A stretch of DNA of 64,000 bases from contig NZ_JANAVO010000004.1 in the NCBI RefSeq assembly GCF_024213555.1, positions 1 through 64,000 on the forward strand, given 5' to 3'. Below, piece after piece: positions 1 through 64,000 of this stretch. Under the pieces are notes generated by a model. It worked only from the letters and a program-made list of their open reading frames with translations. It did no database searches and was not told the origin of the DNA. This DNA is from Allokutzneria sp. A3M-2-11 16 (lineage in GTDB: Bacteria > Actinomycetota > Actinomycetes > Mycobacteriales > Pseudonocardiaceae). Positions within the stretch are counted from its first letter, which is position 1, and each line of letters begins with the position of its first letter. The position numbers and the translations under genes are program-made.

Positions 1-207
1 GGGTTTCATCCCGTGCCCCCGTGAGGCCCAAGGGCACGCGCAAGGGGCCCCAGGTCAAGCCGACCCCCACGCTGGAAGCCCAGCGCCCCACGCAGGAAAT
101 CCAGCCAACTCCGCTGGAAGTCCAGCCGTTCCCCCGCTGGAAGCCCAGCCCACTCGCACTGAAAGCCCAGCCACCCAAGCAGGGAGCCCAGCCCGCACAA
201 GCCCAAC
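1..207 (-). repeat. Stop-proximal array of palindromic units with conserved head, copy 1
   Basis: Read on the minus strand, directly after the glycosyltransferase stop codon, there are about eight imperfect units of roughly 21 bp built on the dyad GGCTGG-AAGC-CCAGCC. A non-repetitive head of about 68 bp follows (positions 1-68). The same head, with about one substitution and one indel, occurs on the opposite strand at about 30318-30385, again after an array of the same units. The element reaches the window edge, so its far end is unknown. It contains no convincing gene. Confidence 0.8.
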
Positions 208-1317
208 TCACCCCGAAAGCACCCCAACAACCTCCGCCGGAGCAGGCATAGCGCGAATCTCCGCCCGAACCTCCGCCGCCGCACCACGAAACCCCGACCC
301 CAGCACAGATGACACCACCGCAGCGTCCACATCGGACTCCGATGCCCGCAGCCCCACCCCCCGCCGAGCCACAGCGTCCGCGTTCACATAACGATCAGCT
401 CCCGTAGGCAGAACCAACTGCGGCACTCCGGCATCGAGCGCCGCCATGGTGCTACCGGCACCGCCGTGGTGCACGATCGCGGCACAGCTCGGCAGCAGCG
501 CGTTCAACGGAACCCATCCTGCCGCGCGCACGTTCTCCGGCAACGTGCCGAACTCACTGAGATCCACATCGCCGAGCGCGAGCACGAACTCCGCGTCGAT
601 GTCCTTGGCGCACTTGATGATCCGAGATACCGGGGTAATGCCCGTCATCCCTGGAGCAACGGTGCCGAGGGTGACGGCGATGCGCGGGCGATGGGGTACC
701 GTGCGCAGCCACGAAGGCAGCGAAGCTCCACCGTTGTAAGGGATGTAGCGCATCGGCAGGCCAACGGGAGAGACGCCCATGCTCGGCGGCGCCACGTCGA
801 GCCACTGGCGCGAAGTGGGCATGGTGAAGCCATAACGGTCGAACGTCTCGGCCATCCTCGCGTACGCGCCTTCCTGGGTGCCCGTGGCACGAATGAGGCC
901 GAAGTTGTGCTCTACCAAGGGAATCCCAAGCACTCCCGCGACTAGCAGGCCGACCGTCTGCCCCTGGGACTGCACAACGAGATCTGGCCGCCACTCTCGC
1001 GCGACCGTGAGCGCGCCGTCGAACAGCGCGGGCGTGATCTCCGCCATCGCCTCGACGATCTCGCCGAGGTCCCGCACTTCGGCGGTGAGCATGGCCCGCA
1101 CCAGGTCCGGGCGCTCGCGGCGGAGCCGGGCCATGGTCTCCGCGCGGCTGAGCCCCGGCGCGATGTCGACGACAGGCAACCCGGCGTCCGCCACCGCGAG
1201 GGCCTCGCCGGAACTGCCCACCAGGACCTCGTGCCCGGCGGCGCGGAACGCCCAGGCCAGCGGAACCATCGGGAACACGTGCCCGATACCGGGCGAGGAC
1301 AGGAACAGCACCCTCAT
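208..1317 (-). CDS. GT1 family (macrolide-type) glycosyltransferase
   Basis: A 369-residue GT-B fold glycosyltransferase of the erythromycin/MGT type, expected to move a sugar from an NDP-sugar to a small hydrophobic acceptor in the cytosol. The N-terminus (MRVLFLSSPGIGHVFPM) is the typical first Rossmann strand and acceptor-side loop. The C-terminal donor site carries HHGGAGST near residue 290, followed by the LDAGVPQLVLP segment of the signature. Length is slightly short of the usual 390-420. The ATG at 1317 has a GGGGG ribosome site 5 bases upstream. The divergent TetR gene and shared palindrome suggest induction by a ligand, so drug inactivation by glycosylation is a reasonable guess. A biosynthetic role cannot be excluded. 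Confidence 0.88.
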   Translation of the reverse strand: MRVLFLSSPGIGHVFPMVPLAWAFRAAGHEVLVGSSGEALAVADAGLPVVDIAPGLSRAETMARLRRERPDLVRAMLTAEVRDLGEIVEAMAEITPALFDGALTVAREWRPDLVVQSQGQTVGLLVAGVLGIPLVEHNFGLIRATGTQEGAYARMAETFDRYGFTMPTSRQWLDVAPPSMGVSPVGLPMRYIPYNGGASLPSWLRTVPHRPRIAVTLGTVAPGMTGITPVSRIIKCAKDIDAEFVLALGDVDLSEFGTLPENVRAAGWVPLNALLPSCAAIVHHGGAGSTMAALDAGVPQLVLPTGADRYVNADAVARRGVGLRASESDVDAAVVSSVLGSGFRGAAAEVRAEIRAMPAPAEVVGVLSG

Positions 1318-1333
1318 GCCGACCCCCTACCAA

Positions 1334-1384
1334 TAGAGAACGCAACGTTCCCTACGGTAGGGTGCGGCGGTAGAGAACGCAACG
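1334..1384. promoter_or_regulatory. Candidate TetR operator in the divergent promoter
   Basis: Between the divergent genes the 14-mer TAGAGAACGCAACG occurs twice in direct orientation (1334-1347 and 1371-1384). The first copy forms the perfect dyad GAACG-CAA-CGTTC (1338-1350). The position between the two start codons suits binding by the neighbouring TetR protein. This is inference from placement. Confidence 0.5.
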
Positions 1385-1401
1385 ACCTCTAAGCGGAGAA
1401 C

Positions 1402-2025
1402 ATGGGCGACCACCGGAGCAACCCGCGGCGACGCGGCGACGTGCTGCTCAACGCGATCTTCGAGGCGACACTCGCGGAACTGGCGGAGTCGGGCTACGCG
1501 AACCTGACCATGGAACGGATCGCCGAACGCGCGCGGACCAGCAAGGCGTCGTTGTACCGGCGCTGGCCGAGCCGGGCGGACCTGGTCGCGGCGGCCGCGG
1601 GGCACGCGTTGCCCGCCGACGACGAACTGCCCGACACCGGGGACCTCCGGCGCGATGTCCTCACGCTGCTGCGGATGATCGCCGATCGGTTCGACGGACC
1701 GTTGGGGGCCGCGGCGCGGGGGTTGCTCGCGGAAACGCTGCACCACCCGGAGCTGGGCAGGGAACTGCGCTCACGCACCACGAGCAACCGGGAGCGGATG
1801 ATGCGCGGGGTCCTCGACAAGGCGGTGGAACGGGGAGAGATAACCCCCGAAGCGCTCACGCCGCGAGTGGTGATGGCCGGGCCTTCGTTGCTGCAACTGC
1901 ACTTCCTCCAGTACGGCGCGCCTGTCCCGGACGAGGTGATCGAGCAGATCACCGACGAGGTCGTACTGCCCCTGGTCACGCGGAAGGGGTGGCACCGGCG
2001 AACCGGCACCACCCCGACTGGCTAG
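1402..2025 (+). CDS. TetR/AcrR family transcriptional repressor
   Basis: 207 residues. The N-terminal helix-turn-helix reads AELAESGYANLTMERIAERA then TSKASLYRRWPSRADLV, a textbook TetR DNA-binding domain (about residues 15-65). A C-terminal all-helical ligand and dimer domain follows, with a TetR_C-like segment. The ATG at 1402 has GGAG 4 bases upstream. The gene is divergent from the glycosyltransferase, with 84 bp between starts containing repeated GAACGCAACG boxes. It therefore probably represses itself and the transferase and responds to a small molecule. The ligand cannot be read from sequence. Its 3' end is 11 bp from the convergent subtilase stop. Confidence 0.92.
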   Translation: MGDHRSNPRRRGDVLLNAIFEATLAELAESGYANLTMERIAERARTSKASLYRRWPSRADLVAAAAGHALPADDELPDTGDLRRDVLTLLRMIADRFDGPLGAAARGLLAETLHHPELGRELRSRTTSNRERMMRGVLDKAVERGEITPEALTPRVVMAGPSLLQLHFLQYGAPVPDEVIEQITDEVVLPLVTRKGWHRRTGTTPTG

Positions 2026-2036
2026 ATCAACTAGAA

Positions 2037-3623
2037 CTAGAAGCGCAGCGTCCAGGAGTCGACCGAGCCCGAGTCACCGCGGGCCACGTCCTGCACCCGG
2101 AGCTTCCAGGTCCCGTTCTTCACCTTGCCGCCGACGTTGACCGTGTAGGTCTCGTTGACGTTGTCGGCGCTGTCGTAGGCGCTGGAGTTCTTGACCCGGA
2201 AGGCCGTGTTGTCCGGCGCGATGAGGTCGATCACCAGGTCACCCCGGTAGGTGTGGGTGATCTTGACCTCGGCCTTGACGGAGGTGGCGTTGCCGTCGCA
2301 GCGGGCGACGACCACGGGGCTCTCCACGGTCTTCAGGTCACCGATGGCAACGGCACCGCCGCTGGTCACCGCGTCACAGGTGGGCGGAGGAGTGGTGCCG
2401 CCGCCACCGACGAAGAGCAGCTTGTTCGGCGAGCCCGCGCCCGGGTTGGTCACCTTGCCGCTGGTGGCGTCGGCGACCAGCTTGTCGCGCACCTGGGCCG
2501 GGGTCCAGGTCGGGTTCGCCGCGAGCACCAGTGCCGCGCCACCGGCGACGTGCGGAGCCGCCATCGAGGTGCCGCTGATGGTGTTGGTCGCGGAGTCGCT
2601 GTCCTTCCACGCCGAGGTGATGCCGACGCCGGGTGCCCAGATGTCCAGGCAGGTACCGAAGTTGGAGAACGTCGCCGACGCGTCGGTCTTCTGCGTCGCG
2701 CCGACCGTGATCCCCTCCGGGGTGCGGGCGGGCGAGGCGGTGCACGCGTCCTGCGGGCGACCGAAGATGTCACCGTTGCCCGCCGCGAGGGCGAACGGGA
2801 TGCCCTTGCCGATGGCGTTCTTGACCGCGGTGTCCAGGGCGTCGTTCGCGCCGCCGCCGAGGCTCATGTTCGCGACGGCGGGCTTGACCGCGTTCGCGGC
2901 GGTCCAGTCGACACCGGCGATGACCTGCGCCCAGGTGCCGCTGCCCTGGCAGTTCAGCACACGGACGCCGACGACCTTGGCGTCCTTGGCGACGCCGTAG
3001 CTGGTACCGGCGACGGTGCCCGCCACGTGCGTGCCGTGGCCCTGGCAGTCGTCGGTGTTGTCGTCGTTGTCGATGAAGTCGCGACCGGACCGCGCACGGC
3101 CACCGAAGTCCTGGTGCGTCTGCCGCACACCGGTGTCGATGATGTACGCCGTCACACCCGCCGCGGACGGGTAGGTGTAGGAGTTGTCCAGCGGGAGGTC
3201 ACGCTGGTCGATCCGGTCCAGGCCCCACGACGGGGTCGGGGTCTGCGTACCGGACATGCGCACGGTCTTGTTCTGCTCGACGAAGTCGACGTCCGGGTTG
3301 GCGGCCAGCTTCTTGGCCTGCGCCTCGGTCATCTCCACGGAGAAGCCCTGGAGCGCGGTCGCGTAGACCAGTCCGACCTTGCCCTGGTACTGCTGCGCGA
3401 GCGCCCCGGCCTCGGCGGAAACGGCTGCCGCCGTCCTCACCTTGTCCTTGAGCACCACGATGTAGCTGTTGGCTACGGCATCGGCCCCACCGGCGTTGCG
3501 CACGGCGCCCTCAGCCGGTGCGGCGGTCGCGGTGGAACCCAGGGCCACCAGGCTCATCGCCAGGGTGGCACCGAGCACCGAGGCCGCGGCGAGCCGAGAC
3601 CTGGTCCTGTGCTTACGAGTCAT
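2037..3623 (-). CDS. Secreted subtilisin-like serine protease (S8, proteinase K type) with P/proprotein-convertase domain
   Basis: 528 residues from the ATG at 3623, chosen because the signal peptide (MTRKHRTRSRLAAASVLG..., ending near TATA-AP) starts there and a GGAGAGAGG-like site lies upstream. In order: signal peptide, inhibitor I9 propeptide (YIVVLKDKV to VEQNKTVRM), S8 catalytic domain with Asp in YIIDTGV, His in GHGTHVAGT and Ser in GTSMAAPHVAGG, a GGGGTTPPP linker, and a C-terminal beta-sandwich P domain (TYRGDLVIDLIAPD; WKLRVQDVARGDSG). It should be an extracellular endopeptidase activated by propeptide removal. All triad residues are present. The gene stands alone and converges on tetR. 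Confidence 0.95.
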   Translation of the reverse strand: MTRKHRTRSRLAAASVLGATLAMSLVALGSTATAAPAEGAVRNAGGADAVANSYIVVLKDKVRTAAAVSAEAGALAQQYQGKVGLVYATALQGFSVEMTEAQAKKLAANPDVDFVEQNKTVRMSGTQTPTPSWGLDRIDQRDLPLDNSYTYPSAAGVTAYIIDTGVRQTHQDFGGRARSGRDFIDNDDNTDDCQGHGTHVAGTVAGTSYGVAKDAKVVGVRVLNCQGSGTWAQVIAGVDWTAANAVKPAVANMSLGGGANDALDTAVKNAIGKGIPFALAAGNGDIFGRPQDACTASPARTPEGITVGATQKTDASATFSNFGTCLDIWAPGVGITSAWKDSDSATNTISGTSMAAPHVAGGAALVLAANPTWTPAQVRDKLVADATSGKVTNPGAGSPNKLLFVGGGGTTPPPTCDAVTSGGAVAIGDLKTVESPVVVARCDGNATSVKAEVKITHTYRGDLVIDLIAPDNTAFRVKNSSAYDSADNVNETYTVNVGGKVKNGTWKLRVQDVARGDSGSVDSWTLRF

Positions 3624-4243
3624 ATCGCGGTCCTCTCTCCTCCATGCACGTTCGGCGCCCGTCGATGCGGGGGCCGAGCAAGGAAAAGCGCACGTCCTCC
3701 CCACGGCAGGGGTTTCTGCCGGTGGGGTCAAGGAAACGGAGTACTGACTACAACGTCCGCGCGAACGTAAGATCGATGTTAGGCGGGGTTCACCGAGTTC
3801 GTACAGACACTGATTTCAACGGCTTGACCGCGTCATAAGTAAAACCCCGGGGAATTCCACAGAAAAGAAAAGCAGACGAAGTTCGGCGACTTTATCGCAC
3901 GAAAAACGGCCGGTCGATAGGCCAAGGGGCGTCCGGGCGTTACCCGGAGCCGCCCACGCCGGTCGGACGACGCGTTAGGCCAAACCGCCGTATAGGCAAA
4001 TCCGCAGCTCACAGCGCTGTAGCCGAAGGCAAGATCGAATGCACACGTTCTTACCTGGGCTAATACCGGCCGCCTCCGAGTTCGGGCCGCGACGGGCGTG
4101 ACACGAACAGCCCACAGCACGCGTGAAACCGGTCATAGCATGTTCCACACTGCTCCCTGGACGGAAGCGGCGCATCTCCGGGTGGCACGGCCGGGAAAAA
4201 TCCCCCCGATTGTCGTAACGTCGGCGGAACTCGAATGGCGGCG
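3624..4243. other. 620-bp intergenic stretch, lower GC
   Basis: This lies between the subtilase start and the AfsR-type regulator stop. It is noticeably less GC-rich than its surroundings (runs such as AGAAAAGAAAAG near 3860). It must contain the subtilase promoter, but I see no clear -35/-10 pair. Short frames here lack a ribosome site and a coding pattern. No gene, terminator or repeat is supported. Confidence 0.5.
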
Positions 4244-7200
4244 CTAGCGGCGGCACGGCCAGCGCTGTGGCCAGCTCGTTACCTCGGCGGCCTCCCTGGT
4301 GCCCAGCCGCCGGAACTCCGCGGCCGCGGCCGACCAGGCCCGTTCGCTGCTGTCCGCGTCACCGGTGATCGCGTGCGCGGCGCCGACGTCGCGCAGCGTG
4401 CGGGCCCGCCACACCGGCAGCCGGATGGTGTTCCAGTCCGTCAGCGCCTGCTCCAGGTACGCCAGCGCGCGCTCTGGTTCGTCCATGGCGATGTAGCACT
4501 CGCCGAGGGTCCGCCTGGCCAGCGCGACGCCGAACGCGTCGTGCAGTTCGCGGCAGCCGCGCAGGCATTCCAGCAGCATCGGCTCCGCCTCGTCGGCCTT
4601 GCCCTGGCGGATGCGCACCTTCGCCAACGCCTGCGCGGTGTAGCGCACCAGCAGCGCGTCATCGACGGCGACGACGATGCGGTGCGAGCGCTCGCAGTAC
4701 TCCTCCGCCGCCGCCAGATCGTCCGACGCGCGGTGCACGAGCCCGATTCCGCGCAACGCCAAGGCTTCGCCACGGTCGTTGCCGACGAACCGGTACATCT
4801 CCGCGGCCAGGTTGAGCGTGCGCAGCGCCGCCTGGTCCTCCCCCAGTTCGCGGTAGGAGTAACCGATGCCGTAGAGCGCGTGCGCGACGCCTTCCTCATC
4901 CCCCTGGTCCGCGAGCAGCGTGTACGCGCGGTTGAGCGCGGGCAGCGCGGTGGAGTGCTCGCCGAGCTCGCGGTTGACCATGCCGATCCCGTTGAGCGCC
5001 ACCGCTTCCCCGCGCGCGTCGCCGTCCTCGGTGAAGAGGGCGAGCGCGGTGCGGAAGTGCTCGCGCGCGGTCTCGAAGTTGTCGCGCTTGTAGTACATCT
5101 GGCCGAGGCTGCATTCGAGCGCGGCCTCGCCGTGGCGCAGTCCGGTCCTGCGCAACGCGGCCAGCGCGGCGTCGTGCGTCCGCTCCCAGCCGTCGTAGCG
5201 GTTGTGCACCGCGAACCAGGCGAACACCAGCGCCTCGGCGAGCCCCGCGGCGGACTCCGCGAGGTCCAGCTCGGCCGCCCGCTCCACGGCGGTGATCAGC
5301 GCGGCCTCCTCCTGCTCGAACCAGCTGTCCGTCTCCGGAGTCCGGTTCCGCTTGGAGGGCAAGGAGTTCAGCTCGGTCTGGCACAACCGGGGAACCGCGG
5401 GCGGGAGGTTCTCCACCAGTGACTCCACTGTGGACAGAAGCGCGGAGACCGCGCGGTGCACGGCGTCCCTGCGCACCTGCTCGGAGTCCTCCAGCTCGGC
5501 GCGCTCGCGGGCGTGGATGCGGACCAGGTCGTGCACGCGGTAGCGCAGCGGCTCGACCGGCTTGCTGATCACCTCGACCAGCTGCGCGTCCACCAGCCGC
5601 TCGAAGACGTCCTCCGCGTCGTCCTCCGGCAGGTCGAGCAGCGGCGAGGCCAGCCAGCCGGGCAGGTTGGCGTAGCCCAGCGCGCCGAGCAACCGGTACG
5701 CGCGCCTGCTCTGCTCGTCCAGGCCGAGGTAGGTGACGGCGAGGCCGGTGCGCACCGCGAGGTCGCCGACGGAGAGCTCGTCCAGCCGTTGGCGTTCGTC
5801 GCGCAGCCTGCGCAGCAGCCGCGACACCGGCCAGTGCGACCGCGCGGCGAGCTTGGCGCCGGTGATCCGGATCGCCAGCGGCAGGTACCCGCACAGCTCG
5901 ACGACCTCGGTCACCGCGTCCGGCTCGGCCTGCGCGCGGTCGTCGCCGAGGATGCGGGAGAACAGGGTTCGCGCGTCCTCGGGCGGCAGCACGTCAAGGG
6001 GAACCCTTGTGGCGCCTTCGATCCCGGACAGCCGCTGGCCGCTGGTCACGATCACCAGGCAGCCGGCGCCGCCCGGCAGCAGCGGCCGCACCTGCGCCTC
6101 CCCCGCCGCGTCGTCGAGCACCACGAGCACTCGCCGCCCCGCCAGTTCGGCCCGCCACAGCGCCGCGCGCTCCCGCAGCCCTTCGGGGATTCGCTCGCTC
6201 GGCACGCGCAGCGCCCGCAGCAGCGCGTCCAGTGCCGCTTCCGGTGCGGCGGGGCTGTGATCGGCGGATTGCCCGTGCAGCTCAACGAAGAGCTGTCCGT
6301 CCGGGTAGCGGTCGGAAAGGCGGTGCGCTGCGCGAATCGCCAGCGCCGTCTTGCCGACGCCGGTCGGTCCGTCGAGCCACCACACCCGCAGCGCGGACGA
6401 AGTGTCCACAGTGGACTCGGTCAGCCTGCGCAGTTCGTGCTCGCGGCCGGTGAAGTCGTGCACGTCGCGCGGGAGGTAGTTGCGCGTGGCCTGGTCCCGC
6501 CCGGCAGCTGTCTCACCGCTGAACCCCGCTGCCCCCGGGCGACCTTCGAGGATGTCGAGGTGCAGGCGCTGCAAGTCCGGCCCAGGCTCGATGCCCAGTT
6601 CCTCGGTGACCGCGCGCCGGGCGTCCTGGAACACGCGCAGTGCCTCGGCACGGCGGCCGCACCGGTAGAGCGCTGTCATCAGCTGCCCGCGCAGCCGTTC
6701 CCGCAACGGGTTGTCAGCGACCAGCGTCGGCAGTTCCGTTGCCAGTTCCGCGTGCCTGCCCAGGGTGAGGTCGGCGTCGATGCGCGCTTCGATGGCGGCC
6801 AGCCGCTCCTCTTCGAGCCCAGGGAAGAACCGCTCGCGCATCCAGTCCGAGCCGACGTCGGCGAGAGCGCGGCCGCGCCACAGGGCCAACGCGTCGCGCA
6901 GCAGCGCGCTCGCGCGCCCCGGATCGGGCTCCTGCATCGCGGCGGCCACGCGGGATCGGAACACGTGCAGGTCGACCTGCTCCGGCCGGACCGCGAGCAG
7001 GTAGCCGGGCGGGCTGTAGCGCAGCGACACCGACGGCAGCAGCTGGCGCAGGTGGGAGATGTGCACCTGGAGCGCTTTGCGCACGTGCGGCGGTGGTTCG
7101 TCGCCCCAGACCGCGTCGATCAGCCGCTCCGCCGGGGTGATGCGACCGGCTTCGAGCAGCAGCATCGCCAGGATCTGGCGGGACTTCGGCGGCGGCGGGT

Positions 7201-7255
7201 CCAGGCGCGACCCCGCCTCCCAGACCTCAACCGGGCCGAGAATGCGAAAGTCCAC
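4244..7255 (-). CDS. AfsR/SARP-type regulator with NB-ARC ATPase and TPR repeats
   Basis: 1003 residues from the GTG at 7255 (VDFRILGPVEVWEAG), preferred because it opens the winged-helix domain and has GGAGGG 5 bases upstream. Domains: OmpR-like winged helix (about 1-95), bacterial transcriptional activator domain BTAD (about 100-245), STAND/NB-ARC NTPase with the P-loop GPTGVGKTAL (about 310) and the hhDD segment VLVVLDDAAGE, then C-terminal TPRs (about 650-980; repeated LGQMYYKRDNFETAREHF-type units). This is the AfsR architecture: DNA-binding activator, ATP switch and scaffold. The family controls secondary metabolism and binds direct repeats with 11-bp phasing. Whether it acts on the distant PKS operon is unknown. 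It has no operon partner. Confidence 0.93.
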   Translation of the reverse strand: MDFRILGPVEVWEAGSRLDPPPPKSRQILAMLLLEAGRITPAERLIDAVWGDEPPPHVRKALQVHISHLRQLLPSVSLRYSPPGYLLAVRPEQVDLHVFRSRVAAAMQEPDPGRASALLRDALALWRGRALADVGSDWMRERFFPGLEEERLAAIEARIDADLTLGRHAELATELPTLVADNPLRERLRGQLMTALYRCGRRAEALRVFQDARRAVTEELGIEPGPDLQRLHLDILEGRPGAAGFSGETAAGRDQATRNYLPRDVHDFTGREHELRRLTESTVDTSSALRVWWLDGPTGVGKTALAIRAAHRLSDRYPDGQLFVELHGQSADHSPAAPEAALDALLRALRVPSERIPEGLRERAALWRAELAGRRVLVVLDDAAGEAQVRPLLPGGAGCLVIVTSGQRLSGIEGATRVPLDVLPPEDARTLFSRILGDDRAQAEPDAVTEVVELCGYLPLAIRITGAKLAARSHWPVSRLLRRLRDERQRLDELSVGDLAVRTGLAVTYLGLDEQSRRAYRLLGALGYANLPGWLASPLLDLPEDDAEDVFERLVDAQLVEVISKPVEPLRYRVHDLVRIHARERAELEDSEQVRRDAVHRAVSALLSTVESLVENLPPAVPRLCQTELNSLPSKRNRTPETDSWFEQEEAALITAVERAAELDLAESAAGLAEALVFAWFAVHNRYDGWERTHDAALAALRRTGLRHGEAALECSLGQMYYKRDNFETAREHFRTALALFTEDGDARGEAVALNGIGMVNRELGEHSTALPALNRAYTLLADQGDEEGVAHALYGIGYSYRELGEDQAALRTLNLAAEMYRFVGNDRGEALALRGIGLVHRASDDLAAAEEYCERSHRIVVAVDDALLVRYTAQALAKVRIRQGKADEAEPMLLECLRGCRELHDAFGVALARRTLGECYIAMDEPERALAYLEQALTDWNTIRLPVWRARTLRDVGAAHAITGDADSSERAWSAAAAEFRRLGTREAAEVTSWPQRWPCRR

Positions 7256-7366
7256 CGTGGCCCTCCGTCTCGGACGGTCGATGGCCAATTGTTGGGTGTT
7301 CCCTCGCCTATGTCTGCGTCCGACTGTCGCAGCCGCCACCAGAAAATTTGATATCCATGGCCGAAA

Positions 7367-7398
7367 TACCGGGTGGGGACGGCCATCCCCACCCGGTA
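7367..7398 (-). terminator. Hairpin terminator after the CHAP gene
   Basis: A perfect 13-bp stem (TACCGGGTGGGGA, 7367-7379, with its complement at 7386-7398) around a 6-nt loop, 14 bp past the CHAP gene stop. No long U run follows, as is common in actinomycetes. Confidence 0.7.
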
Positions 7399-7412
7399 AC
7401 CCCCAGCGGCCG

Positions 7413-8132
7413 TCAGGGGTGGCTGCCGCCGTAGAAGGTCCGGCTGCTCAGGGTGCGCTTGACCTGGCGAACCTTGTTCTGCGAGTTGCCCTCGACCAGC
7501 GTCACCGAACTTCCGGAAACCGATTTCACGATCCCAATGTGGGTGCTGGTCTTCGTGCTGGACGGGCCGGTGCCGAACAGCAGCACATCACCCTTGGTGG
7601 CCTTCTTCAGGTTGGCCTTGCCGTAGGACTTGCCCTTGCGCTTGCCCCACTTGTAAACGTCGCCCGTGAACGGGTACTGGGGAATGCCCACCCCGGCCTT
7701 GCGCCAGACCCAGGTGGCGAACAGCGCGCACCACGCCACGCACATCTTCGAGTACTTGGTGCAGTTGCTGCCGTTCGGCTTCTCGCCGTTGCCCTTCTCG
7801 GCGTTGGCGATCTTGACGATGGTGTCCTTGAGCGCCAACGTGTTCGCGTCATCCGCGTTGGTGTCGTCGGCGACGTCCGCGGCAGTGTTCCTGTTCCGCT
7901 CTTCTTCCTCGGCCATGAACTGACGCAGTTCCTCGCCCGCGAGCGGAGCGCCGTGCTCGTCGAGCACTTCCAGCACCGCGGGCGCCGGATCGGACGGTGC
8001 GGCCACCGCGGGCACCGACACCGAGCTGACGGCCACCGCCGCGCTCATGCCGACCACCGCGAAACCGCGAACGAGACGCCGGAAAACCGAAGACTTGCTT
8101 GCAGAGTCGAGAATCTGCACGGTGTTCTCCAT
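7413..8132 (-). CDS. Secreted CHAP-domain peptidoglycan hydrolase
   Basis: 239 residues from the ATG at 8132, which has GAGGGG 7 bases upstream; an ATG 15 bases further up is less well placed. An N-terminal basic stretch and hydrophobic segment (GFAVVGMSAAVAVSS) ending near AVAAP make a signal peptide. A charged spacer of about 50 residues follows, then a CHAP domain with catalytic Cys in CVAWCALFATWVW, KGDVLLFG, His in STHIGIV and the VEGNSQ motif. It should be an amidase or endopeptidase cutting cell-wall peptides outside the cell. It is the last gene before a perfect terminator hairpin. The flavoprotein gene upstream is separated by about 310 bp holding a repeat, so it is probably a separate transcript. 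Confidence 0.87.
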   Translation of the reverse strand: MENTVQILDSASKSSVFRRLVRGFAVVGMSAAVAVSSVSVPAVAAPSDPAPAVLEVLDEHGAPLAGEELRQFMAEEEERNRNTAADVADDTNADDANTLALKDTIVKIANAEKGNGEKPNGSNCTKYSKMCVAWCALFATWVWRKAGVGIPQYPFTGDVYKWGKRKGKSYGKANLKKATKGDVLLFGTGPSSTKTSTHIGIVKSVSGSSVTLVEGNSQNKVRQVKRTLSSRTFYGGSHP

Positions 8133-8445
8133 GCCGCATCCCCTCATTTGGCGCCCAGCGGCGGCAGGGGGTTGCCGCTAAGGCACCACCGCCAGGTCTC
8201 CCCGACGGCCACCCCACAGTGCGCGCACGGCCCTAAGCCCCACCCAAGGCGCGGTAAACCCGCACTCCGCCGCACGGGTAGGGCCCCCGCCGGAGTTCCC
8301 CGGTCTTCAAGTACCCCGAACCCCGGCCCCAGCGATCGCAAACGACCCCCAACCCCGGAAGCGGGGCCGGGGTTGGGGGCGGTTTGAGACGTTCTGGAGG
8401 GGGGTCGGGGGTACTTGAAGACGGCCCTACCCGGGGGGCGGAGTG
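8133..8445. other. 313-bp intergenic stretch containing TIR element
   Basis: The right half is the terminal-inverted-repeat element 8303-8422. The left half (8133-8300) is the 5' leader and promoter region of the CHAP gene. I looked for a c-di-AMP riboswitch, which often precedes actinobacterial wall hydrolases, but could not match its conserved core. No gene is seen. Confidence 0.6.
8303..8422. repeat. Terminal-inverted-repeat intergenic element, copy 1 (120 bp)
   Basis: It begins GTCTTCAAGTAC (8303-8314) and ends with the exact reverse complement GTACTTGAAGAC (8411-8422). An inner GC hairpin is built on CCCCAACCCC and GGGGTTGGGG. It lies 23 bp beyond the stop of the ferredoxin-reductase-like gene. 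Related copies are at 14933-15040, 17485-17540 (half) and 47529-47635. Confidence 0.85.
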
Positions 8446-9651
8446 CTAGGGGGCCAGGGAGCGCACGAGGGAGGGGAGCGACGCGGAGCGGAGCAGGTCG
8501 CCGGAGACCTCGGCGCGCCGGGCGATCAGGGTGTCCAGGAGCTCCCCCGCGTCCCAGACGTTGACGTTCATCGTCGCCATGACGCGCCCGCCGGAGAGCC
8601 AGAAGGCGATGAACTCCCGCGCCGCCACGTCACCGCGCACCACCAGCTCGTCGCTGGGCCGCGCCACCCCGCGGAACTCCATGCCCAGGTCGTACTGGTC
8701 GGAGAAGAAGAACGGCACCTCGGAGTGGATCTCGTTGCGCCCCAACATGTTCCGCGCGGCCACCGGGCCCTGGCCGAGCGCGTTCGCCCAGTGCTCCACC
8801 CGGACCTTCCTGCCCAGCAACGGATGCCGCACCGTGGCGACGTCACCCGCGGCGTAGATCCCGGGCGAGGAGGTCTCCAGGTACTCGTTCACCACGATGC
8901 CGTCCTCGACGGACAGCCCGGCGGCCCTGGCCAGCTCGACGCGCGGGCGCACCCCGACCCCGACGACCACCAGGTCGGCCTCGACCAGCCCGCGATCGGT
9001 GCGCACGCCCGCGTCCACGATCTCGGTGACCGTGACGCCCATGTGCATGTCCACGCCGTTCTCCGCGTGCAGATCGCGGAAGACCTCGCCCATCCGCACG
9101 CCGAGGACCGTCTGAAGTGGACTGTTGCGCCGCTCGACGAACGCCACCGACCGACCGAGCCGTCGCGCGGAGGCCGCGACCTCCGTGCCGATCCAGCCGC
9201 CGCCGATCACCGCGATCCGCTCCGCGCCGTCCATCGCCGAACGCAGCGCCTCCGCGTCGGCCATGGTGCGCAGGTAGTGCACGTGCGGCCGGTTCGCGCC
9301 GGGGACCGCGAGCGGCCGCGCCGTGGCCCCGGTGGCCAGCAGCAGCCGGTCGAACGGGATGCGCTCGCCGGTGACCAGCACGACCTCGCGGTTCTCCCGG
9401 TCCAGCGCCGCGACGCGCTCGCCAATCCGCAGCTCGATCCCGTTGCCCGCGTAGAACTCCGCCGGGTGCACCCAGGACGCCGCCGCGCCGCGCAGGAACT
9501 CCTTGGACAACGAGGGCCGCTCGTACGGCGGCCGGTCCTCCTCGCCGAGCAGCACGACCCTGCCATCGAAGCCCTCGGCACGCAGGGTCTCGACGGCCTT
9601 CGCGCCCGCGAGCCCCGCCCCCACCACCACGAAGATTCGATCGCCACCCAT
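8446..9651 (-). CDS. FAD/NAD(P)H-dependent ferredoxin reductase-type oxidoreductase
   Basis: 401 residues from the ATG at 9651, directly before the FAD-binding strand IFVVVGAGLAGAKAVETLR. PYERPSLSKEFL, the NAD(P)H-binding GGGWIGTEVAASARRLG (about residue 150) and the second FAD motif GIYAAGDVA (about 275) follow in the order of rubredoxin/putidaredoxin reductases, with a C-terminal reductase domain. It should carry electrons from NAD(P)H to a ferredoxin serving a P450 or dioxygenase. No ferredoxin or P450 gene is adjacent, so the partner is elsewhere. The ribosome site at this start is weak, and an upstream start up to 9705 is possible. The upstream STAND gene is divergent. Confidence 0.88.
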   Translation of the reverse strand: MGGDRIFVVVGAGLAGAKAVETLRAEGFDGRVVLLGEEDRPPYERPSLSKEFLRGAAASWVHPAEFYAGNGIELRIGERVAALDRENREVVLVTGERIPFDRLLLATGATARPLAVPGANRPHVHYLRTMADAEALRSAMDGAERIAVIGGGWIGTEVAASARRLGRSVAFVERRNSPLQTVLGVRMGEVFRDLHAENGVDMHMGVTVTEIVDAGVRTDRGLVEADLVVVGVGVRPRVELARAAGLSVEDGIVVNEYLETSSPGIYAAGDVATVRHPLLGRKVRVEHWANALGQGPVAARNMLGRNEIHSEVPFFFSDQYDLGMEFRGVARPSDELVVRGDVAAREFIAFWLSGGRVMATMNVNVWDAGELLDTLIARRAEVSGDLLRSASLPSLVRSLAP

Positions 9652-9826
9652 GGGTGAACACCATGCAGCGCCAACGATCAAACGATCAACTATGCACGCG
9701 AACACCTACCTGTCAGGGTGACGCCCACCCCCCACCTGTGGCGTTGCGCCTTAGTTACCCCCGGTAAGTGACGGGTTACTAGGCTGGGCGATCTGCATCG
9801 GCCGCCGGAGGAGGGGACACCGACCT

Positions 9827-12800
9827 GTGCTGGAGCCTGAGATCGGTCTCGTCGGCCGCGATTCCACCGCCGCGCTGGTGGAGTCGCTCATCGACCGGAG
9901 GGCCCGGTACCCGTTGCCGGTGCTGGTGGCGTTCGGCCCCGGCGGCAGCGGCAAGACCACGCTGCTCGACCACGTGCGGCGGCGGTGCGAGCCCTCGGTC
10001 CCGCTGGCGCGGGTCGACCTCGACGAGACCGGCTCCAAGTCCTGCCGCGACGTGCTCGACGCCGCGCACAACCAGCTCCGCCAGTACTACCACCCGCAGT
10101 TCGGCAGGCTGCGGATGCCGCGCTACGGCCTGGCCCGCGCGGTGCTCGGCGGACGGCCCCCGGCCGAGGCCGATCCGCTGCGCGCGGCGCGGGAGCTGAT
10201 CGGCCGCGACGCGCGCACCCTGCCGACGGTGACCGACGCGCTGAGCACGGTCGCCGAGGCGAGCACGCCGACGCAGTGGCTGGGCAGGCTGATGCGCCCG
10301 CTCGGCCGTTCGCTGGCCACGGTGGCCACCGTGCTGCCCGGCTGGCTGCGCTGGCTGGCCGGTTACCGCCAGGCCGCCGTGCTGCGCTGGTACGAGCGGG
10401 AGGCCGGGCGCGAGCTGCTCAGGATGAGCCCGGGCTGCAAGGTCGACGCGGTGATCTCCCAGCTGTGGCACCTCGCCGACAGCGAGGACCGCAGGGACCG
10501 GCTGACCGTGGACCGCTTCCTGGTGGCCGCGTTCCTGGCCGATATCGAGGCGGCCTACCGCGGCGCCCGGCACCGCAAGGTCAACTGCGTGCTGTTGCTG
10601 GACGGGGCGGACCTGCTCTCCCCGATCGAGCTGAACCTGTTCCCGGCCGACCGGCCGGTGTCCCCGGCGCCACCGACCGACGTGGTGGAGCTGTTGGCCG
10701 AGGCGCGATTACGCCATCCGGACCTGCCGCTGCTGGTGATCGCCACCAAACAGTCCACTGCGGACATCGAGGACATCCCGCTGCCGCCCGAGCTGGCAGG
10801 CGAGGACGGCGGCGATCCGTCCTCTGTGGACATCGCACGGGCGGTCTACTGGGGCTGGCGCAACCGGTTCGAACGGGTCAGGCGGACCGACAGCGCCTAC
10901 CTGCCGATCCGCCTGCGCTCGTTCACCAGGGACGAGACGGGGCAGTTCCTCGCGCAGTGGACGCAGCGGCGGGCGGGCACGGTCGAGCGCCCCGCACTGG
11001 TCTCCGAGCTGCACGAGGTCACCCACGGGCACCCGCTCGCGGTCCGGCTGGCCATAAAGGTCGTCGACCGGCGCTACGCCCGCGACCGCGTCGTGCCGCC
11101 GGTGCGCTCGGTCTACGCGCAGCTGGTGCCCAACCCCGAAGCCGAGGGCGCCGACCGCACCGAGACCGTCGGCGAGTACCTGATGTTGCGCTTCCTGCAA
11201 CGGTTCCGGGACAGCGACCTCTCGCAGCGCACGCTGACCAGGCAGCTGCTGGCCCGGCTGGCGGCGCCGCGGCGGCTGGACGTGCACACGATCCGCCTGC
11301 TGGTCCCCGATCGCGACGCCGACGAGATCTGGACCAGCCTGTCCACCTACAGCTTCGTCACGCTCAGCCCGGACTGCGCGCAGCTGGAGTTCCACCCGCT
11401 GCTGCGCGACCTGCTGGCCGAGGAGTTGTTGCGCACCAACGGCAATCCCGACTTCACCCACGACCAGGTGCATCGCGCGCTGCGCGACCACTACGCGCGG
11501 CTCGGCAAGCACTCCGACCGGCTCTACCACTGCCTCGCGCTCGGCGACGTGCGCGCGGTCGCGCTCTACCTGGCGCCGCGCATCGCGCAGTGGCACGGGC
11601 GCTGGGCCACCGAGCTGGAGGAGATCGCCGCAGCGCCCTACCGCTCCGACATCGAGGTCGCGCCGCTGAAAGCCGGACTGGGCTGGCTCAAAGGCCCTCG
11701 GTTGCGCCGGGTCGAGGACCTGGTCCGGGCCACCTGGCGGTTGCGCTCGGGGACCGGAACCGCGCTGCGCGGCGGGGAACTGTTCCACGACGTGCTGGAC
11801 GGGTACCGCTCGCTCAACGCCGACGACGACCCTTCTGTGGCCCGGCAGCTGTCCCGCTACCGTGCTCTGGTGCACGCCTCGCAGGACGGCAACCCCGCGA
11901 CCCCGCTGCCCCAGCTCCCGGAGTACTGCACCGGGACCGGCAAGCACCCCTACCCCCGGGTGTGGCCGCCGAGGCACGCCATCCGCAAGTCCGTCGCGGT
12001 GCTTTCCGTGGTGCTGCTCGTGCTCTACGGCGCCGTCTACATCCGGCACGTGCTGGTGCACTGCGACCGCGAGGGACCGCTGTCGGTCGGCACGGTGGCG
12101 GGCACGCTGTTCGACGACAGCAAGGTTCTGTCCAATATGGACGGCGAGTGCGTCGGGGTGACCGGTGCCGCGGGCACCTTCCTCGCCGACGAGAGCACCG
12201 CGGGCGAGGACGACCACGAGGTCGCCGAGCTGACCAGGCTCATCAAGGAGCAGAACGACCAGGTGCTCAAGGAGGCCGGGCGCGCGGGCGGGCGGCCGTA
12301 CGTGAGCATCGTGGTGGCCACCATGCTCAGCTCCACCGAGCGCCCCAAACGGGACCTCTCGGCGGGCGTCAACGAGCTGCGCGGCGCCTACCTCGCGCAA
12401 CGCGACTGGAACCGGTTCCGCACCTCGACCATCCAGCGCGGGTTCCTGGTCCGCCTGCTCCCGGCCAACTTCGGTGGCGACTCCGAGCACGCCGAGCACA
12501 CCGCGGAGCAGATCCGCGGGCTCGCCGACGCCGATCCCACCGTGGTCGCGGTCAGCGGGATGGGGCAGACCAGGGACGCCACCGTGCGCGCCGCCGAACT
12601 GCTCGGCACCGCGACCGGGACCTGGACCGGCATCCCGATGATGGGCTCGGCCCCCTCCGGCAACACCTTCAGCGGCAAGCCGTACTTCTTCCGCGTCGCC
12701 CCGACCAACGCCAGGCAGGCGCAGGTGGCGATCGAGTGGGCGGTGACCGCGCGGCCCTTCCGCGGCAGGCAGCCGTTCCTGGTCTACAACCCCACCGACC

Positions 12801-13600
12801 GCTACAGCCGGGAGCTGAAGGAGGACTACCAGCGCGAGCTGGAGAAGGAACAGCGCAAGCAGGTCCCGGAGCTGCGGGCGGGCATCGAGAAGCCCTACGA
12901 GGCTGGCACCACCGGCACCGCGAGCACCCTGCGCACGCGGGTGCGCGAGATCTGCGAGGAGAACCCGCCGGACCTGCCGGGCCCGATGATCGTCTACTCC
13001 GGACGGGCCAACGAGCTGCCCACCCTGCTCGACGAGCTCAGCCGCAGCACCTGCCGGGACGAGGCGATCATCCTGGGCGGCGACGACCTCTCGCAGCTGG
13101 AGACCGCGGGCTTCCGCGACCTCGCCGGGCGCGAGGACTACGCGAGCGAGCGGCTGTTCTTCACCACCTTCGGCCCGACGAGGGAGGGCTGGGAGCTGCG
13201 CGGCAACGGCCGGCTGGAGCCCGGCGTCGACCGGTTCTTCGCCGATCACCTCGCCGTGGAACGGGAACAGCGCCAACGCGGTGGACCGGCATTTCGGTCA
13301 GGGCCGAATGGCCACGTGATGCTCTCCTACGACGCCGTGCACCTGCTGCTCACCGCGGCCGAACGGGCGCGGACCGACGCGCGCGGGGTGCCCAACCGGC
13401 ACCAGGTCTACCAGTCGTTACGCGAGACCACGGGAGCACTCGCCCACTCCGGAGTGACGGGAAAGGTGGACTTCGGGGCCCCTGACCGCGCTCTCGGGCG
13501 CGGCGGGGCGAATCCGCAGGACAAACTCGTGGTCGTGCAGGAAGTGGTGAAACAGGACGGCCGTCTTGTTTCGTCCTACCTCACCAGTCGCGGCCGATGA
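9827..13600 (+). CDS. Membrane signalling protein: cytoplasmic STAND-like NTPase, one TM helix, extracellular amino-acid-type ligand-binding domain
   Basis: 1257 residues from the GTG at 9827, with GGAGGAGGGG 10 bases upstream. The N-terminal half has a P-loop (FGPGGSGKTTLLDHV, about residues 27-41), a Walker-B-like hydrophobic Asp segment (CVLLLDGADLLSP, about 260) and helical winged-helix-like sequence to about 700. A single hydrophobic helix (SVAVLSVVLLVLYGAVYI, about 725) separates it from a C-terminal type 1 periplasmic-binding fold of the Leu/Ile/Val-receptor kind (VSIVVATMLSS; VVAVSGMGQTRDATVRAAELL; PYFFRVAPTNARQA; FLVYNPTDRYSRELKEDYQ; AIILGGDDLSQLE). I read it as a one-protein sensor that binds a ligand outside and switches an NTPase inside. 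No partner is encoded next to it, and the output is unknown. Confidence 0.8.
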   Translation: MLEPEIGLVGRDSTAALVESLIDRRARYPLPVLVAFGPGGSGKTTLLDHVRRRCEPSVPLARVDLDETGSKSCRDVLDAAHNQLRQYYHPQFGRLRMPRYGLARAVLGGRPPAEADPLRAARELIGRDARTLPTVTDALSTVAEASTPTQWLGRLMRPLGRSLATVATVLPGWLRWLAGYRQAAVLRWYEREAGRELLRMSPGCKVDAVISQLWHLADSEDRRDRLTVDRFLVAAFLADIEAAYRGARHRKVNCVLLLDGADLLSPIELNLFPADRPVSPAPPTDVVELLAEARLRHPDLPLLVIATKQSTADIEDIPLPPELAGEDGGDPSSVDIARAVYWGWRNRFERVRRTDSAYLPIRLRSFTRDETGQFLAQWTQRRAGTVERPALVSELHEVTHGHPLAVRLAIKVVDRRYARDRVVPPVRSVYAQLVPNPEAEGADRTETVGEYLMLRFLQRFRDSDLSQRTLTRQLLARLAAPRRLDVHTIRLLVPDRDADEIWTSLSTYSFVTLSPDCAQLEFHPLLRDLLAEELLRTNGNPDFTHDQVHRALRDHYARLGKHSDRLYHCLALGDVRAVALYLAPRIAQWHGRWATELEEIAAAPYRSDIEVAPLKAGLGWLKGPRLRRVEDLVRATWRLRSGTGTALRGGELFHDVLDGYRSLNADDDPSVARQLSRYRALVHASQDGNPATPLPQLPEYCTGTGKHPYPRVWPPRHAIRKSVAVLSVVLLVLYGAVYIRHVLVHCDREGPLSVGTVAGTLFDDSKVLSNMDGECVGVTGAAGTFLADESTAGEDDHEVAELTRLIKEQNDQVLKEAGRAGGRPYVSIVVATMLSSTERPKRDLSAGVNELRGAYLAQRDWNRFRTSTIQRGFLVRLLPANFGGDSEHAEHTAEQIRGLADADPTVVAVSGMGQTRDATVRAAELLGTATGTWTGIPMMGSAPSGNTFSGKPYFFRVAPTNARQAQVAIEWAVTARPFRGRQPFLVYNPTDRYSRELKEDYQRELEKEQRKQVPELRAGIEKPYEAGTTGTASTLRTRVREICEENPPDLPGPMIVYSGRANELPTLLDELSRSTCRDEAIILGGDDLSQLETAGFRDLAGREDYASERLFFTTFGPTREGWELRGNGRLEPGVDRFFADHLAVEREQRQRGGPAFRSGPNGHVMLSYDAVHLLLTAAERARTDARGVPNRHQVYQSLRETTGALAHSGVTGKVDFGAPDRALGRGGANPQDKLVVVQEVVKQDGRLVSSYLTSRGR

Positions 13601-13815
13601 CCGCTACCGTGTGTGCTCACCACCCCTGGTGCGACCCTGCGTGACCGGGTGGGGGTACGGCGGACGAAGAGGGATACGTCAGCTGGCTGATATCGATATC
13701 GGCAGTTTGATGGAGTATTTCCCACCGACGGGTTTCCTAGGTATTTGTTGACGGTTCGGGTTCCCCTCTCGGGGAGCCGGGACACCCGCAAATCCCCCAC
13801 CGCCGCGGAGGGCTC
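13601..13815. other. Intergenic region upstream of ArsR-like gene
   Basis: 215 bp with a local AT-rich patch including GATATCGATATCGG near 13690, a small dyad around ATATCGATAT. It probably holds the promoter of the next gene. No open frame here has a ribosome site. Confidence 0.4.
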
Positions 13816-14835
13816 GTGCTACGCATACGCTTCGGACCCGACGATCTGCCGCGGATCCGCTTCTTGGTATCTCCCCTGGTGGAGACCCTGCTCAGCGTTC
13901 GGGTGCTGGCCCAGACGGGCGGCGGCGCCGAATTCGGCCGCTGGCGGCGCAGGCTCGCCGAGCTGACCAGGTCGGACTCGCTGACCCTGCTCGACCTGGT
14001 GCCCCAGGACCAGCCGCTGAGCACCGCCCTGGTCACCGCGCTCGGCGAGCGCACGTCCTTCGACCGCGAGCTGCAGGACCTGGCGACGCACTGCGAACAG
14101 CCGCTGCACCGGCACCTGCGGACGATCGACCCGCGGTCGGTCAGCGCCCCCAGCTGGATGTGGCACTCCGGCGGCCGCAGCGGCACGCGCATCCTGCTCA
14201 CGGTGCTGCGCCGCTATCACGAGACGTGCCTGCAACCGGACTGGGCGAAGCTGCGCGCGCACCTTGAGGCGGATCTGGCCGACCGGTCGACGGTCCTGCT
14301 CGCCAACGGGACGGAGCGGCTGCTCAGCGGCCTGCACCCGACGATCCGCTGGCGCGCCCCGGTCCTGGAGCTGGCCGCCACCCAGCGCTCCGAGGTCGAC
14401 CTCGCGGGCCGCGGGCTGGTGCTCGCCCCCTCGGCGTTCCTGCCGGAGGGACCGCAGCTGATGCGCGACCTCAGCGGCCAGCCGATCCTGGCCTACCCGA
14501 CCAAGGCCCGGTTCTCGCCGGACGTGCCGTGGTCGGAGGACCCGCTGCGCTCGCTGGTCGGGCAGACCAGGGCGGCGATCCTGCGCGGGCTCGGCCAGGG
14601 CGGGTCGACCACCCAGATCGCCCAGCGCGTCGGCGTCAGCCTGAGCCGGGTCTCGGAGCACCTGACCGTGCTGCGGCACTGCGGGCTGATCGCCACCGCC
14701 CGCCAGGGCCGGTCGATGTGGCACGCGCCGACCGCGCTGGCCCAGCAGCTGCTGAGCACCACCACGACGCCCGCGGTCTCGCGCCGCGCGCCCACGCCCG
14801 GTCAGGCACCGGCGCTCGCCATCGCGGCCGACTAG
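13816..14835 (+). CDS. ArsR-like winged-helix transcriptional regulator (DUF5937 type)
   Basis: 339 residues from the GTG at 13816, with GGAGGG 3 bases upstream. A long N-terminal domain opens with FGPDDLPRIRFLVSPLVETLLSVRVL, the start usual for actinobacterial regulators that join a sensory region to a C-terminal helix-turn-helix. The C-terminal part (about residues 245-310) reads RAAILRGLGQGGSTTQIAQRV then SLSRVSEHLTVLRHCGLIAT, a clear ArsR winged helix. The metal-binding cysteines of classical ArsR are absent, so it probably responds to a different ligand. It stands alone, followed by a strong bidirectional terminator. Its targets are not visible. Confidence 0.85.
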   Translation: MLRIRFGPDDLPRIRFLVSPLVETLLSVRVLAQTGGGAEFGRWRRRLAELTRSDSLTLLDLVPQDQPLSTALVTALGERTSFDRELQDLATHCEQPLHRHLRTIDPRSVSAPSWMWHSGGRSGTRILLTVLRRYHETCLQPDWAKLRAHLEADLADRSTVLLANGTERLLSGLHPTIRWRAPVLELAATQRSEVDLAGRGLVLAPSAFLPEGPQLMRDLSGQPILAYPTKARFSPDVPWSEDPLRSLVGQTRAAILRGLGQGGSTTQIAQRVGVSLSRVSEHLTVLRHCGLIATARQGRSMWHAPTALAQQLLSTTTTPAVSRRAPTPGQAPALAIAAD

Positions 14836-14883
14836 GCGTCGCTTCGAGGTTAGAGCGCGCTAACGCTGGGGAGAGCAGACGCG

Positions 14884-14922
14884 CGAAGGGCGCCCGATCC
14901 GCACCGGATCGGGCGCCCTTCG
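14884..14922. terminator. Strong bidirectional hairpin terminator
   Basis: A perfect 18-bp stem (14884-14901 with 14905-14922) around the 3-nt loop CAC, built on AAGGGCGCCCGATCCG. It lies between the convergent regulator and nuclease genes, just before a TIR element. Confidence 0.85.
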
Positions 14923-14932
14923 GAGTTCGCGC

Positions 14933-15040
14933 GTCTTCAAGTACGGCACACCCGCCCTCACACCGTCTCAAACGACCCCCAACCCCCGGGTTCGCTGCGG
15001 TTGGCGACTTCTCCAGCAGGGGTCGGGGGTACTTGAAGAC
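14933..15040. repeat. Terminal-inverted-repeat intergenic element, copy 2 (108 bp)
   Basis: The ends are GTCTTCAAGTAC (14933-14944) and GTACTTGAAGAC (15029-15040), exact complements. The interior shares GGTTCGCTGCGGTTGG with copy 4. It ends 4 bp from the stop of the minus-strand nuclease gene. Confidence 0.85.
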
Positions 15041-15044
15041 CGTC

Positions 15045-15716
15045 TTACTTGCAGGTGGCGAGCATGTCGCGCAGCGCGGTCTTCTCCGCCTCGGTGACGT
15101 TGAGGGAGTAGACCTTCTTCACCGCGATCCAGTCCTTGGCGTACTCGCACCAGGTGTCCTTGGCTGGCGGCTTCCACTGCGAGGGGTCCTGGTCGCCCTT
15201 GGAGCGGTTGGTCGCCGCGGACACCGCCAGCAGCTGCGGGTTGGCCAGGTCGTTGGCGAACTCCTGGCGGCGCTGGTCGGTCCAGGTGTCGGCGCCCGAG
15301 CGCCACGCGTTGGCCAGCGGCACCGTGTGGTCGATGTCCATCTCGCCCGCCGCGGCGATCTCCTTGCCCTCGTAGCGGCTGACCCACCTGCCCGCGGTGG
15401 CCTTGCAGCTGGCGTCGGTCACGACGCTCCTGCCGTCCCGCTTGAGCACCGTCTCCCGGGTGTCGCACTTCTCGCCCTGGGTGATCCAGTGCTTGAACTT
15501 CTCCCTGGTGTAGCCCTTCATCGGGTGCCAGGCGGCGACGGCGAGCCGGTCGAGGTCGGCCCGGCTGGCCGCGGCGGAGTCCCCGGCCGGGGCGTGCTCG
15601 GTGGTCACCGGCGCGGAGCCGGTCGGCTTAGGATCCTCCATGAACAGCGCGGCCGTTCCGGAGACGATCGCGATCACGGCAAGCACGGCGGCCAGAATCC
15701 AGCGCCCTCGGCTCAC
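15045..15716 (-). CDS. Secreted or membrane-anchored HNH nuclease (DUF1524/GmrSD C-terminal type)
   Basis: 223 residues from the GTG at 15716, with GAGAGGAAA upstream. A short basic N-terminus and one hydrophobic helix (WILAAVLAVIAIVSGTAALF) give a signal anchor. A Ser/Ala/Pro-rich linker leads to the nuclease domain: DIDHTVPLANAWRSGADTW, then FANDLANPQLLAVSAATNR and KGDQDPSQWKPP. That DIDHxVPL...N...NRSKGD...P order is the conserved core of secreted actinobacterial HNH nucleases. It should cut DNA outside the cell, as a nutritional nuclease or a weapon. Two cysteine pairs (CDT...SCK; WCEYA...ATCK) may form disulfides. No immunity gene is evident beside it. Confidence 0.88.
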   Translation of the reverse strand: MSRGRWILAAVLAVIAIVSGTAALFMEDPKPTGSAPVTTEHAPAGDSAAASRADLDRLAVAAWHPMKGYTREKFKHWITQGEKCDTRETVLKRDGRSVVTDASCKATAGRWVSRYEGKEIAAAGEMDIDHTVPLANAWRSGADTWTDQRRQEFANDLANPQLLAVSAATNRSKGDQDPSQWKPPAKDTWCEYAKDWIAVKKVYSLNVTEAEKTALRDMLATCK

Positions 15717-15810
15717 GCCAGTTTCCTCTCACAGCGACGGTGGACGAGCGCGCTGATCATGGCGCATCCCCGACGTGAGCGGAGGACGACCCTCCGTGGA
15801 GAGCCGGAAA

Positions 15811-16197
15811 TCAGGTGCGATTCGCGTGGTCCAGCAGCTCGCAGACCCCGTTGCCGACCACCGCGAGCCCGACGAGTCCCGCGGTCGGCAGCACGCCGAG
15901 CGTCGCGGCGGTGACGGCCAGCCCGGCGGCGATGGCCACCAGCATCGGCGTGCCGCCCGAGGCGGGCCTGCGGTGCAGCACCGACCGCGCGGCGCGGACG
16001 GCCCTGCGCAGCGCGGGGCGGCGACGGGCGGGCGGGGTGATCGGCTCGGCGGCGATCGGGTCCCGGACCACGGTCAGGCGGACACGGCCGGGGCTCACCG
16101 GGACGGACCTTCTGCGGAGCGCGCGTCGCGGCGGGACCGGCTGGGGCGCGGCGAAGGCGATGTCGTCCAGCACGGCGGCTGCGGCGTGTCGGCTCAC
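15811..16197 (-). CDS. Small hypothetical membrane protein
   Basis: 128 residues if translation starts at the GTG at 16197; the frame stays open up to about 16479 and the start is not certain. The N-terminal two thirds are rich in Arg and Pro with no recognisable domain. The C-terminus has a hydrophobic stretch of about 40 residues (MLVAIAAGLAVTAATLGVL then GLVGLAVVGNGVCELL), enough for two short helices or a hairpin. I do not recognise a family. It runs in the same direction as the nuclease gene, about 95 bp upstream of that start. Confidence 0.5.
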   Translation of the reverse strand: MSRHAAAAVLDDIAFAAPQPVPPRRALRRRSVPVSPGRVRLTVVRDPIAAEPITPPARRRPALRRAVRAARSVLHRRPASGGTPMLVAIAAGLAVTAATLGVLPTAGLVGLAVVGNGVCELLDHANRT

Positions 16198-16402
16198 GTG
16201 GACCTGGTTTCTGATTCGACGAGCGGGTGCGCGGAGCAGACTCGCGAGAGCAGTCCAGTCCGACCAAGTGGATCTTGACAGCCCAATGCGGACTGCGCCA
16301 GGGGAGTCAACCGGTCGACAGAGAGCGACGACGCCTCTGCCAGGCATAACGTTGCGTCGTTTGTAAAGATCACCCATTCGAGTGATCGCGCTTACCGCGC
16401 GA

Positions 16403-16451
16403 TGTGGGGCAGTCGCCCCACACGGCCGGGGCGGTGCGCTTGCCCCGGCCG
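16403..16451. promoter_or_regulatory. Two adjacent perfect hairpins upstream of the CHAD gene
   Basis: First hairpin: TGTGGGGC (16403-16410), loop AGTC, complement 16415-16422. Second: CGGCCGGGGC (16423-16432), 9-nt loop, complement 16442-16451. They abut each other and end 20 bp before the CHAD start. They could be a terminator for antisense transcription or an attenuator in the 5' leader. Confidence 0.55.
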
Positions 16452-16471
16452 TTCGGTGGTAAGTACCACCC

Positions 16472-17398
16472 ATGACCACGAAACAGGAGTCCGCTGTTCC
16501 GGCGCTGGCGGGCCAACGGGCCGGGGACGTGGTCGGGGCCTATCTGCGCGAGCAGGTCGACGTCGTGCTGTTCCAGGAGGGCAGGGTCCGGCACCGCGAG
16601 CCCGACGCGCTGCGCAGGCTGCGCGTCGGCGTGCGCAGGCTGCGCAGCGGGCTGGAGGCGTTCCACCGCTTCCTCGACGCCGACCACGCGCGGTTCGTGG
16701 TGGCCGAGCTGTGCTGGTTCAACACCATGCTCGGCGACGCGCGGGACCTGGAGATGGTCCAGGCCAGGCTCAACGGCCAGATCGCGCTCACCCCGCCCGT
16801 CCTGATGCGCGGTCCGGTGGCGGCGCGCGCCGGCAAGTTCTTCACCGGGCGGCGCATCGAGCTGCACACGCGCGTCGTGTCCACTTTGGACAGCGAGCGG
16901 CAGGCCGGGCTGCGCGTGGCCATGGAGCGGATCTTCGACCACAGCTCCCCCGACGCGTCACTGGCCGCCGCGTCGGCGTTGCCCGGGGAGGTGGCCCGGT
17001 CCTACCGCCGCCTGGAGTCGCGGATGGCCGCCGTCGCGGAGTACCGGCACCCCGGCCCCGAACGCGACGAGGCACTGCACGACGTGCGCAAGGCCGCCAA
17101 GTGCGTGTGGGACGCGTCCATGGCCGCCGCGCAGGTCTGCGGGCGCCCGGCCGTCCGCTTCGGCAAGCAGATGCGCGACCTCCAGCGGTTCCTCGGCGTC
17201 CACCAGGACAGCGTGGTGTGCCGCCGCCTGCTGCGCGCCCTCTCCGACGAGGCGGAGGAACACGGCGAGAGCGCCTTCACCTACGGCCTGCTCTACGCCC
17301 GCGAGGAGCACCGGGCCCACGACGTCGAGCACGGCTTGCCCGGCGAGTGGCGACAGCGCACCCGCTCCAAGCACCGCCAGTGGCTCACCCCCGCTTAG
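16472..17398 (+). CDS. CHAD domain protein (polyphosphate-associated)
   Basis: 308 residues. The CHAD signature of conserved histidines and regularly spaced Arg/Lys is clear: EPDALRRLRVGVRRLRSGLEAF near residue 45, LGDARDLEMVQARL near 90 and, in the second half, HDVRKAAKCVWDAS with FGKQMRDLQRFLGVHQDS. CHAD is an all-helical domain with a basic surface that binds polyphosphate; proteins with CHAD but no CYTH domain, like this one, are common in actinomycetes. No polyphosphate kinase or phosphatase gene is next to it. The ATG at 16472 follows two tandem hairpins. A repeated inverted element closes the 3' end. Confidence 0.9.
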   Translation: MTTKQESAVPALAGQRAGDVVGAYLREQVDVVLFQEGRVRHREPDALRRLRVGVRRLRSGLEAFHRFLDADHARFVVAELCWFNTMLGDARDLEMVQARLNGQIALTPPVLMRGPVAARAGKFFTGRRIELHTRVVSTLDSERQAGLRVAMERIFDHSSPDASLAAASALPGEVARSYRRLESRMAAVAEYRHPGPERDEALHDVRKAAKCVWDASMAAAQVCGRPAVRFGKQMRDLQRFLGVHQDSVVCRRLLRALSDEAEEHGESAFTYGLLYAREEHRAHDVEHGLPGEWRQRTRSKHRQWLTPA

Positions 17399-17399
17399 T

Positions 17400-17451
17400 C
17401 CCTGAACGAGTCATTCAGGGAACCCAACGCCCCCAATGACTCGTTCAGGGG
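17400..17451. terminator. Inverted repeat of CCCTGAACGAGTCATT type, pair 1
   Basis: CCCTGAACGAGTCATTCAGGG (17400-17420; spacing here is CCCTGAA-loop-TTCAGGG) begins 2 bp after the CHAD stop. A second copy in reverse (AATGACTCGTTCAGGG, 17435-17450) can pair with it over 16 bp. It probably acts as a terminator at this convergent junction. Confidence 0.65.
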
Positions 17452-17484
17452 CACTCATCACGATCCACCCGCGCAGGTTGGCCA

Positions 17485-17540
17485 GTCTTCAAGTACGCCC
17501 AACCCCCCTCCGCGCAGTCTCAAACCGCCCCCAACCCCCC
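17485..17540. repeat. Half of a terminal-inverted-repeat element (copy 3, truncated)
   Basis: It starts with GTCTTCAAGTAC (17485-17496) and continues with the CTCAAACCGCCCCCAACCCCC interior typical of the left half. The right half and the GTACTTGAAGAC end are missing; the CCCTGAACGAGTCATT repeat follows at once. Confidence 0.65.
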
Positions 17541-17549
17541 ACGTTTAGG

Positions 17550-17600
17550 CCCTGAACGAGTCATTGGGGTAGTTGAGCGGCCTCAATGACTCATTCAGGG
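17550..17600. terminator. Inverted repeat of CCCTGAACGAGTCATT type, pair 2
   Basis: CCCTGAACGAGTCATTGGGG (17550-17569) and its near complement CAATGACTCATTCAGGG (17584-17600) form a stem of about 17 bp with one mismatch. It ends 2 bp before the MarR stop codon, so it is a likely terminator for that gene and possibly bidirectional. Confidence 0.65.
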
Positions 17601-17602
17601 CG

Positions 17603-18067
17603 TTAAGCGCGGGGGCGGAGGCGGCGGGCGAGGAGGTCGACGAGGCCGCCGGAGTGCTCGGCGAGCGCGTGCAGGGCGGATTCGAAGGCGGGGGCGGAGG
17701 AGCCGAGGGCGGCGCGGAACTCGGCGTCGACGGCGGCACGGGCGGCGCGGCCGGCCTCGATGAGCGAGCGGCCCCGGGGCGCCAGCTCCACCAAGCGGTT
17801 GCGCTGATCGCCCGGGTCGACGACGCGCCGCACGTAGCCGGCGCGCTCCATCTCGGCGGTCAGCTTGGACGCGCCCTGCGGGGTCATGCCGAGCTTGGCG
17901 GCGAGGTCGGAGATCCGCTCGGGGCCGACGAGCAGGTGCTGGAAAACGAAACCGTGGCTGTCCCGGACATCGGTGAAGCCCGCCGCGGCGACCGCCTCCC
18001 GCACGCGCGCGTCGGCCGCCGCGGAGGCCGCGGTGAGCAGCAGGACCAGATCCGTCACGAGCTCCAC
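17603..18067 (-). CDS. MarR family transcriptional regulator
   Basis: About 154 residues from a GTG at 18067. GTG codons at 18058 and 18076 are alternatives, and the upstream frame to 18094 would run across the likely operator. The winged helix reads ERISDLAAKLGMTPQGASKLTAEMERAGYVRRVVDPGDQRNRLVELAPRG in outline (recognition helix MTPQGASKLTAEM, wing DPGDQRNR), typical of MarR. The divergent serine-hydrolase gene starts about 40 bp away with a perfect CAACCATGGTTG dyad between them. It probably controls itself and that gene. The stop is 2 bp from a repeated inverted element. Confidence 0.85.
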   Translation of the reverse strand: MELVTDLVLLLTAASAAADARVREAVAAAGFTDVRDSHGFVFQHLLVGPERISDLAAKLGMTPQGASKLTAEMERAGYVRRVVDPGDQRNRLVELAPRGRSLIEAGRAARAAVDAEFRAALGSSAPAFESALHALAEHSGGLVDLLARRLRPRA

Positions 18068-18077
18068 CCTATTTACA

Positions 18078-18106
18078 CAACCATGGTTGCGCAATTACGG
18101 TTGCGC
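18078..18106. promoter_or_regulatory. Candidate MarR operator
   Basis: The perfect 12-bp dyad CAACCATGGTTG (18078-18089) overlaps the first of two direct GGTTGCGC boxes (18085-18092 and 18099-18106). All lie between the MarR start and the hydrolase ATG at 18108. The closeness of the two starts suggests short or absent leaders. Confidence 0.5.
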
Positions 18107-18107
18107 G

Positions 18108-19169
18108 ATGGACGGACGATGGGACCGGGCGTTCACCCCGGTACGAGAGGCATTCGCGGCCTGCCTGGACGACGACGAGCTGGGCGCGGCGGTCTGCGTC
18201 AGCGTCGACGGCGCGGTCATGGTCGACCTGTGGGGCGGCGAGACCGCGGCCGGAACGCCGTGGCAGCACGACACCGTGGTCAACGTCTTCTCGGCGACCA
18301 AGGGCGTCGTGGCGACGATCGCGCACGAGCTGGGCCTGGACCTCGACACGAAAGTCGAGTCCTACTGGCCCGAGTACGCCGCGCGGGGCAAGGGCGACAC
18401 GACAGTTCGCGATCTGCTCAGCCACCGCGCGGGACTTCCCGCGCTCCGCCAAGAGCAGCCGCCGGGATCGCTCTACGACTGGGATCACCTCGCCACCGCG
18501 TTGGCGAACGAGGAACCGTGGTGGGAGCCCGGGACCAAGCACGGCTACCACGCGGTGACCTACGGGTTCCTGGTCGGTGAGGTGCTGCGACGGGCAACCG
18601 GGAAAACCGTGCGACAGCTGACGGAGGAACTCGCGCTCGATGTCCACATTGGACTCCCGGAAGCCGAACGGAGTCGCCTCAGCGGTGTGGTGTTCGGACC
18701 GCCGCCGAAGCTGGCCGCGCTCACCGACCCGAACTCGGTGACAGCAAAGGCATTCGGCAACCCGCCGGACCTGGCCACGGTCGACCTCACCGGAGCGCGG
18801 TGGCTCGACGCCGAGGTTCCCGCGGCCAACGGGCACGCGACCGCACGCGGACTCGCGGAGCTCTACGCGCGGACGATCACCAAATCCTTTGTGCGTCAAG
18901 CGATCGCGCCGGTCAGCGATGGGCCGGACGAGGTGCTGCTCGGCCACTCCAGGTTCGCGAGCGGCTACATGCTGCCGAGTCCGATGCGGCCGTTCTCCCC
19001 TGGCGCCAACGCATTCGGGCATCCCGGAGCGGGCGGCGCGCTGGCCTTCGGAGACCCGGACGCGGGCCTGGCGTTCGGGTACACGCCGAACAAGCTGCGG
19101 ACCACGGTCTCCGGTAGCGATCCTCGATGGGACCGACTGGTCGGCGCGGTCTACTCCTGCTTGAGCTGA
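18108..19169 (+). CDS. Serine beta-lactamase-like hydrolase/esterase (class C fold)
   Basis: 353 residues from the ATG at 18108. The nucleophile motif SxxK is SATK (VFSATKGVV, about residue 64), LLSHRAGLP follows, and the tyrosine motif is the GYHAVTYGFLVGEVL region (Tyr about 146). The C-terminal KTG-equivalent is HPGAGG (about 307). This set marks EstB-type esterases and penicillin-binding-like hydrolases rather than true beta-lactamases. There is no signal peptide, so it probably acts in the cytoplasm on ester or amide substrates, which are unknown. It is divergent from marR. Its 3' end overlaps the convergent FolD-like gene by 19 bp. Confidence 0.88.
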   Translation: MDGRWDRAFTPVREAFAACLDDDELGAAVCVSVDGAVMVDLWGGETAAGTPWQHDTVVNVFSATKGVVATIAHELGLDLDTKVESYWPEYAARGKGDTTVRDLLSHRAGLPALRQEQPPGSLYDWDHLATALANEEPWWEPGTKHGYHAVTYGFLVGEVLRRATGKTVRQLTEELALDVHIGLPEAERSRLSGVVFGPPPKLAALTDPNSVTAKAFGNPPDLATVDLTGARWLDAEVPAANGHATARGLAELYARTITKSFVRQAIAPVSDGPDEVLLGHSRFASGYMLPSPMRPFSPGANAFGHPGAGGALAFGDPDAGLAFGYTPNKLRTTVSGSDPRWDRLVGAVYSCLS

Positions 19170-20014
19170 ACCATCGCCGCCTGCGCGACGTGGCGCAGCA
19201 CGAGCGTGGGCATCAGCGCGCCCACGGTGAGCGAGCCGATGAAGGCGCCCGCGACCTCGGCGACGTCCTTCGCCTCGGCGTCGCCGACCGCGCCCGGGAG
19301 CAGGCCGCCGAACTCGCCGCCGTGGCTCTCCCCCGAGTGGTCGAGCCCGACGCTGACCACGGTCGCGCCCTGCTTGACGTGCTTCGCGGTGATCAGGCCG
19401 CCCTGCCCCACCGCGGACACCAGCACGTCCGCGGCGGCCGTGATCTCCGGCAGCGCGGGTGCGTCCCCGCGCACCACCGTGACCGTGGCCTCGGCGGCGC
19501 GCAGCTGCAACGCCAGCGAGATCCCCTTGCCCACCAAGACAACTCGCGCGCCGACGAGCGGAATCTCCGCGTGCCGCAACAGTTCCATCACGGCGACCGG
19601 AGCCACTGGGGAGAACGCGGGCAGGCCGTGCGCGAGCCTGCCGATGGAGAGCGGGTTGACGCCCTCGACGTCCTTGCCCGGATCGATGCGCTCGCGCAGT
19701 CCCTCGGCGGCGAGGAAGCCCTCGGCCACGCTCACCCCGTGCACCTCGGGGTCCGCGGACAGCTCGTCGAGCAGCACCGCGAGGTCCACGGCGGGCGCGT
19801 CCACCGGCAGCACCCGCAGCACGACGTCGATCCCCAGCTCGACGCCGTCCCAGCTCAGCTGCTCTCCGTGGAGCGCGCCGACCGGATCCTCCTCGGGGAT
19901 CAGCGCGGCGAGCCGGGGCCGCGCGGGCAGGGCGGCGACGGTGTCGGCCACCTCCGCGTACAGCGCCTCGGCCAGCGGCGAGCCGTCGATCTCCCGAAGT
20001 TCATGCATGGTCAT
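19151..20014 (-). CDS. Divergent FolD-like methylenetetrahydrofolate dehydrogenase/cyclohydrolase
   Basis: 287 residues from the ATG at 20014 (MTMHELREIDGS); ATG at 20008 is also possible and no good ribosome site marks either. FolD hallmarks that can be aligned: GKDVEGVNPLSIGRL (family GKDVDGFHP), LPAFSPVAPVAVMELL (family PCTPxGxxxLL region), VVLVGKGISLALQL (nucleotide-binding VVGRSxxVGxP region) and ADVLVSAVGQ...VKQGATVVSVG. The PCTP core is changed to SPVAP, and the C-terminal PGGVGPMT motif is replaced by TVGALMPT. It is either a specialised folate or NAD(P) enzyme or an inactive paralogue. The stop overlaps the convergent hydrolase gene. Confidence 0.72.
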   Translation of the reverse strand: MTMHELREIDGSPLAEALYAEVADTVAALPARPRLAALIPEEDPVGALHGEQLSWDGVELGIDVVLRVLPVDAPAVDLAVLLDELSADPEVHGVSVAEGFLAAEGLRERIDPGKDVEGVNPLSIGRLAHGLPAFSPVAPVAVMELLRHAEIPLVGARVVLVGKGISLALQLRAAEATVTVVRGDAPALPEITAAADVLVSAVGQGGLITAKHVKQGATVVSVGLDHSGESHGGEFGGLLPGAVGDAEAKDVAEVAGAFIGSLTVGALMPTLVLRHVAQAAMVQLKQE

Positions 20015-20024
20015 AAATGTTAGG

Positions 20025-20669
20025 TCAGCGAACGCTGACGAATCCGGACTCGTAGGCAATGATCACGGCCTGCGTGCGGTCACGGGCGTGCAGCTTGCCC
20101 AGCACGTTCCCGACGTGCGTTTTCACCGTCTCCACGCTGACGACGAGCTCCGCCGCGATCTCCGCGTTCGTCAGACCTTTCGCCACCAGCCGAAGCACCT
20201 CGGCCTCCCGCTCGGTGAGCTGAGCCCCGTTGAGCGCCTTCCGCTCGCCACCCGCGCGCTGTTCGGCGAGCGCGCGGATCGCGCTGGGGAACAACAGCGA
20301 ATCCCCGCTGGCCACCGTGCGCACTGCCTGCACGATCTCCGCGGGCCGAGCGCGTTTGAGCAGGAACCCGCTCGCACCTGCGCGCAGCGCGTCGTAGACG
20401 TAGTCGTCGTTCTCGAAGGTGGTGACCACCAGGATCTTCGGCGGCTCGGCCATGGTCGACAGCAGGTGGCGGGTCGCCTGGATGCCGTCGACCGCGGGCA
20501 TCCGCACGTCCATCAGCACCACGTCCGGCTTCAGCGAACGCACCAGCGGCACCACCTCGGCCCCGTCCGCCGCCTCGCCGACGACCTCCAGATCCGGCTC
20601 AGCGCCCAGGATCGCCCGCAGTCCCGTGCGAATCAGGTCCTCGTCATCAACAAGCACGACCGAAGTCAT
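20025..20669 (-). CDS. NarL/FixJ-type response regulator
   Basis: 214 residues. The receiver domain has the acidic pair VDDED (8-11), the phospho-acceptor Asp54 in VVLMDVRMP, Thr in VVTTF and Lys in FLLKRA. The C-terminal LuxR helix-turn-helix reads LTEREAEVLRLVAKGLTNAEIA and VSVETVKTHVGNVLGKL. The ATG at 20669 overlaps the histidine kinase stop by 4 nt (ATGA), so the pair is translationally coupled. It acts as a DNA-binding output activated by the partner kinase. Targets are unknown; the FolD-like gene lies 10 bp downstream on the same strand and may be cotranscribed. Confidence 0.95.
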   Translation of the reverse strand: MTSVVLVDDEDLIRTGLRAILGAEPDLEVVGEAADGAEVVPLVRSLKPDVVLMDVRMPAVDGIQATRHLLSTMAEPPKILVVTTFENDDYVYDALRAGASGFLLKRARPAEIVQAVRTVASGDSLLFPSAIRALAEQRAGGERKALNGAQLTEREAEVLRLVAKGLTNAEIAAELVVSVETVKTHVGNVLGKLHARDRTQAVIIAYESGFVSVR

Positions 20670-21928
20670 CTGTCCCCCAAAGGAAGAGTCACCGAGACCC
20701 GCCACTCCCCGTCGTCCGCGCCCGCGGAGAACCGGCCGCCGAGGACCGTCACGCGCTCCCGCATCCCGATCAACCCGCGGCCACCGCGCCCCGCTGCCTT
20801 GGCTGCGCCGACCGGGTTCGCCACGTCCAGCTCCAGCACTCCGTCCAGCACGGCGATCCGCACCCGGACATCGACCTCGCCCGCGTGTCGAAGAGCGTTG
20901 GTCAGGCACTCCTGCACGATCCGGTACGCCTCCCTGGACACCGCCGGACGCACCCGGTCGAGGTCGCCGGTGAGCTCGGCCTGAACTCGCGGTTTGTCCA
21001 GCAGTGAACGGATGTCGGCAAGCGTTCGCTGCGGCGTCGTCCCGGCGGCGCGCTCCTCCCGCAGCAGTCCGAGCACGTGGTCGAGGTCCTCCAGCGCCGC
21101 GCGGCCCGCCTCCTCGATCGCCAGCAGCGCCTTGCGCACGAACTCCGGATCGCTGTCGAGCACCAGTCGCGCCGCACCGGCCTGCACGGTGGTGACGGTG
21201 AGCGCGTGGCCGACCGAGTCGTGCAGCTCGCGCGCCAGGCGGTTGCGCTCGGCGAGCTGTTCGGTGCGCCGCTCCAGCCGGGCGATCCGCTCCTCCGGCG
21301 ACGGCCCGAGCAGCGCGGGCGCCAGGTGCCGCAGCAGCACGCCGAGCCAGAAGATCACGTACAGCGAGCAGGCGAACAGCACCAGCCCGGCGGGCACGCC
21401 CCACAGCGCCGCCGCGCCACTGGGGAACTCCACGACCCCGGTGTCGGAGAACTTGATGCGCTGCTCCGGCACGAGCGGGGCGATCATCATCGCGACGCCG
21501 AAGGTCGGCGCGATCAACGTGATCAGCGCGATGACCCCACCGCACAGCAGGTGCAGCAGGAACCAGGCCGCGGTGCGCCACCGGGTCCGCCACGAGCGCC
21601 CGTCCTCGGCGGAGTAGTCCGGCAGCGGCACGCCGAGCAGCGCGCGCACGGCGACGATCTCCACCATCCGCACGGCCGGGATGAAGCCGGTGATCACCGG
21701 CGGCACGACCATCGCCAGCACCATGACCAGCACCTGCGCGGGCGGCCACGGGAACCAGCCGCCGACAACCGTGCCGATCCCGGCGTCGAGCCCGACGAAC
21801 GACAGCAGCAGGCCGCCGCCGGGCAGCAGCAAGATCCACGACCGGAACGTGAAGCGGCTGACCAGCGGACCCAGCACGCGACGGAGACCGGTGCCGATGC
21901 TCGATCCCGCAAGCGGATCTTCGGTCAC
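20666..21928 (-). CDS. NarL-system sensor histidine kinase (HisKA_3)
   Basis: 420 residues from the GTG at 21928 (GAGG lies 8 bases upstream; another GTG at 21949 is open). The N-terminal half has about five hydrophobic segments (SWILLLPGGGLLLSFVGL; VLVMVLAMVVPPVITGFI; WFLLHLLCGGVIALITLI; GVPAGLVLFACSLYVIFWLG), so it is an integral membrane sensor with little extracellular sequence. The dimerisation and phosphorylation box is RLARELHDSVGHALT, and the ATPase domain has the N box IVQECLTNALRHA and G box GRGGRGLIGMRERV. Such kinases in actinomycetes often sense envelope stress or drugs. It is coupled to the response regulator by a 4-nt overlap. Confidence 0.93.
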   Translation of the reverse strand: MTEDPLAGSSIGTGLRRVLGPLVSRFTFRSWILLLPGGGLLLSFVGLDAGIGTVVGGWFPWPPAQVLVMVLAMVVPPVITGFIPAVRMVEIVAVRALLGVPLPDYSAEDGRSWRTRWRTAAWFLLHLLCGGVIALITLIAPTFGVAMMIAPLVPEQRIKFSDTGVVEFPSGAAALWGVPAGLVLFACSLYVIFWLGVLLRHLAPALLGPSPEERIARLERRTEQLAERNRLARELHDSVGHALTVTTVQAGAARLVLDSDPEFVRKALLAIEEAGRAALEDLDHVLGLLREERAAGTTPQRTLADIRSLLDKPRVQAELTGDLDRVRPAVSREAYRIVQECLTNALRHAGEVDVRVRIAVLDGVLELDVANPVGAAKAAGRGGRGLIGMRERVTVLGGRFSAGADDGEWRVSVTLPLGDR

Positions 21929-22092
21929 ACTCCGATCCTCGCAGACCACCCCGACGACCGTCTCCCTCGCGCGGGGGAGACGGTTCGCGCCTCAGCGGGA
22001 GTCCCACGACGGGGCGGCGAGCACAGGCTGAGCGGGGTGATCGGCCTGGGCCGCTGGGGGTGCCCAGGCCGATCCGAGGCGGAAGGAGGCGC

Positions 22093-22542
22093 GTGACCGG
22101 CAACCCGGACCTGCGCGGTCCACTCGCGACGATCGCGTGCCACGGAGCGGTCGCGCTCGCCGTCCTCTACGCCGGGCTGCGGGCTTACTGGACGTTGGGC
22201 GGACAGGCCCTACTGGAGTCGGTCGGCGTCGCAGAACGCCTTCTCAGCGATTCCCTCTTGCCCCCGCCGGGCCTCGTGATAGCGGCACTGGCGATTGCCG
22301 CGCTGCCGCTCGGACTTCGTCGAACGAATTTTCGCCGAGCATTGCTGATTCCGGCGTGGGTGGCCGTGGCGGCACTGGCGACGCGCGGGTTCTCCGGGTT
22401 GCTCCTGCTGTATCCGCTTCGCGAGACCGTTCCCCCGCTGAGCACGCCCGCAGTCCTGGCACTGGCCGCGTACTCGCCGATGTTCCTGCTGTGGGCGGCC
22501 CTGCTCGGCGGCGTCGCGATCCTTTCCAAGACGCATTCTTGA
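22093..22542 (+). CDS. Small four-helix membrane protein (DUF3995-like)
   Basis: 149 residues from the GTG at 22093, with AGGAGG just upstream (22084-22089). Four hydrophobic segments are visible: ATIACHGAVALAVLYAGLRA, PGLVIAALAIAALPLGL, ALLIPAWVAVAALATRGFSG and AVLALAAYSPMFLLWAALLG. Length and pattern fit the DUF3995 family, for which I know no function. It is divergent from the histidine kinase, so it could be a target of that two-component system; this is inference from position only. Confidence 0.72.
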   Translation: MTGNPDLRGPLATIACHGAVALAVLYAGLRAYWTLGGQALLESVGVAERLLSDSLLPPPGLVIAALAIAALPLGLRRTNFRRALLIPAWVAVAALATRGFSGLLLLYPLRETVPPLSTPAVLALAAYSPMFLLWAALLGGVAILSKTHS

Positions 22543-22639
22543 GCACCTACCGGAAAGTTCAAGAATTCGCCATATCGATTCTTTGAAGTAACCGTCGTGC
22601 TATCTTTGAATTCCCGTTTCGGTGAATGCAGGAGGTGTC

Positions 22640-23737
22640 GTGACGGGAAGCTTCGAAGACGCGCCGCCGGATCCGGCCGGAATCTCCGGCAATGCCGAAC
22701 TGGTCGCCCGGCTCAACGAGTTGCGCGGCTGGGCGGGCACGCCTTCGCTGCGCAGGCTGCGGGCGCTCGCGGGCCCGGCGGACGCGCTGCCCCCGGCCAC
22801 CGTCTCGGACGTCCTCACCGGAAAACGGCTGGCCAGGCTGCCCCGGCTGGAGTTCGTCGAGGCGTTCGTGCTGGCCTGCCTGCGCGCGAGGGAGTACGAC
22901 GAGGCGGAACTGGCGGCCTGGACCAGGGCATGGCGGGCGCTCGCCAGCGCCGAGCACCCGACGGCTCCGGTGAAGACCGAGCTGCCCGTGTCGCGCTGGT
23001 GGGCCCGGCGCGCGACCCGCGTGGCGTTCGCGTTGCTGTGCCTGTGCGTGTTGCCAGGGGCGCAAGCCGCCCCGGTGCTCGCCGATGCGACCCACACCGG
23101 GCCGGTGACCTGGTGGAAGCTGGACGACGGGGCCGGGGCGACCGCCGCCGACTCGACCGGTTCGGGCGCGGCGGGAGTGCTGAGCGGGGGCAGTACCTGG
23201 GTGCGGACCGAGCAGGGCCCCGCGGTGGAGTTCGACGGCAACGGCCGAGTGTCCACCGACCGGCGCGTGGTCGCCGCCGAGAACGGCTTCAGCGTGACCG
23301 CGTGGGTGCGCCTCACCGCCACCGGCGACTGGGCGACGGCGGTCAGCGCGCGCGGCGGCGGGTTCGACTCGTTCCTGCTCGGCTACAACGGCGACGCCGA
23401 CGCGTGGTCCTTCGCCGCCCCGCACAAGGACGACGGTGACGTGATCAGCGCGGCGCTGTCCGGGACGCCACCGCGCAGGGGCCGCTGGACCCACCTCGGC
23501 GGCGTCTACAGCGCGGCGACCCGGCAGCTGACCCTCTACGTCGACGGCGCGGCGGTGGGCACCAGCGAGCTGCCCGCCGGACTGCGCCGGACGACGGGCG
23601 CCTTCGACATCGGCCGCGCGGTGTACCGGGGGCGGCACATCTCGGGCTGGCGCGGGGAGATCCGCGACGTGCGGCTCTTCGACCGGCCGATCAGCCGCAC
23701 GGAGCTGCGCGCGATCACCGAGAAGATTTCCGGCTGA
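22640..23737 (+). CDS. HTH-like domain, TM helix and extracellular LamG lectin-like domain protein
   Basis: 365 residues from the GTG at 22640, which has GGAGG 4 bases upstream; the frame also opens at 22622. Residues about 15-85 (LVARLNELRGWAGTPSLRRL, LPPATVSDVLTGKRLARLPR, EFVEAFVLACL) look like the XRE-type helical domain seen in many actinobacterial transmembrane proteins. A single TM helix (VAFALLCLCVLPGAQAAPVL, about 130-150) leads to a concanavalin-like LamG domain (VTWWKLDDGAGATAADSTG; AVEFDGNGRVST; FSVTAWVRL; WTHLGGVYSAATRQLTLYVDG; GEIRDVRLFDRPIS). It is probably anchored with LamG outside, binding glycans or proteins. Whether the inner domain binds DNA is unknown. Confidence 0.8.
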   Translation: MTGSFEDAPPDPAGISGNAELVARLNELRGWAGTPSLRRLRALAGPADALPPATVSDVLTGKRLARLPRLEFVEAFVLACLRAREYDEAELAAWTRAWRALASAEHPTAPVKTELPVSRWWARRATRVAFALLCLCVLPGAQAAPVLADATHTGPVTWWKLDDGAGATAADSTGSGAAGVLSGGSTWVRTEQGPAVEFDGNGRVSTDRRVVAAENGFSVTAWVRLTATGDWATAVSARGGGFDSFLLGYNGDADAWSFAAPHKDDGDVISAALSGTPPRRGRWTHLGGVYSAATRQLTLYVDGAAVGTSELPAGLRRTTGAFDIGRAVYRGRHISGWRGEIRDVRLFDRPISRTELRAITEKISG

Positions 23738-23873
23738 GCACCGTCCCGGCCGGAAAATCGCATGTCCTCCCCGTCCGAGCCTGTCCGGGACACGGGGAAG
23801 TCGTTGCCGGACACCGAGCGCCCGGCGGAGGTTCGGTCCCTTGCCCCCAGGACTTCCAGCGAAGGGACCACTC

Positions 23874-25097
23874 GTGTCAGGACCCGGGCACCGGCCGCCC
23901 CTGACCGCGCTCACCACCGACGCCCCACCGGCGAGCACGGAGATCACCGTCATCGGCGGCGGCCTGTTCGGCGCGGCCTGCGCCTACTGGCTGTCCCGTT
24001 CCGGCAGGCGGGTCGCGGTCATCGAGGCGGGCAGCCTCGCGGGCGGGGCCAGCGGCAGCGGTGCCGGGCTGGTGGTGCCCACCACGCCGGAGCCCTACGA
24101 GCGGGCGGTCGACCGGCTCGGCGGGCGCTCCGCGCGCCAGGTGCTGCGGATCGCTGAGAAGGGCTTCTCCCTGCTGCGCAAGGCGACCGAGCACGGCGAG
24201 GTGGACTGCCCGCTCAAGGACAACGGCCACATCCAGCTCGCGGTCGGCGCCGAGCGGCACGCCGTGCTGGCCGAGCGCGCGAGGGCGCTGAAGGCCGACG
24301 GCGTGCCGACCGAGTGGCTCAGCCCACGCGACCTGCGCGGCCCGGTCACCACCGCGCTCGCCGCCGACGTGCGCTGCGGCCTGCTCCTACCCGGGGGCGT
24401 CCTCGATCCGACGCAGCTGGTACTCGCGCTGACCAAGGCCGCGATGGACCTCGGCGCCACGGTGCACACCGGCACCGCGGTGATCGACGTCAAGCAGTCG
24501 GCCAAGGGCGTCCGGGTGATGACCACGCGCGGGCTGGTCCGCTCCGAGGCGGCGATCATCGCGATCAACGCGTGGAGCGGGCGCCTGGTGCCCGACCTGG
24601 ACCGGATGATCACCGCGAGCCAGGCGCAGGTGCTGGCGACGGACGTGCTCCCGCCGGTGTTCTCCACCGGGATGTCGGCGACCATCGGCGCGGACGGCAC
24701 CTACTGGCAGCAGACCAAGGACGGCCGGGTGATCCTGGGTGGCTACGGGCCCGCGGCCTCCGCACAGGCCAACGGTTCCGGCCCGCTCGACCGCAAACCG
24801 GAGGACGCGGTGCACGCGACGCTCGTGCGGGCGCTGCCGCGGCTGTTCCCGGCCATCGGACAGATCCGGACGACGCAGCGACGGGCCGCCCCGGTCGCGC
24901 GCACGGCCGACCACCTGCCCGTCGTGCACCGCGTCGACGAGCGCGTCTGGGCGGCGGGCGGTTTCGACCTCAACGGCCTGCCGCTGGCCTTCGCCCTCTC
25001 CCGTGCGCTGGCCCTCGCGGTGCCCACCGGCTGGGCGCCCGCCGAACTGAGCCCGTTCGCCCTCACCCGCCCGTCGTTGCGCCCCGCAGCCGTCTGA
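23874..25097 (+). CDS. FAD-dependent oxidoreductase of the DAO (glycine/D-amino-acid oxidase) family
   Basis: 407 residues from the GTG at 23874 (AAGGGA upstream); the frame opens earlier at 23841. The dinucleotide-binding motif is ITVIGGGLFGAACAYWLSRSG, with the acidic strand end VAVIEAG. GLVVPTTPEPYERAVDRLGG, the substrate-domain strands and the C-terminal FAD loop VWAAGGFDLNGLPLAF fit the DAO superfamily, which includes sarcosine, proline and D-amino-acid oxidases. It has no secretion signal and should be cytosolic. The substrate cannot be told. It stands in line after the LamG gene, with about 135 bp between. Confidence 0.86.
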   Translation: MSGPGHRPPLTALTTDAPPASTEITVIGGGLFGAACAYWLSRSGRRVAVIEAGSLAGGASGSGAGLVVPTTPEPYERAVDRLGGRSARQVLRIAEKGFSLLRKATEHGEVDCPLKDNGHIQLAVGAERHAVLAERARALKADGVPTEWLSPRDLRGPVTTALAADVRCGLLLPGGVLDPTQLVLALTKAAMDLGATVHTGTAVIDVKQSAKGVRVMTTRGLVRSEAAIIAINAWSGRLVPDLDRMITASQAQVLATDVLPPVFSTGMSATIGADGTYWQQTKDGRVILGGYGPAASAQANGSGPLDRKPEDAVHATLVRALPRLFPAIGQIRTTQRRAAPVARTADHLPVVHRVDERVWAAGGFDLNGLPLAFALSRALALAVPTGWAPAELSPFALTRPSLRPAAV

Positions 25098-25211
25098 GCT
25101 GCGCGTACGGGTCCGTCCGGGACAGTCCGGACTAGGCCGATCGGGTTGCCGGTCAGCTCGCCGCGCCCAGAAGGTCGAGTTGTCGGATTCACCCAGCTCG
25201 GGAGAGATCGC

Positions 25212-25592
25212 ATGACCATCACTCGCACCGCAGCAGTCCTCACCGCCGCGCTCGCCGTCGCAGGCGGCCTCACCGCGGGCGTCGCCGGCGCATCGGCCGC
25301 GGCCTGCAAGCTCACCGCGGGCACGCCGTTCCACCACAGCGGCAACGTCAAGGCCAACGTCTCCACCTCGGGCTGCAGCACGGCGATCACCTACACCGCG
25401 AAGCTGCAGTGGCGGAACATGACCGGGTTGAACTGGACCAATCTCGACTCGGGGACGTGGCGGGGCAACGAGAGCCAGACCCTGCTCTTCGACTGCAAGG
25501 CCGGCGAGAAGGAGACCTACCGCGCGGTCGTCGACGGCAGCAACGGCACCGAGAAGTACAGCGCGGAGAAGACCTTCACCTGCGGGCAGTAG
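25212..25592 (+). CDS. Small secreted protein of unknown function
   Basis: 126 residues from the ATG at 25212, with GGAGAG 5 bases upstream. A clear signal peptide (MTITRTAAVLTAALAVAGG to GASA-AA) leaves a mature chain of about 95 residues with four cysteines (CKLTAG, GCSTA, DCKAG, TCGQ), probably two disulfides. Alternating hydrophobic stretches (ITYTAKLQWRNM; QTLLFDCKAGEKETYRAVVD) suggest a small beta-sandwich. I do not recognise the family. No neighbour hints at a role. Confidence 0.82.
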   Translation: MTITRTAAVLTAALAVAGGLTAGVAGASAAACKLTAGTPFHHSGNVKANVSTSGCSTAITYTAKLQWRNMTGLNWTNLDSGTWRGNESQTLLFDCKAGEKETYRAVVDGSNGTEKYSAEKTFTCGQ

Positions 25593-25681
25593 CGCCGAGG
25601 TCGCGCCGGAACACTGACAGCGGTTGTCAGGTTTCGGCGCGACCATCTCCTCGTCGGAGAACGCGACGACGGAGGAACGAC

Positions 25682-26530
25682 ATGCGACTGGACGGCAAGA
25701 TCGCCGTGGTGACCGGGGCGAGCAGGGGCGCGGGACGGGGCATCGCGGCCGTGCTCGGCGAACGGGGCGCCACGGTGTACGTGACCGGGCGCTCCAGCAG
25801 GGAAGGCGGTAGCCCGACCGGTCGGCCGGAGACCGTCGAGGACGCCGCGGCGGAAGTCACCGCGCGCGGCGGCAAGGGCATCCCGGTGCGCTGCGACCAC
25901 ACCGACGACGAGCAGGTGCGGGCGTTGTTCGACCGGGTCCGCGCCGAGTCGGGGCGGCTGGACATCCTCGCGTCCAACGCGTGGGGCGGCTACGAGAAGC
26001 GGATCATGCCGCTGAGGTCGTGGGAGCTGGAGACCGCGCACCTCGATCTGATGCTCGACGCGGGCCTGCGGGCGCACATGGTCACCGTGCAGCTGGCCGG
26101 GCCGTTGCTCACCGAGACGCGCGGTGGGCTGGTCGTGCTGACCACGTGGGCGGTCGGGGACGACTACAAGGAGAACCAGAACCTCTACTACGACGTGGTG
26201 AAGACGGCGATCAACCGGATGCCGGTCGGGCTCGCCGAGGACTTCGCGCCGTACGGGGTGACCGCGCTCGCGGTGTCGCCGGGCTGGATGCTCACTGAGT
26301 CGATGCGCGAAGTGCTCCCCGAGGAGAAGGCGGAGCTGACGGAGTCGACCGAGTTCGTCGGGCGCGCGGTCGCGGCGCTCGCCGCCGACGCCGATCCCTC
26401 CCGGCACGCAGGGACCGTTCGCACCGTCGTGGAGCTCGCCGAGGACTACGGGTTCACCGACCTCAACGGGCGACCGTCGAGCCTGTGGTGGGACTCCTAC
26501 CTCAAGGGCGTGAACCTGGCCCTGGACTAA
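25682..26530 (+). CDS. Short-chain dehydrogenase/reductase (SDR)
   Basis: 282 residues from the ATG at 25682, with GGAGGAAC upstream. The cofactor motif TGxxxGxG is TGASRGAGRG (residues 11-20), the NAG-equivalent is ASNAWGG (about 98) and the catalytic pair is YxxxK in LYYDVVKTAINRM (about 177-185). VLTTWAVG replaces the usual catalytic Ser region, so the serine position is changed to Thr. Basic residues after strand 2 (TGRSS) favour NADP(H). The substrate is unknown. It is a single gene ending before a long inverted repeat. Confidence 0.9.
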   Translation: MRLDGKIAVVTGASRGAGRGIAAVLGERGATVYVTGRSSREGGSPTGRPETVEDAAAEVTARGGKGIPVRCDHTDDEQVRALFDRVRAESGRLDILASNAWGGYEKRIMPLRSWELETAHLDLMLDAGLRAHMVTVQLAGPLLTETRGGLVVLTTWAVGDDYKENQNLYYDVVKTAINRMPVGLAEDFAPYGVTALAVSPGWMLTESMREVLPEEKAELTESTEFVGRAVAALAADADPSRHAGTVRTVVELAEDYGFTDLNGRPSSLWWDSYLKGVNLALD

Positions 26531-26632
26531 CGCGGGTCCTGCAAGTCCTCCCCGCACTCCGCCCACCAAGTAAACTGAGCCCATGCACCCCACGCGCCCG
26601 TCCACCCCATCCCCCGCGCGCGCCGTCTAGAG

Positions 26633-26700
26633 AACCCCGTTTCGTACTCATAACGGGAAAAAGAGCGCTCCAAAAACCCGTTAAGAGTACGAAACGGGTT
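26633..26700. terminator. Long imperfect inverted repeat at a convergent junction
   Basis: The arms 26633-26657 and 26677-26700 pair around CCCGTTTCGTACTC with one bulged C and one mismatch. The loop region is flanked by A runs (GGGAAAAAGAG and CCAAAAACCC). It lies about 100 bp past the SDR stop and 79 bp from the M28 peptidase stop, fitting a bidirectional terminator. Confidence 0.7.
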
Positions 26701-26778
26701 GTTCAGGCTGCGCTGGCTGATGTTGGGGGCGAGTGCGAGGGGCGTTGCGGTCGCGGGTGACCACTTGCAGGACACGGC

Positions 26779-29076
26779 CTAACGCGGGTCCAAGTCCATC
26801 CGCTGCGTCCGGGAAACCACGGTGTCCCCACCGGGACGCGAGGAGAGCACCAGGTCCGTGGGCATCGGGCGGAACTCCGCGACGCCGGGAAGGCCGTAGC
26901 GGCGGCTCACCAGTCGCAGCGGCAACGGCCCGGTGCCGCGCACCCGCAGCTCCACCTCGATGCCCTCCGGCGGCACGGCGGTGAAGGTGAAGCCCCAGTT
27001 CCACGGCTCCCGCGCGAGCAGGCTCTTGGCGAGCTTGCCGAGCCGGACGTTCTGCACCGCGGCGTCCACGATCGTGTGCGCCGTGGTGTCCGCGTACACC
27101 GAAACCCGTTGCGCGCCAAGGGAATCAACGCGCACGCGGAGCACGGTGGCGTCTCGTTCCCTGGAGACCCGCAGCACCGTCGCGCGCGGTGCGGGGACCG
27201 CGGCGAGCGAGGCGTTGCCGCCTTCGTAGTCGGCCAGCGATCCCGGGTTCGCGTCCTCGGCGAGGACCGCCAGTTCGGGGTCCTCGGTCCCGGGCACGTA
27301 GCGGCGGGTCCACGGGGGCGGGTGCCGGTCGTGGCTGATCCAGAACGCCTTGCCGATATCGGCTTCCATCGCGTACAGCAGGCTCGTCTGGTGCGGGTGG
27401 TCGCGGTCGAAGCGGTCCGCGACGAACCCGGTGACGACCAGCGCGACGGCGATCCCGGCGGCGCCCGCCGTGATCAGCACGGGGCGGCGCGGTTCGAGGA
27501 GGTCGACCAGGGGCAGCGCCAGCGCCACGACCAGGGTGGCCGCCACCAGCGGCGGCCCGGCGAAGGCCAGCCCGCGCCAGGTGAAGTCGACCAGTGGCGT
27601 CATCAGGGGCACCGCGGGCAGGGCCGCCGCGCACAGCGCCAGCCTCGGCCAGAACGGATCGTCGCCACCCCAGCGGAAGGCCGCGAGCGCCGCGAGGCAA
27701 CCCACCAGCAGCGGCAGGGTCGTCACGTACGCGGCGCCCTTGACCAGGAAGGCGCACGCCAGGGCCAGCACGCAGAACCACGCCCAGACCCCGAGCATGA
27801 TCTCCTCGGTCGACCAGCGCCGCCGGACCAGGCGGTACCAGACCGCGGTGAAGAGCGCGCTCAGCACGAGCAGGCCGGCTTGGTAGAACTCCGGCCGGTA
27901 CGTTGTCCCGCCGCCGATGTAGGCGTAGTCCGGGCGGAGCACGTTCAGCACGTACCAGGCCACGTGCGCCAGCGTGTTGGTCACGACGATCGGCAGGACG
28001 AACGTGCACGCGGCCAGCCCCACCGCCCGCAGCCGGACGCCCCTGCGCCGCACCGCGATCCAGCCGACGAGGAGGAACAGCAGCGCGGCGGCGGCCGCGA
28101 GCGGGATGACCACCCCGTTCGGGTAGCTCATCACCAACCCGAACGCCGTGAAGTAGCTGGCGTTGCCGCGCTTGGCCTTGGCGAAGTCGCGCTCGCCGAC
28201 CGACCGCGCCAGCGAGAGCGCCTTGTCCCCGTGGTCCTGGACGCTGCCGGGGTCCACCGCGGCCACCGTGTCGGCGCCGGTGCGGTTGCGCGCGGCGCCC
28301 TCGTCGAAGGCGAAGCTCAGCCCGGCGAAGCCCGCGCGGCGGAACACCGAGAAGTCCGACTCGTCCGGGATGATCCTGCGCAGCGACCCGGCGAACGACC
28401 AGGCCAGCGGTTTGTCCACTGTGGACAATGCGGGCAGCAGCCACGCGCTCGCCCGTCCCGCGTCGACCACAGTGGACGGTCCGCCGGAGCCCCGCGCGTC
28501 GAAGTTGAGCACCACGGTGTTGCGCGGATCGAGCAGGCTGGCGCCCACAAAGGCTTGCGCGCCAAGCAAACCGGCTTCTTCACCATCGGTGAGCAGGATC
28601 GCGATGTCGTTGCGCGGCCTCGGCCCGCTCAGCACCGCCCGCGCCGCTTCGAGGACCGCGGCCACCCCGGCCCCGTCGTCGGCGGCACCCGGCCCCTTCG
28701 AGGTGGAGTCGTAGTGCGCCACCAGCAACACCGTTCCCGTGCTGGCGCGCCCGGGGATGCGCGCGTACACGTTGCGCACCTCGCCCAGGTCGGCCTGCCT
28801 GTTGGTGGTGGCGCGCTGCACGGTGGGGTCGACGCCCAGCGAACGCAGCTGCCGCAACAGGTACTCCCGCGCGTCGGCGTGCGCCTGCGAGCCGATCGGG
28901 CGCGGGCGGGCGCTGATGGCGGAGAGGTGCGTCATGGCCCGCTCGGCGGAGAACCGCGACGCCGGGGCGCTCGCCGGGACCGGGGCGGGCGGGCTGATCT
29001 CCACCAGCGACACCGTGAGCAGGATGGCGAGCAGCCCGAGGAAACCCGCTGCCAGCCAGCGGCGCACGGCGCCCAT
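26779..29076 (-). CDS. Membrane-bound M28 family zinc aminopeptidase (ERMP1-like layout)
   Basis: 765 residues from the ATG at 29076, with GAGGGGG upstream. An N-terminal signal anchor (WLAAGFLGLLAILLTVSLVE) precedes an extracytoplasmic M28 domain with the zinc ligands in AHYDSTSKGPGAADDGAG, the Glu-Glu pair in LLTDGEEAGLLGA, the Asp in VVLNFDARGSGG and the His near VAAVDPGSVQDHGDKAL. About eight hydrophobic segments follow from residue 330, then a C-terminal soluble domain of about 200 residues. The layout (M28 domain, multi-TM, luminal tail) is that of eukaryotic Fxna/ERMP1 proteases and their bacterial relatives. It should trim N-terminal residues outside the membrane. It is divergent from a LysR gene about 97 bp away, its likely regulator. 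Confidence 0.88.
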   Translation of the reverse strand: MGAVRRWLAAGFLGLLAILLTVSLVEISPPAPVPASAPASRFSAERAMTHLSAISARPRPIGSQAHADAREYLLRQLRSLGVDPTVQRATTNRQADLGEVRNVYARIPGRASTGTVLLVAHYDSTSKGPGAADDGAGVAAVLEAARAVLSGPRPRNDIAILLTDGEEAGLLGAQAFVGASLLDPRNTVVLNFDARGSGGPSTVVDAGRASAWLLPALSTVDKPLAWSFAGSLRRIIPDESDFSVFRRAGFAGLSFAFDEGAARNRTGADTVAAVDPGSVQDHGDKALSLARSVGERDFAKAKRGNASYFTAFGLVMSYPNGVVIPLAAAAALLFLLVGWIAVRRRGVRLRAVGLAACTFVLPIVVTNTLAHVAWYVLNVLRPDYAYIGGGTTYRPEFYQAGLLVLSALFTAVWYRLVRRRWSTEEIMLGVWAWFCVLALACAFLVKGAAYVTTLPLLVGCLAALAAFRWGGDDPFWPRLALCAAALPAVPLMTPLVDFTWRGLAFAGPPLVAATLVVALALPLVDLLEPRRPVLITAGAAGIAVALVVTGFVADRFDRDHPHQTSLLYAMEADIGKAFWISHDRHPPPWTRRYVPGTEDPELAVLAEDANPGSLADYEGGNASLAAVPAPRATVLRVSRERDATVLRVRVDSLGAQRVSVYADTTAHTIVDAAVQNVRLGKLAKSLLAREPWNWGFTFTAVPPEGIEVELRVRGTGPLPLRLVSRRYGLPGVAEFRPMPTDLVLSSRPGGDTVVSRTQRMDLDPR

Positions 29077-29173
29077 GATCCCCCTCAGGTCGGCTCCCGA
29101 CGAACCTAGCCCACCGGCGTTCGCGCGCACTCGGGCACTAGGCGGATATTTCCCAGCCCCATAGGGTGGGGCT

Positions 29174-30130
29174 ATGGAGCTCGATATCCGGCATCTGCGG
29201 GTGATCTGCGCGATCGCGGACGCGGGCAGCGTGACCAAGGCCGCGACCTCCCTCGGCCTGTCCCAGCCCTCGCTGACCGGGCAGCTCCAGCGGATCGAGT
29301 CCCTGCTCGGCGGGAAGCTGTTCCTGCGCGGCCCGGACGGCACCGTGCCGACCGACCTCGGCACCTTCGTGATCTCCAGGGCGCGCGCCGTGCTCCCCGC
29401 CATCGACCAGCTCCAGGCCGACGCGATCCGCCGCGCCGGGGCCCAGCAGGACCTGCGGCTGCTCCGCTACGGCGCGGCGCCCGGCCCGCTGATGGTCGGC
29501 CTGCTCGGCAGGCTGCGCGAACTGCTGCCCGACGCCGAGGTCACCCTGCGCACCGAGTCCTCCTCGGCGACCCTGGTCGACCTCGTCGCCTCCGGCCGCC
29601 TGGAACTCGCGGCGATGCTCGAATACCCCGACCACGAGGTGCCGCCCCGCCAGGAGGTCGAACGCCGCATCGTGGCCACCGAGCCGAGCTTCGCCCTGCT
29701 CTCCAGCACCCACCCGCTCGCCGCCCGCCCCGAACTGGCCCTCACCGACCTCGCCGAGGAATCCTGGGTGATCCCACCGCCCGGCGACCGTTTCCGCGAA
29801 TACTTCGCCATCGCCTGCCAGCAAGCCGGGTTCCGGCCCAGGGTGAGCCACGAAACCGAAGCCTCCGGCGCACGCGACCTGATGATGGCCGGACAGGCCG
29901 TGGCGATCGGCCAAGCCACCTTTCGCGAAACCCCCGGCGTGGTGGTGCGGCCGATCATCGACGTTCCGATGCGGGTCCGGCACGTGTTGGTGTGGAATCG
30001 GAATGGTTCGCTGACGCGGCTGGCCGAGCGGTTGCTCGCGGCGGCGCGGTCGGCTTATCAGGAAGCGGTGGATCGGAGTCCGGATTATCAGCGGTGGCTG
30101 GCTAAGCATGGGCCGCTTCCGCCGGTTTAG
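29174..30130 (+). CDS. LysR family transcriptional regulator
   Basis: 318 residues from the ATG at 29174 with a GTGGGG-like site upstream. The N-terminal winged helix reads DIRHLRVICAIADAGSVTKAATSLGLSQPSLTGQL in outline (recognition helix LGLSQPSLTGQLQRIE), and a two-lobed periplasmic-binding-like effector domain follows. It is divergent from the M28 peptidase gene, and LysR proteins usually control the divergent neighbour. Directly after its stop begins the palindromic-unit array 30131-30385. Confidence 0.92.
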   Translation: MELDIRHLRVICAIADAGSVTKAATSLGLSQPSLTGQLQRIESLLGGKLFLRGPDGTVPTDLGTFVISRARAVLPAIDQLQADAIRRAGAQQDLRLLRYGAAPGPLMVGLLGRLRELLPDAEVTLRTESSSATLVDLVASGRLELAAMLEYPDHEVPPRQEVERRIVATEPSFALLSSTHPLAARPELALTDLAEESWVIPPPGDRFREYFAIACQQAGFRPRVSHETEASGARDLMMAGQAVAIGQATFRETPGVVVRPIIDVPMRVRHVLVWNRNGSLTRLAERLLAAARSAYQEAVDRSPDYQRWLAKHGPLPPV

Positions 30131-30385
30131 GCTCTTGTTGTTTTGGGGCTGGGCTTCCGGCTTGCGTGGGCTGGGCTTCCTGCTTGCGTGGCTGGACTTC
30201 CGGTTGGGGTACGGCTGGGCTTCCGGCTGGGGTACGGCTGGGCTTCCAGCCTGTGTGGCTGGGCTTCCAGCGGAGTCGGGCTGAACTTCCAGCGTGGGAC
30301 GCTGGGCTTCCAGCCTGGGGGTCGGCTTGACCTGGGGGCCCCTTGCGCGTGCCCTTGGGCCTCACAGGGGCACGGGATGAAACCC
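30131..30385 (+). repeat. Stop-proximal array of palindromic units with conserved head, copy 2
   Basis: It begins immediately after the LysR stop. About ten units of roughly 21 bp follow, each with GGCTTCC-type cores (dyad GGCTGG-GCTT-CCAGCC). Then comes a unique head of about 68 bp (30318-30385), almost identical to the complement of window positions 1-68. The order relative to the upstream gene (array first, head last) is the same as in copy 1. The following stretch to 30500 is unremarkable. Confidence 0.82.
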
Positions 30386-30548
30386 CGGCCCTCGCGACAA
30401 GCGTATGGCACGCGCACCCCAGGTAAAGCCGACCCGCTTTCATGTGCGGCTTGCCGTTTCGCTGGGGTTGCGTTTCGGGCTTTTCGGGCGCCTGGCAATT
30501 CATCCTTTAGAGCCATGATCCACTATTATTGTGCGATAAAATGGAGGC
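30386..30548 (+). promoter_or_regulatory. Promoter region of the DUF222/HNH gene
   Basis: A locally AT-rich patch (30495-30545) with TATTAT at 30524-30529 as a possible -10 box. GGAGG (30543-30547) is only 1 base before the annotated ATG, an unusually tight spacing. No gene lies in the 418 bp between the LysR and HNH genes. Confidence 0.4.
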
Positions 30549-31667
30549 ATGACCCTCGATATCACTGATGCGAAAGTCAAGGCAACGTTCACCGGCATCG
30601 GTACAGCGGTCGTCGAATTTCTGGTGGCGTTGATGGAGTACGTCGCTCAGCTCCGGCCCGCCGAGCGTGAGTACGCCGAAGAGCTACTGATGCCGTTGTT
30701 GCGGATCTCGAAGGAGAAAGCATCCCGACTGCTGGCCAAAGCCTCAGATTTGACCGCGCGCCCCGTGGTCTTGCAGGCGCTGGCCGAAGGCCGCGTCGAC
30801 GAAGGCAAAGCCTTGATGATCGTCGAACTGCTTCAGCCCCTCTCCGCCGTGCAGGCCGCCACCGCTGAGGAAGCTCTGTTGGCGCACGCGGAGAACAACG
30901 CCTACTCCGCCACCCGCCAGTACGCGCGCCGCTACATCGACCGCCTCGACCCGAAGGCCGCCGAACACCGTCATCAGGAGAAACGTGAGCAACGCAAGGT
31001 GGAGAAAACCAACCTTGACGACGGCATGGCATCACTGCGGCTGATCCTGCCCGCCCTGGACACCGCGTTGGCCTTCGACCACATCGACGCCATCGCCCGA
31101 GGGTTGCCGAAGGATGGCCGAACGTTGGATCAGAAGCGCGTCGATGTGGCCCTGGACCTGTTGTTGGGCAAGGAAACCGGTGCCCCGCAGGGTCAGGTGA
31201 CGGTCAACCTCACCATGGCCATCAGCTCACTCATCGGCATGGACGATGACCCCGCCATCCTGCAAGGGCACGGGCCGCTGCCGATCAAGATCGCACGCGA
31301 TTTCGCCGCAGGAGGCATCTGGAAGCGCATCCTCACCGACCCCGCCACCGGCATCGCCGAAGACGTCACCACCTACCGACCCACCACCAAGCAGCGAGAA
31401 CTCATCGCCGCCCGCTACCCCCACTGCACCATGATCGGATGCCGCCAGCCGGTGCACCGCTGCGACCTCGACCACTGCTGCCCCTTCGACGGAAGCAACA
31501 CGACAGTCGACAACCTCCGGCCGAAATGCAGACGGCACCACCGCATGAAGCACGAAACCAGCTGGCAATGCCACAACCTCGAAGACGGACGCCACGTCTG
31601 GACCACACCAGAAGGCAAGACCTACGAATCAGAAATCGAGCCGATCGGCGAACCCGCCCCGTTCTGA
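30549..31667 (+). CDS. DUF222/HNH endonuclease protein (13E12 repeat family)
   Basis: 372 residues. An N-terminal DUF222 helical domain (LMEYVAQLRPAEREYAEELL; LRISKEKASRLLAKASDLTA; LAEGRVDEGKALMIVELL) is followed by a C-terminal HNH site: CRQPVHRCDLDHCCPFDG, then TTVDNLRPKCRRHHRMKH. The CxxP...C...DHxxP...NL...CRxHH spacing is that of the 13E12 family, multicopy in actinomycetes and suspected to be mobile. Base composition is slightly less GC-rich than its neighbours. The start ATG at 30549 has its GGAGG only 1 base away, so translation may be weak or start elsewhere. It lies next to a palindromic repeat array. Confidence 0.9.
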   Translation: MTLDITDAKVKATFTGIGTAVVEFLVALMEYVAQLRPAEREYAEELLMPLLRISKEKASRLLAKASDLTARPVVLQALAEGRVDEGKALMIVELLQPLSAVQAATAEEALLAHAENNAYSATRQYARRYIDRLDPKAAEHRHQEKREQRKVEKTNLDDGMASLRLILPALDTALAFDHIDAIARGLPKDGRTLDQKRVDVALDLLLGKETGAPQGQVTVNLTMAISSLIGMDDDPAILQGHGPLPIKIARDFAAGGIWKRILTDPATGIAEDVTTYRPTTKQRELIAARYPHCTMIGCRQPVHRCDLDHCCPFDGSNTTVDNLRPKCRRHHRMKHETSWQCHNLEDGRHVWTTPEGKTYESEIEPIGEPAPF

Positions 31668-31676
31668 GCAAGCGGA

Positions 31677-31707
31677 ACGGGGCGCCACCTCAGCGGTGGC
31701 GCCCCGT
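31677..31707. terminator. Bidirectional hairpin terminator
   Basis: A perfect 13-bp stem ACGGGGCGCCACC (31677-31689), 5-nt loop, complement 31695-31707. It lies between the convergent HNH and subtilase genes. Confidence 0.85.
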
Positions 31708-31720
31708 CCGGAGGAAACCG

Positions 31721-33766
31721 TTACTTGGTGACGACGAGCGCGAAGTCGGCGTCGGTGTCCGGGGTCTCCCGGTGGCCGTCGACGTTGATCGCGTCCGCGG
31801 AGACCTCGACCTTCCAGGTGCCCGCCGCCGCCTTCTCGATGATCACGTTCTCGACGTTGTCGATGGTGTCGGCGGAACCGCCCGGGGTGGAGAAGTTGCC
31901 CGCGCGCAGGCCGTTGTTACCCCAGTAAACGGTGCCGTCCGGCGCGGTCACCTTCAGCGTCAGGTCGTTGACCAAGGTCTTGGCCGCGCTGGGCGCCGCC
32001 TCGGGATCGCTGTAGGCAAGGGTGGCCTTCAGCGGCTTGCTGCCGTCGGTGGTCACCTCGTAGCTGCGCGACTGGCCGACCTTGAGCACCTCGGTCTCAT
32101 TGACCAGCACGGGCAGCTTCCACCCGTTCGCCTTGGCCTGCTCGTACATGTTGCCGACGCTGGCGGTGCCCCAACCCTGGTGCACGCGGGTCAGGTCGTG
32201 CGCCTCACCGGAGAACGCGTACTGGTTGGCGGTGTTGATCATCAGCGCCTTCATCGTGGCCGCGTGGGGGCGGCTGTCGAAGACATCGCGCTTCTTGCCG
32301 GGGCCGCCGTCGAAGACACCGTCAGCCCACATCTGGAACGCCAGGCCTGCGGTGCCGCAGGTGATCGGCGTCGCGCCACTGGTACCACCGAAAGACGTGG
32401 TGTAGGTGTTGTCGCCAGTCGACGAAGTGGTGTCGATGTTGTCGTAGTAGTGCGACACATCGGGCTTGATCCGGCCATCAGCGGCGGGACCGATGCTGGC
32501 GCCGCGGTTCCACTGGTCATCAGCGCGGTCGAGGGTGTTCTTGTGGTACTGCGCGCCGACGGACAGCACGTTCTTCGCCCACGCCTCGGGCCGCGAGTTC
32601 CGCGAACCGGCGTTGCTCTGCGAATTGCAGATGAACAGGTCGGTGTCGAAGATCGTCTTGTCGAAGGCCGACGAGATCGCGGTGTAGGACGTGGTCAGCG
32701 GGTTGCCCCAGCTGTTGGTCTGGAACACCGCGCGGTACTTGCCCGCCGGGTCCACCAGCTCCTGCGTGTGCTTGTAGCGGTCGGGCTGCTGGTAGGCGGC
32801 GAAGATGCCCTGGCCCTCGGAGAGCAGTCCGCGCTGCTTGGCGGAGACACCGGAAGCGAAGATCTCGCCGTAGGTCGACGTGCCGTGGCTGGGGCTGGTG
32901 CCGTTGGCGCCGTGCATGACCGGCGGGGTCTTCTGGAACTCCTGGTGCGTCAGGCGCAGCCCGGAGTCCATCACCTCGCCGCGCACGCCCGCGCCGTTGT
33001 AGCCGCCAGCGGTCTCGATCGTGGTCGCGCCGACGTCCTGGCGCGCGTTGTCCATGTCGGTGCCGACCTCGCCGGTGTGCTTCTCCGCGGCGAGCACCTC
33101 GGCGCGCTTGGCGACGGAGAGCAGCTGGTCGTGGGTCAGGGTCGCCTCGACGTGCTGGCGGCTGGCGGAAGCCGTCTCGACCTTGCCGCCGAGCTTGCCG
33201 ATCTCCGCGACGAGCGCCTGCTGGTCGGCGGCGTCGGCCTCGACCAGGGTCAGCAGGTAGCGCTGCTGCGGCAGCCGCTGCTTGGCCCGGACCGCCTCGG
33301 CGATCCCCGGCGTGAGCTTGTCCCCGGCCTGGTAGGCGCCGACCCAGCGGACGTAGTCCAGCTTGGCGACGCGCTCACTGGTGGCCCGGTCCATCCGCAC
33401 CACGTAGGCGTAGTCGGGGATGAACGCGCCCACCCGCGCGCCGAGCCCGCGCAGCTCCCGGCGCTGGGCGTCCAGCGGAGCGGCGGTGAACTGCACCAGG
33501 TAGACGCCGGTCTCGTCGGCGGTGGCGTCGCGCTGCGCGTCGGCGGACCTCGGGTCGAACGAGCGGTTGACCAGGTGGATCTTCTTGGCGGTCGGCAGCT
33601 GGCGGCTCCAGCTCTTGCCGCCGTCGAAGCTGACCGAGAAGGAGTTGTCGCCGACGAGCCGGACCTGCTCGCCCGTGGACTGGCCGTTGGCACTGACCAC
33701 ACCCAGCGAGAGCAACACCGTGGTCGCTGTCGCAGCGACCATCAGCGCGCGACGGGAACGCCGCAT
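31721..33766 (-). CDS. Secreted subtilisin-like protease (S8, KP-43-like) with C-terminal beta-barrel
   Basis: 681 residues from the ATG at 33766, with AGGAGG upstream and a signal peptide (MRRSRRALMVAATATTVLLS to VSANG). A propeptide-like region of about 200 residues precedes the catalytic domain: Asp in GEVMDSGLRLTHQEF, His in SPSHGTSTYGEI and Ser in GGTSGATPITCGTAG. The spacing and the jelly-roll tail (QSRSYEVTTDGSKPLKATLAYSD; AGTWKVEVSADAINVDG) match the oxidatively stable KP-43/fervidolysin-type subtilases rather than proteinase K. It should be an extracellular endopeptidase. Unlike the subtilase at 2037-3623, it has a long propeptide and no P domain. Confidence 0.92.
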   Translation of the reverse strand: MRRSRRALMVAATATTVLLSLGVVSANGQSTGEQVRLVGDNSFSVSFDGGKSWSRQLPTAKKIHLVNRSFDPRSADAQRDATADETGVYLVQFTAAPLDAQRRELRGLGARVGAFIPDYAYVVRMDRATSERVAKLDYVRWVGAYQAGDKLTPGIAEAVRAKQRLPQQRYLLTLVEADAADQQALVAEIGKLGGKVETASASRQHVEATLTHDQLLSVAKRAEVLAAEKHTGEVGTDMDNARQDVGATTIETAGGYNGAGVRGEVMDSGLRLTHQEFQKTPPVMHGANGTSPSHGTSTYGEIFASGVSAKQRGLLSEGQGIFAAYQQPDRYKHTQELVDPAGKYRAVFQTNSWGNPLTTSYTAISSAFDKTIFDTDLFICNSQSNAGSRNSRPEAWAKNVLSVGAQYHKNTLDRADDQWNRGASIGPAADGRIKPDVSHYYDNIDTTSSTGDNTYTTSFGGTSGATPITCGTAGLAFQMWADGVFDGGPGKKRDVFDSRPHAATMKALMINTANQYAFSGEAHDLTRVHQGWGTASVGNMYEQAKANGWKLPVLVNETEVLKVGQSRSYEVTTDGSKPLKATLAYSDPEAAPSAAKTLVNDLTLKVTAPDGTVYWGNNGLRAGNFSTPGGSADTIDNVENVIIEKAAAGTWKVEVSADAINVDGHRETPDTDADFALVVTK

Positions 33767-34049
33767 GGAGAACCTCCTGAAGCAGGGAATGCAGGGACCC
33801 CGCGAACGAAGAGCGAATTTCGCAAGGCAATAGCGACAGTAATGAGACGCAATACCCGATTCACCCGACTTAAGTCGGTGCTCGTTACGACGTAAGAATC
33901 GGGCCGAACAGCCCACACAAAAGACTCCATCTGGCTCAGCGAATGGCGGTTTACCTGCACATATCGCGCATGTGAACCGATTCACACGCCATCAAATGGC
34001 AAAAACCCGGTGGAAATTAAGCCATTGAGCCGAAAGGCTTGGCAACCGG

Positions 34050-35060
34050 TCAGTCGGACGCTGGCGACGAACCCGAGGCGACCAGCAGTCGCGGCGCCCC
34101 GGAACCGTCCGCGGGCACGGCCCAGACATCGCTGCCGCCGCGCTCGTTCGGCAGTGAGTAGGCCAGCGTGCGCGGGTCGAGCCACACGGCCTGGTCGTCC
34201 ACGCTCCGCGTCTCGGCCAGCGGGGTCTCGGTCATCGTGGCGAGGTCGAGCACGTGCTCCCGCCAGGGCCGCGCGTTGTCGGTGGAGACCCGTTTCTTGA
34301 ACGCCAGCCGGGTGCCGTCCGGCGACAGCGACGGGCATTCCGCGTTCTCCCGCACCGTTTTCGCTTCCCAGGCGTCGTAGTCGGCGACGACGAGATGAGT
34401 GCGTCCGCCGGTCGCCACGGTGGCGTAGAAGCGCTTGTTGTCCCGCGTGAAAGTGACGCCCCAGTAGTTGACGTCCTCCGCGTGGTGCCGCTCCCCCGCG
34501 ACGAGCAGCGGGATGCCCTCGATGTTGGAGTAGAGCTGGTCCTGATCGCGGTCCATGATCCCGGTGCGCGTGGAGAACGTGCCGCTCTGCGAGTAGGAGT
34601 CACCGGTGACGAAGGTGGTCCACGCCCCCATCTTCCCGTCCGGGGAAAGCTTGGCGCGATTGGGAATGCCCGCGAGCTCCACCCGTTTGACCTCGCGCAG
34701 CTCCTTGTCGACGAACACCGCGACGGCGCTGGGCAGCGGCCCCGGGGCGGTGGCCAGGCACAGACCGGTCCCGGCGCTGAGGTAGAAGCGGTCGCAGCTC
34801 AGCCCGCTGATCCGGCGCGGACCGGCTGGGTCGGCCAGCGAGACCGACGCGACCTTGCCGTGGTCCGGGCCGGGCGCGGTGTTGCGGAAGACCAGGCGCC
34901 CCGGCTCGTCCAGCCGCACCCCGCCGGAACGGTCGACGAGCACGGACGCGTCCGCCTGCTGCCGGTCCGGCCGCTCCGCCATGGCCCGCACCGTGTGCGT
35001 GATCGCCGCGCCCGCCAGCACCAGGGTCGTCAGCAACGCCAGCAGAACCTTCTTCGTCAC
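34050..35060 (-). CDS. TolB-like beta-propeller extracytoplasmic protein
   Basis: 336 residues from the GTG at 35060, whose last bases overlap the MFS stop (GTGA). An N-terminal hydrophobic helix (VLLALLTTLVLAGAAITHTV) anchors or exports it. The rest shows propeller blades: AKLSPDGKMGAWTTF, WGVTFTRDNKRFYATVA, PSLSPDGTRLAFKKR and YSLPNERGGSDVWAVPADG, with SPDG repeats as in TolB/WD40-like proteins. The function is unknown; I infer a periplasm-facing partner of the transporter and phosphoesterase encoded upstream in the same operon. Confidence 0.82.
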   Translation of the reverse strand: MTKKVLLALLTTLVLAGAAITHTVRAMAERPDRQQADASVLVDRSGGVRLDEPGRLVFRNTAPGPDHGKVASVSLADPAGPRRISGLSCDRFYLSAGTGLCLATAPGPLPSAVAVFVDKELREVKRVELAGIPNRAKLSPDGKMGAWTTFVTGDSYSQSGTFSTRTGIMDRDQDQLYSNIEGIPLLVAGERHHAEDVNYWGVTFTRDNKRFYATVATGGRTHLVVADYDAWEAKTVRENAECPSLSPDGTRLAFKKRVSTDNARPWREHVLDLATMTETPLAETRSVDDQAVWLDPRTLAYSLPNERGGSDVWAVPADGSGAPRLLVASGSSPASD

Positions 35061-36283
35061 CGCGAAATCCTTCCGAACAACCCGGCGGCGAGGGTGGCCG
35101 CCGCCAGCGCGACCAGGGCGAGGGTGACCGCGGTTCCCATGCCCCACAACGTCCACGCCGCGCCGAAGAGCACCGAGGAGAACAACTTCGCCAGCGCCTG
35201 GCCGGTTTGCAGCAGCGCCATCCCGCTCGTCTTGAGCTCGGCGGGCAGCAGCGGTCCTGCCGCCGCCATCAGCACGCCGTCCGTGCAGGCGTAGAAGATC
35301 CCGTGCGCCGCCAGGCTCGTGACGAGCAGCAGCACGCCGTCCGCGGCGCCGACCAGCAACACGTAGGCCACGAGCAGCGACGCGTGCCCGGCCAGGAACA
35401 CCCGCCACCGCCCGAAGCGGTCCGCCAGCCGCCCCATCGGCACCGCCAGGAGCAGGTAGACCCCGGCGGTGCCGAGCGGAAGGATCGCGAAGTACTCCGG
35501 CGCGATGTCCAATCGCCTCTGCAGCAACAGGTACACGAACGCGTCGCCGACGGTGACCAGGCCGAGCAGGACGGCCCACCCGCAGATCCGCCGGAACCCC
35601 TTGTCCCGCAACAAACCGAAGGCGGAGCGCAGCGACACCGCCTTGCTCGGCGGCATCGGCCCGCGCTGGTCGGTGACGAACAACCCGAGCAGCACCACGC
35701 CGAGCACCGCGAAGCAGGAGCTCACGAAGAACACGGTGTCGTAGCCGCCCGCGACCATCCACAGCAACAGGAACGCCGCGAGCGGGCCGAGGAACGCGCC
35801 GACCGTGTCCATCGCCCGGTGCACGCCGAAGGCCCGGCCGAGCGTGTCCGGGTTGCTGCTCAAGGAGATCAGCGCGTCCCTCGGCGCGGTCCGCAACCCC
35901 TTCCCGGTCCGGTCGGCGGCCAGCACGAGCCCGAGCGCGGTGGCCGAGCCCGCCGCCGCGACCAGCCCGAGCTTGGCCGCCGCCGAGATCCCGTAGCCGA
36001 CACCGGCGACGAGCTTGCGCCGCTGCCCGCGGTCGGCGAGGTTGCCGCCGAAGACCCGGACGAGCGCCGTCACCCCGGAGTACAGCCCGTCGAGGACACC
36101 GAACTGGAGCGGCGAGAAACCCAGGCCCAGCACCAAGTAGAGCGGCAGGACCGCGGTCACCATCTCCGAGGAGATGTCGGTGACCAGGCTGACCGCGCCC
36201 AGCGCGAGGACGTTTCCCGCGACCCGGCCCTGTCTCTTCCCGTCCACTTCGGACGGACCGGAGCGCGCCGATGCGATGTACAT
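35057..36283 (-). CDS. MFS transporter
   Basis: 408 residues from the ATG at 36283 with GAGGGAGG upstream. About twelve hydrophobic segments are visible, with the MFS motif A region GGNLADRGQRRKLVAG between helices 2 and 3 and its second-half copy GRLADRFGRWRVFLAG. RTGKGLRTAPRDALISLSS is typical of a family of bacterial MFS exporters annotated as multidrug or metabolite transporters. It is the middle gene of a three-gene operon: 36 bp after the phosphoesterase and overlapping the beta-propeller gene by 4 nt. The substrate is unknown. Confidence 0.9.
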   Translation of the reverse strand: MYIASARSGPSEVDGKRQGRVAGNVLALGAVSLVTDISSEMVTAVLPLYLVLGLGFSPLQFGVLDGLYSGVTALVRVFGGNLADRGQRRKLVAGVGYGISAAAKLGLVAAAGSATALGLVLAADRTGKGLRTAPRDALISLSSNPDTLGRAFGVHRAMDTVGAFLGPLAAFLLLWMVAGGYDTVFFVSSCFAVLGVVLLGLFVTDQRGPMPPSKAVSLRSAFGLLRDKGFRRICGWAVLLGLVTVGDAFVYLLLQRRLDIAPEYFAILPLGTAGVYLLLAVPMGRLADRFGRWRVFLAGHASLLVAYVLLVGAADGVLLLVTSLAAHGIFYACTDGVLMAAAGPLLPAELKTSGMALLQTGQALAKLFSSVLFGAAWTLWGMGTAVTLALVALAAATLAAGLFGRISR

Positions 36284-36319
36284 CGAAGTTCCTCCCTCGT
36301 GGGCGCGGTCAGCGCGGAT

Positions 36320-37909
36320 CTACCGGCAGGTGTAGGGACCGGCCTTGTCCAGCAGGGTGCCGCCGACGCCGACGATCTCCCAGGAGTAGGTCTTGCCGGA
36401 GAGCACCAGCTTCATCACGCCGTGCTTGGCGAAGGCCTGCTCGACCCCTTCCCGCTTCTTGATCTGGGTGTAGAGGTTGTCCCCGCCGATGCCCACGATC
36501 GCCGACCGCACACCGTTGGCCTCGTCGACCTTTCCGGAGGAGTTCAACGGCTTCAGCCGCTCGTAGTGGTGGTCGTGCCCGGAGAAGACGACGTCCGCGC
36601 GGGCCTTGACGAACTCGTTCCAGACCTCCGTCATGGTCTTGTCGTCGCCGTACTTCCCGGAGTTGAACCGCGGGTGGTGGCCGTAGCCGATGACGCACGC
36701 CTTCTTGTTCGCGGCGAGGTCCTGCTTCAGCCACGCCAACTGCTCGCTCTTGCTGCTGGTGCCCTTGGCGATCGGCTCGGTGTCCAGCGCCACGAAGTGG
36801 AAGTCGCCGATGTCGTAGCTGTAGTACGGCTTGCCCTGGGGTGTCGCGGCGGCGCCGAAGTACTGCTTGTACCCGTTGAGCTTGTCGTACCACTCGTGGT
36901 TGCCCGGGGACGGCTTGGTGATCGCCTTGAACTTGCCCCAGGTCTTGTCGTAGTGCGCGCGGTACTCGGCGATCGTGCCGTTGTGGTACTGGTTGTCGCC
37001 GACCGTCAGCACATACTGCGGTTTGATGCCCTCCACCAGTTTCGCGGTGTTGCGGTGGGTCTCGGGCAGGTCGGGGCTCGCGATGTCACCGGCGACGACG
37101 ATCACGGTGCCACCGGGGTTGCCGCCCTGCTGGGTGCTCGCCTGGATCGCGGCGCTCTGCGCGGAGAGGTTGCCCGCCGCGTCGCGCGCCCGCACCGCGT
37201 AGGTGAAGGATGTGGCCGAGACCAGGCCGGTGTCCGTGTAGGACGGTGTGGTCGCGGTGCCGACCACGTTGCCGTTGCGCAGGATCTCGTATCCGGTCAC
37301 GCCGACGTTGTCCCTCGCCGGGTCCCAGGCCAACGCGATGCTGTCCGAAGTGGACGATGGCGAGCGCAGACCCGCGGGCGCGGTCGGCGGCTCGATGTCC
37401 CCACCGCCCGTGCGCGAGCCGTACACCTCCAGCTCGTAGAGCGAGTAGCCGTAGACGCTGCCGCGCTTGGTGCCCAGGACCCGGACGTACCGGGCGGAGA
37501 CGGCCAGCCCGGTGATCTCGTCGGTCCCGCCGTCGCCGCCGGTGACCTTTTTCGCGTCCTGCCAAGCCTTTCCGTCCGCGGAGACCTGGACCTGGTAGTC
37601 GGTGGCGTAGGCGGCCTCCCACGCCAGCTTCACCCGGCTGACCACCGCCGGGCCGCCGAGGTCGACGGCGATCCACTGTGGATCGACGCCCTCGGCGCTC
37701 GCCCAGCGGGTGGCGATGTCGCCGTCCACGGCCAGACCGCCGACCGTGGTCTCGTCCTCCACCGAGGACGTCGTGGTGGGTTTGTTGTAGGACAACAGGT
37801 TTTCGGCCAGCAGCGCTTCGGTTCCGGACGCGACCAGTGGCTGGGCCAGCAGCGCGAGGGCGGCCATCGGCGCGACCACCCGCCTGCCCCATCGGGATCG
37901 TGCGTTCAC
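36320..37909 (-). CDS. Secreted metallophosphoesterase with F5/8 C (CBM32) and FN3 domains
   Basis: 529 residues from the GTG at 37909 (GAGGAGAG upstream). Signal peptide (VVAPMAALALLAQPLVASG); F5/8 type C discoidin/CBM32 domain (about 40-165: LAVDGDIATRWASAEGVDP, WIAVDLGGPAVVSRVKL, YSLYELEVYG); FN3 domain (about 175-265: PPTAPAGLRSPSSTSDSIAL); metallophosphoesterase (about 275-529) with VVAGDI, LTVGDNQY, SPGNHEW, GYGHHP and SGHDHHYERL, the full two-metal set. It resembles purple-acid-phosphatase-like secreted enzymes, with CBM32 probably binding glycans. It is the first gene of an operon with an MFS transporter and a propeller protein. A broken paralogue lies just upstream at 38113. Confidence 0.93.
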   Translation of the reverse strand: MNARSRWGRRVVAPMAALALLAQPLVASGTEALLAENLLSYNKPTTTSSVEDETTVGGLAVDGDIATRWASAEGVDPQWIAVDLGGPAVVSRVKLAWEAAYATDYQVQVSADGKAWQDAKKVTGGDGGTDEITGLAVSARYVRVLGTKRGSVYGYSLYELEVYGSRTGGGDIEPPTAPAGLRSPSSTSDSIALAWDPARDNVGVTGYEILRNGNVVGTATTPSYTDTGLVSATSFTYAVRARDAAGNLSAQSAAIQASTQQGGNPGGTVIVVAGDIASPDLPETHRNTAKLVEGIKPQYVLTVGDNQYHNGTIAEYRAHYDKTWGKFKAITKPSPGNHEWYDKLNGYKQYFGAAATPQGKPYYSYDIGDFHFVALDTEPIAKGTSSKSEQLAWLKQDLAANKKACVIGYGHHPRFNSGKYGDDKTMTEVWNEFVKARADVVFSGHDHHYERLKPLNSSGKVDEANGVRSAIVGIGGDNLYTQIKKREGVEQAFAKHGVMKLVLSGKTYSWEIVGVGGTLLDKAGPYTCR

Positions 37910-38112
37910 GTTCTCTCCTCGACGAGCCTGTCGACGAGACCGGCGCGGGCGGCGGACGAACCGGCATCGACGAGAAGTGTGTGCGCTTGTTAGGAAACCT
38001 TTAGTTAGGAAACTTACCTAACTGTTTATCCAGGCTGCCACGCACAAAGCGCGCCCGTCAACACTTCGGAATCGAAGCAGAACGTTCAGTGACAATCCGG
38101 GACGATCGGAGG

Positions 38113-38683
38113 TCAGTGACAGGTGTACGGGCCCGCCGAGTCGAGCACCGATCCGTCCAGCCCGAGGTGCTCCCACGCGTACGTGGAATCGGTGATCCGC
38201 AGCTTCATCACGCCGTGCTTGCTGTACGCCTTTTCCGTGCTGGGCCTGGGAGTCACCGGGTACAGGCTGGCGCCACCGCTGCGGCTTGAACCGCTCGTAA
38301 CTGTGGTCGTGCCCGGCGAAGACGACGTCCGCGCCCGCCGCGTACAGCATCCGCCAGAACGGTTCGGCCACCTTCTGGTCCCCGTGACTGGCCCCGCTGG
38401 CGAACGGGTGGTGCCAGTACGCCGCGATGCAGCCCTTCGTGGTGCGCTTCAAGTCCTCGACGAGCCACTTGCCCTGCTCCGAGGTCTCCGCTGTCGGCAG
38501 GTTGGAGTCCAGCGCGACGAAGTGCCAGTTGCCGATGTCGTGGCTGTAGAAGGTCTTGCCCTGCGGCGTGGCGATCGCCCCGAAGTACTCCTTGTAGCCG
38601 CGGGCGCCGTCGTTGTACTCGTGGTTGCCCGGCGTGGGCGGGTGAGTGGGCCCGCGCGTCCCTGGCGGCACATGATCTTCCAC
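38113..38683 (-). pseudogene. Truncated, frameshifted metallophosphoesterase remnant
   Basis: The frame from 38683 encodes TPGNHEYNDGARGYKEYFGA, YSHDIGNWHFVALDSNLPTA, CIAAYWHHPFA and VVFAGHDHSYERFKPQ. These match the second half of the intact phosphoesterase at 36320-37909. After about 38290 the frame is wrong, and the proper C-terminus (KAYSKHGVMKL...DSAGPYTCH, stop at 38113) continues in another frame, so there is a frameshift. The N-terminal half with the first metal-binding motifs is missing, and no start or ribosome site is present. It is a decayed tandem paralogue. A sequencing error could explain the frameshift but not the missing half. Confidence 0.82.
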
Positions 38684-38764
38684 CGCATCAGCTCGAATCA
38701 GGAGGTCTGGTGAGAAGCACCGCGCTCGCGATAACGGTCGTGCCCGACGTGGCGCGCTGACGGC

Positions 38765-39298
38765 TCAGTTGGCGCTGCGCGCCCGGTCGATCAGGGCGAG
38801 CACGCCCGGGATCCACGGCGCGTAGCGCTCCGGCCGCGAGGCCGCGTCGCTGACCAGCTCGGAGTAGGGCAGCCAGGCCAGCTCCTCGATCTCCTCGCGG
38901 TCCGGGGACAGCTCCGCCGAGGAGTCCAGGTCCCCCATGAGCACGTGGTCGAACTCGTGCTCGGCGGCACCCCGGCCGTCCAGCGCCTGGTAGACGAACG
39001 TGCCGACCTCGCGCAGTTCCCCGACGTGCAGGCCCATCTCCTCGTCGAGGCGCTTGGCCGCGGACTCGGCGACGTCCTCGCCCGCCGCGGGGTGGCTGCA
39101 GCAGGTGTTGGCCCAGAGTCCGGGGAAACGCGACTTCGACAGCGCCCTGCGCTGCAGCAGCACCCGGTCCTGCTCGTCGAAGAGCATGATCGAGAACGCC
39201 CGGTGCAGCCTGCCGGGGGGCTGGTGCGCCTCCTCGACCGGGCACTCGCCCAGCGTCGTCCCCCGCGCGTCGACCAGCTCGACGATCCTGCGGATCAT
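38765..39298 (-). CDS. idi: Isopentenyl-diphosphate delta-isomerase, type I
   Basis: 177 residues from the ATG at 39298 with GAGGAG 7 bases upstream; matches the usual length of about 180. Nudix-like fold with the catalytic cysteine in TCCSHPAAGE (the CSHP motif), the metal and catalytic glutamates in EHEFDHVL, and the start RAFSIMLFDEQDRVLLQRRA typical of IDI-1. It interconverts IPP and DMAPP in the cytosol for isoprenoid synthesis. No terpene synthase, prenyltransferase or MEP pathway gene is adjacent, so it is an orphan. The flanks are the phosphoesterase remnant and a terminator. Confidence 0.93.
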   Translation of the reverse strand: MIRRIVELVDARGTTLGECPVEEAHQPPGRLHRAFSIMLFDEQDRVLLQRRALSKSRFPGLWANTCCSHPAAGEDVAESAAKRLDEEMGLHVGELREVGTFVYQALDGRGAAEHEFDHVLMGDLDSSAELSPDREEIEELAWLPYSELVSDAASRPERYAPWIPGVLALIDRARSAN

Positions 39299-39447
39299 GG
39301 TGCAGCTCCTCAAATCCCGCCGAGCGCGACTCCGCACGGTGATTGGCAAGAACTCAACGTAGCCAGGGTGTCCTCACCCGTCCAGAACGACATCGGTCAC
39401 ATGCGTATGCCCGAAGTGGCCGAAAAAACAGCGCCGGAGAGACAACA

Positions 39448-39480
39448 CGGCCCCGGCGGGCTGGCTGCCCGCCGGGGCCG
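39448..39480. terminator. Strong hairpin terminator after the BBE-type oxidase
   Basis: A perfect 14-bp stem CGGCCCCGGCGGGC (39448-39461), 5-nt loop, complement 39467-39480, about 35 bp past the oxidase stop. On the minus strand a TTTTTT run follows about 20 bp later. Confidence 0.8.
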
Positions 39481-39514
39481 CGCCCCACCATCCCCCCGGA
39501 TCTCCCGCCCCGCC

Positions 39515-40888
39515 CTACGCGGCTGGCGGGATGTTGTGGTTGAACCGGAACACGTTGTGCGGGTCGTACATGCCCTTTATCCGCTGCAACCGCTGGTAGT
39601 GGTCATCGCGGTAGGAGCGGCGCACGCGGTCCGGTTCGGTGTTGGCCGGCCCGATGAAGTTCAGCGTCGTCCGCTCACTGGCGAAGGGCTCCAGGCCGCG
39701 GGCGAGCCTGCTGTAGAACCGCTGCGCCGTCGCGACCTCGTCGGCGACCGGTGTGCGCATCGCCGAGTGCAGCACGAACTCCGCCCCCCACAGGCCGAGC
39801 CCGGCATCGGCCTCCTCGGGCCGGTTCCCCCCGCCGATGTGCCGCAGCTCCAGGTGGTCGTAGGGGGCCCGCCGATCCGGCCCCGCGACCATCAGCAGCG
39901 CCGCGCACGCCGCCTCCGACAGCTCCGGCAGCAGCATGCCGAAGCTGACGTGCGGGTTCGGATCGGTCGGCAGCATGGCGATCTCGGCGATCCGCGAGTA
40001 CGGCAGCGGCCCGAAGGAGTCCGCCAGCACCCCCGGCAGCGAGCGCAACGGCTTGACCAGCCGCTCCGCCTCCTGCCGATCCCCGCTGTGGCACGCCCGC
40101 AGCCCGATCACCCAGCGCCCGCGCAGTGGCTCCGGCACCCCCGGCTCGGCGCCACGGCGCATCAGGCACACCGACGAGCTGATCTCCGGAGGCAGCTCCC
40201 GCACCCACTCGCGGTAGACCTCCAGCACCTGCCCGGCGTGGTCGATGGGGTAGTAGACGCCGCCGCCGTGCACCTCGGACACGGGGTAGAGCCGCAACCG
40301 CAGCTCCGTCACCACGCCGAAGTTCCCGCCGCCCCCGCGCAGCGCCCACACCAGCTCGGGATGCCGCGACTCACCGGTCTCCACGAGCTCCCCGTCGGCC
40401 AGCACCACGCGCGCTCCCACGACGCTCGCGGCGCTCACCCCGTACCGCCGGATCAGCCAGCCCATCCCCCCGCTGAGCGTGCTGCCGACGGCACCGTCGT
40501 GCGCGGCGAAACCGGACAACGGCGCCAAGCCGTGCCGCTGCGCCGCGTCGATCACGTCCTGCCACCGCGCCCCCGCCTGCACCCAGGCCGTCTCGGTGAC
40601 CGGATCGACCCGCACCCCGCGCATCCCCCCGGTGTTGATCAACACCCCGTCGTCGCACGGGCGCGGCAGGCCGTGGCCGGTGCACATCACCCCCACCGGC
40701 AGGTCCCGGACGTAGGCGAAGCGCACGGCCGCCGCCACGTCCTGCTCGCTCAGCGCCGACACCGCGAACGCGGGGCGTTGGTGCATCGCGAGGTTCCAGG
40801 ACCGGCACTCGGCCTCGTACCCGGGCTCACCGGGCGTCAGCACCGTGCCGTTCAGACACATCCGCAGCAGGCCGAGTTCGATTCGCAT
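39515..40888 (-). CDS. FAD-linked oxidase of the berberine-bridge-enzyme (BBE/PCMH) type
   Basis: 457 residues from the ATG at 40888 (GGGGGTCGAGG just upstream). PCMH-type FAD domain: CTGHGLPRPCDDGVLINTGG with the histidine of the family's covalent flavin site, GAVGSTLSGGMGWLIRRYGV, and LRGGGGNFGVVTELRLRLYP. The C-terminal BBE motif is MYDPHNVFRFNHNIPP. The cysteine that gives a second flavin link in bicovalent members appears replaced (GGMGW), so the flavin is probably singly attached. These enzymes oxidise sugars, alcohols or amines, often in tailoring of natural products. It follows the LAL regulator on the same strand, with 98 bp between, and is near the LanKC locus, but a role there is unproven. 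No signal peptide. Confidence 0.9.
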   Translation of the reverse strand: MRIELGLLRMCLNGTVLTPGEPGYEAECRSWNLAMHQRPAFAVSALSEQDVAAAVRFAYVRDLPVGVMCTGHGLPRPCDDGVLINTGGMRGVRVDPVTETAWVQAGARWQDVIDAAQRHGLAPLSGFAAHDGAVGSTLSGGMGWLIRRYGVSAASVVGARVVLADGELVETGESRHPELVWALRGGGGNFGVVTELRLRLYPVSEVHGGGVYYPIDHAGQVLEVYREWVRELPPEISSSVCLMRRGAEPGVPEPLRGRWVIGLRACHSGDRQEAERLVKPLRSLPGVLADSFGPLPYSRIAEIAMLPTDPNPHVSFGMLLPELSEAACAALLMVAGPDRRAPYDHLELRHIGGGNRPEEADAGLGLWGAEFVLHSAMRTPVADEVATAQRFYSRLARGLEPFASERTTLNFIGPANTEPDRVRRSYRDDHYQRLQRIKGMYDPHNVFRFNHNIPPAA

Positions 40889-40986
40889 CCTCGACCCCCC
40901 GCATCCAGGCACAGTCCGCACGAATCAAGACTGCCGCCGGGGGGCTGCCAGAGCATCGGGGAAACCCCCACATCGGGGGGCAGGGG

Positions 40987-43896
40987 TCAGTCCTTCGTCT
41001 CCCGCGCGGCGAAGACCACGGCGGTCAGCCCGGACCGGCTGCTGACGTTGAGCTTGTTGAAGATGCGCGACAGGTGCGCCTCGACCGTCTTGGGGCTGAC
41101 GAACAGGTGCTCCGCCACCTGCTTGTTCGTCCGGCCCTGGCTGATCAGCTCCGCGACCTCGCGCTCGCGGGAGGTCAGCGCCAGCAGCCCGTCGCCAGCA
41201 CCGCGCCGCCGCGGCATCTTCGCGCCGAGCTGCCGCTGCGCGCTGATCACGTCCTCGTGCAGCCGCTTCGCCCCGCGCGCCGCGAACAGGTCCTTGGCCG
41301 CGCCGAACTCCACCCGCGCCTCGTCGTGCCTGCCCAGCTCCCCCAGCGCCATCCCGGCCACCAGCCGACACCGCCCCTCGTAGAGCCGCATGCCGACGCT
41401 CGCGCACAGCTCGGCGCCCTCCCGCCCCAGCCGGGCCGCCTCCTCGAAGCGATCCCTGGCGATCAGCACCTGGGCGTGCGCCAGGTGCCGCATCCCCCAC
41501 CGCCCGGGCAGGACCTCCCCGATCTGCGGGTCGATCCGCCGCGCCCAGGTCTCGGCCGCGCCGACATCACCGAGCGCCAGCTCGATCCGCACCAGGATCT
41601 CCAGCACGGGGGGCCGCATCAGCACGGCGACCGAGGCCATGCTCTCGTCACCGATGGCGGCCATCATCCACCGCCGCGCCTCCGCGGGCTCCCCCTTGAG
41701 CAGCAGCGCGGCCGCGCTGTAGTAACCGGCGGACCGGCTGCGGCCGCTGGTCGCCGGGTCCTCGCCCCCCAGGGCCAGCCTGCCGAACCGCAGCGCCTCC
41801 TCGACGTCGCCCCGCCACATCGAGACGGCGCACAGGGTGCTCCAGGCGATCAGCCGCTGCTCCTGGTTGTCGGTGAGCATGGCGGCTTCGAGTGCGTCCT
41901 CCGCGGCGGTCTCACTCGCCTCCAGCGCCCCCTGCCACATGTGCGCCTCGGCGCTGGCCAGGATGACCGCCATGATCGAGTCACGGTGGGTGCTCTGCCG
42001 CGCCAGGTTCATCGCGCGGATGAACTGCCGGACCGAGTCGTCCATCCGTTCCACCCACATGACGGTGGTGATCGCCGAGACCACGAGGCTGAAGTAGGTG
42101 CTGAGCTCCTCGTCGGAGGCGGCGTCGATGGCGGGCGTCGCGTCGAGGACCCGCTCGGTGAGCCTCGCGGACGCGTCGCCCCCCGGCGCCGTCGCCATGA
42201 TCATCGCCGCGGCCACGGCGGAGTTGAGCCGGTCGACGAGGCCGGGGCCCGAGGACAGGGTGAGCGCGTCCTCCGCCCAGTGGCACGCCTCCGGCACATC
42301 GCCCTCGGCGAGGTTGATGATCGCGATCTCCAGCAGCGCCCCCGCGCGGCCGGACCGGTTGCGCTCCCCCGCGTTCTCCAGCTCGCGCAGCACCAGCGCC
42401 CGCGCCTCGTTCGCCCTGCCCAGCCCACGCTCCACTTTGGACAGACGAAGCACGATGTCCAGCCGCTGGTCGCTGTCCTTCGGCAACAGGTCCAGCACCT
42501 CGTGCATGAGATCTCGGCTGCGCCCCGTCTTCCCGATGGCGGAGAAGGCGGTGGCGAGGTTGCTGAGCAGCTCGATGCGCTGGGCGTCGTAGGGCTCGCC
42601 CGTCGGCAGCAGCCGCAACGCCGTCTGCAACCAACTTGCCGCCGTGTCCGGGGCGGTGGAGAGCACGCTGCGGGCCGCGGAGGAGAGCACGCTCGCGGCG
42701 TCGTGGTCGCCCGGTTGCGCCGAGCGTTCGAGGTGGTGCGCGTAGAGCAACACGGGGCTGCGCCGGGCTCGCAGGGCATCAGCTGCCCGCCGGTGCGCGG
42801 CGAAGCGCCACACCGACTCAGTGTCGCCGTAGGTGACACTACGCACGAGCGGATGCCGGAAACCGAACTGGCTTCCGCCCGCGGACACCCGGATGACGTC
42901 CTGCCTGACCAGCTCGTCCAGCGCCGCGACCGCGGTCGGCAGGTCCAGTTCGGCGACCTCGGCGACCAGGTCCGGGGTGAACGGGTCACCGAGCACCGCG
43001 GCCGCGCCCGCCGCCCTGCGGACGACGGCGGACAGCCGGTAGAGCTCCGACCGCAACGCGGCGAGGACCGCCGGTGGCGCGCTGCCCTCGGTGAACACCC
43101 CTGGCAGGTACCGCGCCTCCGTGGCGACCTCCGACAGGGCCTCGGCGTAGAAGGGATTGCCCCGGCTCGCCTCGAACAGGTCGGTCAGGCGCGGGTCGTC
43201 GGCACCGAGCTCCAGCAGGTCGGCGGTCTCGGCGAGGGTGAGCGGAGCGACCTCGACGACCTCGAAGTACCACTGCGTGTTGGCCAGCAGCAGCGCGGTG
43301 GACAGCTGCGGGGCGAGCTGCCGGGGCCGGTAGGCCGCGGCGATGAGCACCCGGCCCCGCGGCGGGTGCCGGAGCAGGTGCTCCATCAGCTCGATGGAGG
43401 CGCGGTCGGCCCAGTGCAGGTCGTCCAGCGCCAGCACCAGACTGGTGTCCTTGGCCAGCACGTCGAGCAGTTCCCGCATCGCGCGGTAGATCCGGAACCG
43501 CACCGACGGCGAGGACGCCTCCTGCCCCTGGTCGGAGGCGTGGTCGGCGAGTGAGGGGAACACCGCGGCGAGCTGGGCGACGTGCGCCCGGCCCAGCGCT
43601 TCCAGCTCTCCGGGCTGGAGGTCGGCCAGGTAGTCGTCGAGCGCGTCCACGAAGACGCCGAAGGGCAGGTCCCGCTCGAACTCCGCGGACCGGCCGCTGA
43701 ACACCGTGAGGCCGCGCATCGACGCCCGCCAGGTGAGGTCGGTCAGCAGCCTGCTCTTGCCGATGCCGGGGTCACCGGAGAGGAACAGGCCCCCGCCCTG
43801 TCCTTCGGCGAGGCGGCTGATCGCGCGGGTGAGCGCGTCCTGCTCGGCCTCGCGTCCGACCAGCGGGCGCACCGCGCCGCCGACCCTCTTCTGCAT
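40987..43896 (-). CDS. LAL family LuxR-type transcriptional activator with AAA ATPase
   Basis: 969 residues from the ATG at 43896 (GAGGGGTGG upstream); a GTG at 43908 would leave no room for that site. The N-terminal AAA/STAND ATPase has the P-loop LSGDPGIGKSRLL (about residue 40) and Walker B VLALDDLHWADRASIELMEH (about 155). A long helical TPR-like middle follows. The C-terminal LuxR helix-turn-helix is LTSREREVAELISQGRTNKQ and VSPKTVEAHLSRIFNKL (about 905-955). This is the LAL (MalT-like) architecture, whose members often activate neighbouring secondary-metabolite genes. It is divergent from the LanKC gene across 465 bp, which makes it the first candidate for controlling that locus. Confidence 0.93.
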   Translation of the reverse strand: MQKRVGGAVRPLVGREAEQDALTRAISRLAEGQGGGLFLSGDPGIGKSRLLTDLTWRASMRGLTVFSGRSAEFERDLPFGVFVDALDDYLADLQPGELEALGRAHVAQLAAVFPSLADHASDQGQEASSPSVRFRIYRAMRELLDVLAKDTSLVLALDDLHWADRASIELMEHLLRHPPRGRVLIAAAYRPRQLAPQLSTALLLANTQWYFEVVEVAPLTLAETADLLELGADDPRLTDLFEASRGNPFYAEALSEVATEARYLPGVFTEGSAPPAVLAALRSELYRLSAVVRRAAGAAAVLGDPFTPDLVAEVAELDLPTAVAALDELVRQDVIRVSAGGSQFGFRHPLVRSVTYGDTESVWRFAAHRRAADALRARRSPVLLYAHHLERSAQPGDHDAASVLSSAARSVLSTAPDTAASWLQTALRLLPTGEPYDAQRIELLSNLATAFSAIGKTGRSRDLMHEVLDLLPKDSDQRLDIVLRLSKVERGLGRANEARALVLRELENAGERNRSGRAGALLEIAIINLAEGDVPEACHWAEDALTLSSGPGLVDRLNSAVAAAMIMATAPGGDASARLTERVLDATPAIDAASDEELSTYFSLVVSAITTVMWVERMDDSVRQFIRAMNLARQSTHRDSIMAVILASAEAHMWQGALEASETAAEDALEAAMLTDNQEQRLIAWSTLCAVSMWRGDVEEALRFGRLALGGEDPATSGRSRSAGYYSAAALLLKGEPAEARRWMMAAIGDESMASVAVLMRPPVLEILVRIELALGDVGAAETWARRIDPQIGEVLPGRWGMRHLAHAQVLIARDRFEEAARLGREGAELCASVGMRLYEGRCRLVAGMALGELGRHDEARVEFGAAKDLFAARGAKRLHEDVISAQRQLGAKMPRRRGAGDGLLALTSREREVAELISQGRTNKQVAEHLFVSPKTVEAHLSRIFNKLNVSSRSGLTAVVFAARETKD

Positions 43897-44361
43897 TACG
43901 GCATCCACCCCTCGGGGTGCCCCGGGGCACGCTCGGCGAGCGCAGACCCGAAGCCCGCCTGCGTCTCAGCAATGATGCCGACCAGGGCTACTCCTCACCA
44001 ACCCGGACAACCGGCTATTCCGCCGGATGACCTTCTCACGGCGCGCAGCCGCGGTCCGATCGGCGTGGGTCGCGCCGGTCCCAAACTACGCCGAGCCCGC
44101 CCGTCCGCGGAAACGGGCACGTGGCGGCCGGATGCCGGACGGAAGCAGGGAACCGGGACCGCGCGTGGTCGCGTCCCAGGAACGCCACCGACCACACGAA
44201 CGGACCATGGAACAGCGACGATCGCTTTAGGTGATTCCCTGATCGCGGCACGTGACGAGCTACCCAGTAACGAATTGAGGGGTTTCCCCGATGCTCCGCC
44301 ACCTGGGTGAGCGGCAGATTGCCTTCCGCAGCCGGACATCCACTCGAAGGGGGCCGAACAG
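43897..44361. promoter_or_regulatory. 465-bp divergent intergenic region between LAL and LanKC genes
   Basis: It should hold both promoters. I see a patch of lower GC at 44218-44285 (TTTAGGTGATTCCC; AGTAACGAATTGAGGGG), the likely core promoter of LanKC. No perfect dyad long enough to call an operator is visible, and short frames here have no ribosome site. Confidence 0.4.
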
Positions 44362-47028
44362 GTGACCATGATCGTCGCATCCACCGATCAGCCCACCCCT
44401 GGCGCCGCGCGTCCCTCCTTCGTCGCACTGGTCGAGCGGGTCCTCGCCGAGCTCGGGGAGCAGGACCGGGTCGTCCACCTGGGCGAGCAGTGGTGCTCCG
44501 TCACCCCGCCCGAGGTGGGGATCCGCAGGCAGGGCTGGAAGCTCCACCTCTCCGCCACGACCGCGCACGCCGAGCGAGTGCTCGAACGGGCCGTGCGAGT
44601 GCTCGCGGGCTTCCGGATCGCCTTCAAGTTCGCCGCCTCCCGCGCGGTGCTGCGCGACCTCAACGGTCCCCGCTGCACGCGGAGCGGAGCGGGCAAGTTC
44701 ATCACCGTCTACCCGGCCGACGACGCGCAGCTGCGGGTGCTCGCGCTCCGGCTGCACCGCGCGACCGCCGGTCTGTCCGGGCCGCGCATCCTCTCGGACC
44801 GCCCGTACCGCGCGGGGAGCCTGGTGCACTGCCGTTACGGGTGCTTCCTCGCGAACCCCGTGCTGAGCCCGGACGGCGATTACCGCGACATGCTGCTGAC
44901 CCCGGACGGCGGCACGGTCGAGGACCGGCGCGACCCCTGGTTCAGCGCCCCGGCGTGGGCGACGTGGCCGTTCCCGGACTCGCGGAAGAGCACGCGGGGC
45001 ACGGGCTCCGGCGGCGTGCTGCTCGGGGGCCGGTTCCTCGCCGTCGAGGCGATCCGGCACGCGAACAAGGGCGGTGTCTACCGCGCGATGGACACCGAGA
45101 CCGGCGAGACCGTCGTGGTCAAGCAGGCCAGGGCGCACGTGGGCGACGACGGTGCGGGCGGCGACGTCCGGGACATCCAGCGGCACGAGGCCGCGATGCT
45201 GCGCCGGTTCGAACCGCTCGGTGTGACGCCGCGGTTCGTCGCGGAGTTCGCCCAGGACGGCGACGACTTCCTCGCCCAGGAGCTCGTCGAGGGGCAGTCG
45301 CTGCGCCGGTGGCTCGCCTCGGCGGGCACTCCCGGGCTCGGCTGGCCGAAGCTGCTCGCGGTCACGAGGAACCTGATGGCGCTGCTGGCCAAGGTGCACG
45401 CGGACGGGCTGGTGCTCGGCGACCTGACGCCGGGCAACGTCATGGTCCGCCCCGATGGCGGGCTGACCCTGATCGACGTGGAGCTGGCCGCCGAGGAGGG
45501 CGCGACGCTGTCCGCGTCCGGCACGCCGGGCTACGCCCCGTACGAGCAGCTGGCGGGCTCGCCGAGGACGGCGGCGGCCGACCGGTACGCGCTCGGGGCC
45601 GTGCTGGTGTTCCTGGCGACCGGGGCCGAGATCGTCCACAGTGGACAGATGGCGGAGCGGATGCTCCAGCGGAAGCGGTGGCTGGACCTCGTCTGCGCGG
45701 AGCACTCGGTGCTCGGCAGGCTCCGCCCGCTGGTCGACGGGCTCCAGGACGCGGACCCGGACCGGCGGTGGACGCTGGACCGGGCGGCGCAGTACCTCGA
45801 CGCGGTGTCCGTGCGCGGGATCGTCACGCCGTGCGCCCCGCACGAGGACGGCGTCCCGGACGCGGACACCTTGATCACCGACGGCGTCGAGCACCTCGTC
45901 GCCGCGATGCGGCCGGGAGCGAAGACCCTCTGGCCGGTCGTGGACCCGCGCCAGGACGCGTGCTCCGCGTGGCCGGGGGCGGCGGGCGGGCTCACCACGG
46001 TGCTCGCCGCGGCCGAGGCGACCGGGGACGTGCGGTACCGCGGCGCTCTCCGCGCGGGTGCGGACTGGCTGCTCAGGCGGATGCGCGCGGAGGCGGTGCT
46101 CACGCCGGGCCTGCTGCACGGGCGGGCCGGGACGCTCCTGGTGCTGCACCGCGCCGGTCAGGTGCTCGGCGACTCGGCCCTGGCCGACGAGGCCCTGGGG
46201 TGGGCGCACCGGCTGCCCGCGCGCTGGCCGAACCTCGACCTCGCCAGCGGGACCGCCGGGGCCGGGCTGGCGATGTGCGCGCTCACGGTGGCCTCCGGCG
46301 ACCCCGGCCTGCTCGGGCGGATCGAGGCGATCGCCGAGCACCTCGCGCACGAGGCACGTCTGGACGACCGCGGCCTGACCTGGGCGTCCTCGCGGTCACA
46401 GGGCGGTGCCGCCTACGGGCTCGCGCACGGCACCGCGGGCATCGCGACCTTCCTGCTCTCCGCCGCCGCGACGCTGGGCCGCGGCGACCTGGTGGAGCTG
46501 GCCGGGCTCGCCGGGCGCACCATGGCGGGCGCCGCGGTGCAGGACGGCTCCGGGATGCGCTGGCCGGGCCCGACCGGTCAGGCGGGCGACACCTGGACCG
46601 CGGGCACGGCCGGGATCGGCTCGTTCCTGGTCCGGTTGTGGCGCGCGACCGGCGAGCGCACCTGGCTCGAACTGGCGGAACGGGCGGCCCTGTCGGTGTG
46701 GCAGCGGCGCTGGGTGCCCGACCCGTCCTCCGCGCACGGGCTCGCGGGCCGGGGCGAGTTCCTGCTGGACCTGCACAGGGCCACCGGCGAGCAGCGATAT
46801 CGATTGTGGGCGGAGCGCCTCGGCCGGATCATCGGAGGGCACGCGTACCGGCACGACGGCCGGTGGCTCGTGCCTGGTGCGGGCTGGCGGCGCGACGACC
46901 TCTCGCACGGCACCGGGATGGCCGGGAGCCTCGGCTTCCTGGTGCGGCTTCGGCACGGAGTCGGCGCCCCGTGGCTGCCACCGGGCGGGCGTCCGCTCAC
47001 CGCGGGCGCGCGCGCCAGCCTCGTCTGA
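44362..47028 (+). CDS. Class III lanthipeptide synthetase homologue (LanKC): lyase, kinase and LanC-like cyclase domains
   Basis: 888 residues from the GTG at 44362 (GGGGG 8 bases upstream; ATG at 44368 is the alternative). The N-terminal phosphoSer/Thr lyase domain has SGAGKFITVYP and GPRILSDRPYRAGSLVHCRYG. The kinase domain (about 230-490) has a loop NKGGVYRAMDTETGETVVVK, the catalytic LGDLTPGNVM and the metal-binding LIDVELA. The C-terminal LanC-like alpha-toroid (about 515-870) shows GLLHGRAGTLLVLHRAG, LASGTAGAGLAMCAL, YGLAHGTAGIATFLLS and LSHGTGMAGSLGFLV. The Cys/Cys-His zinc ligands (CHG motif) of classes I, II and IV are absent, which places it with class III. It should phosphorylate Ser/Thr, eliminate phosphate and possibly cyclise. 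The likely substrate is encoded 51 bp downstream. Confidence 0.88.
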   Translation: MTMIVASTDQPTPGAARPSFVALVERVLAELGEQDRVVHLGEQWCSVTPPEVGIRRQGWKLHLSATTAHAERVLERAVRVLAGFRIAFKFAASRAVLRDLNGPRCTRSGAGKFITVYPADDAQLRVLALRLHRATAGLSGPRILSDRPYRAGSLVHCRYGCFLANPVLSPDGDYRDMLLTPDGGTVEDRRDPWFSAPAWATWPFPDSRKSTRGTGSGGVLLGGRFLAVEAIRHANKGGVYRAMDTETGETVVVKQARAHVGDDGAGGDVRDIQRHEAAMLRRFEPLGVTPRFVAEFAQDGDDFLAQELVEGQSLRRWLASAGTPGLGWPKLLAVTRNLMALLAKVHADGLVLGDLTPGNVMVRPDGGLTLIDVELAAEEGATLSASGTPGYAPYEQLAGSPRTAAADRYALGAVLVFLATGAEIVHSGQMAERMLQRKRWLDLVCAEHSVLGRLRPLVDGLQDADPDRRWTLDRAAQYLDAVSVRGIVTPCAPHEDGVPDADTLITDGVEHLVAAMRPGAKTLWPVVDPRQDACSAWPGAAGGLTTVLAAAEATGDVRYRGALRAGADWLLRRMRAEAVLTPGLLHGRAGTLLVLHRAGQVLGDSALADEALGWAHRLPARWPNLDLASGTAGAGLAMCALTVASGDPGLLGRIEAIAEHLAHEARLDDRGLTWASSRSQGGAAYGLAHGTAGIATFLLSAAATLGRGDLVELAGLAGRTMAGAAVQDGSGMRWPGPTGQAGDTWTAGTAGIGSFLVRLWRATGERTWLELAERAALSVWQRRWVPDPSSAHGLAGRGEFLLDLHRATGEQRYRLWAERLGRIIGGHAYRHDGRWLVPGAGWRRDDLSHGTGMAGSLGFLVRLRHGVGAPWLPPGGRPLTAGARASLV

Positions 47029-47033
47029 CCAAT

Positions 47034-47063
47034 TTCCACGAACACCGCTTCCACGAACACCGC
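47034..47063 (+). repeat. Perfect 15-bp tandem duplication in the LanKC-precursor gap
   Basis: TTCCACGAACACCGC occurs twice back to back (47034-47048 and 47049-47063) just upstream of the precursor ribosome site AGAAGGAG (47065-47072). It may be a recent duplication or a spacing element. Confidence 0.85.
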
Positions 47064-47079
47064 AAGAAGGAGAACCTCC

Positions 47080-47310
47080 ATGGAACCGAACACCGACATC
47101 GACCGCCTCCAGGAACTTCCGGAGACCGAGCCCGAGCCGGGAACCACGACCGGTCCCGGCGACCCCGGCGTCGTGCGCCCCTACACCTCGCAGACGCTGC
47201 ACATCGGCGCCCCGGAGCCCGAGCAGGAGCCCGACCTGGACGAGGAGTTCATCGCCGAGTTCGGCGACGGCGAGGCCGCCCCGGAGGCGGACAAGACCGC
47301 CAAGGCCTGA
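47080..47310 (+). CDS. Candidate cysteine-free RiPP precursor peptide
   Basis: 76 residues; ATG at 47080 with AGAAGGAG 7 bases upstream, cotranscribed with LanKC (51-bp gap). The N-terminus DIDRLQELPE (residues 6-15) matches the pattern of class III leaders, in which a hydrophobic-x-x-LQ-x-L helix is bound by LanKC. The peptide is strongly acidic (about 20 Asp/Glu against 4 Arg/Lys). Its only dense Ser/Thr patches are TTT (22-24) and YTSQTLHIG (35-43), with single Thr at 5, 16 and 73. There is no cysteine, so lanthionine or labionin is impossible. Dehydrated residues, or addition of His41 or Lys72/75 to a dehydro residue, remain possible. An accessory or regulatory protein is the alternative. 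Confidence 0.68.
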   Translation: MEPNTDIDRLQELPETEPEPGTTTGPGDPGVVRPYTSQTLHIGAPEPEQEPDLDEEFIAEFGDGEAAPEADKTAKA

Positions 47311-47332
47311 CCGGCTCACCCGGCTCGGGGGC

Positions 47333-47351
47333 GGGCGGAGGGGATCCGCCC
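47333..47351 (+). terminator. Hairpin after the RiPP precursor gene
   Basis: GGGCGGA (47333-47339), loop GGGGA, TCCGCCC (47345-47351), 22 bp past the stop codon. The stem is short (7 bp) but perfect. Confidence 0.55.
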
Positions 47352-47528
47352 ACAGGGAGCCGGGACCGTGAAGGCCTCGGGGGGTGCGCGGGGGCTCGGC
47401 GATCACGCCGGGCCCCCGCGCCCACGTCCGCACTCCGCTGTCCGCCCCGCCGCCCGCGCTCCGCCGCCCGCACTCCGCTGGCCGCACTCCGACAGGCCCC
47501 GGCCGCACTCCGCTGCACCGGTTCCGCG

Positions 47529-47635
47529 GTCTTCAAGTACGCCGAACCCCCGCCTCAGCGGTCGCAAACCGCACCCGACCTCGGGGTTCGCTGCGGTTGG
47601 AGACGGCCGGGGCGGGGTTCGCGGGACTTGAAGAC
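47529..47635. repeat. Terminal-inverted-repeat intergenic element, copy 4 (107 bp)
   Basis: The left end GTCTTCAAGTAC (47529-47540) is exact. The right end GGACTTGAAGAC (47624-47635) differs at one base. The interior contains GGGTTCGCTGCGGTTGG, shared with copy 2. It ends 13 bp from the stop of the minus-strand disulfide oxidoreductase gene. Confidence 0.83.
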
Positions 47636-47648
47636 CGCCCGACCACGG

Positions 47649-49016
47649 TCAGGAGAGGTCGGCCAGCGCGGAGGAGATGGCGCGGTGGAAGGTCGGGTAG
47701 GCGTAGATCATCGACTTCAGCCGGGCGATGGGGACCTCGCCGTGCACCGCGACGGCCAGGGCGCCGAGGATCTCGCCGCCCGCCGGGCCCATCGCGGTGG
47801 CGCCGACGAGGACACCGCGATCGGCGTCCTCGACGACCTTGATCAGGCCCTCGTTGCCCGCGCCGTGGATCCAGCCGCGCGAAGAGGCCGCCAGGTCGGT
47901 GCTGCCTGTGCGGACGGAGATCCCCCACTCGCGGGCCTGCCCCTCGGTGAGGCCGACCGCGCCGACTTCGGGATCGGTGAAGGTCACCCTCGGCATCGCG
48001 CGGTAGTCGGCGGGCGGGCCGTCGCGGCCGAGGATGTCGGCGATCGCGACGTCCGCCTGGTACATCGAGGTGTGCGTGAAGGCGCCCTTGCCGGTGATGT
48101 CGCCGACCGCCCAGACGCCGTCGGTGACCCGCAGCCGCTCGTCGACCTCGAGGAACCGGGCCTGCTCGTCGACGCCGATCGCGCCGACGCCGAGCTTGGC
48201 CAGCTCGGTCCGCCTGCCGGTCGCCACGAGCAGCTTCTCCGCGGTGACGGCGGTGCCGCCCAGGTCAAGGCTGAAGCCGTCCGAGGAGTGCGAGACCCCG
48301 GCGACCTTGGCGCCCGTGTGCACGGTGACGCCCTCGGACTCAAGGACCTTCGCCAGCAGTTCGCCCGCCTCGGGTTCCTCGAGGGCCAGCAGCCTCGGCT
48401 GGGCCTCGACCACCGTGACCGCCACACCGAAGCGGGCGAAGACCTGGGCGAACTCCACGCCGATGGCGCCGCCGCCGAGGACGGCCAGCGAACGCGGCAG
48501 CTCTTCGAGCCGGACCGCGTCGCGGTTGGTCCAGTACGGGGTCTCGGCCAGTCCGGGGATCGGCGGGACGGCGGGCTCGGTGCCCGCGTTGATCACGATG
48601 GCCCTGCTCGCGGTCAGCCGGTGCTCGGTGCCGTCGTCGTCGGTCACCAGCACCTCGTTCCTGCCGGTCAGGGTCGCCGCGCCGCGCAGGAACCGGCCGC
48701 CCGTCGCGGTGAAGCGGTCCACGGCGACCTTGTCGTCCCAGTTGTCCGTCGCCTGCTCGCGGATGCGCTGGGCCACGACGGACCAGTCGCCACGCACGGT
48801 GCTCGACCCCGCGAGCTGGGGTACCCGGCCACCCTCGGCGAGCAGGCCCGCGGCGCGGACCATCATCTTCGTCGGCACGCAGCCGTAGTAGGGGCACTCA
48901 CCGCCGACCAGGCGCCGGTCCACGCCGACGACGCTCAGCCCGGCCCCGGCCAGGCTGCTCGCGACGTGCTCCCCGCCGGGTCCCATCCCGATCACCACGA
49001 CGTCGGCCTGTCCCAT
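47649..49016 (-). CDS. Pyridine nucleotide-disulfide oxidoreductase (dihydrolipoamide dehydrogenase/MerA-like family)
   Basis: 455 residues from the ATG at 49016, with GAGGAGG 6 bases upstream. FAD motif ADVVVIGMGPGGEHVASSLAG, redox-active disulfide GGECPYYGCVPTK, NAD(P) motif LAVLGGGAIGVEFAQVFARFG and second FAD motif GVWAVGDITGKGAFTH, then a dimerisation domain. The C-terminal His-x-His-Pro-Thr of true lipoamide dehydrogenases, whose His is the catalytic base, is changed to YAYPTFHRAI, so the base is missing. It is probably not a lipoamide dehydrogenase of a 2-oxo-acid complex but a related NAD(P)H-dependent disulfide or quinone reductase. It lies between the LanKC and PKS loci on the opposite strand. 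Its leader contains a 15-bp perfect inverted repeat. Confidence 0.9.
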   Translation of the reverse strand: MGQADVVVIGMGPGGEHVASSLAGAGLSVVGVDRRLVGGECPYYGCVPTKMMVRAAGLLAEGGRVPQLAGSSTVRGDWSVVAQRIREQATDNWDDKVAVDRFTATGGRFLRGAATLTGRNEVLVTDDDGTEHRLTASRAIVINAGTEPAVPPIPGLAETPYWTNRDAVRLEELPRSLAVLGGGAIGVEFAQVFARFGVAVTVVEAQPRLLALEEPEAGELLAKVLESEGVTVHTGAKVAGVSHSSDGFSLDLGGTAVTAEKLLVATGRRTELAKLGVGAIGVDEQARFLEVDERLRVTDGVWAVGDITGKGAFTHTSMYQADVAIADILGRDGPPADYRAMPRVTFTDPEVGAVGLTEGQAREWGISVRTGSTDLAASSRGWIHGAGNEGLIKVVEDADRGVLVGATAMGPAGGEILGALAVAVHGEVPIARLKSMIYAYPTFHRAISSALADLS

Positions 49017-49075
49017 CCGCGCCTCCTCATCAGCGTGCTGCCCCGTGTCCTGCCTCCACTTTCCCGCTTCCCGCA

Positions 49076-49138
49076 GGCGCGCCGCCAGCGCCTCCCACCA
49101 CGCTAAGCCCGGTCCGGCGTTCCCGCTGGCGGCGCGCC
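49076..49138 (-). promoter_or_regulatory. 15-bp perfect inverted repeat in the oxidoreductase 5' leader
   Basis: GGCGCGCCGCCAGCG at 49076-49090 and its exact complement at 49124-49138, with 33 nt between, 60 bp upstream of the oxidoreductase ATG. In RNA it would be a very stable stem, possibly an attenuator. Confidence 0.55.
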
Positions 49139-49585
49139 GCCGTCGTTGCCCACAGTGTCCGGATGCGACCCCCAAAGACGTGTGGTAATTGCCGTGAGCG
49201 CAATGCGGGAACCCTGATGCGAAGTCGGCAAATAGCAAATAGAACCGCTCGATAAATGCTGGGTATCGCGTAGATGACCAGCGTGAATTTACGGTTACAG
49301 CAAATAGCAAGGTCCACCGTGCGAGTGAACGCGGCACGGGGACCACTCCCGCCGGTGATCACCTAGCGTGAGCGGGAGCCCTTGAGAGTGGTCACGGTCA
49401 CATCTCGTTCGTGGCCCCGGGCTAACACCCCACGCGTCTCTCAACGACGAGGAAACTGAGGAGTGCGGCCTCCGGGCGGCCCCCGCCGCGGGCCGTAGGT
49501 GTGAAAACCCCCGGTTGAGGGAATCAGAGTGGTTCGGGAGCGGCCGAAGTTAGGAACGACGGCCGCCGCCAGTCGGCTGGGACCG

Positions 49586-49635
49586 CTTGAGTCCCGCTTG
49601 AGGATCGCTCAAATCGAGCTTGAGGTGACCTCAAG
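49586..49635 (+). promoter_or_regulatory. Candidate SARP-type operator: five half-sites phased at 11 bp
   Basis: Half-sites begin at 49587 (TTGAGTC), 49598 (TTGAGGA), 49609 (TCAAATC), 49620 (TTGAGGT) and 49631 (TCAAGAT), exactly 11 bp apart. The last two form the perfect dyad CTTGAGGTGACCTCAAG (49619-49635). SARP/AfsR proteins are known to bind TCGAG-like direct repeats with 11-bp phasing just upstream of the -10 box. It lies 125 bp before the PKS start codon. Confidence 0.55.
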
Positions 49636-49759
49636 ATGCTGTAGTGCCCGTTGCACCAATTCGTTTTTCCCAGATAGCTTCCCGCTTCGATTCAGCCATT
49701 CGGGTTGGACCTCGCATGTCCAGCCGGACTACCGGGTTGTGTTGATCGACGGAGGCTCA

Positions 49760-52700
49760 ATGGCCGCGGAAACGCCTGAGCGCGAGCTGATCATCGGGGT
49801 GACGCCCTTCGGTGAACCGAACGCTCGCCTCGTGGCCGCGCTCTGCCGCGCGGGTGCGCTCGGTGTTCTCGACCTCGGACGTGGTGACCGGCACGCGCGG
49901 CACGCGCTCGACCTGGCGGCCCGCTGGACACCGGGTACGTTCGGAGTCCGCGTCGCCCCCGGCTGCGCCCTGCGCCCGGAAGACCTCCCCCTCGACCGCG
50001 TCGACACCGTCGTCCTCGCCGACGGCGCGCCCTGGACCGCCGCCGAGGCCGGTCCGCGCGTGCTGGTCGAGGTCACCTCGCCGGAGCAGGCCCGCGCCGC
50101 CGTCGCGGCGGGTGCGCACGGCCTGATCGCCCGCGGCCACGAGGCCGGTGGCAAGGTCGGCGAGCTCAGCTCCTTCGTCCTGGTGCAGAAGCTGGTCGCC
50201 GAGTTCGGCCTGCCGGTGTGGGTCAACGGCGGCATCGGGCCGCGCACCGCGACCGCGGCCGTCGTCGGCGGCGCCGCCGGTGTGGTGCTGGACAGCCAGC
50301 TCGCCCTGCTCGCCGAGTCCGACCTCGCCGAAGAGGTCACCGCCGCGCTGAGCACGATGGACGGCTCCGAGACCGTGCTGGTGGGCGGGCACCGCGTGCT
50401 GCTGCGCCGCGGCCCGGGCGCCCCGGCGACCACTGATCTGACCGAGACCGAGGTCATCGCCCGGCTCGGCGCGAAGGACCTGCGCGAGCAGCTGCTGCCG
50501 GTCGGCCAGGACGGCTTCCTGGCGAAGCAGCTCGCCGACCGCTTCGGCTCGGCGACCGCGCTCGTGCGCGGGCTGCGGGCCGAGCTGGTGGAGTCGCTGC
50601 GCTCGAACGCTGGCGCCGACGCGCTGTGCCCGGGTGCTCCGCTGGCCGCCGCGCTCGGCGTCGAGCTGCCGATCGCGCAGGGCCCGATGACCCGCGTCAG
50701 CGACCAGGCCGCCTTCGCCAAGGCCGTCGCCGAGGGCGGCGCGATGCCGTTCCTGGCGCTCGCGCTGGCGGGCAAGGCCCAGACCCGCGCGCTGCTGGAG
50801 GAGACCCGCGACCTGCTGGGCGAGCGCCCGTGGGGCGTCGGCGTCCTCGGGTTCGCGCCGGAGGACGTGCGCGCCGGGCAGCTGGAGGTCATCCAGGAGA
50901 TCAAGCCCGCCTGCGCGATCATCGCGGGTGGCCGCCCGGCGCAGGCCAACGCGCTGGAGGACAACGGCATCGCGGCGCTGCTGCACGTGCCCTCGCCCGG
51001 TCTGCTCAGGCAGTTCCTGGAGGCGGGCGCGCGCCGGTTCATCTTCGAGGGCCAGGAGTGCGGCGGCCACGTCGGCCCGCGCTCCAGCTTCCCGCTGTGG
51101 GAAGCCCAGATCTCCGTGCTGCTGGACTACCTGTCCACCAAGGACGGTCAGGGCATCCAGGTCCTGTTCGCCGGTGGGGTGCACGACGAGCGCTCCGCCG
51201 CGATGGTCACCGCGATGGCCGCCCCGCTGACCGAGCGCGGTGTCGCGATCGGCGTGCTGATGGGCACCGCCTACCTGTTCACCGAGGAGGCCGTGGCCGC
51301 CGGTGCCGTCCAGCCCGCGTTCCAGCGCCAGGTGATCGCCGCCGAGCGCACCGAGCTGCTGGAGACCGCGCCCGGCCACGCCACCCGCTGCGTCACCTCC
51401 CCGTTCGCCGAGGAGTTCCTGGCGATCAAGGACGAGCTGCGCACCAGCGGCGTCCCGGACCGCGAGGCCTGGGAGAAGCTGGAGCAGCTCAACGTCGGCC
51501 GCCTGCGCATCGCCAGCAAGGGCGTGACCCGCGACGGCGACAAGCTGGTCGAGGTGGCCGAGGCCGGGCAGCTGGCCGACGGGATGTTCATGGCCGGTCA
51601 GGTCGCCGTGCTGCGCTCCGCCGTCACCACCGTCGCCGACCTGCACGCCTCGGTCAGCTCCGACGCGGCCGCCTACCTGACCACGCGGCTGGACGAGCTG
51701 GCCGGGATCAGCGGGCGCGCGCGCGCCGAGGTGCCCGCCGCCCCGCCGGTGGACGTGGCGATCGTCGGCATGGCGTGCATGTTCCCCGGCGCCGCGGACC
51801 TGCCGACCTACTGGGCCAACGTGGTCGGCGGCCGGGACGCGGTCACCGAGGTGCCGGGCAGCCGCTGGGACCACGAGACCTACTACTCGCCGGACGCGAC
51901 CGGTCGCAGCGCGGGCGAGAAGACCCCGTCGAAGTGGGGCGGCTTCCTGCCGGAGATCCCCTTCGACCCGCTGAGCTACGGCATCCCCCCGGCGTCGCTG
52001 GCCGCGATCGAGCCCGTGCAGCTGCTCGCGCTCGAAGCCGCGCAGCGCTCGCTCGTCGACGCCGGTTACACCGATCGCGCCTTCGACCGGTCGCGGGTCG
52101 GCGTGGTGTTCGGTGCCGAGGCGGGCTCGGACCTGTCCAACGCGTCGTCGCTGCGCGCGGTGCTGCCCGGCTACATCGGTGAGATCCCGGCCGAGCTGGA
52201 CGCGCAGCTGCCGAAGCTGACCGAGGACTCCTTCCCCGGCATGCTGGCCAACGTCATCTCCGGCCGCATCGCCAACCGCCTCGACCTCGGCGGCGCGAAC
52301 TACACCGTCGACGCGGCGTGCGCGTCCTCGCTGGCCGCGCTGGACGTGGCGTGCAAGGAGCTGGTCAGCGGCTCGGCGGACATGATGCTCTGCGGCGGCG
52401 CGGACCTGCACAACGGCATCAACGACTACCTGCTGTTCTCGTCGGTGCACGCGCTCTCGCCCACCGGGCAGTGCCGCACCTTCGACGGCAGCGCGGACGG
52501 CATCGCGCTCGGCGAGGGCGTCGCCTGCGTCGCGCTGAAGCGCCTTGAGGACGCTGAGCGCGACGGCGACCGGGTCTACGGCGTGATCAAGGGCGTCGGC
52601 GCGGCCAGTGACGGCAAGTCGCTCGGCCTCACCGCCCCGCGCCCGGAAGGTCAGCGCAACGCGCTGGAGCGGGCTTACGCCAACGCGCGGATCTCCCCGG

Positions 52701-55700
52701 CCGAGGTCGGCCTGGTCGAGGCGCACGGCACCGGCACCGTCGTCGGTGACCGCACCGAGCTGGGCACGCTGACGAAGATGTTCGTCGAGCACGGCGCGCT
52801 GCCCGGCACGTGCACGGTCGGCTCGGTGAAGTCGCAGATCGGCCACACCAAGTGCGCGGCGGGCCTGGCGGGCCTGATCAAGGCGGCGCTCGCGCTGCAC
52901 ACCGGCATCAAGCCGCCCACGCTGCACGTGTCCGAGCCGAACGCCGCGTGGCAGCCGGACAGCAGCCCGTTCACCTTCACCTCGGCCGCGCTGCCGTGGG
53001 AGGCCGAGCCCGCCGAGCGCGTCGCCGGTGTGAGCGCCTTCGGTTTCGGTGGCACGAACTTCCACGTGGTCCTGCGCGGCTACGACGGCGGTCCTGCTCC
53101 CCGGCACGTCGGCGACCAGTGGCCCGCGGAGCTGTTCACCTTCCGCGGCGCGGACCTCAAGACCGCGGGCAAGCACGTCGAGCAGACCCTGGAACTGTTG
53201 CGCACCAACGACTCCAGCGGTCGGCCGTGGCGGCTGCGGGACATCGCCCGCACCGTGGCGCGTCGCTCGGACGCGCGCACCGAGCCCGTGCAGATCGCCG
53301 TGGTCGCCTCCGACCTGGACGACCTGGCCCAGCTCCTGCGTTCCGCGCTCGCCGGTGAGACGCCGCGTGGCGTGCACCTGGCGTCGGTTTCTCCTGAAGC
53401 GGGCGGCAAGGTCGCGTTCCTGTTCCCGGGCCAGGGCAGCCAGAAGCCGGGCATGCTGGCCGATCTGTTCGTGGCCTTCCCCGAGGTGCACCACCTGCTG
53501 CACGAGGGCCGCAAGTGGGCCTCGACGATCTTCCCGCCCACCGCCTTCGACGAGCAGCGCGCCAAGGAGCAGGACGCGCGGCTGCGCGACACCCGCGTGG
53601 CGCAGCCCGCGCTGGGCATCGCCGGACTGGCCGTGCACCAGCTGCTCAGCCGCCTGGACGTGCGCCCGGACATGGTCGCCGGGCACAGCTACGGCGAGCT
53701 GATCGCGTTGGCGGCGGCGGGTTCCATGGACTCCGCGACGCTGCTGCGGCTGAGCGAGGCGCGTGCCGACTCGATCCTCGGCGCCACCGGGGACGACCCG
53801 GGCGCGATGGCCGCGGTGAAGGCGAGCCGCGAGCGGGTCACCGAGGTGCTCACCGAGGCGGGGCTGGCGGAAGAGGTCGTGGCCGCCAACCACAACTCCC
53901 CCGAGCAGCTGGTGATCTCCGGTCCGACCGCCGCGATCGACGCGGCGGTGGCCGCGCTCAAGGCGGCCAAGCTCAGCCCGAAGAAGCTGAACGTGGCGTG
54001 CGCCTTCCACAGCCCGCTGGTCAGCGGCGCCACCGAGACATTCGGGGCGGTGCTCGCCGACGCCGACGTGCGCGCGCCGGAGCTGCCGGTCTACGCGAAC
54101 CGGACCGCTGCGGTCTACTCGGATGACGTCCGCGCCGAGCTGGCCGCGCAGATCGGCTCGCCGGTGCGGTTCGTCGAGCAGATCGAGGCCATGTACGCCG
54201 ATGGCGCGCGGATCTTCGTGGAAGCCGGTCCCGGCAAGGTGCTCACCAACCTGGTGAAGGCGATCCTGGGCGACCGGCCGCACCTGACCGTTGCCTGCGA
54301 GGGCCGCCCGAGGCACGGGCTGGCCGGACTGCTCAACGCGGTCGCCACGCTCGCGGTGTCCGGGGTCGGCGTGCGCACCGGCTGGCTCTTCGCCGGTCGC
54401 GACGCCAAGGACCTGACCAACGCCAAGCCGCCGAAGCGCGCGGGCTGGACGATCGACGGCCACGTCGTGCGCACCGCCTCCGGCGACTTCCTGCCCAACG
54501 GCCTCGCGCCCGCCCGACGTGTGGAGATCACCACCATGACGACCCCAGGCGGCTCCTCGCAGCCCGGTACCAACCGCGACGCCATGGTCAACCAGTTCCT
54601 CCAGGCCAGCCGCGAGATGGTGCAGGCGCAGCGCGACGTGCTGCTGACCTACCTCGGCTCCGCGCCGGAGGTGCAGTACTCGATCCCGGCCGTCGCCACG
54701 GTCGCGCCCGTTCAGCAGTACGCGGCGCCCGCTCCCGCCGTTGTCGAGGCGGCTCCGGTTTCGGCAGCCCCGGCGGCGCAGTCCACTGTGGACGTTCTGG
54801 GCACGGTGCTGGAGATCATCAGCGAGCGCACCGGCTACCCCCTCGACATGATCGAGCCCGACCTCGACCTCGAAGCCGACCTCTCGATCGACTCCATCAA
54901 GCGCACCGAGATCGCGGGCGAGCTGGCCTCCCGTATCGGCGCGGCGGACACGCAGCTGGCGGACGACCAGTTGGAAGAGCTGGCCAAGGCCCGTACGGCG
55001 CAGGCGATCTCCGACTGGCTGAGCAGCCGGGTCGGGTCGACCGCCCCCGCGCCCGCCGCAGCGGCTCCCGCGCCGGTTCAGTCCACTGTGGACATCCTCG
55101 GCACGGTGCTGGAGATCATCAGCGAGCGCACCGGCTACCCGCTGGACATGATCGAGCCCGACCTCGACCTCGAAGCCGACCTCTCGATCGACTCCATCAA
55201 GCGCACCGAGATCGCCGGGGAACTCGCCTCCCGTATCGGCGCCACCGACGCGCAGCTGGCCGACGAGGAGCTGGAGGAGCTGGCCAAGGCGCGCACCGCG
55301 CAGGCCATCGCGGACTGGCTCGGCGGCCACACCGGTTCCGCGGCTCCGGCTGCGACTTCCGCCAAGGTCGAAGAGCCGGTGAACCCGGGCATCGCGCCGA
55401 AGCGCCTGGTCATGGCGCCCGCCGCGCTGGATGCGGTGGACCTCGGCGCGGCTGGGAAGGCGTTGGGCGGCAAGAACTTCCTGCTCTTCGGCACCGGTCC
55501 GGTCAGCACTGAGGTGGCCGCGCTGCTCGGCGAGCACGGCGCCGCGGTGTCCACTTCGGACACTCCGCGCCCGCTGACCGACGCCGATGGCTCGGTGGAC
55601 GGTGTCCTGCACCTGGACGGGTGGGACGAGGTCGACGAGCCGGTGCTACCGGAGACCTTCCCCTCGTTCAAGTCGGCGCTCACCTCCGGGCTGCGCTGGC

Positions 55701-56875
55701 TGATCTCGGTCAGCCCGACCGGTGGCGGCACCGCCGTCCCCGAGCTGACCCACGGCCGCGCCGCCGGGCTGCGGGGCTTCTTCCGCACCGTGCAGCGCGA
55801 GTACCCGGACACCGTGGCCCGCCTGGTCGAGGTCGACCACACCACCGACGCGGCCGTGGTCGCCAAGCTGGTGCTGGCCGAGCTGCTGTCCACTGAGGAC
55901 GCTCCGGTGGTGCTGGCCACCCCGGACTCGCGGCACGGGCTGGTGATGACCGAGCTGCCGCTGACCCTGGGCAGCACCGGCGCCGGTCCGGCCGGGGACG
56001 GGGCCGCCGAGGCGCAGGCCATCGGGCTGGACCGCGATTCCGTGGTGCTGCTGATCGGCGGGGCGCGCGGGATCACCGCGCAGTTCGCCTCCACGCTGGC
56101 CTCGGCGAGCGGCTGCCGGATCGAGCTGGTCGGGCGCACCGCCGCCGCCACCGAGGACGAGGACCCGAAGACCGCGGCTGCCACCGACAAGACCGCGCTG
56201 CGCAAGGCGTTGATCGAGCTGGGGCACCGCTCCCCCGCCGAGATCGAGAAGCTGAGCAGGAAGATCCTGGCGCAGCGCGAGGTCGCCGCGACCGTGGAGC
56301 AGCTGCGCGAGCTGGGCAGCCAGGTCCGCTACCACAGCCTGGACGTCCGCGACCACGACGCGCTGCGCCAGCTGGTCAAGGAGATCCACACCGAGCACGG
56401 CCGGATCGACGGCGTGGTCTACGCGGCGGGCGTGATCGAGGACAAGCTGTTGGCGGAGAAGGACGTCGAGTCCTTCCGCCGGGTGTTCAACACCAAGGTC
56501 GGCGGCGCCCGCGCGCTGCTCGGCGCGCTGGAGGAACTGCCGACCGGGCCGGGCTTCGTGACCCTGTTCGGCAGCATCGCCGCCGTGCTGGGCAACCGCG
56601 GCCAGTCCGACTACTCCTCGGCCAACGACGCGCTGGAGGCGATCGGCGCCGGGTGGGCGGGCCGCACGGGCAACCGCGCGGTGACCGTCCACTGGGGACC
56701 GTGGGCGCCGAGCGCGCAGCACGGCGGCATGGTGACCGTGGAGCTCCAGCAGGAGTACGCGCGCCGGGGGATCTCACTGATCGACCCGGAGGAGGGCACG
56801 ATGTCGCTCCTGCGCGAGCTGGCCTTCGGCGCACCGGACCTGCGAGCCGTCGTCTACACCGCCTCCGGCTGGTGA
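49760..56875 (+). CDS. Iterative PUFA-synthase-like polyketide/fatty acid synthase: ER-like x2, KS, AT, ACP, ACP, KR
   Basis: 2371 residues from the ATG at 49760 (GGAGG at 49751-49755); the frame is open upstream but non-coding. N-terminus: two nitronate-monooxygenase/PfaD-like units, the first (about 8-220) with GHEAGGKVGELSSF, the second (about 290-610) with the intact GQECGGHVGPRSSF. KS (about 663-1100) with active Cys854 in VDAACASS, then VEAHGTGT and IGHTKCAAG. AT (about 1217-1500) with FLFPGQGSQKPG and AGHSYGELIAL. Two ACPs (about 1675-1760 and 1775-1860), each with LSIDSIKR, the phosphopantetheine serine being the S of DSIK. KR (about 1890-2370) with LIGGARGITAQF and YAAGVIEDKLL. It builds and partly reduces an acyl chain iteratively. 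The enoyl-reductase-like part, separate in PUFA systems, is fused in front. Its partner follows 15 bp later. Confidence 0.92.
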   Translation: MAAETPERELIIGVTPFGEPNARLVAALCRAGALGVLDLGRGDRHARHALDLAARWTPGTFGVRVAPGCALRPEDLPLDRVDTVVLADGAPWTAAEAGPRVLVEVTSPEQARAAVAAGAHGLIARGHEAGGKVGELSSFVLVQKLVAEFGLPVWVNGGIGPRTATAAVVGGAAGVVLDSQLALLAESDLAEEVTAALSTMDGSETVLVGGHRVLLRRGPGAPATTDLTETEVIARLGAKDLREQLLPVGQDGFLAKQLADRFGSATALVRGLRAELVESLRSNAGADALCPGAPLAAALGVELPIAQGPMTRVSDQAAFAKAVAEGGAMPFLALALAGKAQTRALLEETRDLLGERPWGVGVLGFAPEDVRAGQLEVIQEIKPACAIIAGGRPAQANALEDNGIAALLHVPSPGLLRQFLEAGARRFIFEGQECGGHVGPRSSFPLWEAQISVLLDYLSTKDGQGIQVLFAGGVHDERSAAMVTAMAAPLTERGVAIGVLMGTAYLFTEEAVAAGAVQPAFQRQVIAAERTELLETAPGHATRCVTSPFAEEFLAIKDELRTSGVPDREAWEKLEQLNVGRLRIASKGVTRDGDKLVEVAEAGQLADGMFMAGQVAVLRSAVTTVADLHASVSSDAAAYLTTRLDELAGISGRARAEVPAAPPVDVAIVGMACMFPGAADLPTYWANVVGGRDAVTEVPGSRWDHETYYSPDATGRSAGEKTPSKWGGFLPEIPFDPLSYGIPPASLAAIEPVQLLALEAAQRSLVDAGYTDRAFDRSRVGVVFGAEAGSDLSNASSLRAVLPGYIGEIPAELDAQLPKLTEDSFPGMLANVISGRIANRLDLGGANYTVDAACASSLAALDVACKELVSGSADMMLCGGADLHNGINDYLLFSSVHALSPTGQCRTFDGSADGIALGEGVACVALKRLEDAERDGDRVYGVIKGVGAASDGKSLGLTAPRPEGQRNALERAYANARISPAEVGLVEAHGTGTVVGDRTELGTLTKMFVEHGALPGTCTVGSVKSQIGHTKCAAGLAGLIKAALALHTGIKPPTLHVSEPNAAWQPDSSPFTFTSAALPWEAEPAERVAGVSAFGFGGTNFHVVLRGYDGGPAPRHVGDQWPAELFTFRGADLKTAGKHVEQTLELLRTNDSSGRPWRLRDIARTVARRSDARTEPVQIAVVASDLDDLAQLLRSALAGETPRGVHLASVSPEAGGKVAFLFPGQGSQKPGMLADLFVAFPEVHHLLHEGRKWASTIFPPTAFDEQRAKEQDARLRDTRVAQPALGIAGLAVHQLLSRLDVRPDMVAGHSYGELIALAAAGSMDSATLLRLSEARADSILGATGDDPGAMAAVKASRERVTEVLTEAGLAEEVVAANHNSPEQLVISGPTAAIDAAVAALKAAKLSPKKLNVACAFHSPLVSGATETFGAVLADADVRAPELPVYANRTAAVYSDDVRAELAAQIGSPVRFVEQIEAMYADGARIFVEAGPGKVLTNLVKAILGDRPHLTVACEGRPRHGLAGLLNAVATLAVSGVGVRTGWLFAGRDAKDLTNAKPPKRAGWTIDGHVVRTASGDFLPNGLAPARRVEITTMTTPGGSSQPGTNRDAMVNQFLQASREMVQAQRDVLLTYLGSAPEVQYSIPAVATVAPVQQYAAPAPAVVEAAPVSAAPAAQSTVDVLGTVLEIISERTGYPLDMIEPDLDLEADLSIDSIKRTEIAGELASRIGAADTQLADDQLEELAKARTAQAISDWLSSRVGSTAPAPAAAAPAPVQSTVDILGTVLEIISERTGYPLDMIEPDLDLEADLSIDSIKRTEIAGELASRIGATDAQLADEELEELAKARTAQAIADWLGGHTGSAAPAATSAKVEEPVNPGIAPKRLVMAPAALDAVDLGAAGKALGGKNFLLFGTGPVSTEVAALLGEHGAAVSTSDTPRPLTDADGSVDGVLHLDGWDEVDEPVLPETFPSFKSALTSGLRWLISVSPTGGGTAVPELTHGRAAGLRGFFRTVQREYPDTVARLVEVDHTTDAAVVAKLVLAELLSTEDAPVVLATPDSRHGLVMTELPLTLGSTGAGPAGDGAAEAQAIGLDRDSVVLLIGGARGITAQFASTLASASGCRIELVGRTAAATEDEDPKTAAATDKTALRKALIELGHRSPAEIEKLSRKILAQREVAATVEQLRELGSQVRYHSLDVRDHDALRQLVKEIHTEHGRIDGVVYAAGVIEDKLLAEKDVESFRRVFNTKVGGARALLGALEELPTGPGFVTLFGSIAAVLGNRGQSDYSSANDALEAIGAGWAGRTGNRAVTVHWGPWAPSAQHGGMVTVELQQEYARRGISLIDPEEGTMSLLRELAFGAPDLRAVVYTASGW
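54781..55330 (+). repeat. 300-bp in-frame tandem duplication encoding twin ACP domains
   Basis: The two ACP-coding stretches start with GTCCACTGTGGAC at 54781 and 55081, exactly 300 bp apart. They are almost identical through the active-site region (54810-54920 and 55110-55220), including third codon positions. This points to a recent duplication or ongoing gene conversion. The linkers between them diverge. Confidence 0.9.
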
Positions 56876-56890
56876 TGCGGGGTTAACGGC

Positions 56891-59800
56891 ATGCATATCG
56901 CGATCACTGGGATGTCCGTGCTCCTCCCGGGCGCTCCCGACCTGGAAAGCTACTGGCGCAACCTCGTCGACGGGGTCGACGCGATCACCGAGGTGCCCGA
57001 AGGGCGTTGGGACGCGGAGTTCTACAAGCCGTCCTCGGCGACCGGGAAGGCGGAGGCGGACGAGATCTACTGCCGCCGCGGTGGTTTCGTCGACGCCTAC
57101 GCCGAGGTGGACCCGACGCGGTTCGGCATCATGCCCAACTCCGTCGCGGGCACCGAGCCGGACCAGCTGATCGCGTTGCGCGTGGCCGCCGCCGCCATCG
57201 CCGACGCCGGTGGTGACGCGAAACTGCCCGCCAGGGATCGGATCGGCGTGGTGCTCGGCCGCGGCGGTTACCTGACGCCCGGCCTGGTGCGGCTGGAGCA
57301 GCGGGTGCGGACCGCGCACCAGCTCGTGCGCACGCTCGCCGAGCTGATGCCGGACCTGCCCGCCGAGAAGCTGGAGTCGGTGCGCGCCGCGTTCACCGAG
57401 CAGCTCGGCCCGCACCAGCCGGAGTCCGCGATCGGCCTGGTGCCCAACCTCGCCGCCTCGCGCATCGCCAACCGCCTCGACCTGCGCGGCCCGGCGTACA
57501 CAGTGGACGCTGCCTGCGCTTCCTCGCTGATCGCGGTGGACCAGGCGGTCAACGAGCTGGCCGCCGGGCGCTGCGACGTGATGCTCGCGGGCGGTGTGCA
57601 CCACTGCCACGACGTCACGTTCTGGAGCGTCTTCTCCCAGCTGCGCGCGCTGTCGGTGAAGCAGAGCATCCGCCCGTTCAGCAAGGACGCTGACGGCATC
57701 CTGATCGGCGAGGGCACCGGCGTCGTGGTGCTGAAGCGCCTTGAGGACGCCGAGCGCGACGGCGACCGGGTCTACGCGGTCATCCGCGGTACCGGCGTCG
57801 CCAGCGACGGCAAGGCGGCCAGCCTGTTCAACCCGGAGCCGGACGGCCAGGTGCTCGCGCTCCAGCGGGCGTGGTCCGCCGCCGGGCTCGACCCGACCTC
57901 GCCGGACGCCATCGGCATGCTGGAGGCGCACGGCACCGCGACCCCCGCCGGTGACGCCGCCGAGCTGGACACGCTGCGCCGGATCTTCGGTTCTGGTGGG
58001 GATTCCGACGATTTCCCGGTGATCGGTTCGGTCAAGTCCATGATCGGGCACACTATGCCCGCGGCGGGGATCGCCGGTCTGGTCAAGGCCGCGCTCGCGG
58101 TGCACCGGGGCGTGCTGCTGCCGACGCTGCACTGCGAGGAGCCGCACCCCGCGCTCGCCGAGACCCGCTTCCGGCCGATCTCCACCGCGCGCCCGTGGGA
58201 GACCTCCAAGGGGAAGCCGCGCCGCGCCGCCGTGAACGCGTTCGGTTTCGGCGGCATCAACGCCCACGTGGTGCTTGAGCAGGCGTCCGCCGAAGACCCG
58301 CTTGCGGGGTCGAGCATCAGCACTGTGGACGCTCCCGTCGTCGTGTCCGAGCCCGAGCAGGTACTGCGGCTGAGCGCGTCCTCCCCCGCCGAGATGGCGA
58401 AGCTGCTCGAAGCCGATGACGCCGAGCTGCGCGCTATGTCCTTTGTGGACGGTTCGCCGCTGGACACCCGCCTCGGCGTCGTCGGGCCCACCACGCGCAA
58501 GCTGACGCTGGCCCGCAAGGTCGCCGCGAAGGCGGTGTCCTGGCGCGGCCGCAACGACGTCTGGTTCAGCCCCTCGCCGCTGCTGGGCGCGCCGAGCGCG
58601 AAGATCGCGTTCGTCTTCCCCGGCCTCGAAGCCGACTTCGAGCCGCGGATGGACGACGTGGCCGCGCACTTCGGCCTGCCCAAGCGCGACCTGTCCGGTG
58701 ACACCGTTGGCGCGCACGGTGAAGCGGTCTTCAGCATGGGCCGCATGCTCGACACGGTGTTGCGCCGCAGCGGGATCACCCCGGACGGCGTCGCCGGGCA
58801 CAGTGTCGGCGAGTGGTCGGCCATGGTGGCCGCGGGCATCTACTCCGACGCGGAGATCGACAGCTTCCTGCACACCTACGACCCGGACGCGCTCCAGGTA
58901 CCGGGTGTGGCCTTCGCCGCGCTGGGCTGCGGGGTCGACCGGATCGCCGACGCGCTCGCCGCGCGCCCGGAACTCGTGCTCTCCCACGACAACGCGCCCA
59001 ACCAGTGCATGGTGTGCGGGCCCGTCGAGGTGGTCGAGGACCTGGTCCGCGAGATGCGCGGGAAGAACGTCCTCGGCCAGCTGCTGCCGTTCCAGTCCGG
59101 CTTCCACACGCCGATGCTGGGGCCGTTCATGGACCCGATCCACACCGCGGTGAACGAGCTGACGCTGCACCCGGCCACGCTGCCGATCTGGTCGGCGACC
59201 ACCGCTTCCCCTTACCCCACAACGGAAGCCGCGATCCGCGAGCTGTTCGTCCGGCACCTGCTGGAGCCCGTCCGGTTCCGCCAGCTGATCGAGGCGATGT
59301 ACGCCGACGGCTACCGCGTCTTCATCCAGACCGGTACCGGCCAGCTGGCCTCGCTGATCAGCGACACGCTGCGCGGGCAGGAACACCTCGCCGTGGTGGG
59401 CAATGCGGGCAACCGCGCCGGGATGGAGCAGCTGCGCCGCGTCGCCACCTCGCTGTGGGTGGAGGGCGGCACTCCGGCCCAGGACCTGTTCGGGCAGCCC
59501 GCTCCCGTTGCCCCGGCACCGAAGAAGGCGAGCAGGTCGCCGATGCGGCTGGACCTCAACGGCGCTTTGGTGTCGCTCAACGGTTCCGTGCCGCCCATCA
59601 GCAGGCCGACCGTGGACGCGGGCGCGTTGGGCAAGCTGGGCAACCAGTTCCCGCTCGCCGCTCAGCTCGAAGACCTGCTGCGGGAAACCGCGGACACCGC
59701 TGCCGCCGTCATCGGTGCAGCGGGGAGCGCGCCGGTCGCAACGCTTGCCGCGCCGCGCGAGCTGCACGAGAAGCTGGCGGTCAACACCACGGCGATGCCG

Positions 59801-61321
59801 TACCTGTTGGACCACTGCTTCTTCCGGCAGCGTGCGAACTGGCCGGACGAGACCGACAACTGGCCGATCGTGCCCGCGACCACGCTCGTCCAGCACATGA
59901 TGGACGCGGCCGAGCGCAGTGCCCCCGGGCGGCGCGCGGTCACGCTGCACGACGTGAAGTTCAACCGCTGGATGGTCTCCGCGCCCGGCATCGAGGTCGA
60001 CGTCAACGTCGTCCCCGTTACGCCGCACCGGGTCGAGGTGTCGATCACCGGTTACTGCCAGGCCACGATCGAGCTGGCCCCGAGCTACCCCGGGCAGGTG
60101 CCCGCGCCGTGGCCGCCGTTCGCGGGCGAGCAGACGCCGGAGCTGGCGGGTGAAGAGCTCTACACCAAGCGCTGGATGTTCCACGGTCCGCTGTTCCAGG
60201 GCGTGACCGCGCTGTCCGGCGTCAGCGAGAACCACGTGCGCGGCACCATCACCACGCCCGCCGCACCCGGTGCGCTGCTGGACAACGTCGGCCAGATCCT
60301 CGGCTACTGGATCATGTCGCGGTTCACCGAGAAGAAGGTCGTCTTCCCGGTGGGCATGCGCTCCATCCGGTTCTTCGGGCCGCACCCCGCCGCCGGGGTC
60401 CCGCTGGAGTGCGTGATCGGCATCCGCGGGGTCACCGACACGCTGCTGGAGGCGGACATGCAGCTGCTGCTCCCCGACGGCACGCTCTGGGCGCACATCG
60501 ACAGCTGGGTCGACCGGCGCTTCGACAGCAACCCCAAGACCGAGCCGGTGGAGCGCTTCCCCGAGCGCAACACGATCTCAGAACGCCAGGACGGCGGCTG
60601 GTACCTGCTGCACGAGCTGTGGCCGGACCTCGCCTCGCGCGACCTGATCATGCGCAACCATCTCTCCGCCGTCGAGCGCGACGAGTACGAGAAGCGGCCC
60701 CCGAGGACGCGGCGGCAGTGGCTGCTCGGCCGGATCGTCGCCAAGGACGCCGTGCGCCGGCAACTGTGGGCGGCGGGCGCTCCCCCGCTGTTCCCCGGCG
60801 AGGTCCGGGTGGGCAACGAGCCCTCCGGCAGGCCGTTCGTCGCCGGGCGGCACGGCACCGAGTTCACCGACACCGACGTCTCCATCGCGCACAGCCGCGA
60901 GGTCGGTGTCGCGATCACCCGCCCCGTCGCGGAGCGGGAGGTCCCCGGTATCCCGGGGATCGGCATCGACGTGGAGGAGGTCGCCGAGCGCGACGAGTCC
61001 ACCGTCACCTTCGCACTGTCCACAGTGGAACTGGAACTGCTCGACGCGCTCGTCGCGGACACGGGCGAGTCCAGGGCGCTGTGGTTCACCCGGTTCTTCA
61101 CCGCCAAGGAAGCAGTCTCCAAGGCGGAGGGCACCGGCCTGCAAGGAGCACCGAGGAACTTCGTCGTCGAGCAGGCCACAGGCGTCCGGCTCGTCGTCAG
61201 CGTCGGAGAACGGCGCTACCTGGTGCACAGCACCGAGGCGAGCAACGCCGAAGGACTGCCGGAACGGCATTACGTGGTGGCCTGGACTACGGGCCTCACG
61301 CACGAGGAGGAAACCCTGTGA
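56891..61321 (+). CDS. Second subunit of the PUFA-like synthase: KS, AT, dehydratase, phosphopantetheinyl transferase
   Basis: 1476 residues. KS (about 1-460) with a complete triad: Cys209 in VDAACASS, LEAHGTATPAG and IGHTMPAAG, so it is not an obvious chain-length-factor decoy. AT-like domain (about 570-860) with VFPGLEADF and AGHSVGEWSAM. Double-hotdog dehydratase (about 957-1217) with His in MPYLLDHCFF and the second-half LLDNVGQILGYW. C-terminal Sfp-type phosphopantetheinyl transferase (about 1270-1476) with SIAHSREVGVA, PGIGIDVEEV and FFTAKEAVSKAEGTGLQG. It supplies dehydration and activates the ACPs. A PPTase fused at the C-terminus is also seen in enediyne and some lipid synthases. It starts 15 bp after the first subunit, and its stop overlaps the ACP start. 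Confidence 0.9.
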   Translation: MHIAITGMSVLLPGAPDLESYWRNLVDGVDAITEVPEGRWDAEFYKPSSATGKAEADEIYCRRGGFVDAYAEVDPTRFGIMPNSVAGTEPDQLIALRVAAAAIADAGGDAKLPARDRIGVVLGRGGYLTPGLVRLEQRVRTAHQLVRTLAELMPDLPAEKLESVRAAFTEQLGPHQPESAIGLVPNLAASRIANRLDLRGPAYTVDAACASSLIAVDQAVNELAAGRCDVMLAGGVHHCHDVTFWSVFSQLRALSVKQSIRPFSKDADGILIGEGTGVVVLKRLEDAERDGDRVYAVIRGTGVASDGKAASLFNPEPDGQVLALQRAWSAAGLDPTSPDAIGMLEAHGTATPAGDAAELDTLRRIFGSGGDSDDFPVIGSVKSMIGHTMPAAGIAGLVKAALAVHRGVLLPTLHCEEPHPALAETRFRPISTARPWETSKGKPRRAAVNAFGFGGINAHVVLEQASAEDPLAGSSISTVDAPVVVSEPEQVLRLSASSPAEMAKLLEADDAELRAMSFVDGSPLDTRLGVVGPTTRKLTLARKVAAKAVSWRGRNDVWFSPSPLLGAPSAKIAFVFPGLEADFEPRMDDVAAHFGLPKRDLSGDTVGAHGEAVFSMGRMLDTVLRRSGITPDGVAGHSVGEWSAMVAAGIYSDAEIDSFLHTYDPDALQVPGVAFAALGCGVDRIADALAARPELVLSHDNAPNQCMVCGPVEVVEDLVREMRGKNVLGQLLPFQSGFHTPMLGPFMDPIHTAVNELTLHPATLPIWSATTASPYPTTEAAIRELFVRHLLEPVRFRQLIEAMYADGYRVFIQTGTGQLASLISDTLRGQEHLAVVGNAGNRAGMEQLRRVATSLWVEGGTPAQDLFGQPAPVAPAPKKASRSPMRLDLNGALVSLNGSVPPISRPTVDAGALGKLGNQFPLAAQLEDLLRETADTAAAVIGAAGSAPVATLAAPRELHEKLAVNTTAMPYLLDHCFFRQRANWPDETDNWPIVPATTLVQHMMDAAERSAPGRRAVTLHDVKFNRWMVSAPGIEVDVNVVPVTPHRVEVSITGYCQATIELAPSYPGQVPAPWPPFAGEQTPELAGEELYTKRWMFHGPLFQGVTALSGVSENHVRGTITTPAAPGALLDNVGQILGYWIMSRFTEKKVVFPVGMRSIRFFGPHPAAGVPLECVIGIRGVTDTLLEADMQLLLPDGTLWAHIDSWVDRRFDSNPKTEPVERFPERNTISERQDGGWYLLHELWPDLASRDLIMRNHLSAVERDEYEKRPPRTRRQWLLGRIVAKDAVRRQLWAAGAPPLFPGEVRVGNEPSGRPFVAGRHGTEFTDTDVSIAHSREVGVAITRPVAEREVPGIPGIGIDVEEVAERDESTVTFALSTVELELLDALVADTGESRALWFTRFFTAKEAVSKAEGTGLQGAPRNFVVEQATGVRLVVSVGERRYLVHSTEASNAEGLPERHYVVAWTTGLTHEEETL

Positions 61322-61629
61322 CGACGACCCCTGATCTGTCGGCACCCGAGGCGGTGCTCGCGGACATCAGCGAGATGCTCCGCGAGGTCCTCGGCGAGTA
61401 CGGCCTCGACGACGCGGTGATCGAGATGGACACCAAGTTCCACGAGGACCTGGAGCTGGAGAGCATCGACCTGGTCGCGCTGTCCGGTCAGCTGGAGCAG
61501 CACTACGACGGCCGGGTCAACTTCGCCGAGTTCATCGCCGACCTGGAGCTCGACGAGATCATCGAGCTGACCGTCGGTCGGCTGGTCGACTACGTGGTGT
61601 CCTGCCTCACCTCGGTCGGGGGTCGGTGA
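61318..61629 (+). CDS. Stand-alone acyl carrier protein
   Basis: 103 residues from the GTG at 61318, overlapping the upstream stop (GTGA), with GAGGAGG 7 bases before. The carrier motif is HEDLELESIDLVALSGQLEQ, with the phosphopantetheine serine in LESIDL; FAEFIADLELDEIIELTVG is the usual last helix. It differs clearly from the in-line ACPs (LSIDSIKR), so it probably has a separate job: starter loading, receiving the finished chain, or passing it to the hydrolase or transferase encoded next. Confidence 0.9.
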   Translation: MTTTPDLSAPEAVLADISEMLREVLGEYGLDDAVIEMDTKFHEDLELESIDLVALSGQLEQHYDGRVNFAEFIADLELDEIIELTVGRLVDYVVSCLTSVGGR

Positions 61630-61631
61630 CC

Positions 61632-62450
61632 ATGGCGATGATCGACGCGAACGGCATCCGGCTGCACGTGCAGCGCATGCCCGCCAAGAACACCGCCGCC
61701 GAGCGCCCGCCGACCGTGGTGTTCATCCACGGCCTCGGCACCGACAGCCTGGCCAGCTTCTACTTCACCCTCGCCGCCCCGGTTTCGGCCGCGGGCATGG
61801 AGGTGCTGGCCTTCGACCTGCGCGGGCACGGCCGCAGCGGGCGGCCGGAGAGCGGCTACCGGATCGACGACTTCGTCGGCGACCTGCACGCGATGCTCGA
61901 CGCGATGGACGTCGAGGGCCCGGTTCACCTGGTGGGCAACAGCTTCGGCGGCACGGTGGCCTTCAGCTACGCGGTGGCGCACCCGGAGCGCGTCGCCAGC
62001 ATCGTGATGATCGAGTCCGAGCCCGCCACCACGGCGTGGTCGGCGAAGCTCGGCGGGCTGCTCGGCCGCGCGGCGGAGCAGCTGCGCTACGAGGAGGCCT
62101 TCGCCTGGATCACCGAGAACCAGGGCGCGCACACCTCGCGGCTGGCGAAGGCGGCCAGCAACGCGTTGTGCAACACCAGCATGGCCACCGACATCCCGGC
62201 CAGCCGCGTGCACACCGCCGAGGAGATCGAGTCGGTGACCTGCCCGGTGCTGGCGATCTTCGGCAGCGAGTCCGACCTCGCGGTGCAGGCGCAGGTGATG
62301 GAGACCCGCCTGGAGCGCTGCCGTTCGGTGATCGTCGGCGGGCACGAGCACTCGGTGCTGGTCGAGGCGCCCAAGACGGTCCGCGACCTGTTGCTGCCGT
62401 GGGTCGCCGAGCACGAGGGCGGCCGCGTGCTTGAGGGCACTCCGGCGTGA
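61632..62450 (+). CDS. Alpha/beta hydrolase (possible chain-releasing thioesterase)
   Basis: 272 residues from the ATG at 61632; GTG at 61626, overlapping the ACP stop, is the alternative. Oxyanion-loop motif VVFIHGLGTDSLASF, nucleophile elbow HLVGNSFGGTVAF (Ser in GNSFGG), acid in LAIFGSESDLAV and catalytic His in VGGHEHSVLVE, so the triad is complete. DLRGHGRSGRP is typical of the esterase/haloperoxidase-like family. Tight coupling to the synthase genes suggests it releases or edits the acyl chain; this is inference. No signal peptide. Confidence 0.87.
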   Translation: MAMIDANGIRLHVQRMPAKNTAAERPPTVVFIHGLGTDSLASFYFTLAAPVSAAGMEVLAFDLRGHGRSGRPESGYRIDDFVGDLHAMLDAMDVEGPVHLVGNSFGGTVAFSYAVAHPERVASIVMIESEPATTAWSAKLGGLLGRAAEQLRYEEAFAWITENQGAHTSRLAKAASNALCNTSMATDIPASRVHTAEEIESVTCPVLAIFGSESDLAVQAQVMETRLERCRSVIVGGHEHSVLVEAPKTVRDLLLPWVAEHEGGRVLEGTPA

Positions 62451-62490
62451 TGCGGTCCCCGGACAAAGCCGTCCTCAAGGAATTCGCCAC

Positions 62491-63696
62491 ATGAGTCGTT
62501 TCCTGTTCGTCGTGCCGCCGCTGGTCGGCCACACCAATCCCACGATCGGTGTGGCCGCGCGGCTCGTCGAACTCGGCCACGAGGTGGCGTGGGCGGGCCA
62601 CGAGGAGTTCGTCCGCCATCTCGTCGGCCCGAAGGCCGCCGTGTTCCACTGCGCCGGTCCCGTGCTGGGCCCCGAAGGCGCCGAGCGCCCGCCGGAGATG
62701 CGCGGTCCCGCGGCGCTGAAGTTCCTGTGGGAGAACTTCCTCGCCCCGTTGGCCAGGGGCATGGTCCCCGGGGTCCGCGCGGCCTGCGCCGGGTTCCGCC
62801 CGGACGTGCTCGTGGTGGACCAGCAGGCGGTGGCGGGCGCCATCGTGGCCAACTCCCTCGGTCTGCCGTGGGCGACCTCCGCGACGACCTCGGCGGAGTT
62901 CACCGATCCCCTCGCCAGCATGCCGAAGGTCGAGGAATGGCTGCGGGAGTTGTTGCAGGGCCTGCAAACCGAGTTCGGGGACACTCGGCTCGACATGGAT
63001 CTCCGGTTCTCTCCTTTCTTGACGCTGGCCTTCACCACGAGGGCGCTGATCGGGGAGACCGCGCACGAGAACGTGCGTTTCGTCGGGCCGTCCATCACCG
63101 AGCGCCTCGACAACGACGACTTCCCCGACGCCGAACTGGACGATTCGCGGGCGAAGGTGCTGCTCACCCTGGGCACCGCGAACGCCGACGCCGGTGAGCG
63201 CTTCCTGCGCGAGGCCGTGACCGCGCTCGTCGAACGCGCCGACCGGGTCCAGGCGATCGTGGCCGACCCCGCCGGCGCGCTGACGGAGCACCCCGGTGGC
63301 GGCGCCGTCGTCGCGGCGCGGATTCCCGTGCTGCGGCTGCTGAAACGACTCGACGCGGTGATCTGCCACGCCGGGCACAACACCGTCTGCGAGACGCTCT
63401 CGCACGGGCTGCCGCTCGTGGTCGCCCCCATCCGCGACGACCAGCCGATCGTCGCGCAACAGGTGGTCGACTGCGGCGCGGGCGTCCGGTTGCGGTTCAA
63501 CCGGGCCACCGCCGAGCAGATCGGCAGGGCCGTGGACTCCGTGCTGTCCGATGTGGACCACCGGGCCGCGGCCGAACGGGTGCGGGACTCCTTCCGCGCG
63601 GCCGGCGGGGCGGCCAGCGCGGCGAAGCACCTCGAGCTCCTGGCGCACGACGCCACCGCCACCGCACTCGCGGGCACAGGAGGGACCACAGCGTGA
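62491..63696 (+). CDS. GT1 family glycosyltransferase (MGT type)
   Basis: 401 residues from the ATG at 62491 (AAGG 10 bases upstream). GT-B fold: N-terminal RFLFVVPPLVGHTNPTIGVA and acceptor-domain sequence, then the C-terminal donor signature ICHAGHNTVCETLSHGLPLV and PIRDDQPIVAQQV. It resembles macrolide and zeaxanthin-type transferases acting on hydrophobic acceptors. Within the operon it should add a sugar to the synthase product, giving a glycolipid or glycosylated polyketide. No dedicated deoxysugar genes are visible, so a common NDP-sugar is likely, unless they lie beyond the window. It overlaps the next gene by 4 nt. Confidence 0.9.
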   Translation: MSRFLFVVPPLVGHTNPTIGVAARLVELGHEVAWAGHEEFVRHLVGPKAAVFHCAGPVLGPEGAERPPEMRGPAALKFLWENFLAPLARGMVPGVRAACAGFRPDVLVVDQQAVAGAIVANSLGLPWATSATTSAEFTDPLASMPKVEEWLRELLQGLQTEFGDTRLDMDLRFSPFLTLAFTTRALIGETAHENVRFVGPSITERLDNDDFPDAELDDSRAKVLLTLGTANADAGERFLREAVTALVERADRVQAIVADPAGALTEHPGGGAVVAARIPVLRLLKRLDAVICHAGHNTVCETLSHGLPLVVAPIRDDQPIVAQQVVDCGAGVRLRFNRATAEQIGRAVDSVLSDVDHRAAAERVRDSFRAAGGAASAAKHLELLAHDATATALAGTGGTTA

Positions 63697-64000
63697 CCGC
63701 AGGAAAGTCTTCTCGTCGCCGTTCCGGGAAGTGGGTCCGGCGCACCATCCAGGCCGGGCTCATCGCGGGGCTCGTGCTGGACACCGCGCAGCTGCGCCGC
63801 AGGCTGGCCGGCCTGCGCACGCTGCCCGACCGCCCCGAGCCCGGCCAGGACCGCTTCCGGGTGCTGGAGGCCGAGGACGTCCGGGTGGACCGGGCGACGC
63901 TGGCCGCGGCCCGCGCGCACGCCCAGGCCGAAGGTCTGTCCACTTTGGACCTCGTGCCGCGGGACCTCCCGGTCGCCCAGGCGCTTGACCTGTTGCGCGC
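63693..64000 (+). CDS. Unknown protein, truncated by the window edge
   Basis: The first 102 codons from the GTG at 63693, overlapping the transferase stop, with AGGAGGG 8 bases upstream. The N-terminus is very basic (SSRRRSGKWVRR) followed by a short hydrophobic stretch (TIQAGLIAGLVLDTA), perhaps a membrane-associated helix. Then comes charged sequence (DRFRVLEAEDVRVDRATLAA; LDLVPRDLPVAQALDLL). I do not recognise the family. By its tight overlap it belongs to the synthase operon and may act on the glycosylated product at the membrane. No stop is reached. Confidence 0.75.
   Translation, partial: MTAGKSSRRRSGKWVRRTIQAGLIAGLVLDTAQLRRRLAGLRTLPDRPEPGQDRFRVLEAEDVRVDRATLAAARAHAQAEGLSTLDLVPRDLPVAQALDLLR

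Follow-up and report, generated by a model that had tools for sequence, protein, structure and literature searches.

A class IV lanthipeptide synthetase lacking two cyclase zinc ligands and its conserved cysteine-free peptide in Allokutzneria: a candidate source of linear dehydrated peptides

Lanthipeptide rings need cysteine. What, then, might a lanthipeptide synthetase make when the peptide encoded beside it contains none? The question is raised by a locus in Allokutzneria sp. A3M-2-11 16, a soil bacterium, found in a 64,000 nucleotide stretch of contig NZ_JANAVO010000004.1 (the window). The locus consists of a lanL-type gene and a gene for a Cys-free peptide, and was present in all three Allokutzneria genomes compared, namely that of the window (G000) and those of two other species (G001 and G002), with the whole lanL region kept in synteny. 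A block immediately upstream (44267..44361, forward strand) has about 4 variable positions in 95 in the three-way alignment. It holds a possible 24-codon ORF (44291-44365) overlapping the lanL start, had no match in Rfam, and is possibly a promoter, a leader RNA or a leader ORF.

The synthetase gene (44362..47028, forward strand) encodes 888 aa, in which the RamC_N lyase, Pkinase and LANC_like cyclase domains follow one another from the N- to the C-terminus, a complete lyase-kinase-cyclase protein as the preliminary description had stated. That description took it for a class III enzyme of LanKC type, an identity we dropped: the protein scored 843 bits with the NCBIfam LanL model NF038150 (cut-off 650; orthologues 863 and 858) and 449 bits with the class III LanKC model NF038151 (cut-off 575), and the class III hallmark pair of Phe, Tyr or Met followed by Asp is replaced by A791 and H792. 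Since the LanL model was passed and the LanKC model failed, the synthetase is, by these profile scores, class IV (LanL). The orthologues in the other two species are 93 and 89% identical to it. In a plasmid collection 150 records matched the synthetase, every one below 60% identity; six matches covered most of the query, two annotated as lanL and four without annotation. A contig pattern scan, whose reach was close relatives only, matched 33 stretches; a relative is encoded in two of them, one being the G002 record and the other coding for a distant kinase.

The phospho-Ser/Thr lyase domain (residues 38-209; 44473..44988, forward strand) has one altered column among 48 conserved ones, and the Ser/Thr kinase domain (residues 236-476; 45067..45789, forward strand) has one among 36 that is altered in all three species and a further one altered in two of them. 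Retained are K60, H62, K89, K112 and R158 in the lyase and K254, D354, N359 and D372 in the kinase; the roles of all of these except K112 are presumed from their protein families. Y157 of the lyase motif, Tyr in 91 of 98 aligned rows, is Cys in all three species, a change that might weaken elimination. The product could in that case be a phosphopeptide, phosphorylated and not eliminated, as had been proposed earlier; the acidic peptide and the conserved kinase would fit, and a ThurKC cyclase-site variant is reported to have left some sites phosphorylated (PMC10604976, available text). The state of the lyase nevertheless makes such an arrest less likely: 47 of its 48 conserved columns are unchanged, the five listed residues are unaltered and its dN/dS is 0.14-0.17. 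We regard the phosphopeptide as a very unlikely product.

In the LanC-like cyclase domain (residues 539-866; 45976..46959, forward strand) all three species depart from 13 of 63 conserved columns, compared with 2 of 84 for the lyase and kinase domains combined (Fisher p 4.6e-4, with columns taken as independent). The changes include two zinc ligands, C746 (Thr, Thr and Ser in the three species) and C791 (Ala in all three), while the third, H792, is kept; zinc-ligand motifs, earlier described as absent, are thus lost for two of the three ligands and not for the last. H629 is Ser, Thr and Ser in the three species and H689 is kept. The triad is CCH in all 43 other relatives alongside which the conserved columns were scored, and in a wider alignment of 95 other synthetases (51 places, 16 of another 17 after the partial L075 was dropped, and 28 new loci fetched by a third search) it is CCH in 79 and CCC in 12. 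Two other zinc-less LanL-like proteins, L089 and L090, were seen, neither with a recognisable precursor. With pairwise dN/dS of 0.16-0.25 over the whole protein and 0.15-0.34 over the cyclase domain, the synthetase does not look like a pseudogene, and the cyclase fold has probably been retained.

The Cys-free peptide of 76 residues (47080..47310, forward strand) starts 51 bp past the synthetase stop codon, as first described. A ribosome-site-like stretch, AAGGAG in the window, precedes the ORF in each species. The peptide has an LQELPET leader (about residues 1-20), a YTSxTxxIG patch (35-43) and an acidic tail (44-76). The frame, whose conservation was in question, is kept in all three genus members (100, 89 and 86% identity to the window copy), with no Cys in any, pairwise dN/dS of 0.17-0.28 and indels exclusively in multiples of three; third-codon GC is 0.93, matching the neighbouring genes. 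All 20 leader residues are invariant, as are Y35 and K75. Outside the genus, 9 of 390 genomes gave weak matches (E 9e-4 to 9e-3), and one that was examined, L013, has neither leader nor core.

These residues bear on the idea that a repurposed, zinc-free cyclase closes a ring of a new type, in which a dehydro residue is attacked by a nucleophile other than a thiol, be it K75, Y35 or some other residue. The domain is under purifying selection, it keeps H689 and H792 while 13 conserved columns have changed in all three species, and NorKC offers a precedent for a LanC-like domain able to use His (PMC10206099, available text). A conserved His link is, however, unlikely because His41, from which a cross-link had been suggested, is Phe in G002; of the C-terminal lysines suggested alongside it, K72 is Glu in G002 and K75 is retained, but K75 sits 36-39 residues from T36, S37 and T39. 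Moreover, in the available text on NorKC no cross-link was obtained with Lys replacing His and the Cys-dependent labionin forms first (PMC10206099), and the Allokutzneria enzyme does not have the class III pair of Phe/Tyr/Met and Asp. We think such a ring unlikely.

Is the peptide really the substrate? Its leader, earlier called class III-like, is instead of the class IV LQxLPE type: with a profile built from eight Cys-containing LanL precursors, the Cys-free peptide was the top match in all three genomes, over the leader only. Silence of this profile alone proves little, because it missed the known 3-Cys precursor of a second LanL in G002, which the ALQxL leader model (NF038157, cut-off 19 bits) found. 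The ALQxL model gave the peptide 16.8 bits on the protein and 18.7 in a genome search, or 19.3 with in-frame neighbours, and ranked it best in G000 and G001 and second in G002, behind the precursor of the other LanL. When leader residues 1-20 of G001, the same as those of the window, were compared with the precursors of 12 relatives, between 0 and 0.4% of 500 shuffles reached as high a score in each comparison. The core, tested against the relatives' precursors, showed no similarity to Cys-containing ones beyond a TSG triplet shared with a few; it is long, acidic and poor in Ser/Thr, unlike theirs. These data support a true pairing of the synthetase with a conserved Cys-free precursor.

Elsewhere LanL precursors do hold cysteine. 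Within 700 bp of other LanLs, 72 loci were scanned with a loose leader pattern, and all 29 recognisable precursors hold 2-5 Cys; the comparison rests on these 29 loci, since the other 43 gave no candidate, at least two of them (L031 and the second LanL of G002) because their peptides are encoded 1.6-1.7 kb off. Three Cys-free ORFs without a leader, beside L024, L050 and L115, were set aside as chance. The second LanL of G002, with a CCH triad and its 3-Cys precursor about 1.7 kb downstream, serves as an internal comparison. In genome searches of G000 and G001 no Cys-containing precursor scored above the ALQxL cut-off, so in the window's genome the Cys-free pairing held up against that alternative. 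The cross-genome searches with the synthetase and with the peptide scored 2 enzyme candidates or 14 peptide candidates per genome, so further copies may have been missed there. Three weaker ALQxL matches in G000 were discounted, each overlapping another gene: an ABC-transporter-like ORF and an rRNA-methylase-like ORF (both named by eye), and the window's glycosyltransferase (by coordinates). A near-miss of 17.3 bits in G001 was judged chance; it falls in an ORF of 90 codons that runs antisense to one of 165 aa.

Could the locus be a relic, decaying after loss of an original Cys peptide, with the 76-residue ORF no substrate at all? The lost zinc site and the long stem branch (1.13) would agree with this, and LanL decay is illustrated by L089, from another genus, in which lyase, kinase and zinc residues are all altered. 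Against it, the peptide and each of the three domains are under purifying selection, the lyase and kinase motifs are retained, the leader is unchanged over 20 residues and every copy of the peptide has its ribosome-site stretch; decay seems most improbable.

The neighbouring genes bear on a further alternative. A pyridine nucleotide-disulphide oxidoreductase is encoded convergently at 47649-49346, and might point to dehydro residues that react in trans with a protein Cys or with a cofactor thiol such as mycothiol, the peptide being a carrier or electrophile. Dha and Dhb are electrophiles, and eukaryotic LanC proteins are reported to promote glutathione addition to dehydrated residues (PMC11251773, available text). 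The oxidoreductase, however, fell below the curated cut-off for all 25 models listed, mycothione reductase among them; its proximity counts for little, the whole region being syntenic anyway, and the thiol-activating zinc has been lost. We consider reaction in trans quite unlikely. The earlier remark that no protease or exporter is next door stands for the adjacent genes scanned, in which neither a transporter nor a protease was recognised; farther upstream within the window lie an MFS transporter, at a distance of 8 kb, and a weak S8-peptidase match, at 10 kb.

With lyase and kinase conserved, the zinc site lost and no Cys in the peptide, the evidence favours the dehydro-only reading raised at the outset: because the zinc site is gone and the peptide lacks Cys, the product is most likely a linear peptide with dehydrated Ser/Thr. 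Every chemical step of the following pathway is inferred from homology and conserved motifs. The leader would be recognised by the lyase-kinase part of LanL; the kinase would act on Ser/Thr residues of the peptide, with T36, S37 and T39 the likeliest sites of phosphorylation; the lyase would eliminate phosphate to give Dha/Dhb; and the product would stay linear. The fold of the cyclase domain would persist, probably because it guides the substrate or takes part in interdomain activation, and either the acidic peptide in full or a piece trimmed from it may be the active molecule. We judge it slightly more likely than not that the locus is a RiPP system derived from class IV, that enzyme and substrate alike have lost their part in ring formation, and that the product is linear and dehydrated. 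More tentatively, and at well short of even confidence, the lineage may, having given up cysteine chemistry in both enzyme and substrate, turn a long acidic peptide, which may act inside the cell, into a dehydropeptide that is linear or into one closed by a non-thioether ring. As all three species belong to one genus, they count as one evolutionary event; zinc loss and Cys loss could therefore be linked by drift alone.

If this more tentative reading is true, the locus represents a kind of RiPP that genome-mining rules demanding Cys discard beforehand. In its available text, a large precursor survey dropped all ORFs without Cys in the estimated core (PMC7268733), so Cys-free precursor systems would have been missed systematically; in the open-licence literature searched, no account was found of a LanL that lacks the zinc site and has a precursor free of Cys. 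The system offers a natural test of the part that a LanC-like domain plays where no rings are called for, and of whether dehydration alone yields a useful peptide.

To our knowledge, all known class III precursors have Cys. Class IV LanL systems (e.g. VenL, with LQxLPE/ALQxL precursors) share with this locus the domain order, the LanL model score, the leader type and a precursor just downstream; here, in contrast, both zinc Cys are lost, the core is Cys-free, longer and acidic, and no transporter was recognised in the adjacent genes scanned. The class III enzyme ThurKC likewise has three domains and a cyclase without a zinc site, its zinc positions being S726, F770 and D771 (PMC10604976), whereas the Allokutzneria enzyme falls below the LanKC cut-off and has A-H in place of Phe-Asp; class III precursors carry Cys in the available texts of PMC10604976 and PMC10206099. 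As far as the available text of PMC10604976 goes, replacing F770 or D771 in ThurKC lets dehydration proceed and not cyclisation, and its lyase-kinase part alone is inactive; with F770A the reaction for the most part came to a halt at partial dehydration or mixed phosphorylation, so loss of a zinc position can also impair dehydration.

NorKC (noursin, LanKC-Hbt) uses a non-Cys nucleophile in a lanthipeptide-type peptide, as first proposed for this one, but it is class III, its precursor has Cys and labionin comes first; the Allokutzneria His is not conserved, so that with no Cys either the noursin-type hallmark of a conserved core His and Cys is absent. From a substrate in which His replaced Cys15, NorKC is reported to form a threefold dehydrated product without rings (PMC10206099, available text). 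The substrates of prochlorosin synthetases are reported to include Cys-free peptides (PMC11251773, available text), these enzymes differing in that they belong to class II, bind zinc through a CCC triad and act on many substrates. CcaM (LanMbC; dehydrazoles, carnazolamide) has a class II dehydratase domain, azole-bearing substrates and no need of a leader, unlike the system described here; it too dehydrates without making rings and keeps a zinc-free cyclase domain, which in the available text it requires (PMC10676384).

The synthetase gene of the window (44362–47028, + strand; host genome G000, 8.8 Mb) encodes a protein of 888 aa in which a RamC_N lyase at the N-terminus is followed by a protein kinase and then a LanC-like domain, the order given in the preliminary description. 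Comparison with NCBIfam models found that it scores 843.3 bits with the class IV LanL model (cut-off 650) but 448.6 bits with the class III LanKC model (cut-off 575), and both annotated matches among the best six plasmid records were named lanL. Therefore, the earlier LanKC label is wrong. The orthologues in the other two Allokutzneria genomes carrying the gene pair, G001 and G002, gave LanL scores of 863 and 858, and pairwise dN/dS of the enzyme among the three species was 0.155, 0.248 and 0.194. Immediately 5′ of lanL, a block (44267–44365) varies between the three species at about 4 of 95 positions; a possible 24-codon ORF lies inside it, and its stop overlaps the lanL start.

The zinc positions of the cyclase (746, 791 and 792) read T,A,H in two genus members and S,A,H in the third, while the triad was CCH in all 43 other relatives aligned. 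In a set of 98 aligned rows the triad was CCH in 79, CCC in 12, DFH in two, WFW in one and -AN in one, the genus contributing two TAH and one SAH. Among conserved columns, defined as the same in at least 93% of the other aligned relatives, those changed in all three members numbered 1/48 in the lyase, 1/36 in the kinase and 13/63 in the cyclase (Fisher p 4.6e-4, cyclase versus lyase-kinase). Every lyase and kinase residue that we take to be catalytic was kept. Phylogenetic analysis placed the three members in one clade (100/100) with a long stem, beside the related loci L031 and L032 (90/95); since both of these have a CCH triad and precursors with Cys, on this tree the zinc-site loss in the genus is derived. 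The two DFH synthetases, which we take for class III-like, each have a 3-Cys leader peptide upstream.

The putative precursor, a Cys-free 76-residue ORF (47080–47310, + strand), starts 51 bp past the synthetase stop. It was found in all three genus genomes (identity 100, 89 and 86%), which also held the only good matches among 390 family genomes; nine other genomes gave weak hits, and the one of these that was read was rejected as chance. The wider region shares about 85–95% DNA identity between species. Pairwise dN/dS of the peptide was 0.174, 0.284 and 0.205, its indels were of whole codons only, and the spacer to the enzyme gene is 51, 35 and 35 bases. Residues 1–20 do not vary across the three species; variable positions number 2/10 in residues 21–30, 3/13 in 31–43 and 10/33 in the tail. 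The invariant Ser/Thr residues are T36, S37, T39 and T73, plus T5, T16, T22 and T24.

The ALQxL leader model gave 16.8 bits on the peptide protein (cut-off 19). In a search of the G000 genome the peptide was its best match, with 18.7 bits, or 19.3 with neighbours (cut-off 19), and it was again the best match in G001; in G002 it was outranked by the precursor of a second LanL (23.5 bits). Residues 1–20, taken from the G001 peptide and identical to those of the window, were compared with 12 precursors from other LanL loci using 500 shuffles: in each case the leader outscored nearly all of the shuffles (fraction scoring as high, 0 to 0.004), but the cores did not (0.11 to 0.96). A profile built from eight Cys-containing precursors found the Cys-free peptide as top match in all three genus genomes, by the leader portion only; the 3-Cys precursor belonging to the second LanL in G002 was missed, and thus the reach of the profile is limited. 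Taking the leader likeness and the dissimilar cores together, the peptide has the look of a class IV precursor with a core that was replaced or is now too divergent to recognise.

Scanning of 72 loci for precursors left 43 with no candidate; in the other 29, the leader-bearing peptide within 700 bp of the synthetase had 2–5 Cys in every case. The second LanL of G002, one of the 43 CCH rows, is followed after about 1.7 kb by its precursor, which has 3 Cys. Of the loci where a precursor was recognised, the genus pair is the sole case in which both the zinc Cys and the substrate Cys are missing, and this double loss is one lineage, not independent repeats. No precursor was recognised for the two other zinc-less LanL-like proteins (L089 and L090), and therefore they neither support nor break the link between the losses. 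The one with triad WFW (L107, 6765–9284, + strand, genome G218) keeps the lyase and kinase motifs and scores 638 bits with LanL, just under the cut-off of 650; beside it are a cytochrome P450 and a pair of ORFs that match M16 peptidases, and a leader-bearing precursor was looked for nearby and not found. The other (L106, 7067–9562, − strand, genome G227) scores 665 bits as a LanL homologue and is altered at lyase, kinase and zinc residues alike, with a frame open over 831 aa and no recognisable precursor; it is perhaps a pseudo-enzyme.

A Pfam scan of 17 window genes found the pair adjoined by a LuxR-type regulator, a BBE oxidase, a NUDIX protein and a flavoprotein reductase, and then PUFA-type synthases. 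The earlier statement that no protease or exporter lies next door holds for the adjacent genes scanned, but further off in the window are an MFS transporter (35057–36283), a weak S8-peptidase match (31721–33985) and a clear S8 subtilase (2037–3731). The convergent flavoprotein disulphide reductase (47649–49346) stayed below the curated cut-off of each of the 25 NCBIfam models shown, the best being lipoamide dehydrogenase (307 bits, cut-off 409). A separate biosynthetic locus starts with a pair of large polyketide genes of PUFA-synthase type at 49529–61321 (967 bits with the PfaA model, cut-off 1010, and 499 bits); behind them come an alpha/beta hydrolase (61626–62450) and an EryCIII-like glycosyltransferase.

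The reading we favour is the dehydro-only product suggested in the preliminary description. In this predicted route the leader would bind and engage the lyase-kinase part of the enzyme, Ser/Thr residues would be phosphorylated and the phosphate then eliminated, and ring formation would be absent, so that the product would remain ringless. The literature shows that each step is possible in other enzymes. According to PMC10604976, changing F770 or D771 of ThurKC, where the zinc ligands used to be, gives dehydration and no cyclisation; F770A for the most part stalled, with dehydration partial or phosphorylation mixed, and the lyase-kinase part by itself was inactive. PMC10206099 describes a dehydrated ringless peptide from NorKC with a Cys15-to-His substrate. 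Counted against the mechanism are Y157C in the lyase and the long acidic tail of the peptide, unlike the cores of relatives' precursors. A peptide that stays phosphorylated as the end product, with no elimination, is less likely. The suggested cross-link from His41 is not conserved, and for a link from the C-terminal lysines K75 alone is still a candidate; NorKC with Lys made no link.

The comparative evidence for the pair is clear, confined to one genus, and the product is predicted. The open-licence literature searched gave no description of a zinc-less LanL paired with a Cys-free peptide, and PMC7268733 states that any ORF lacking Cys in its estimated core was dropped. PMC11251773 counts lyase-type enzymes as L-CCH (33), L-CCC (8) and L-unknown (192), and equates the L-unknown group with type III. 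The twelve CCC synthetases of our set (L095–L105 and L131), 11 in the family of the window's host and one in that of genome G744 (probably Streptomycetaceae), resemble the L-CCC group of that paper.
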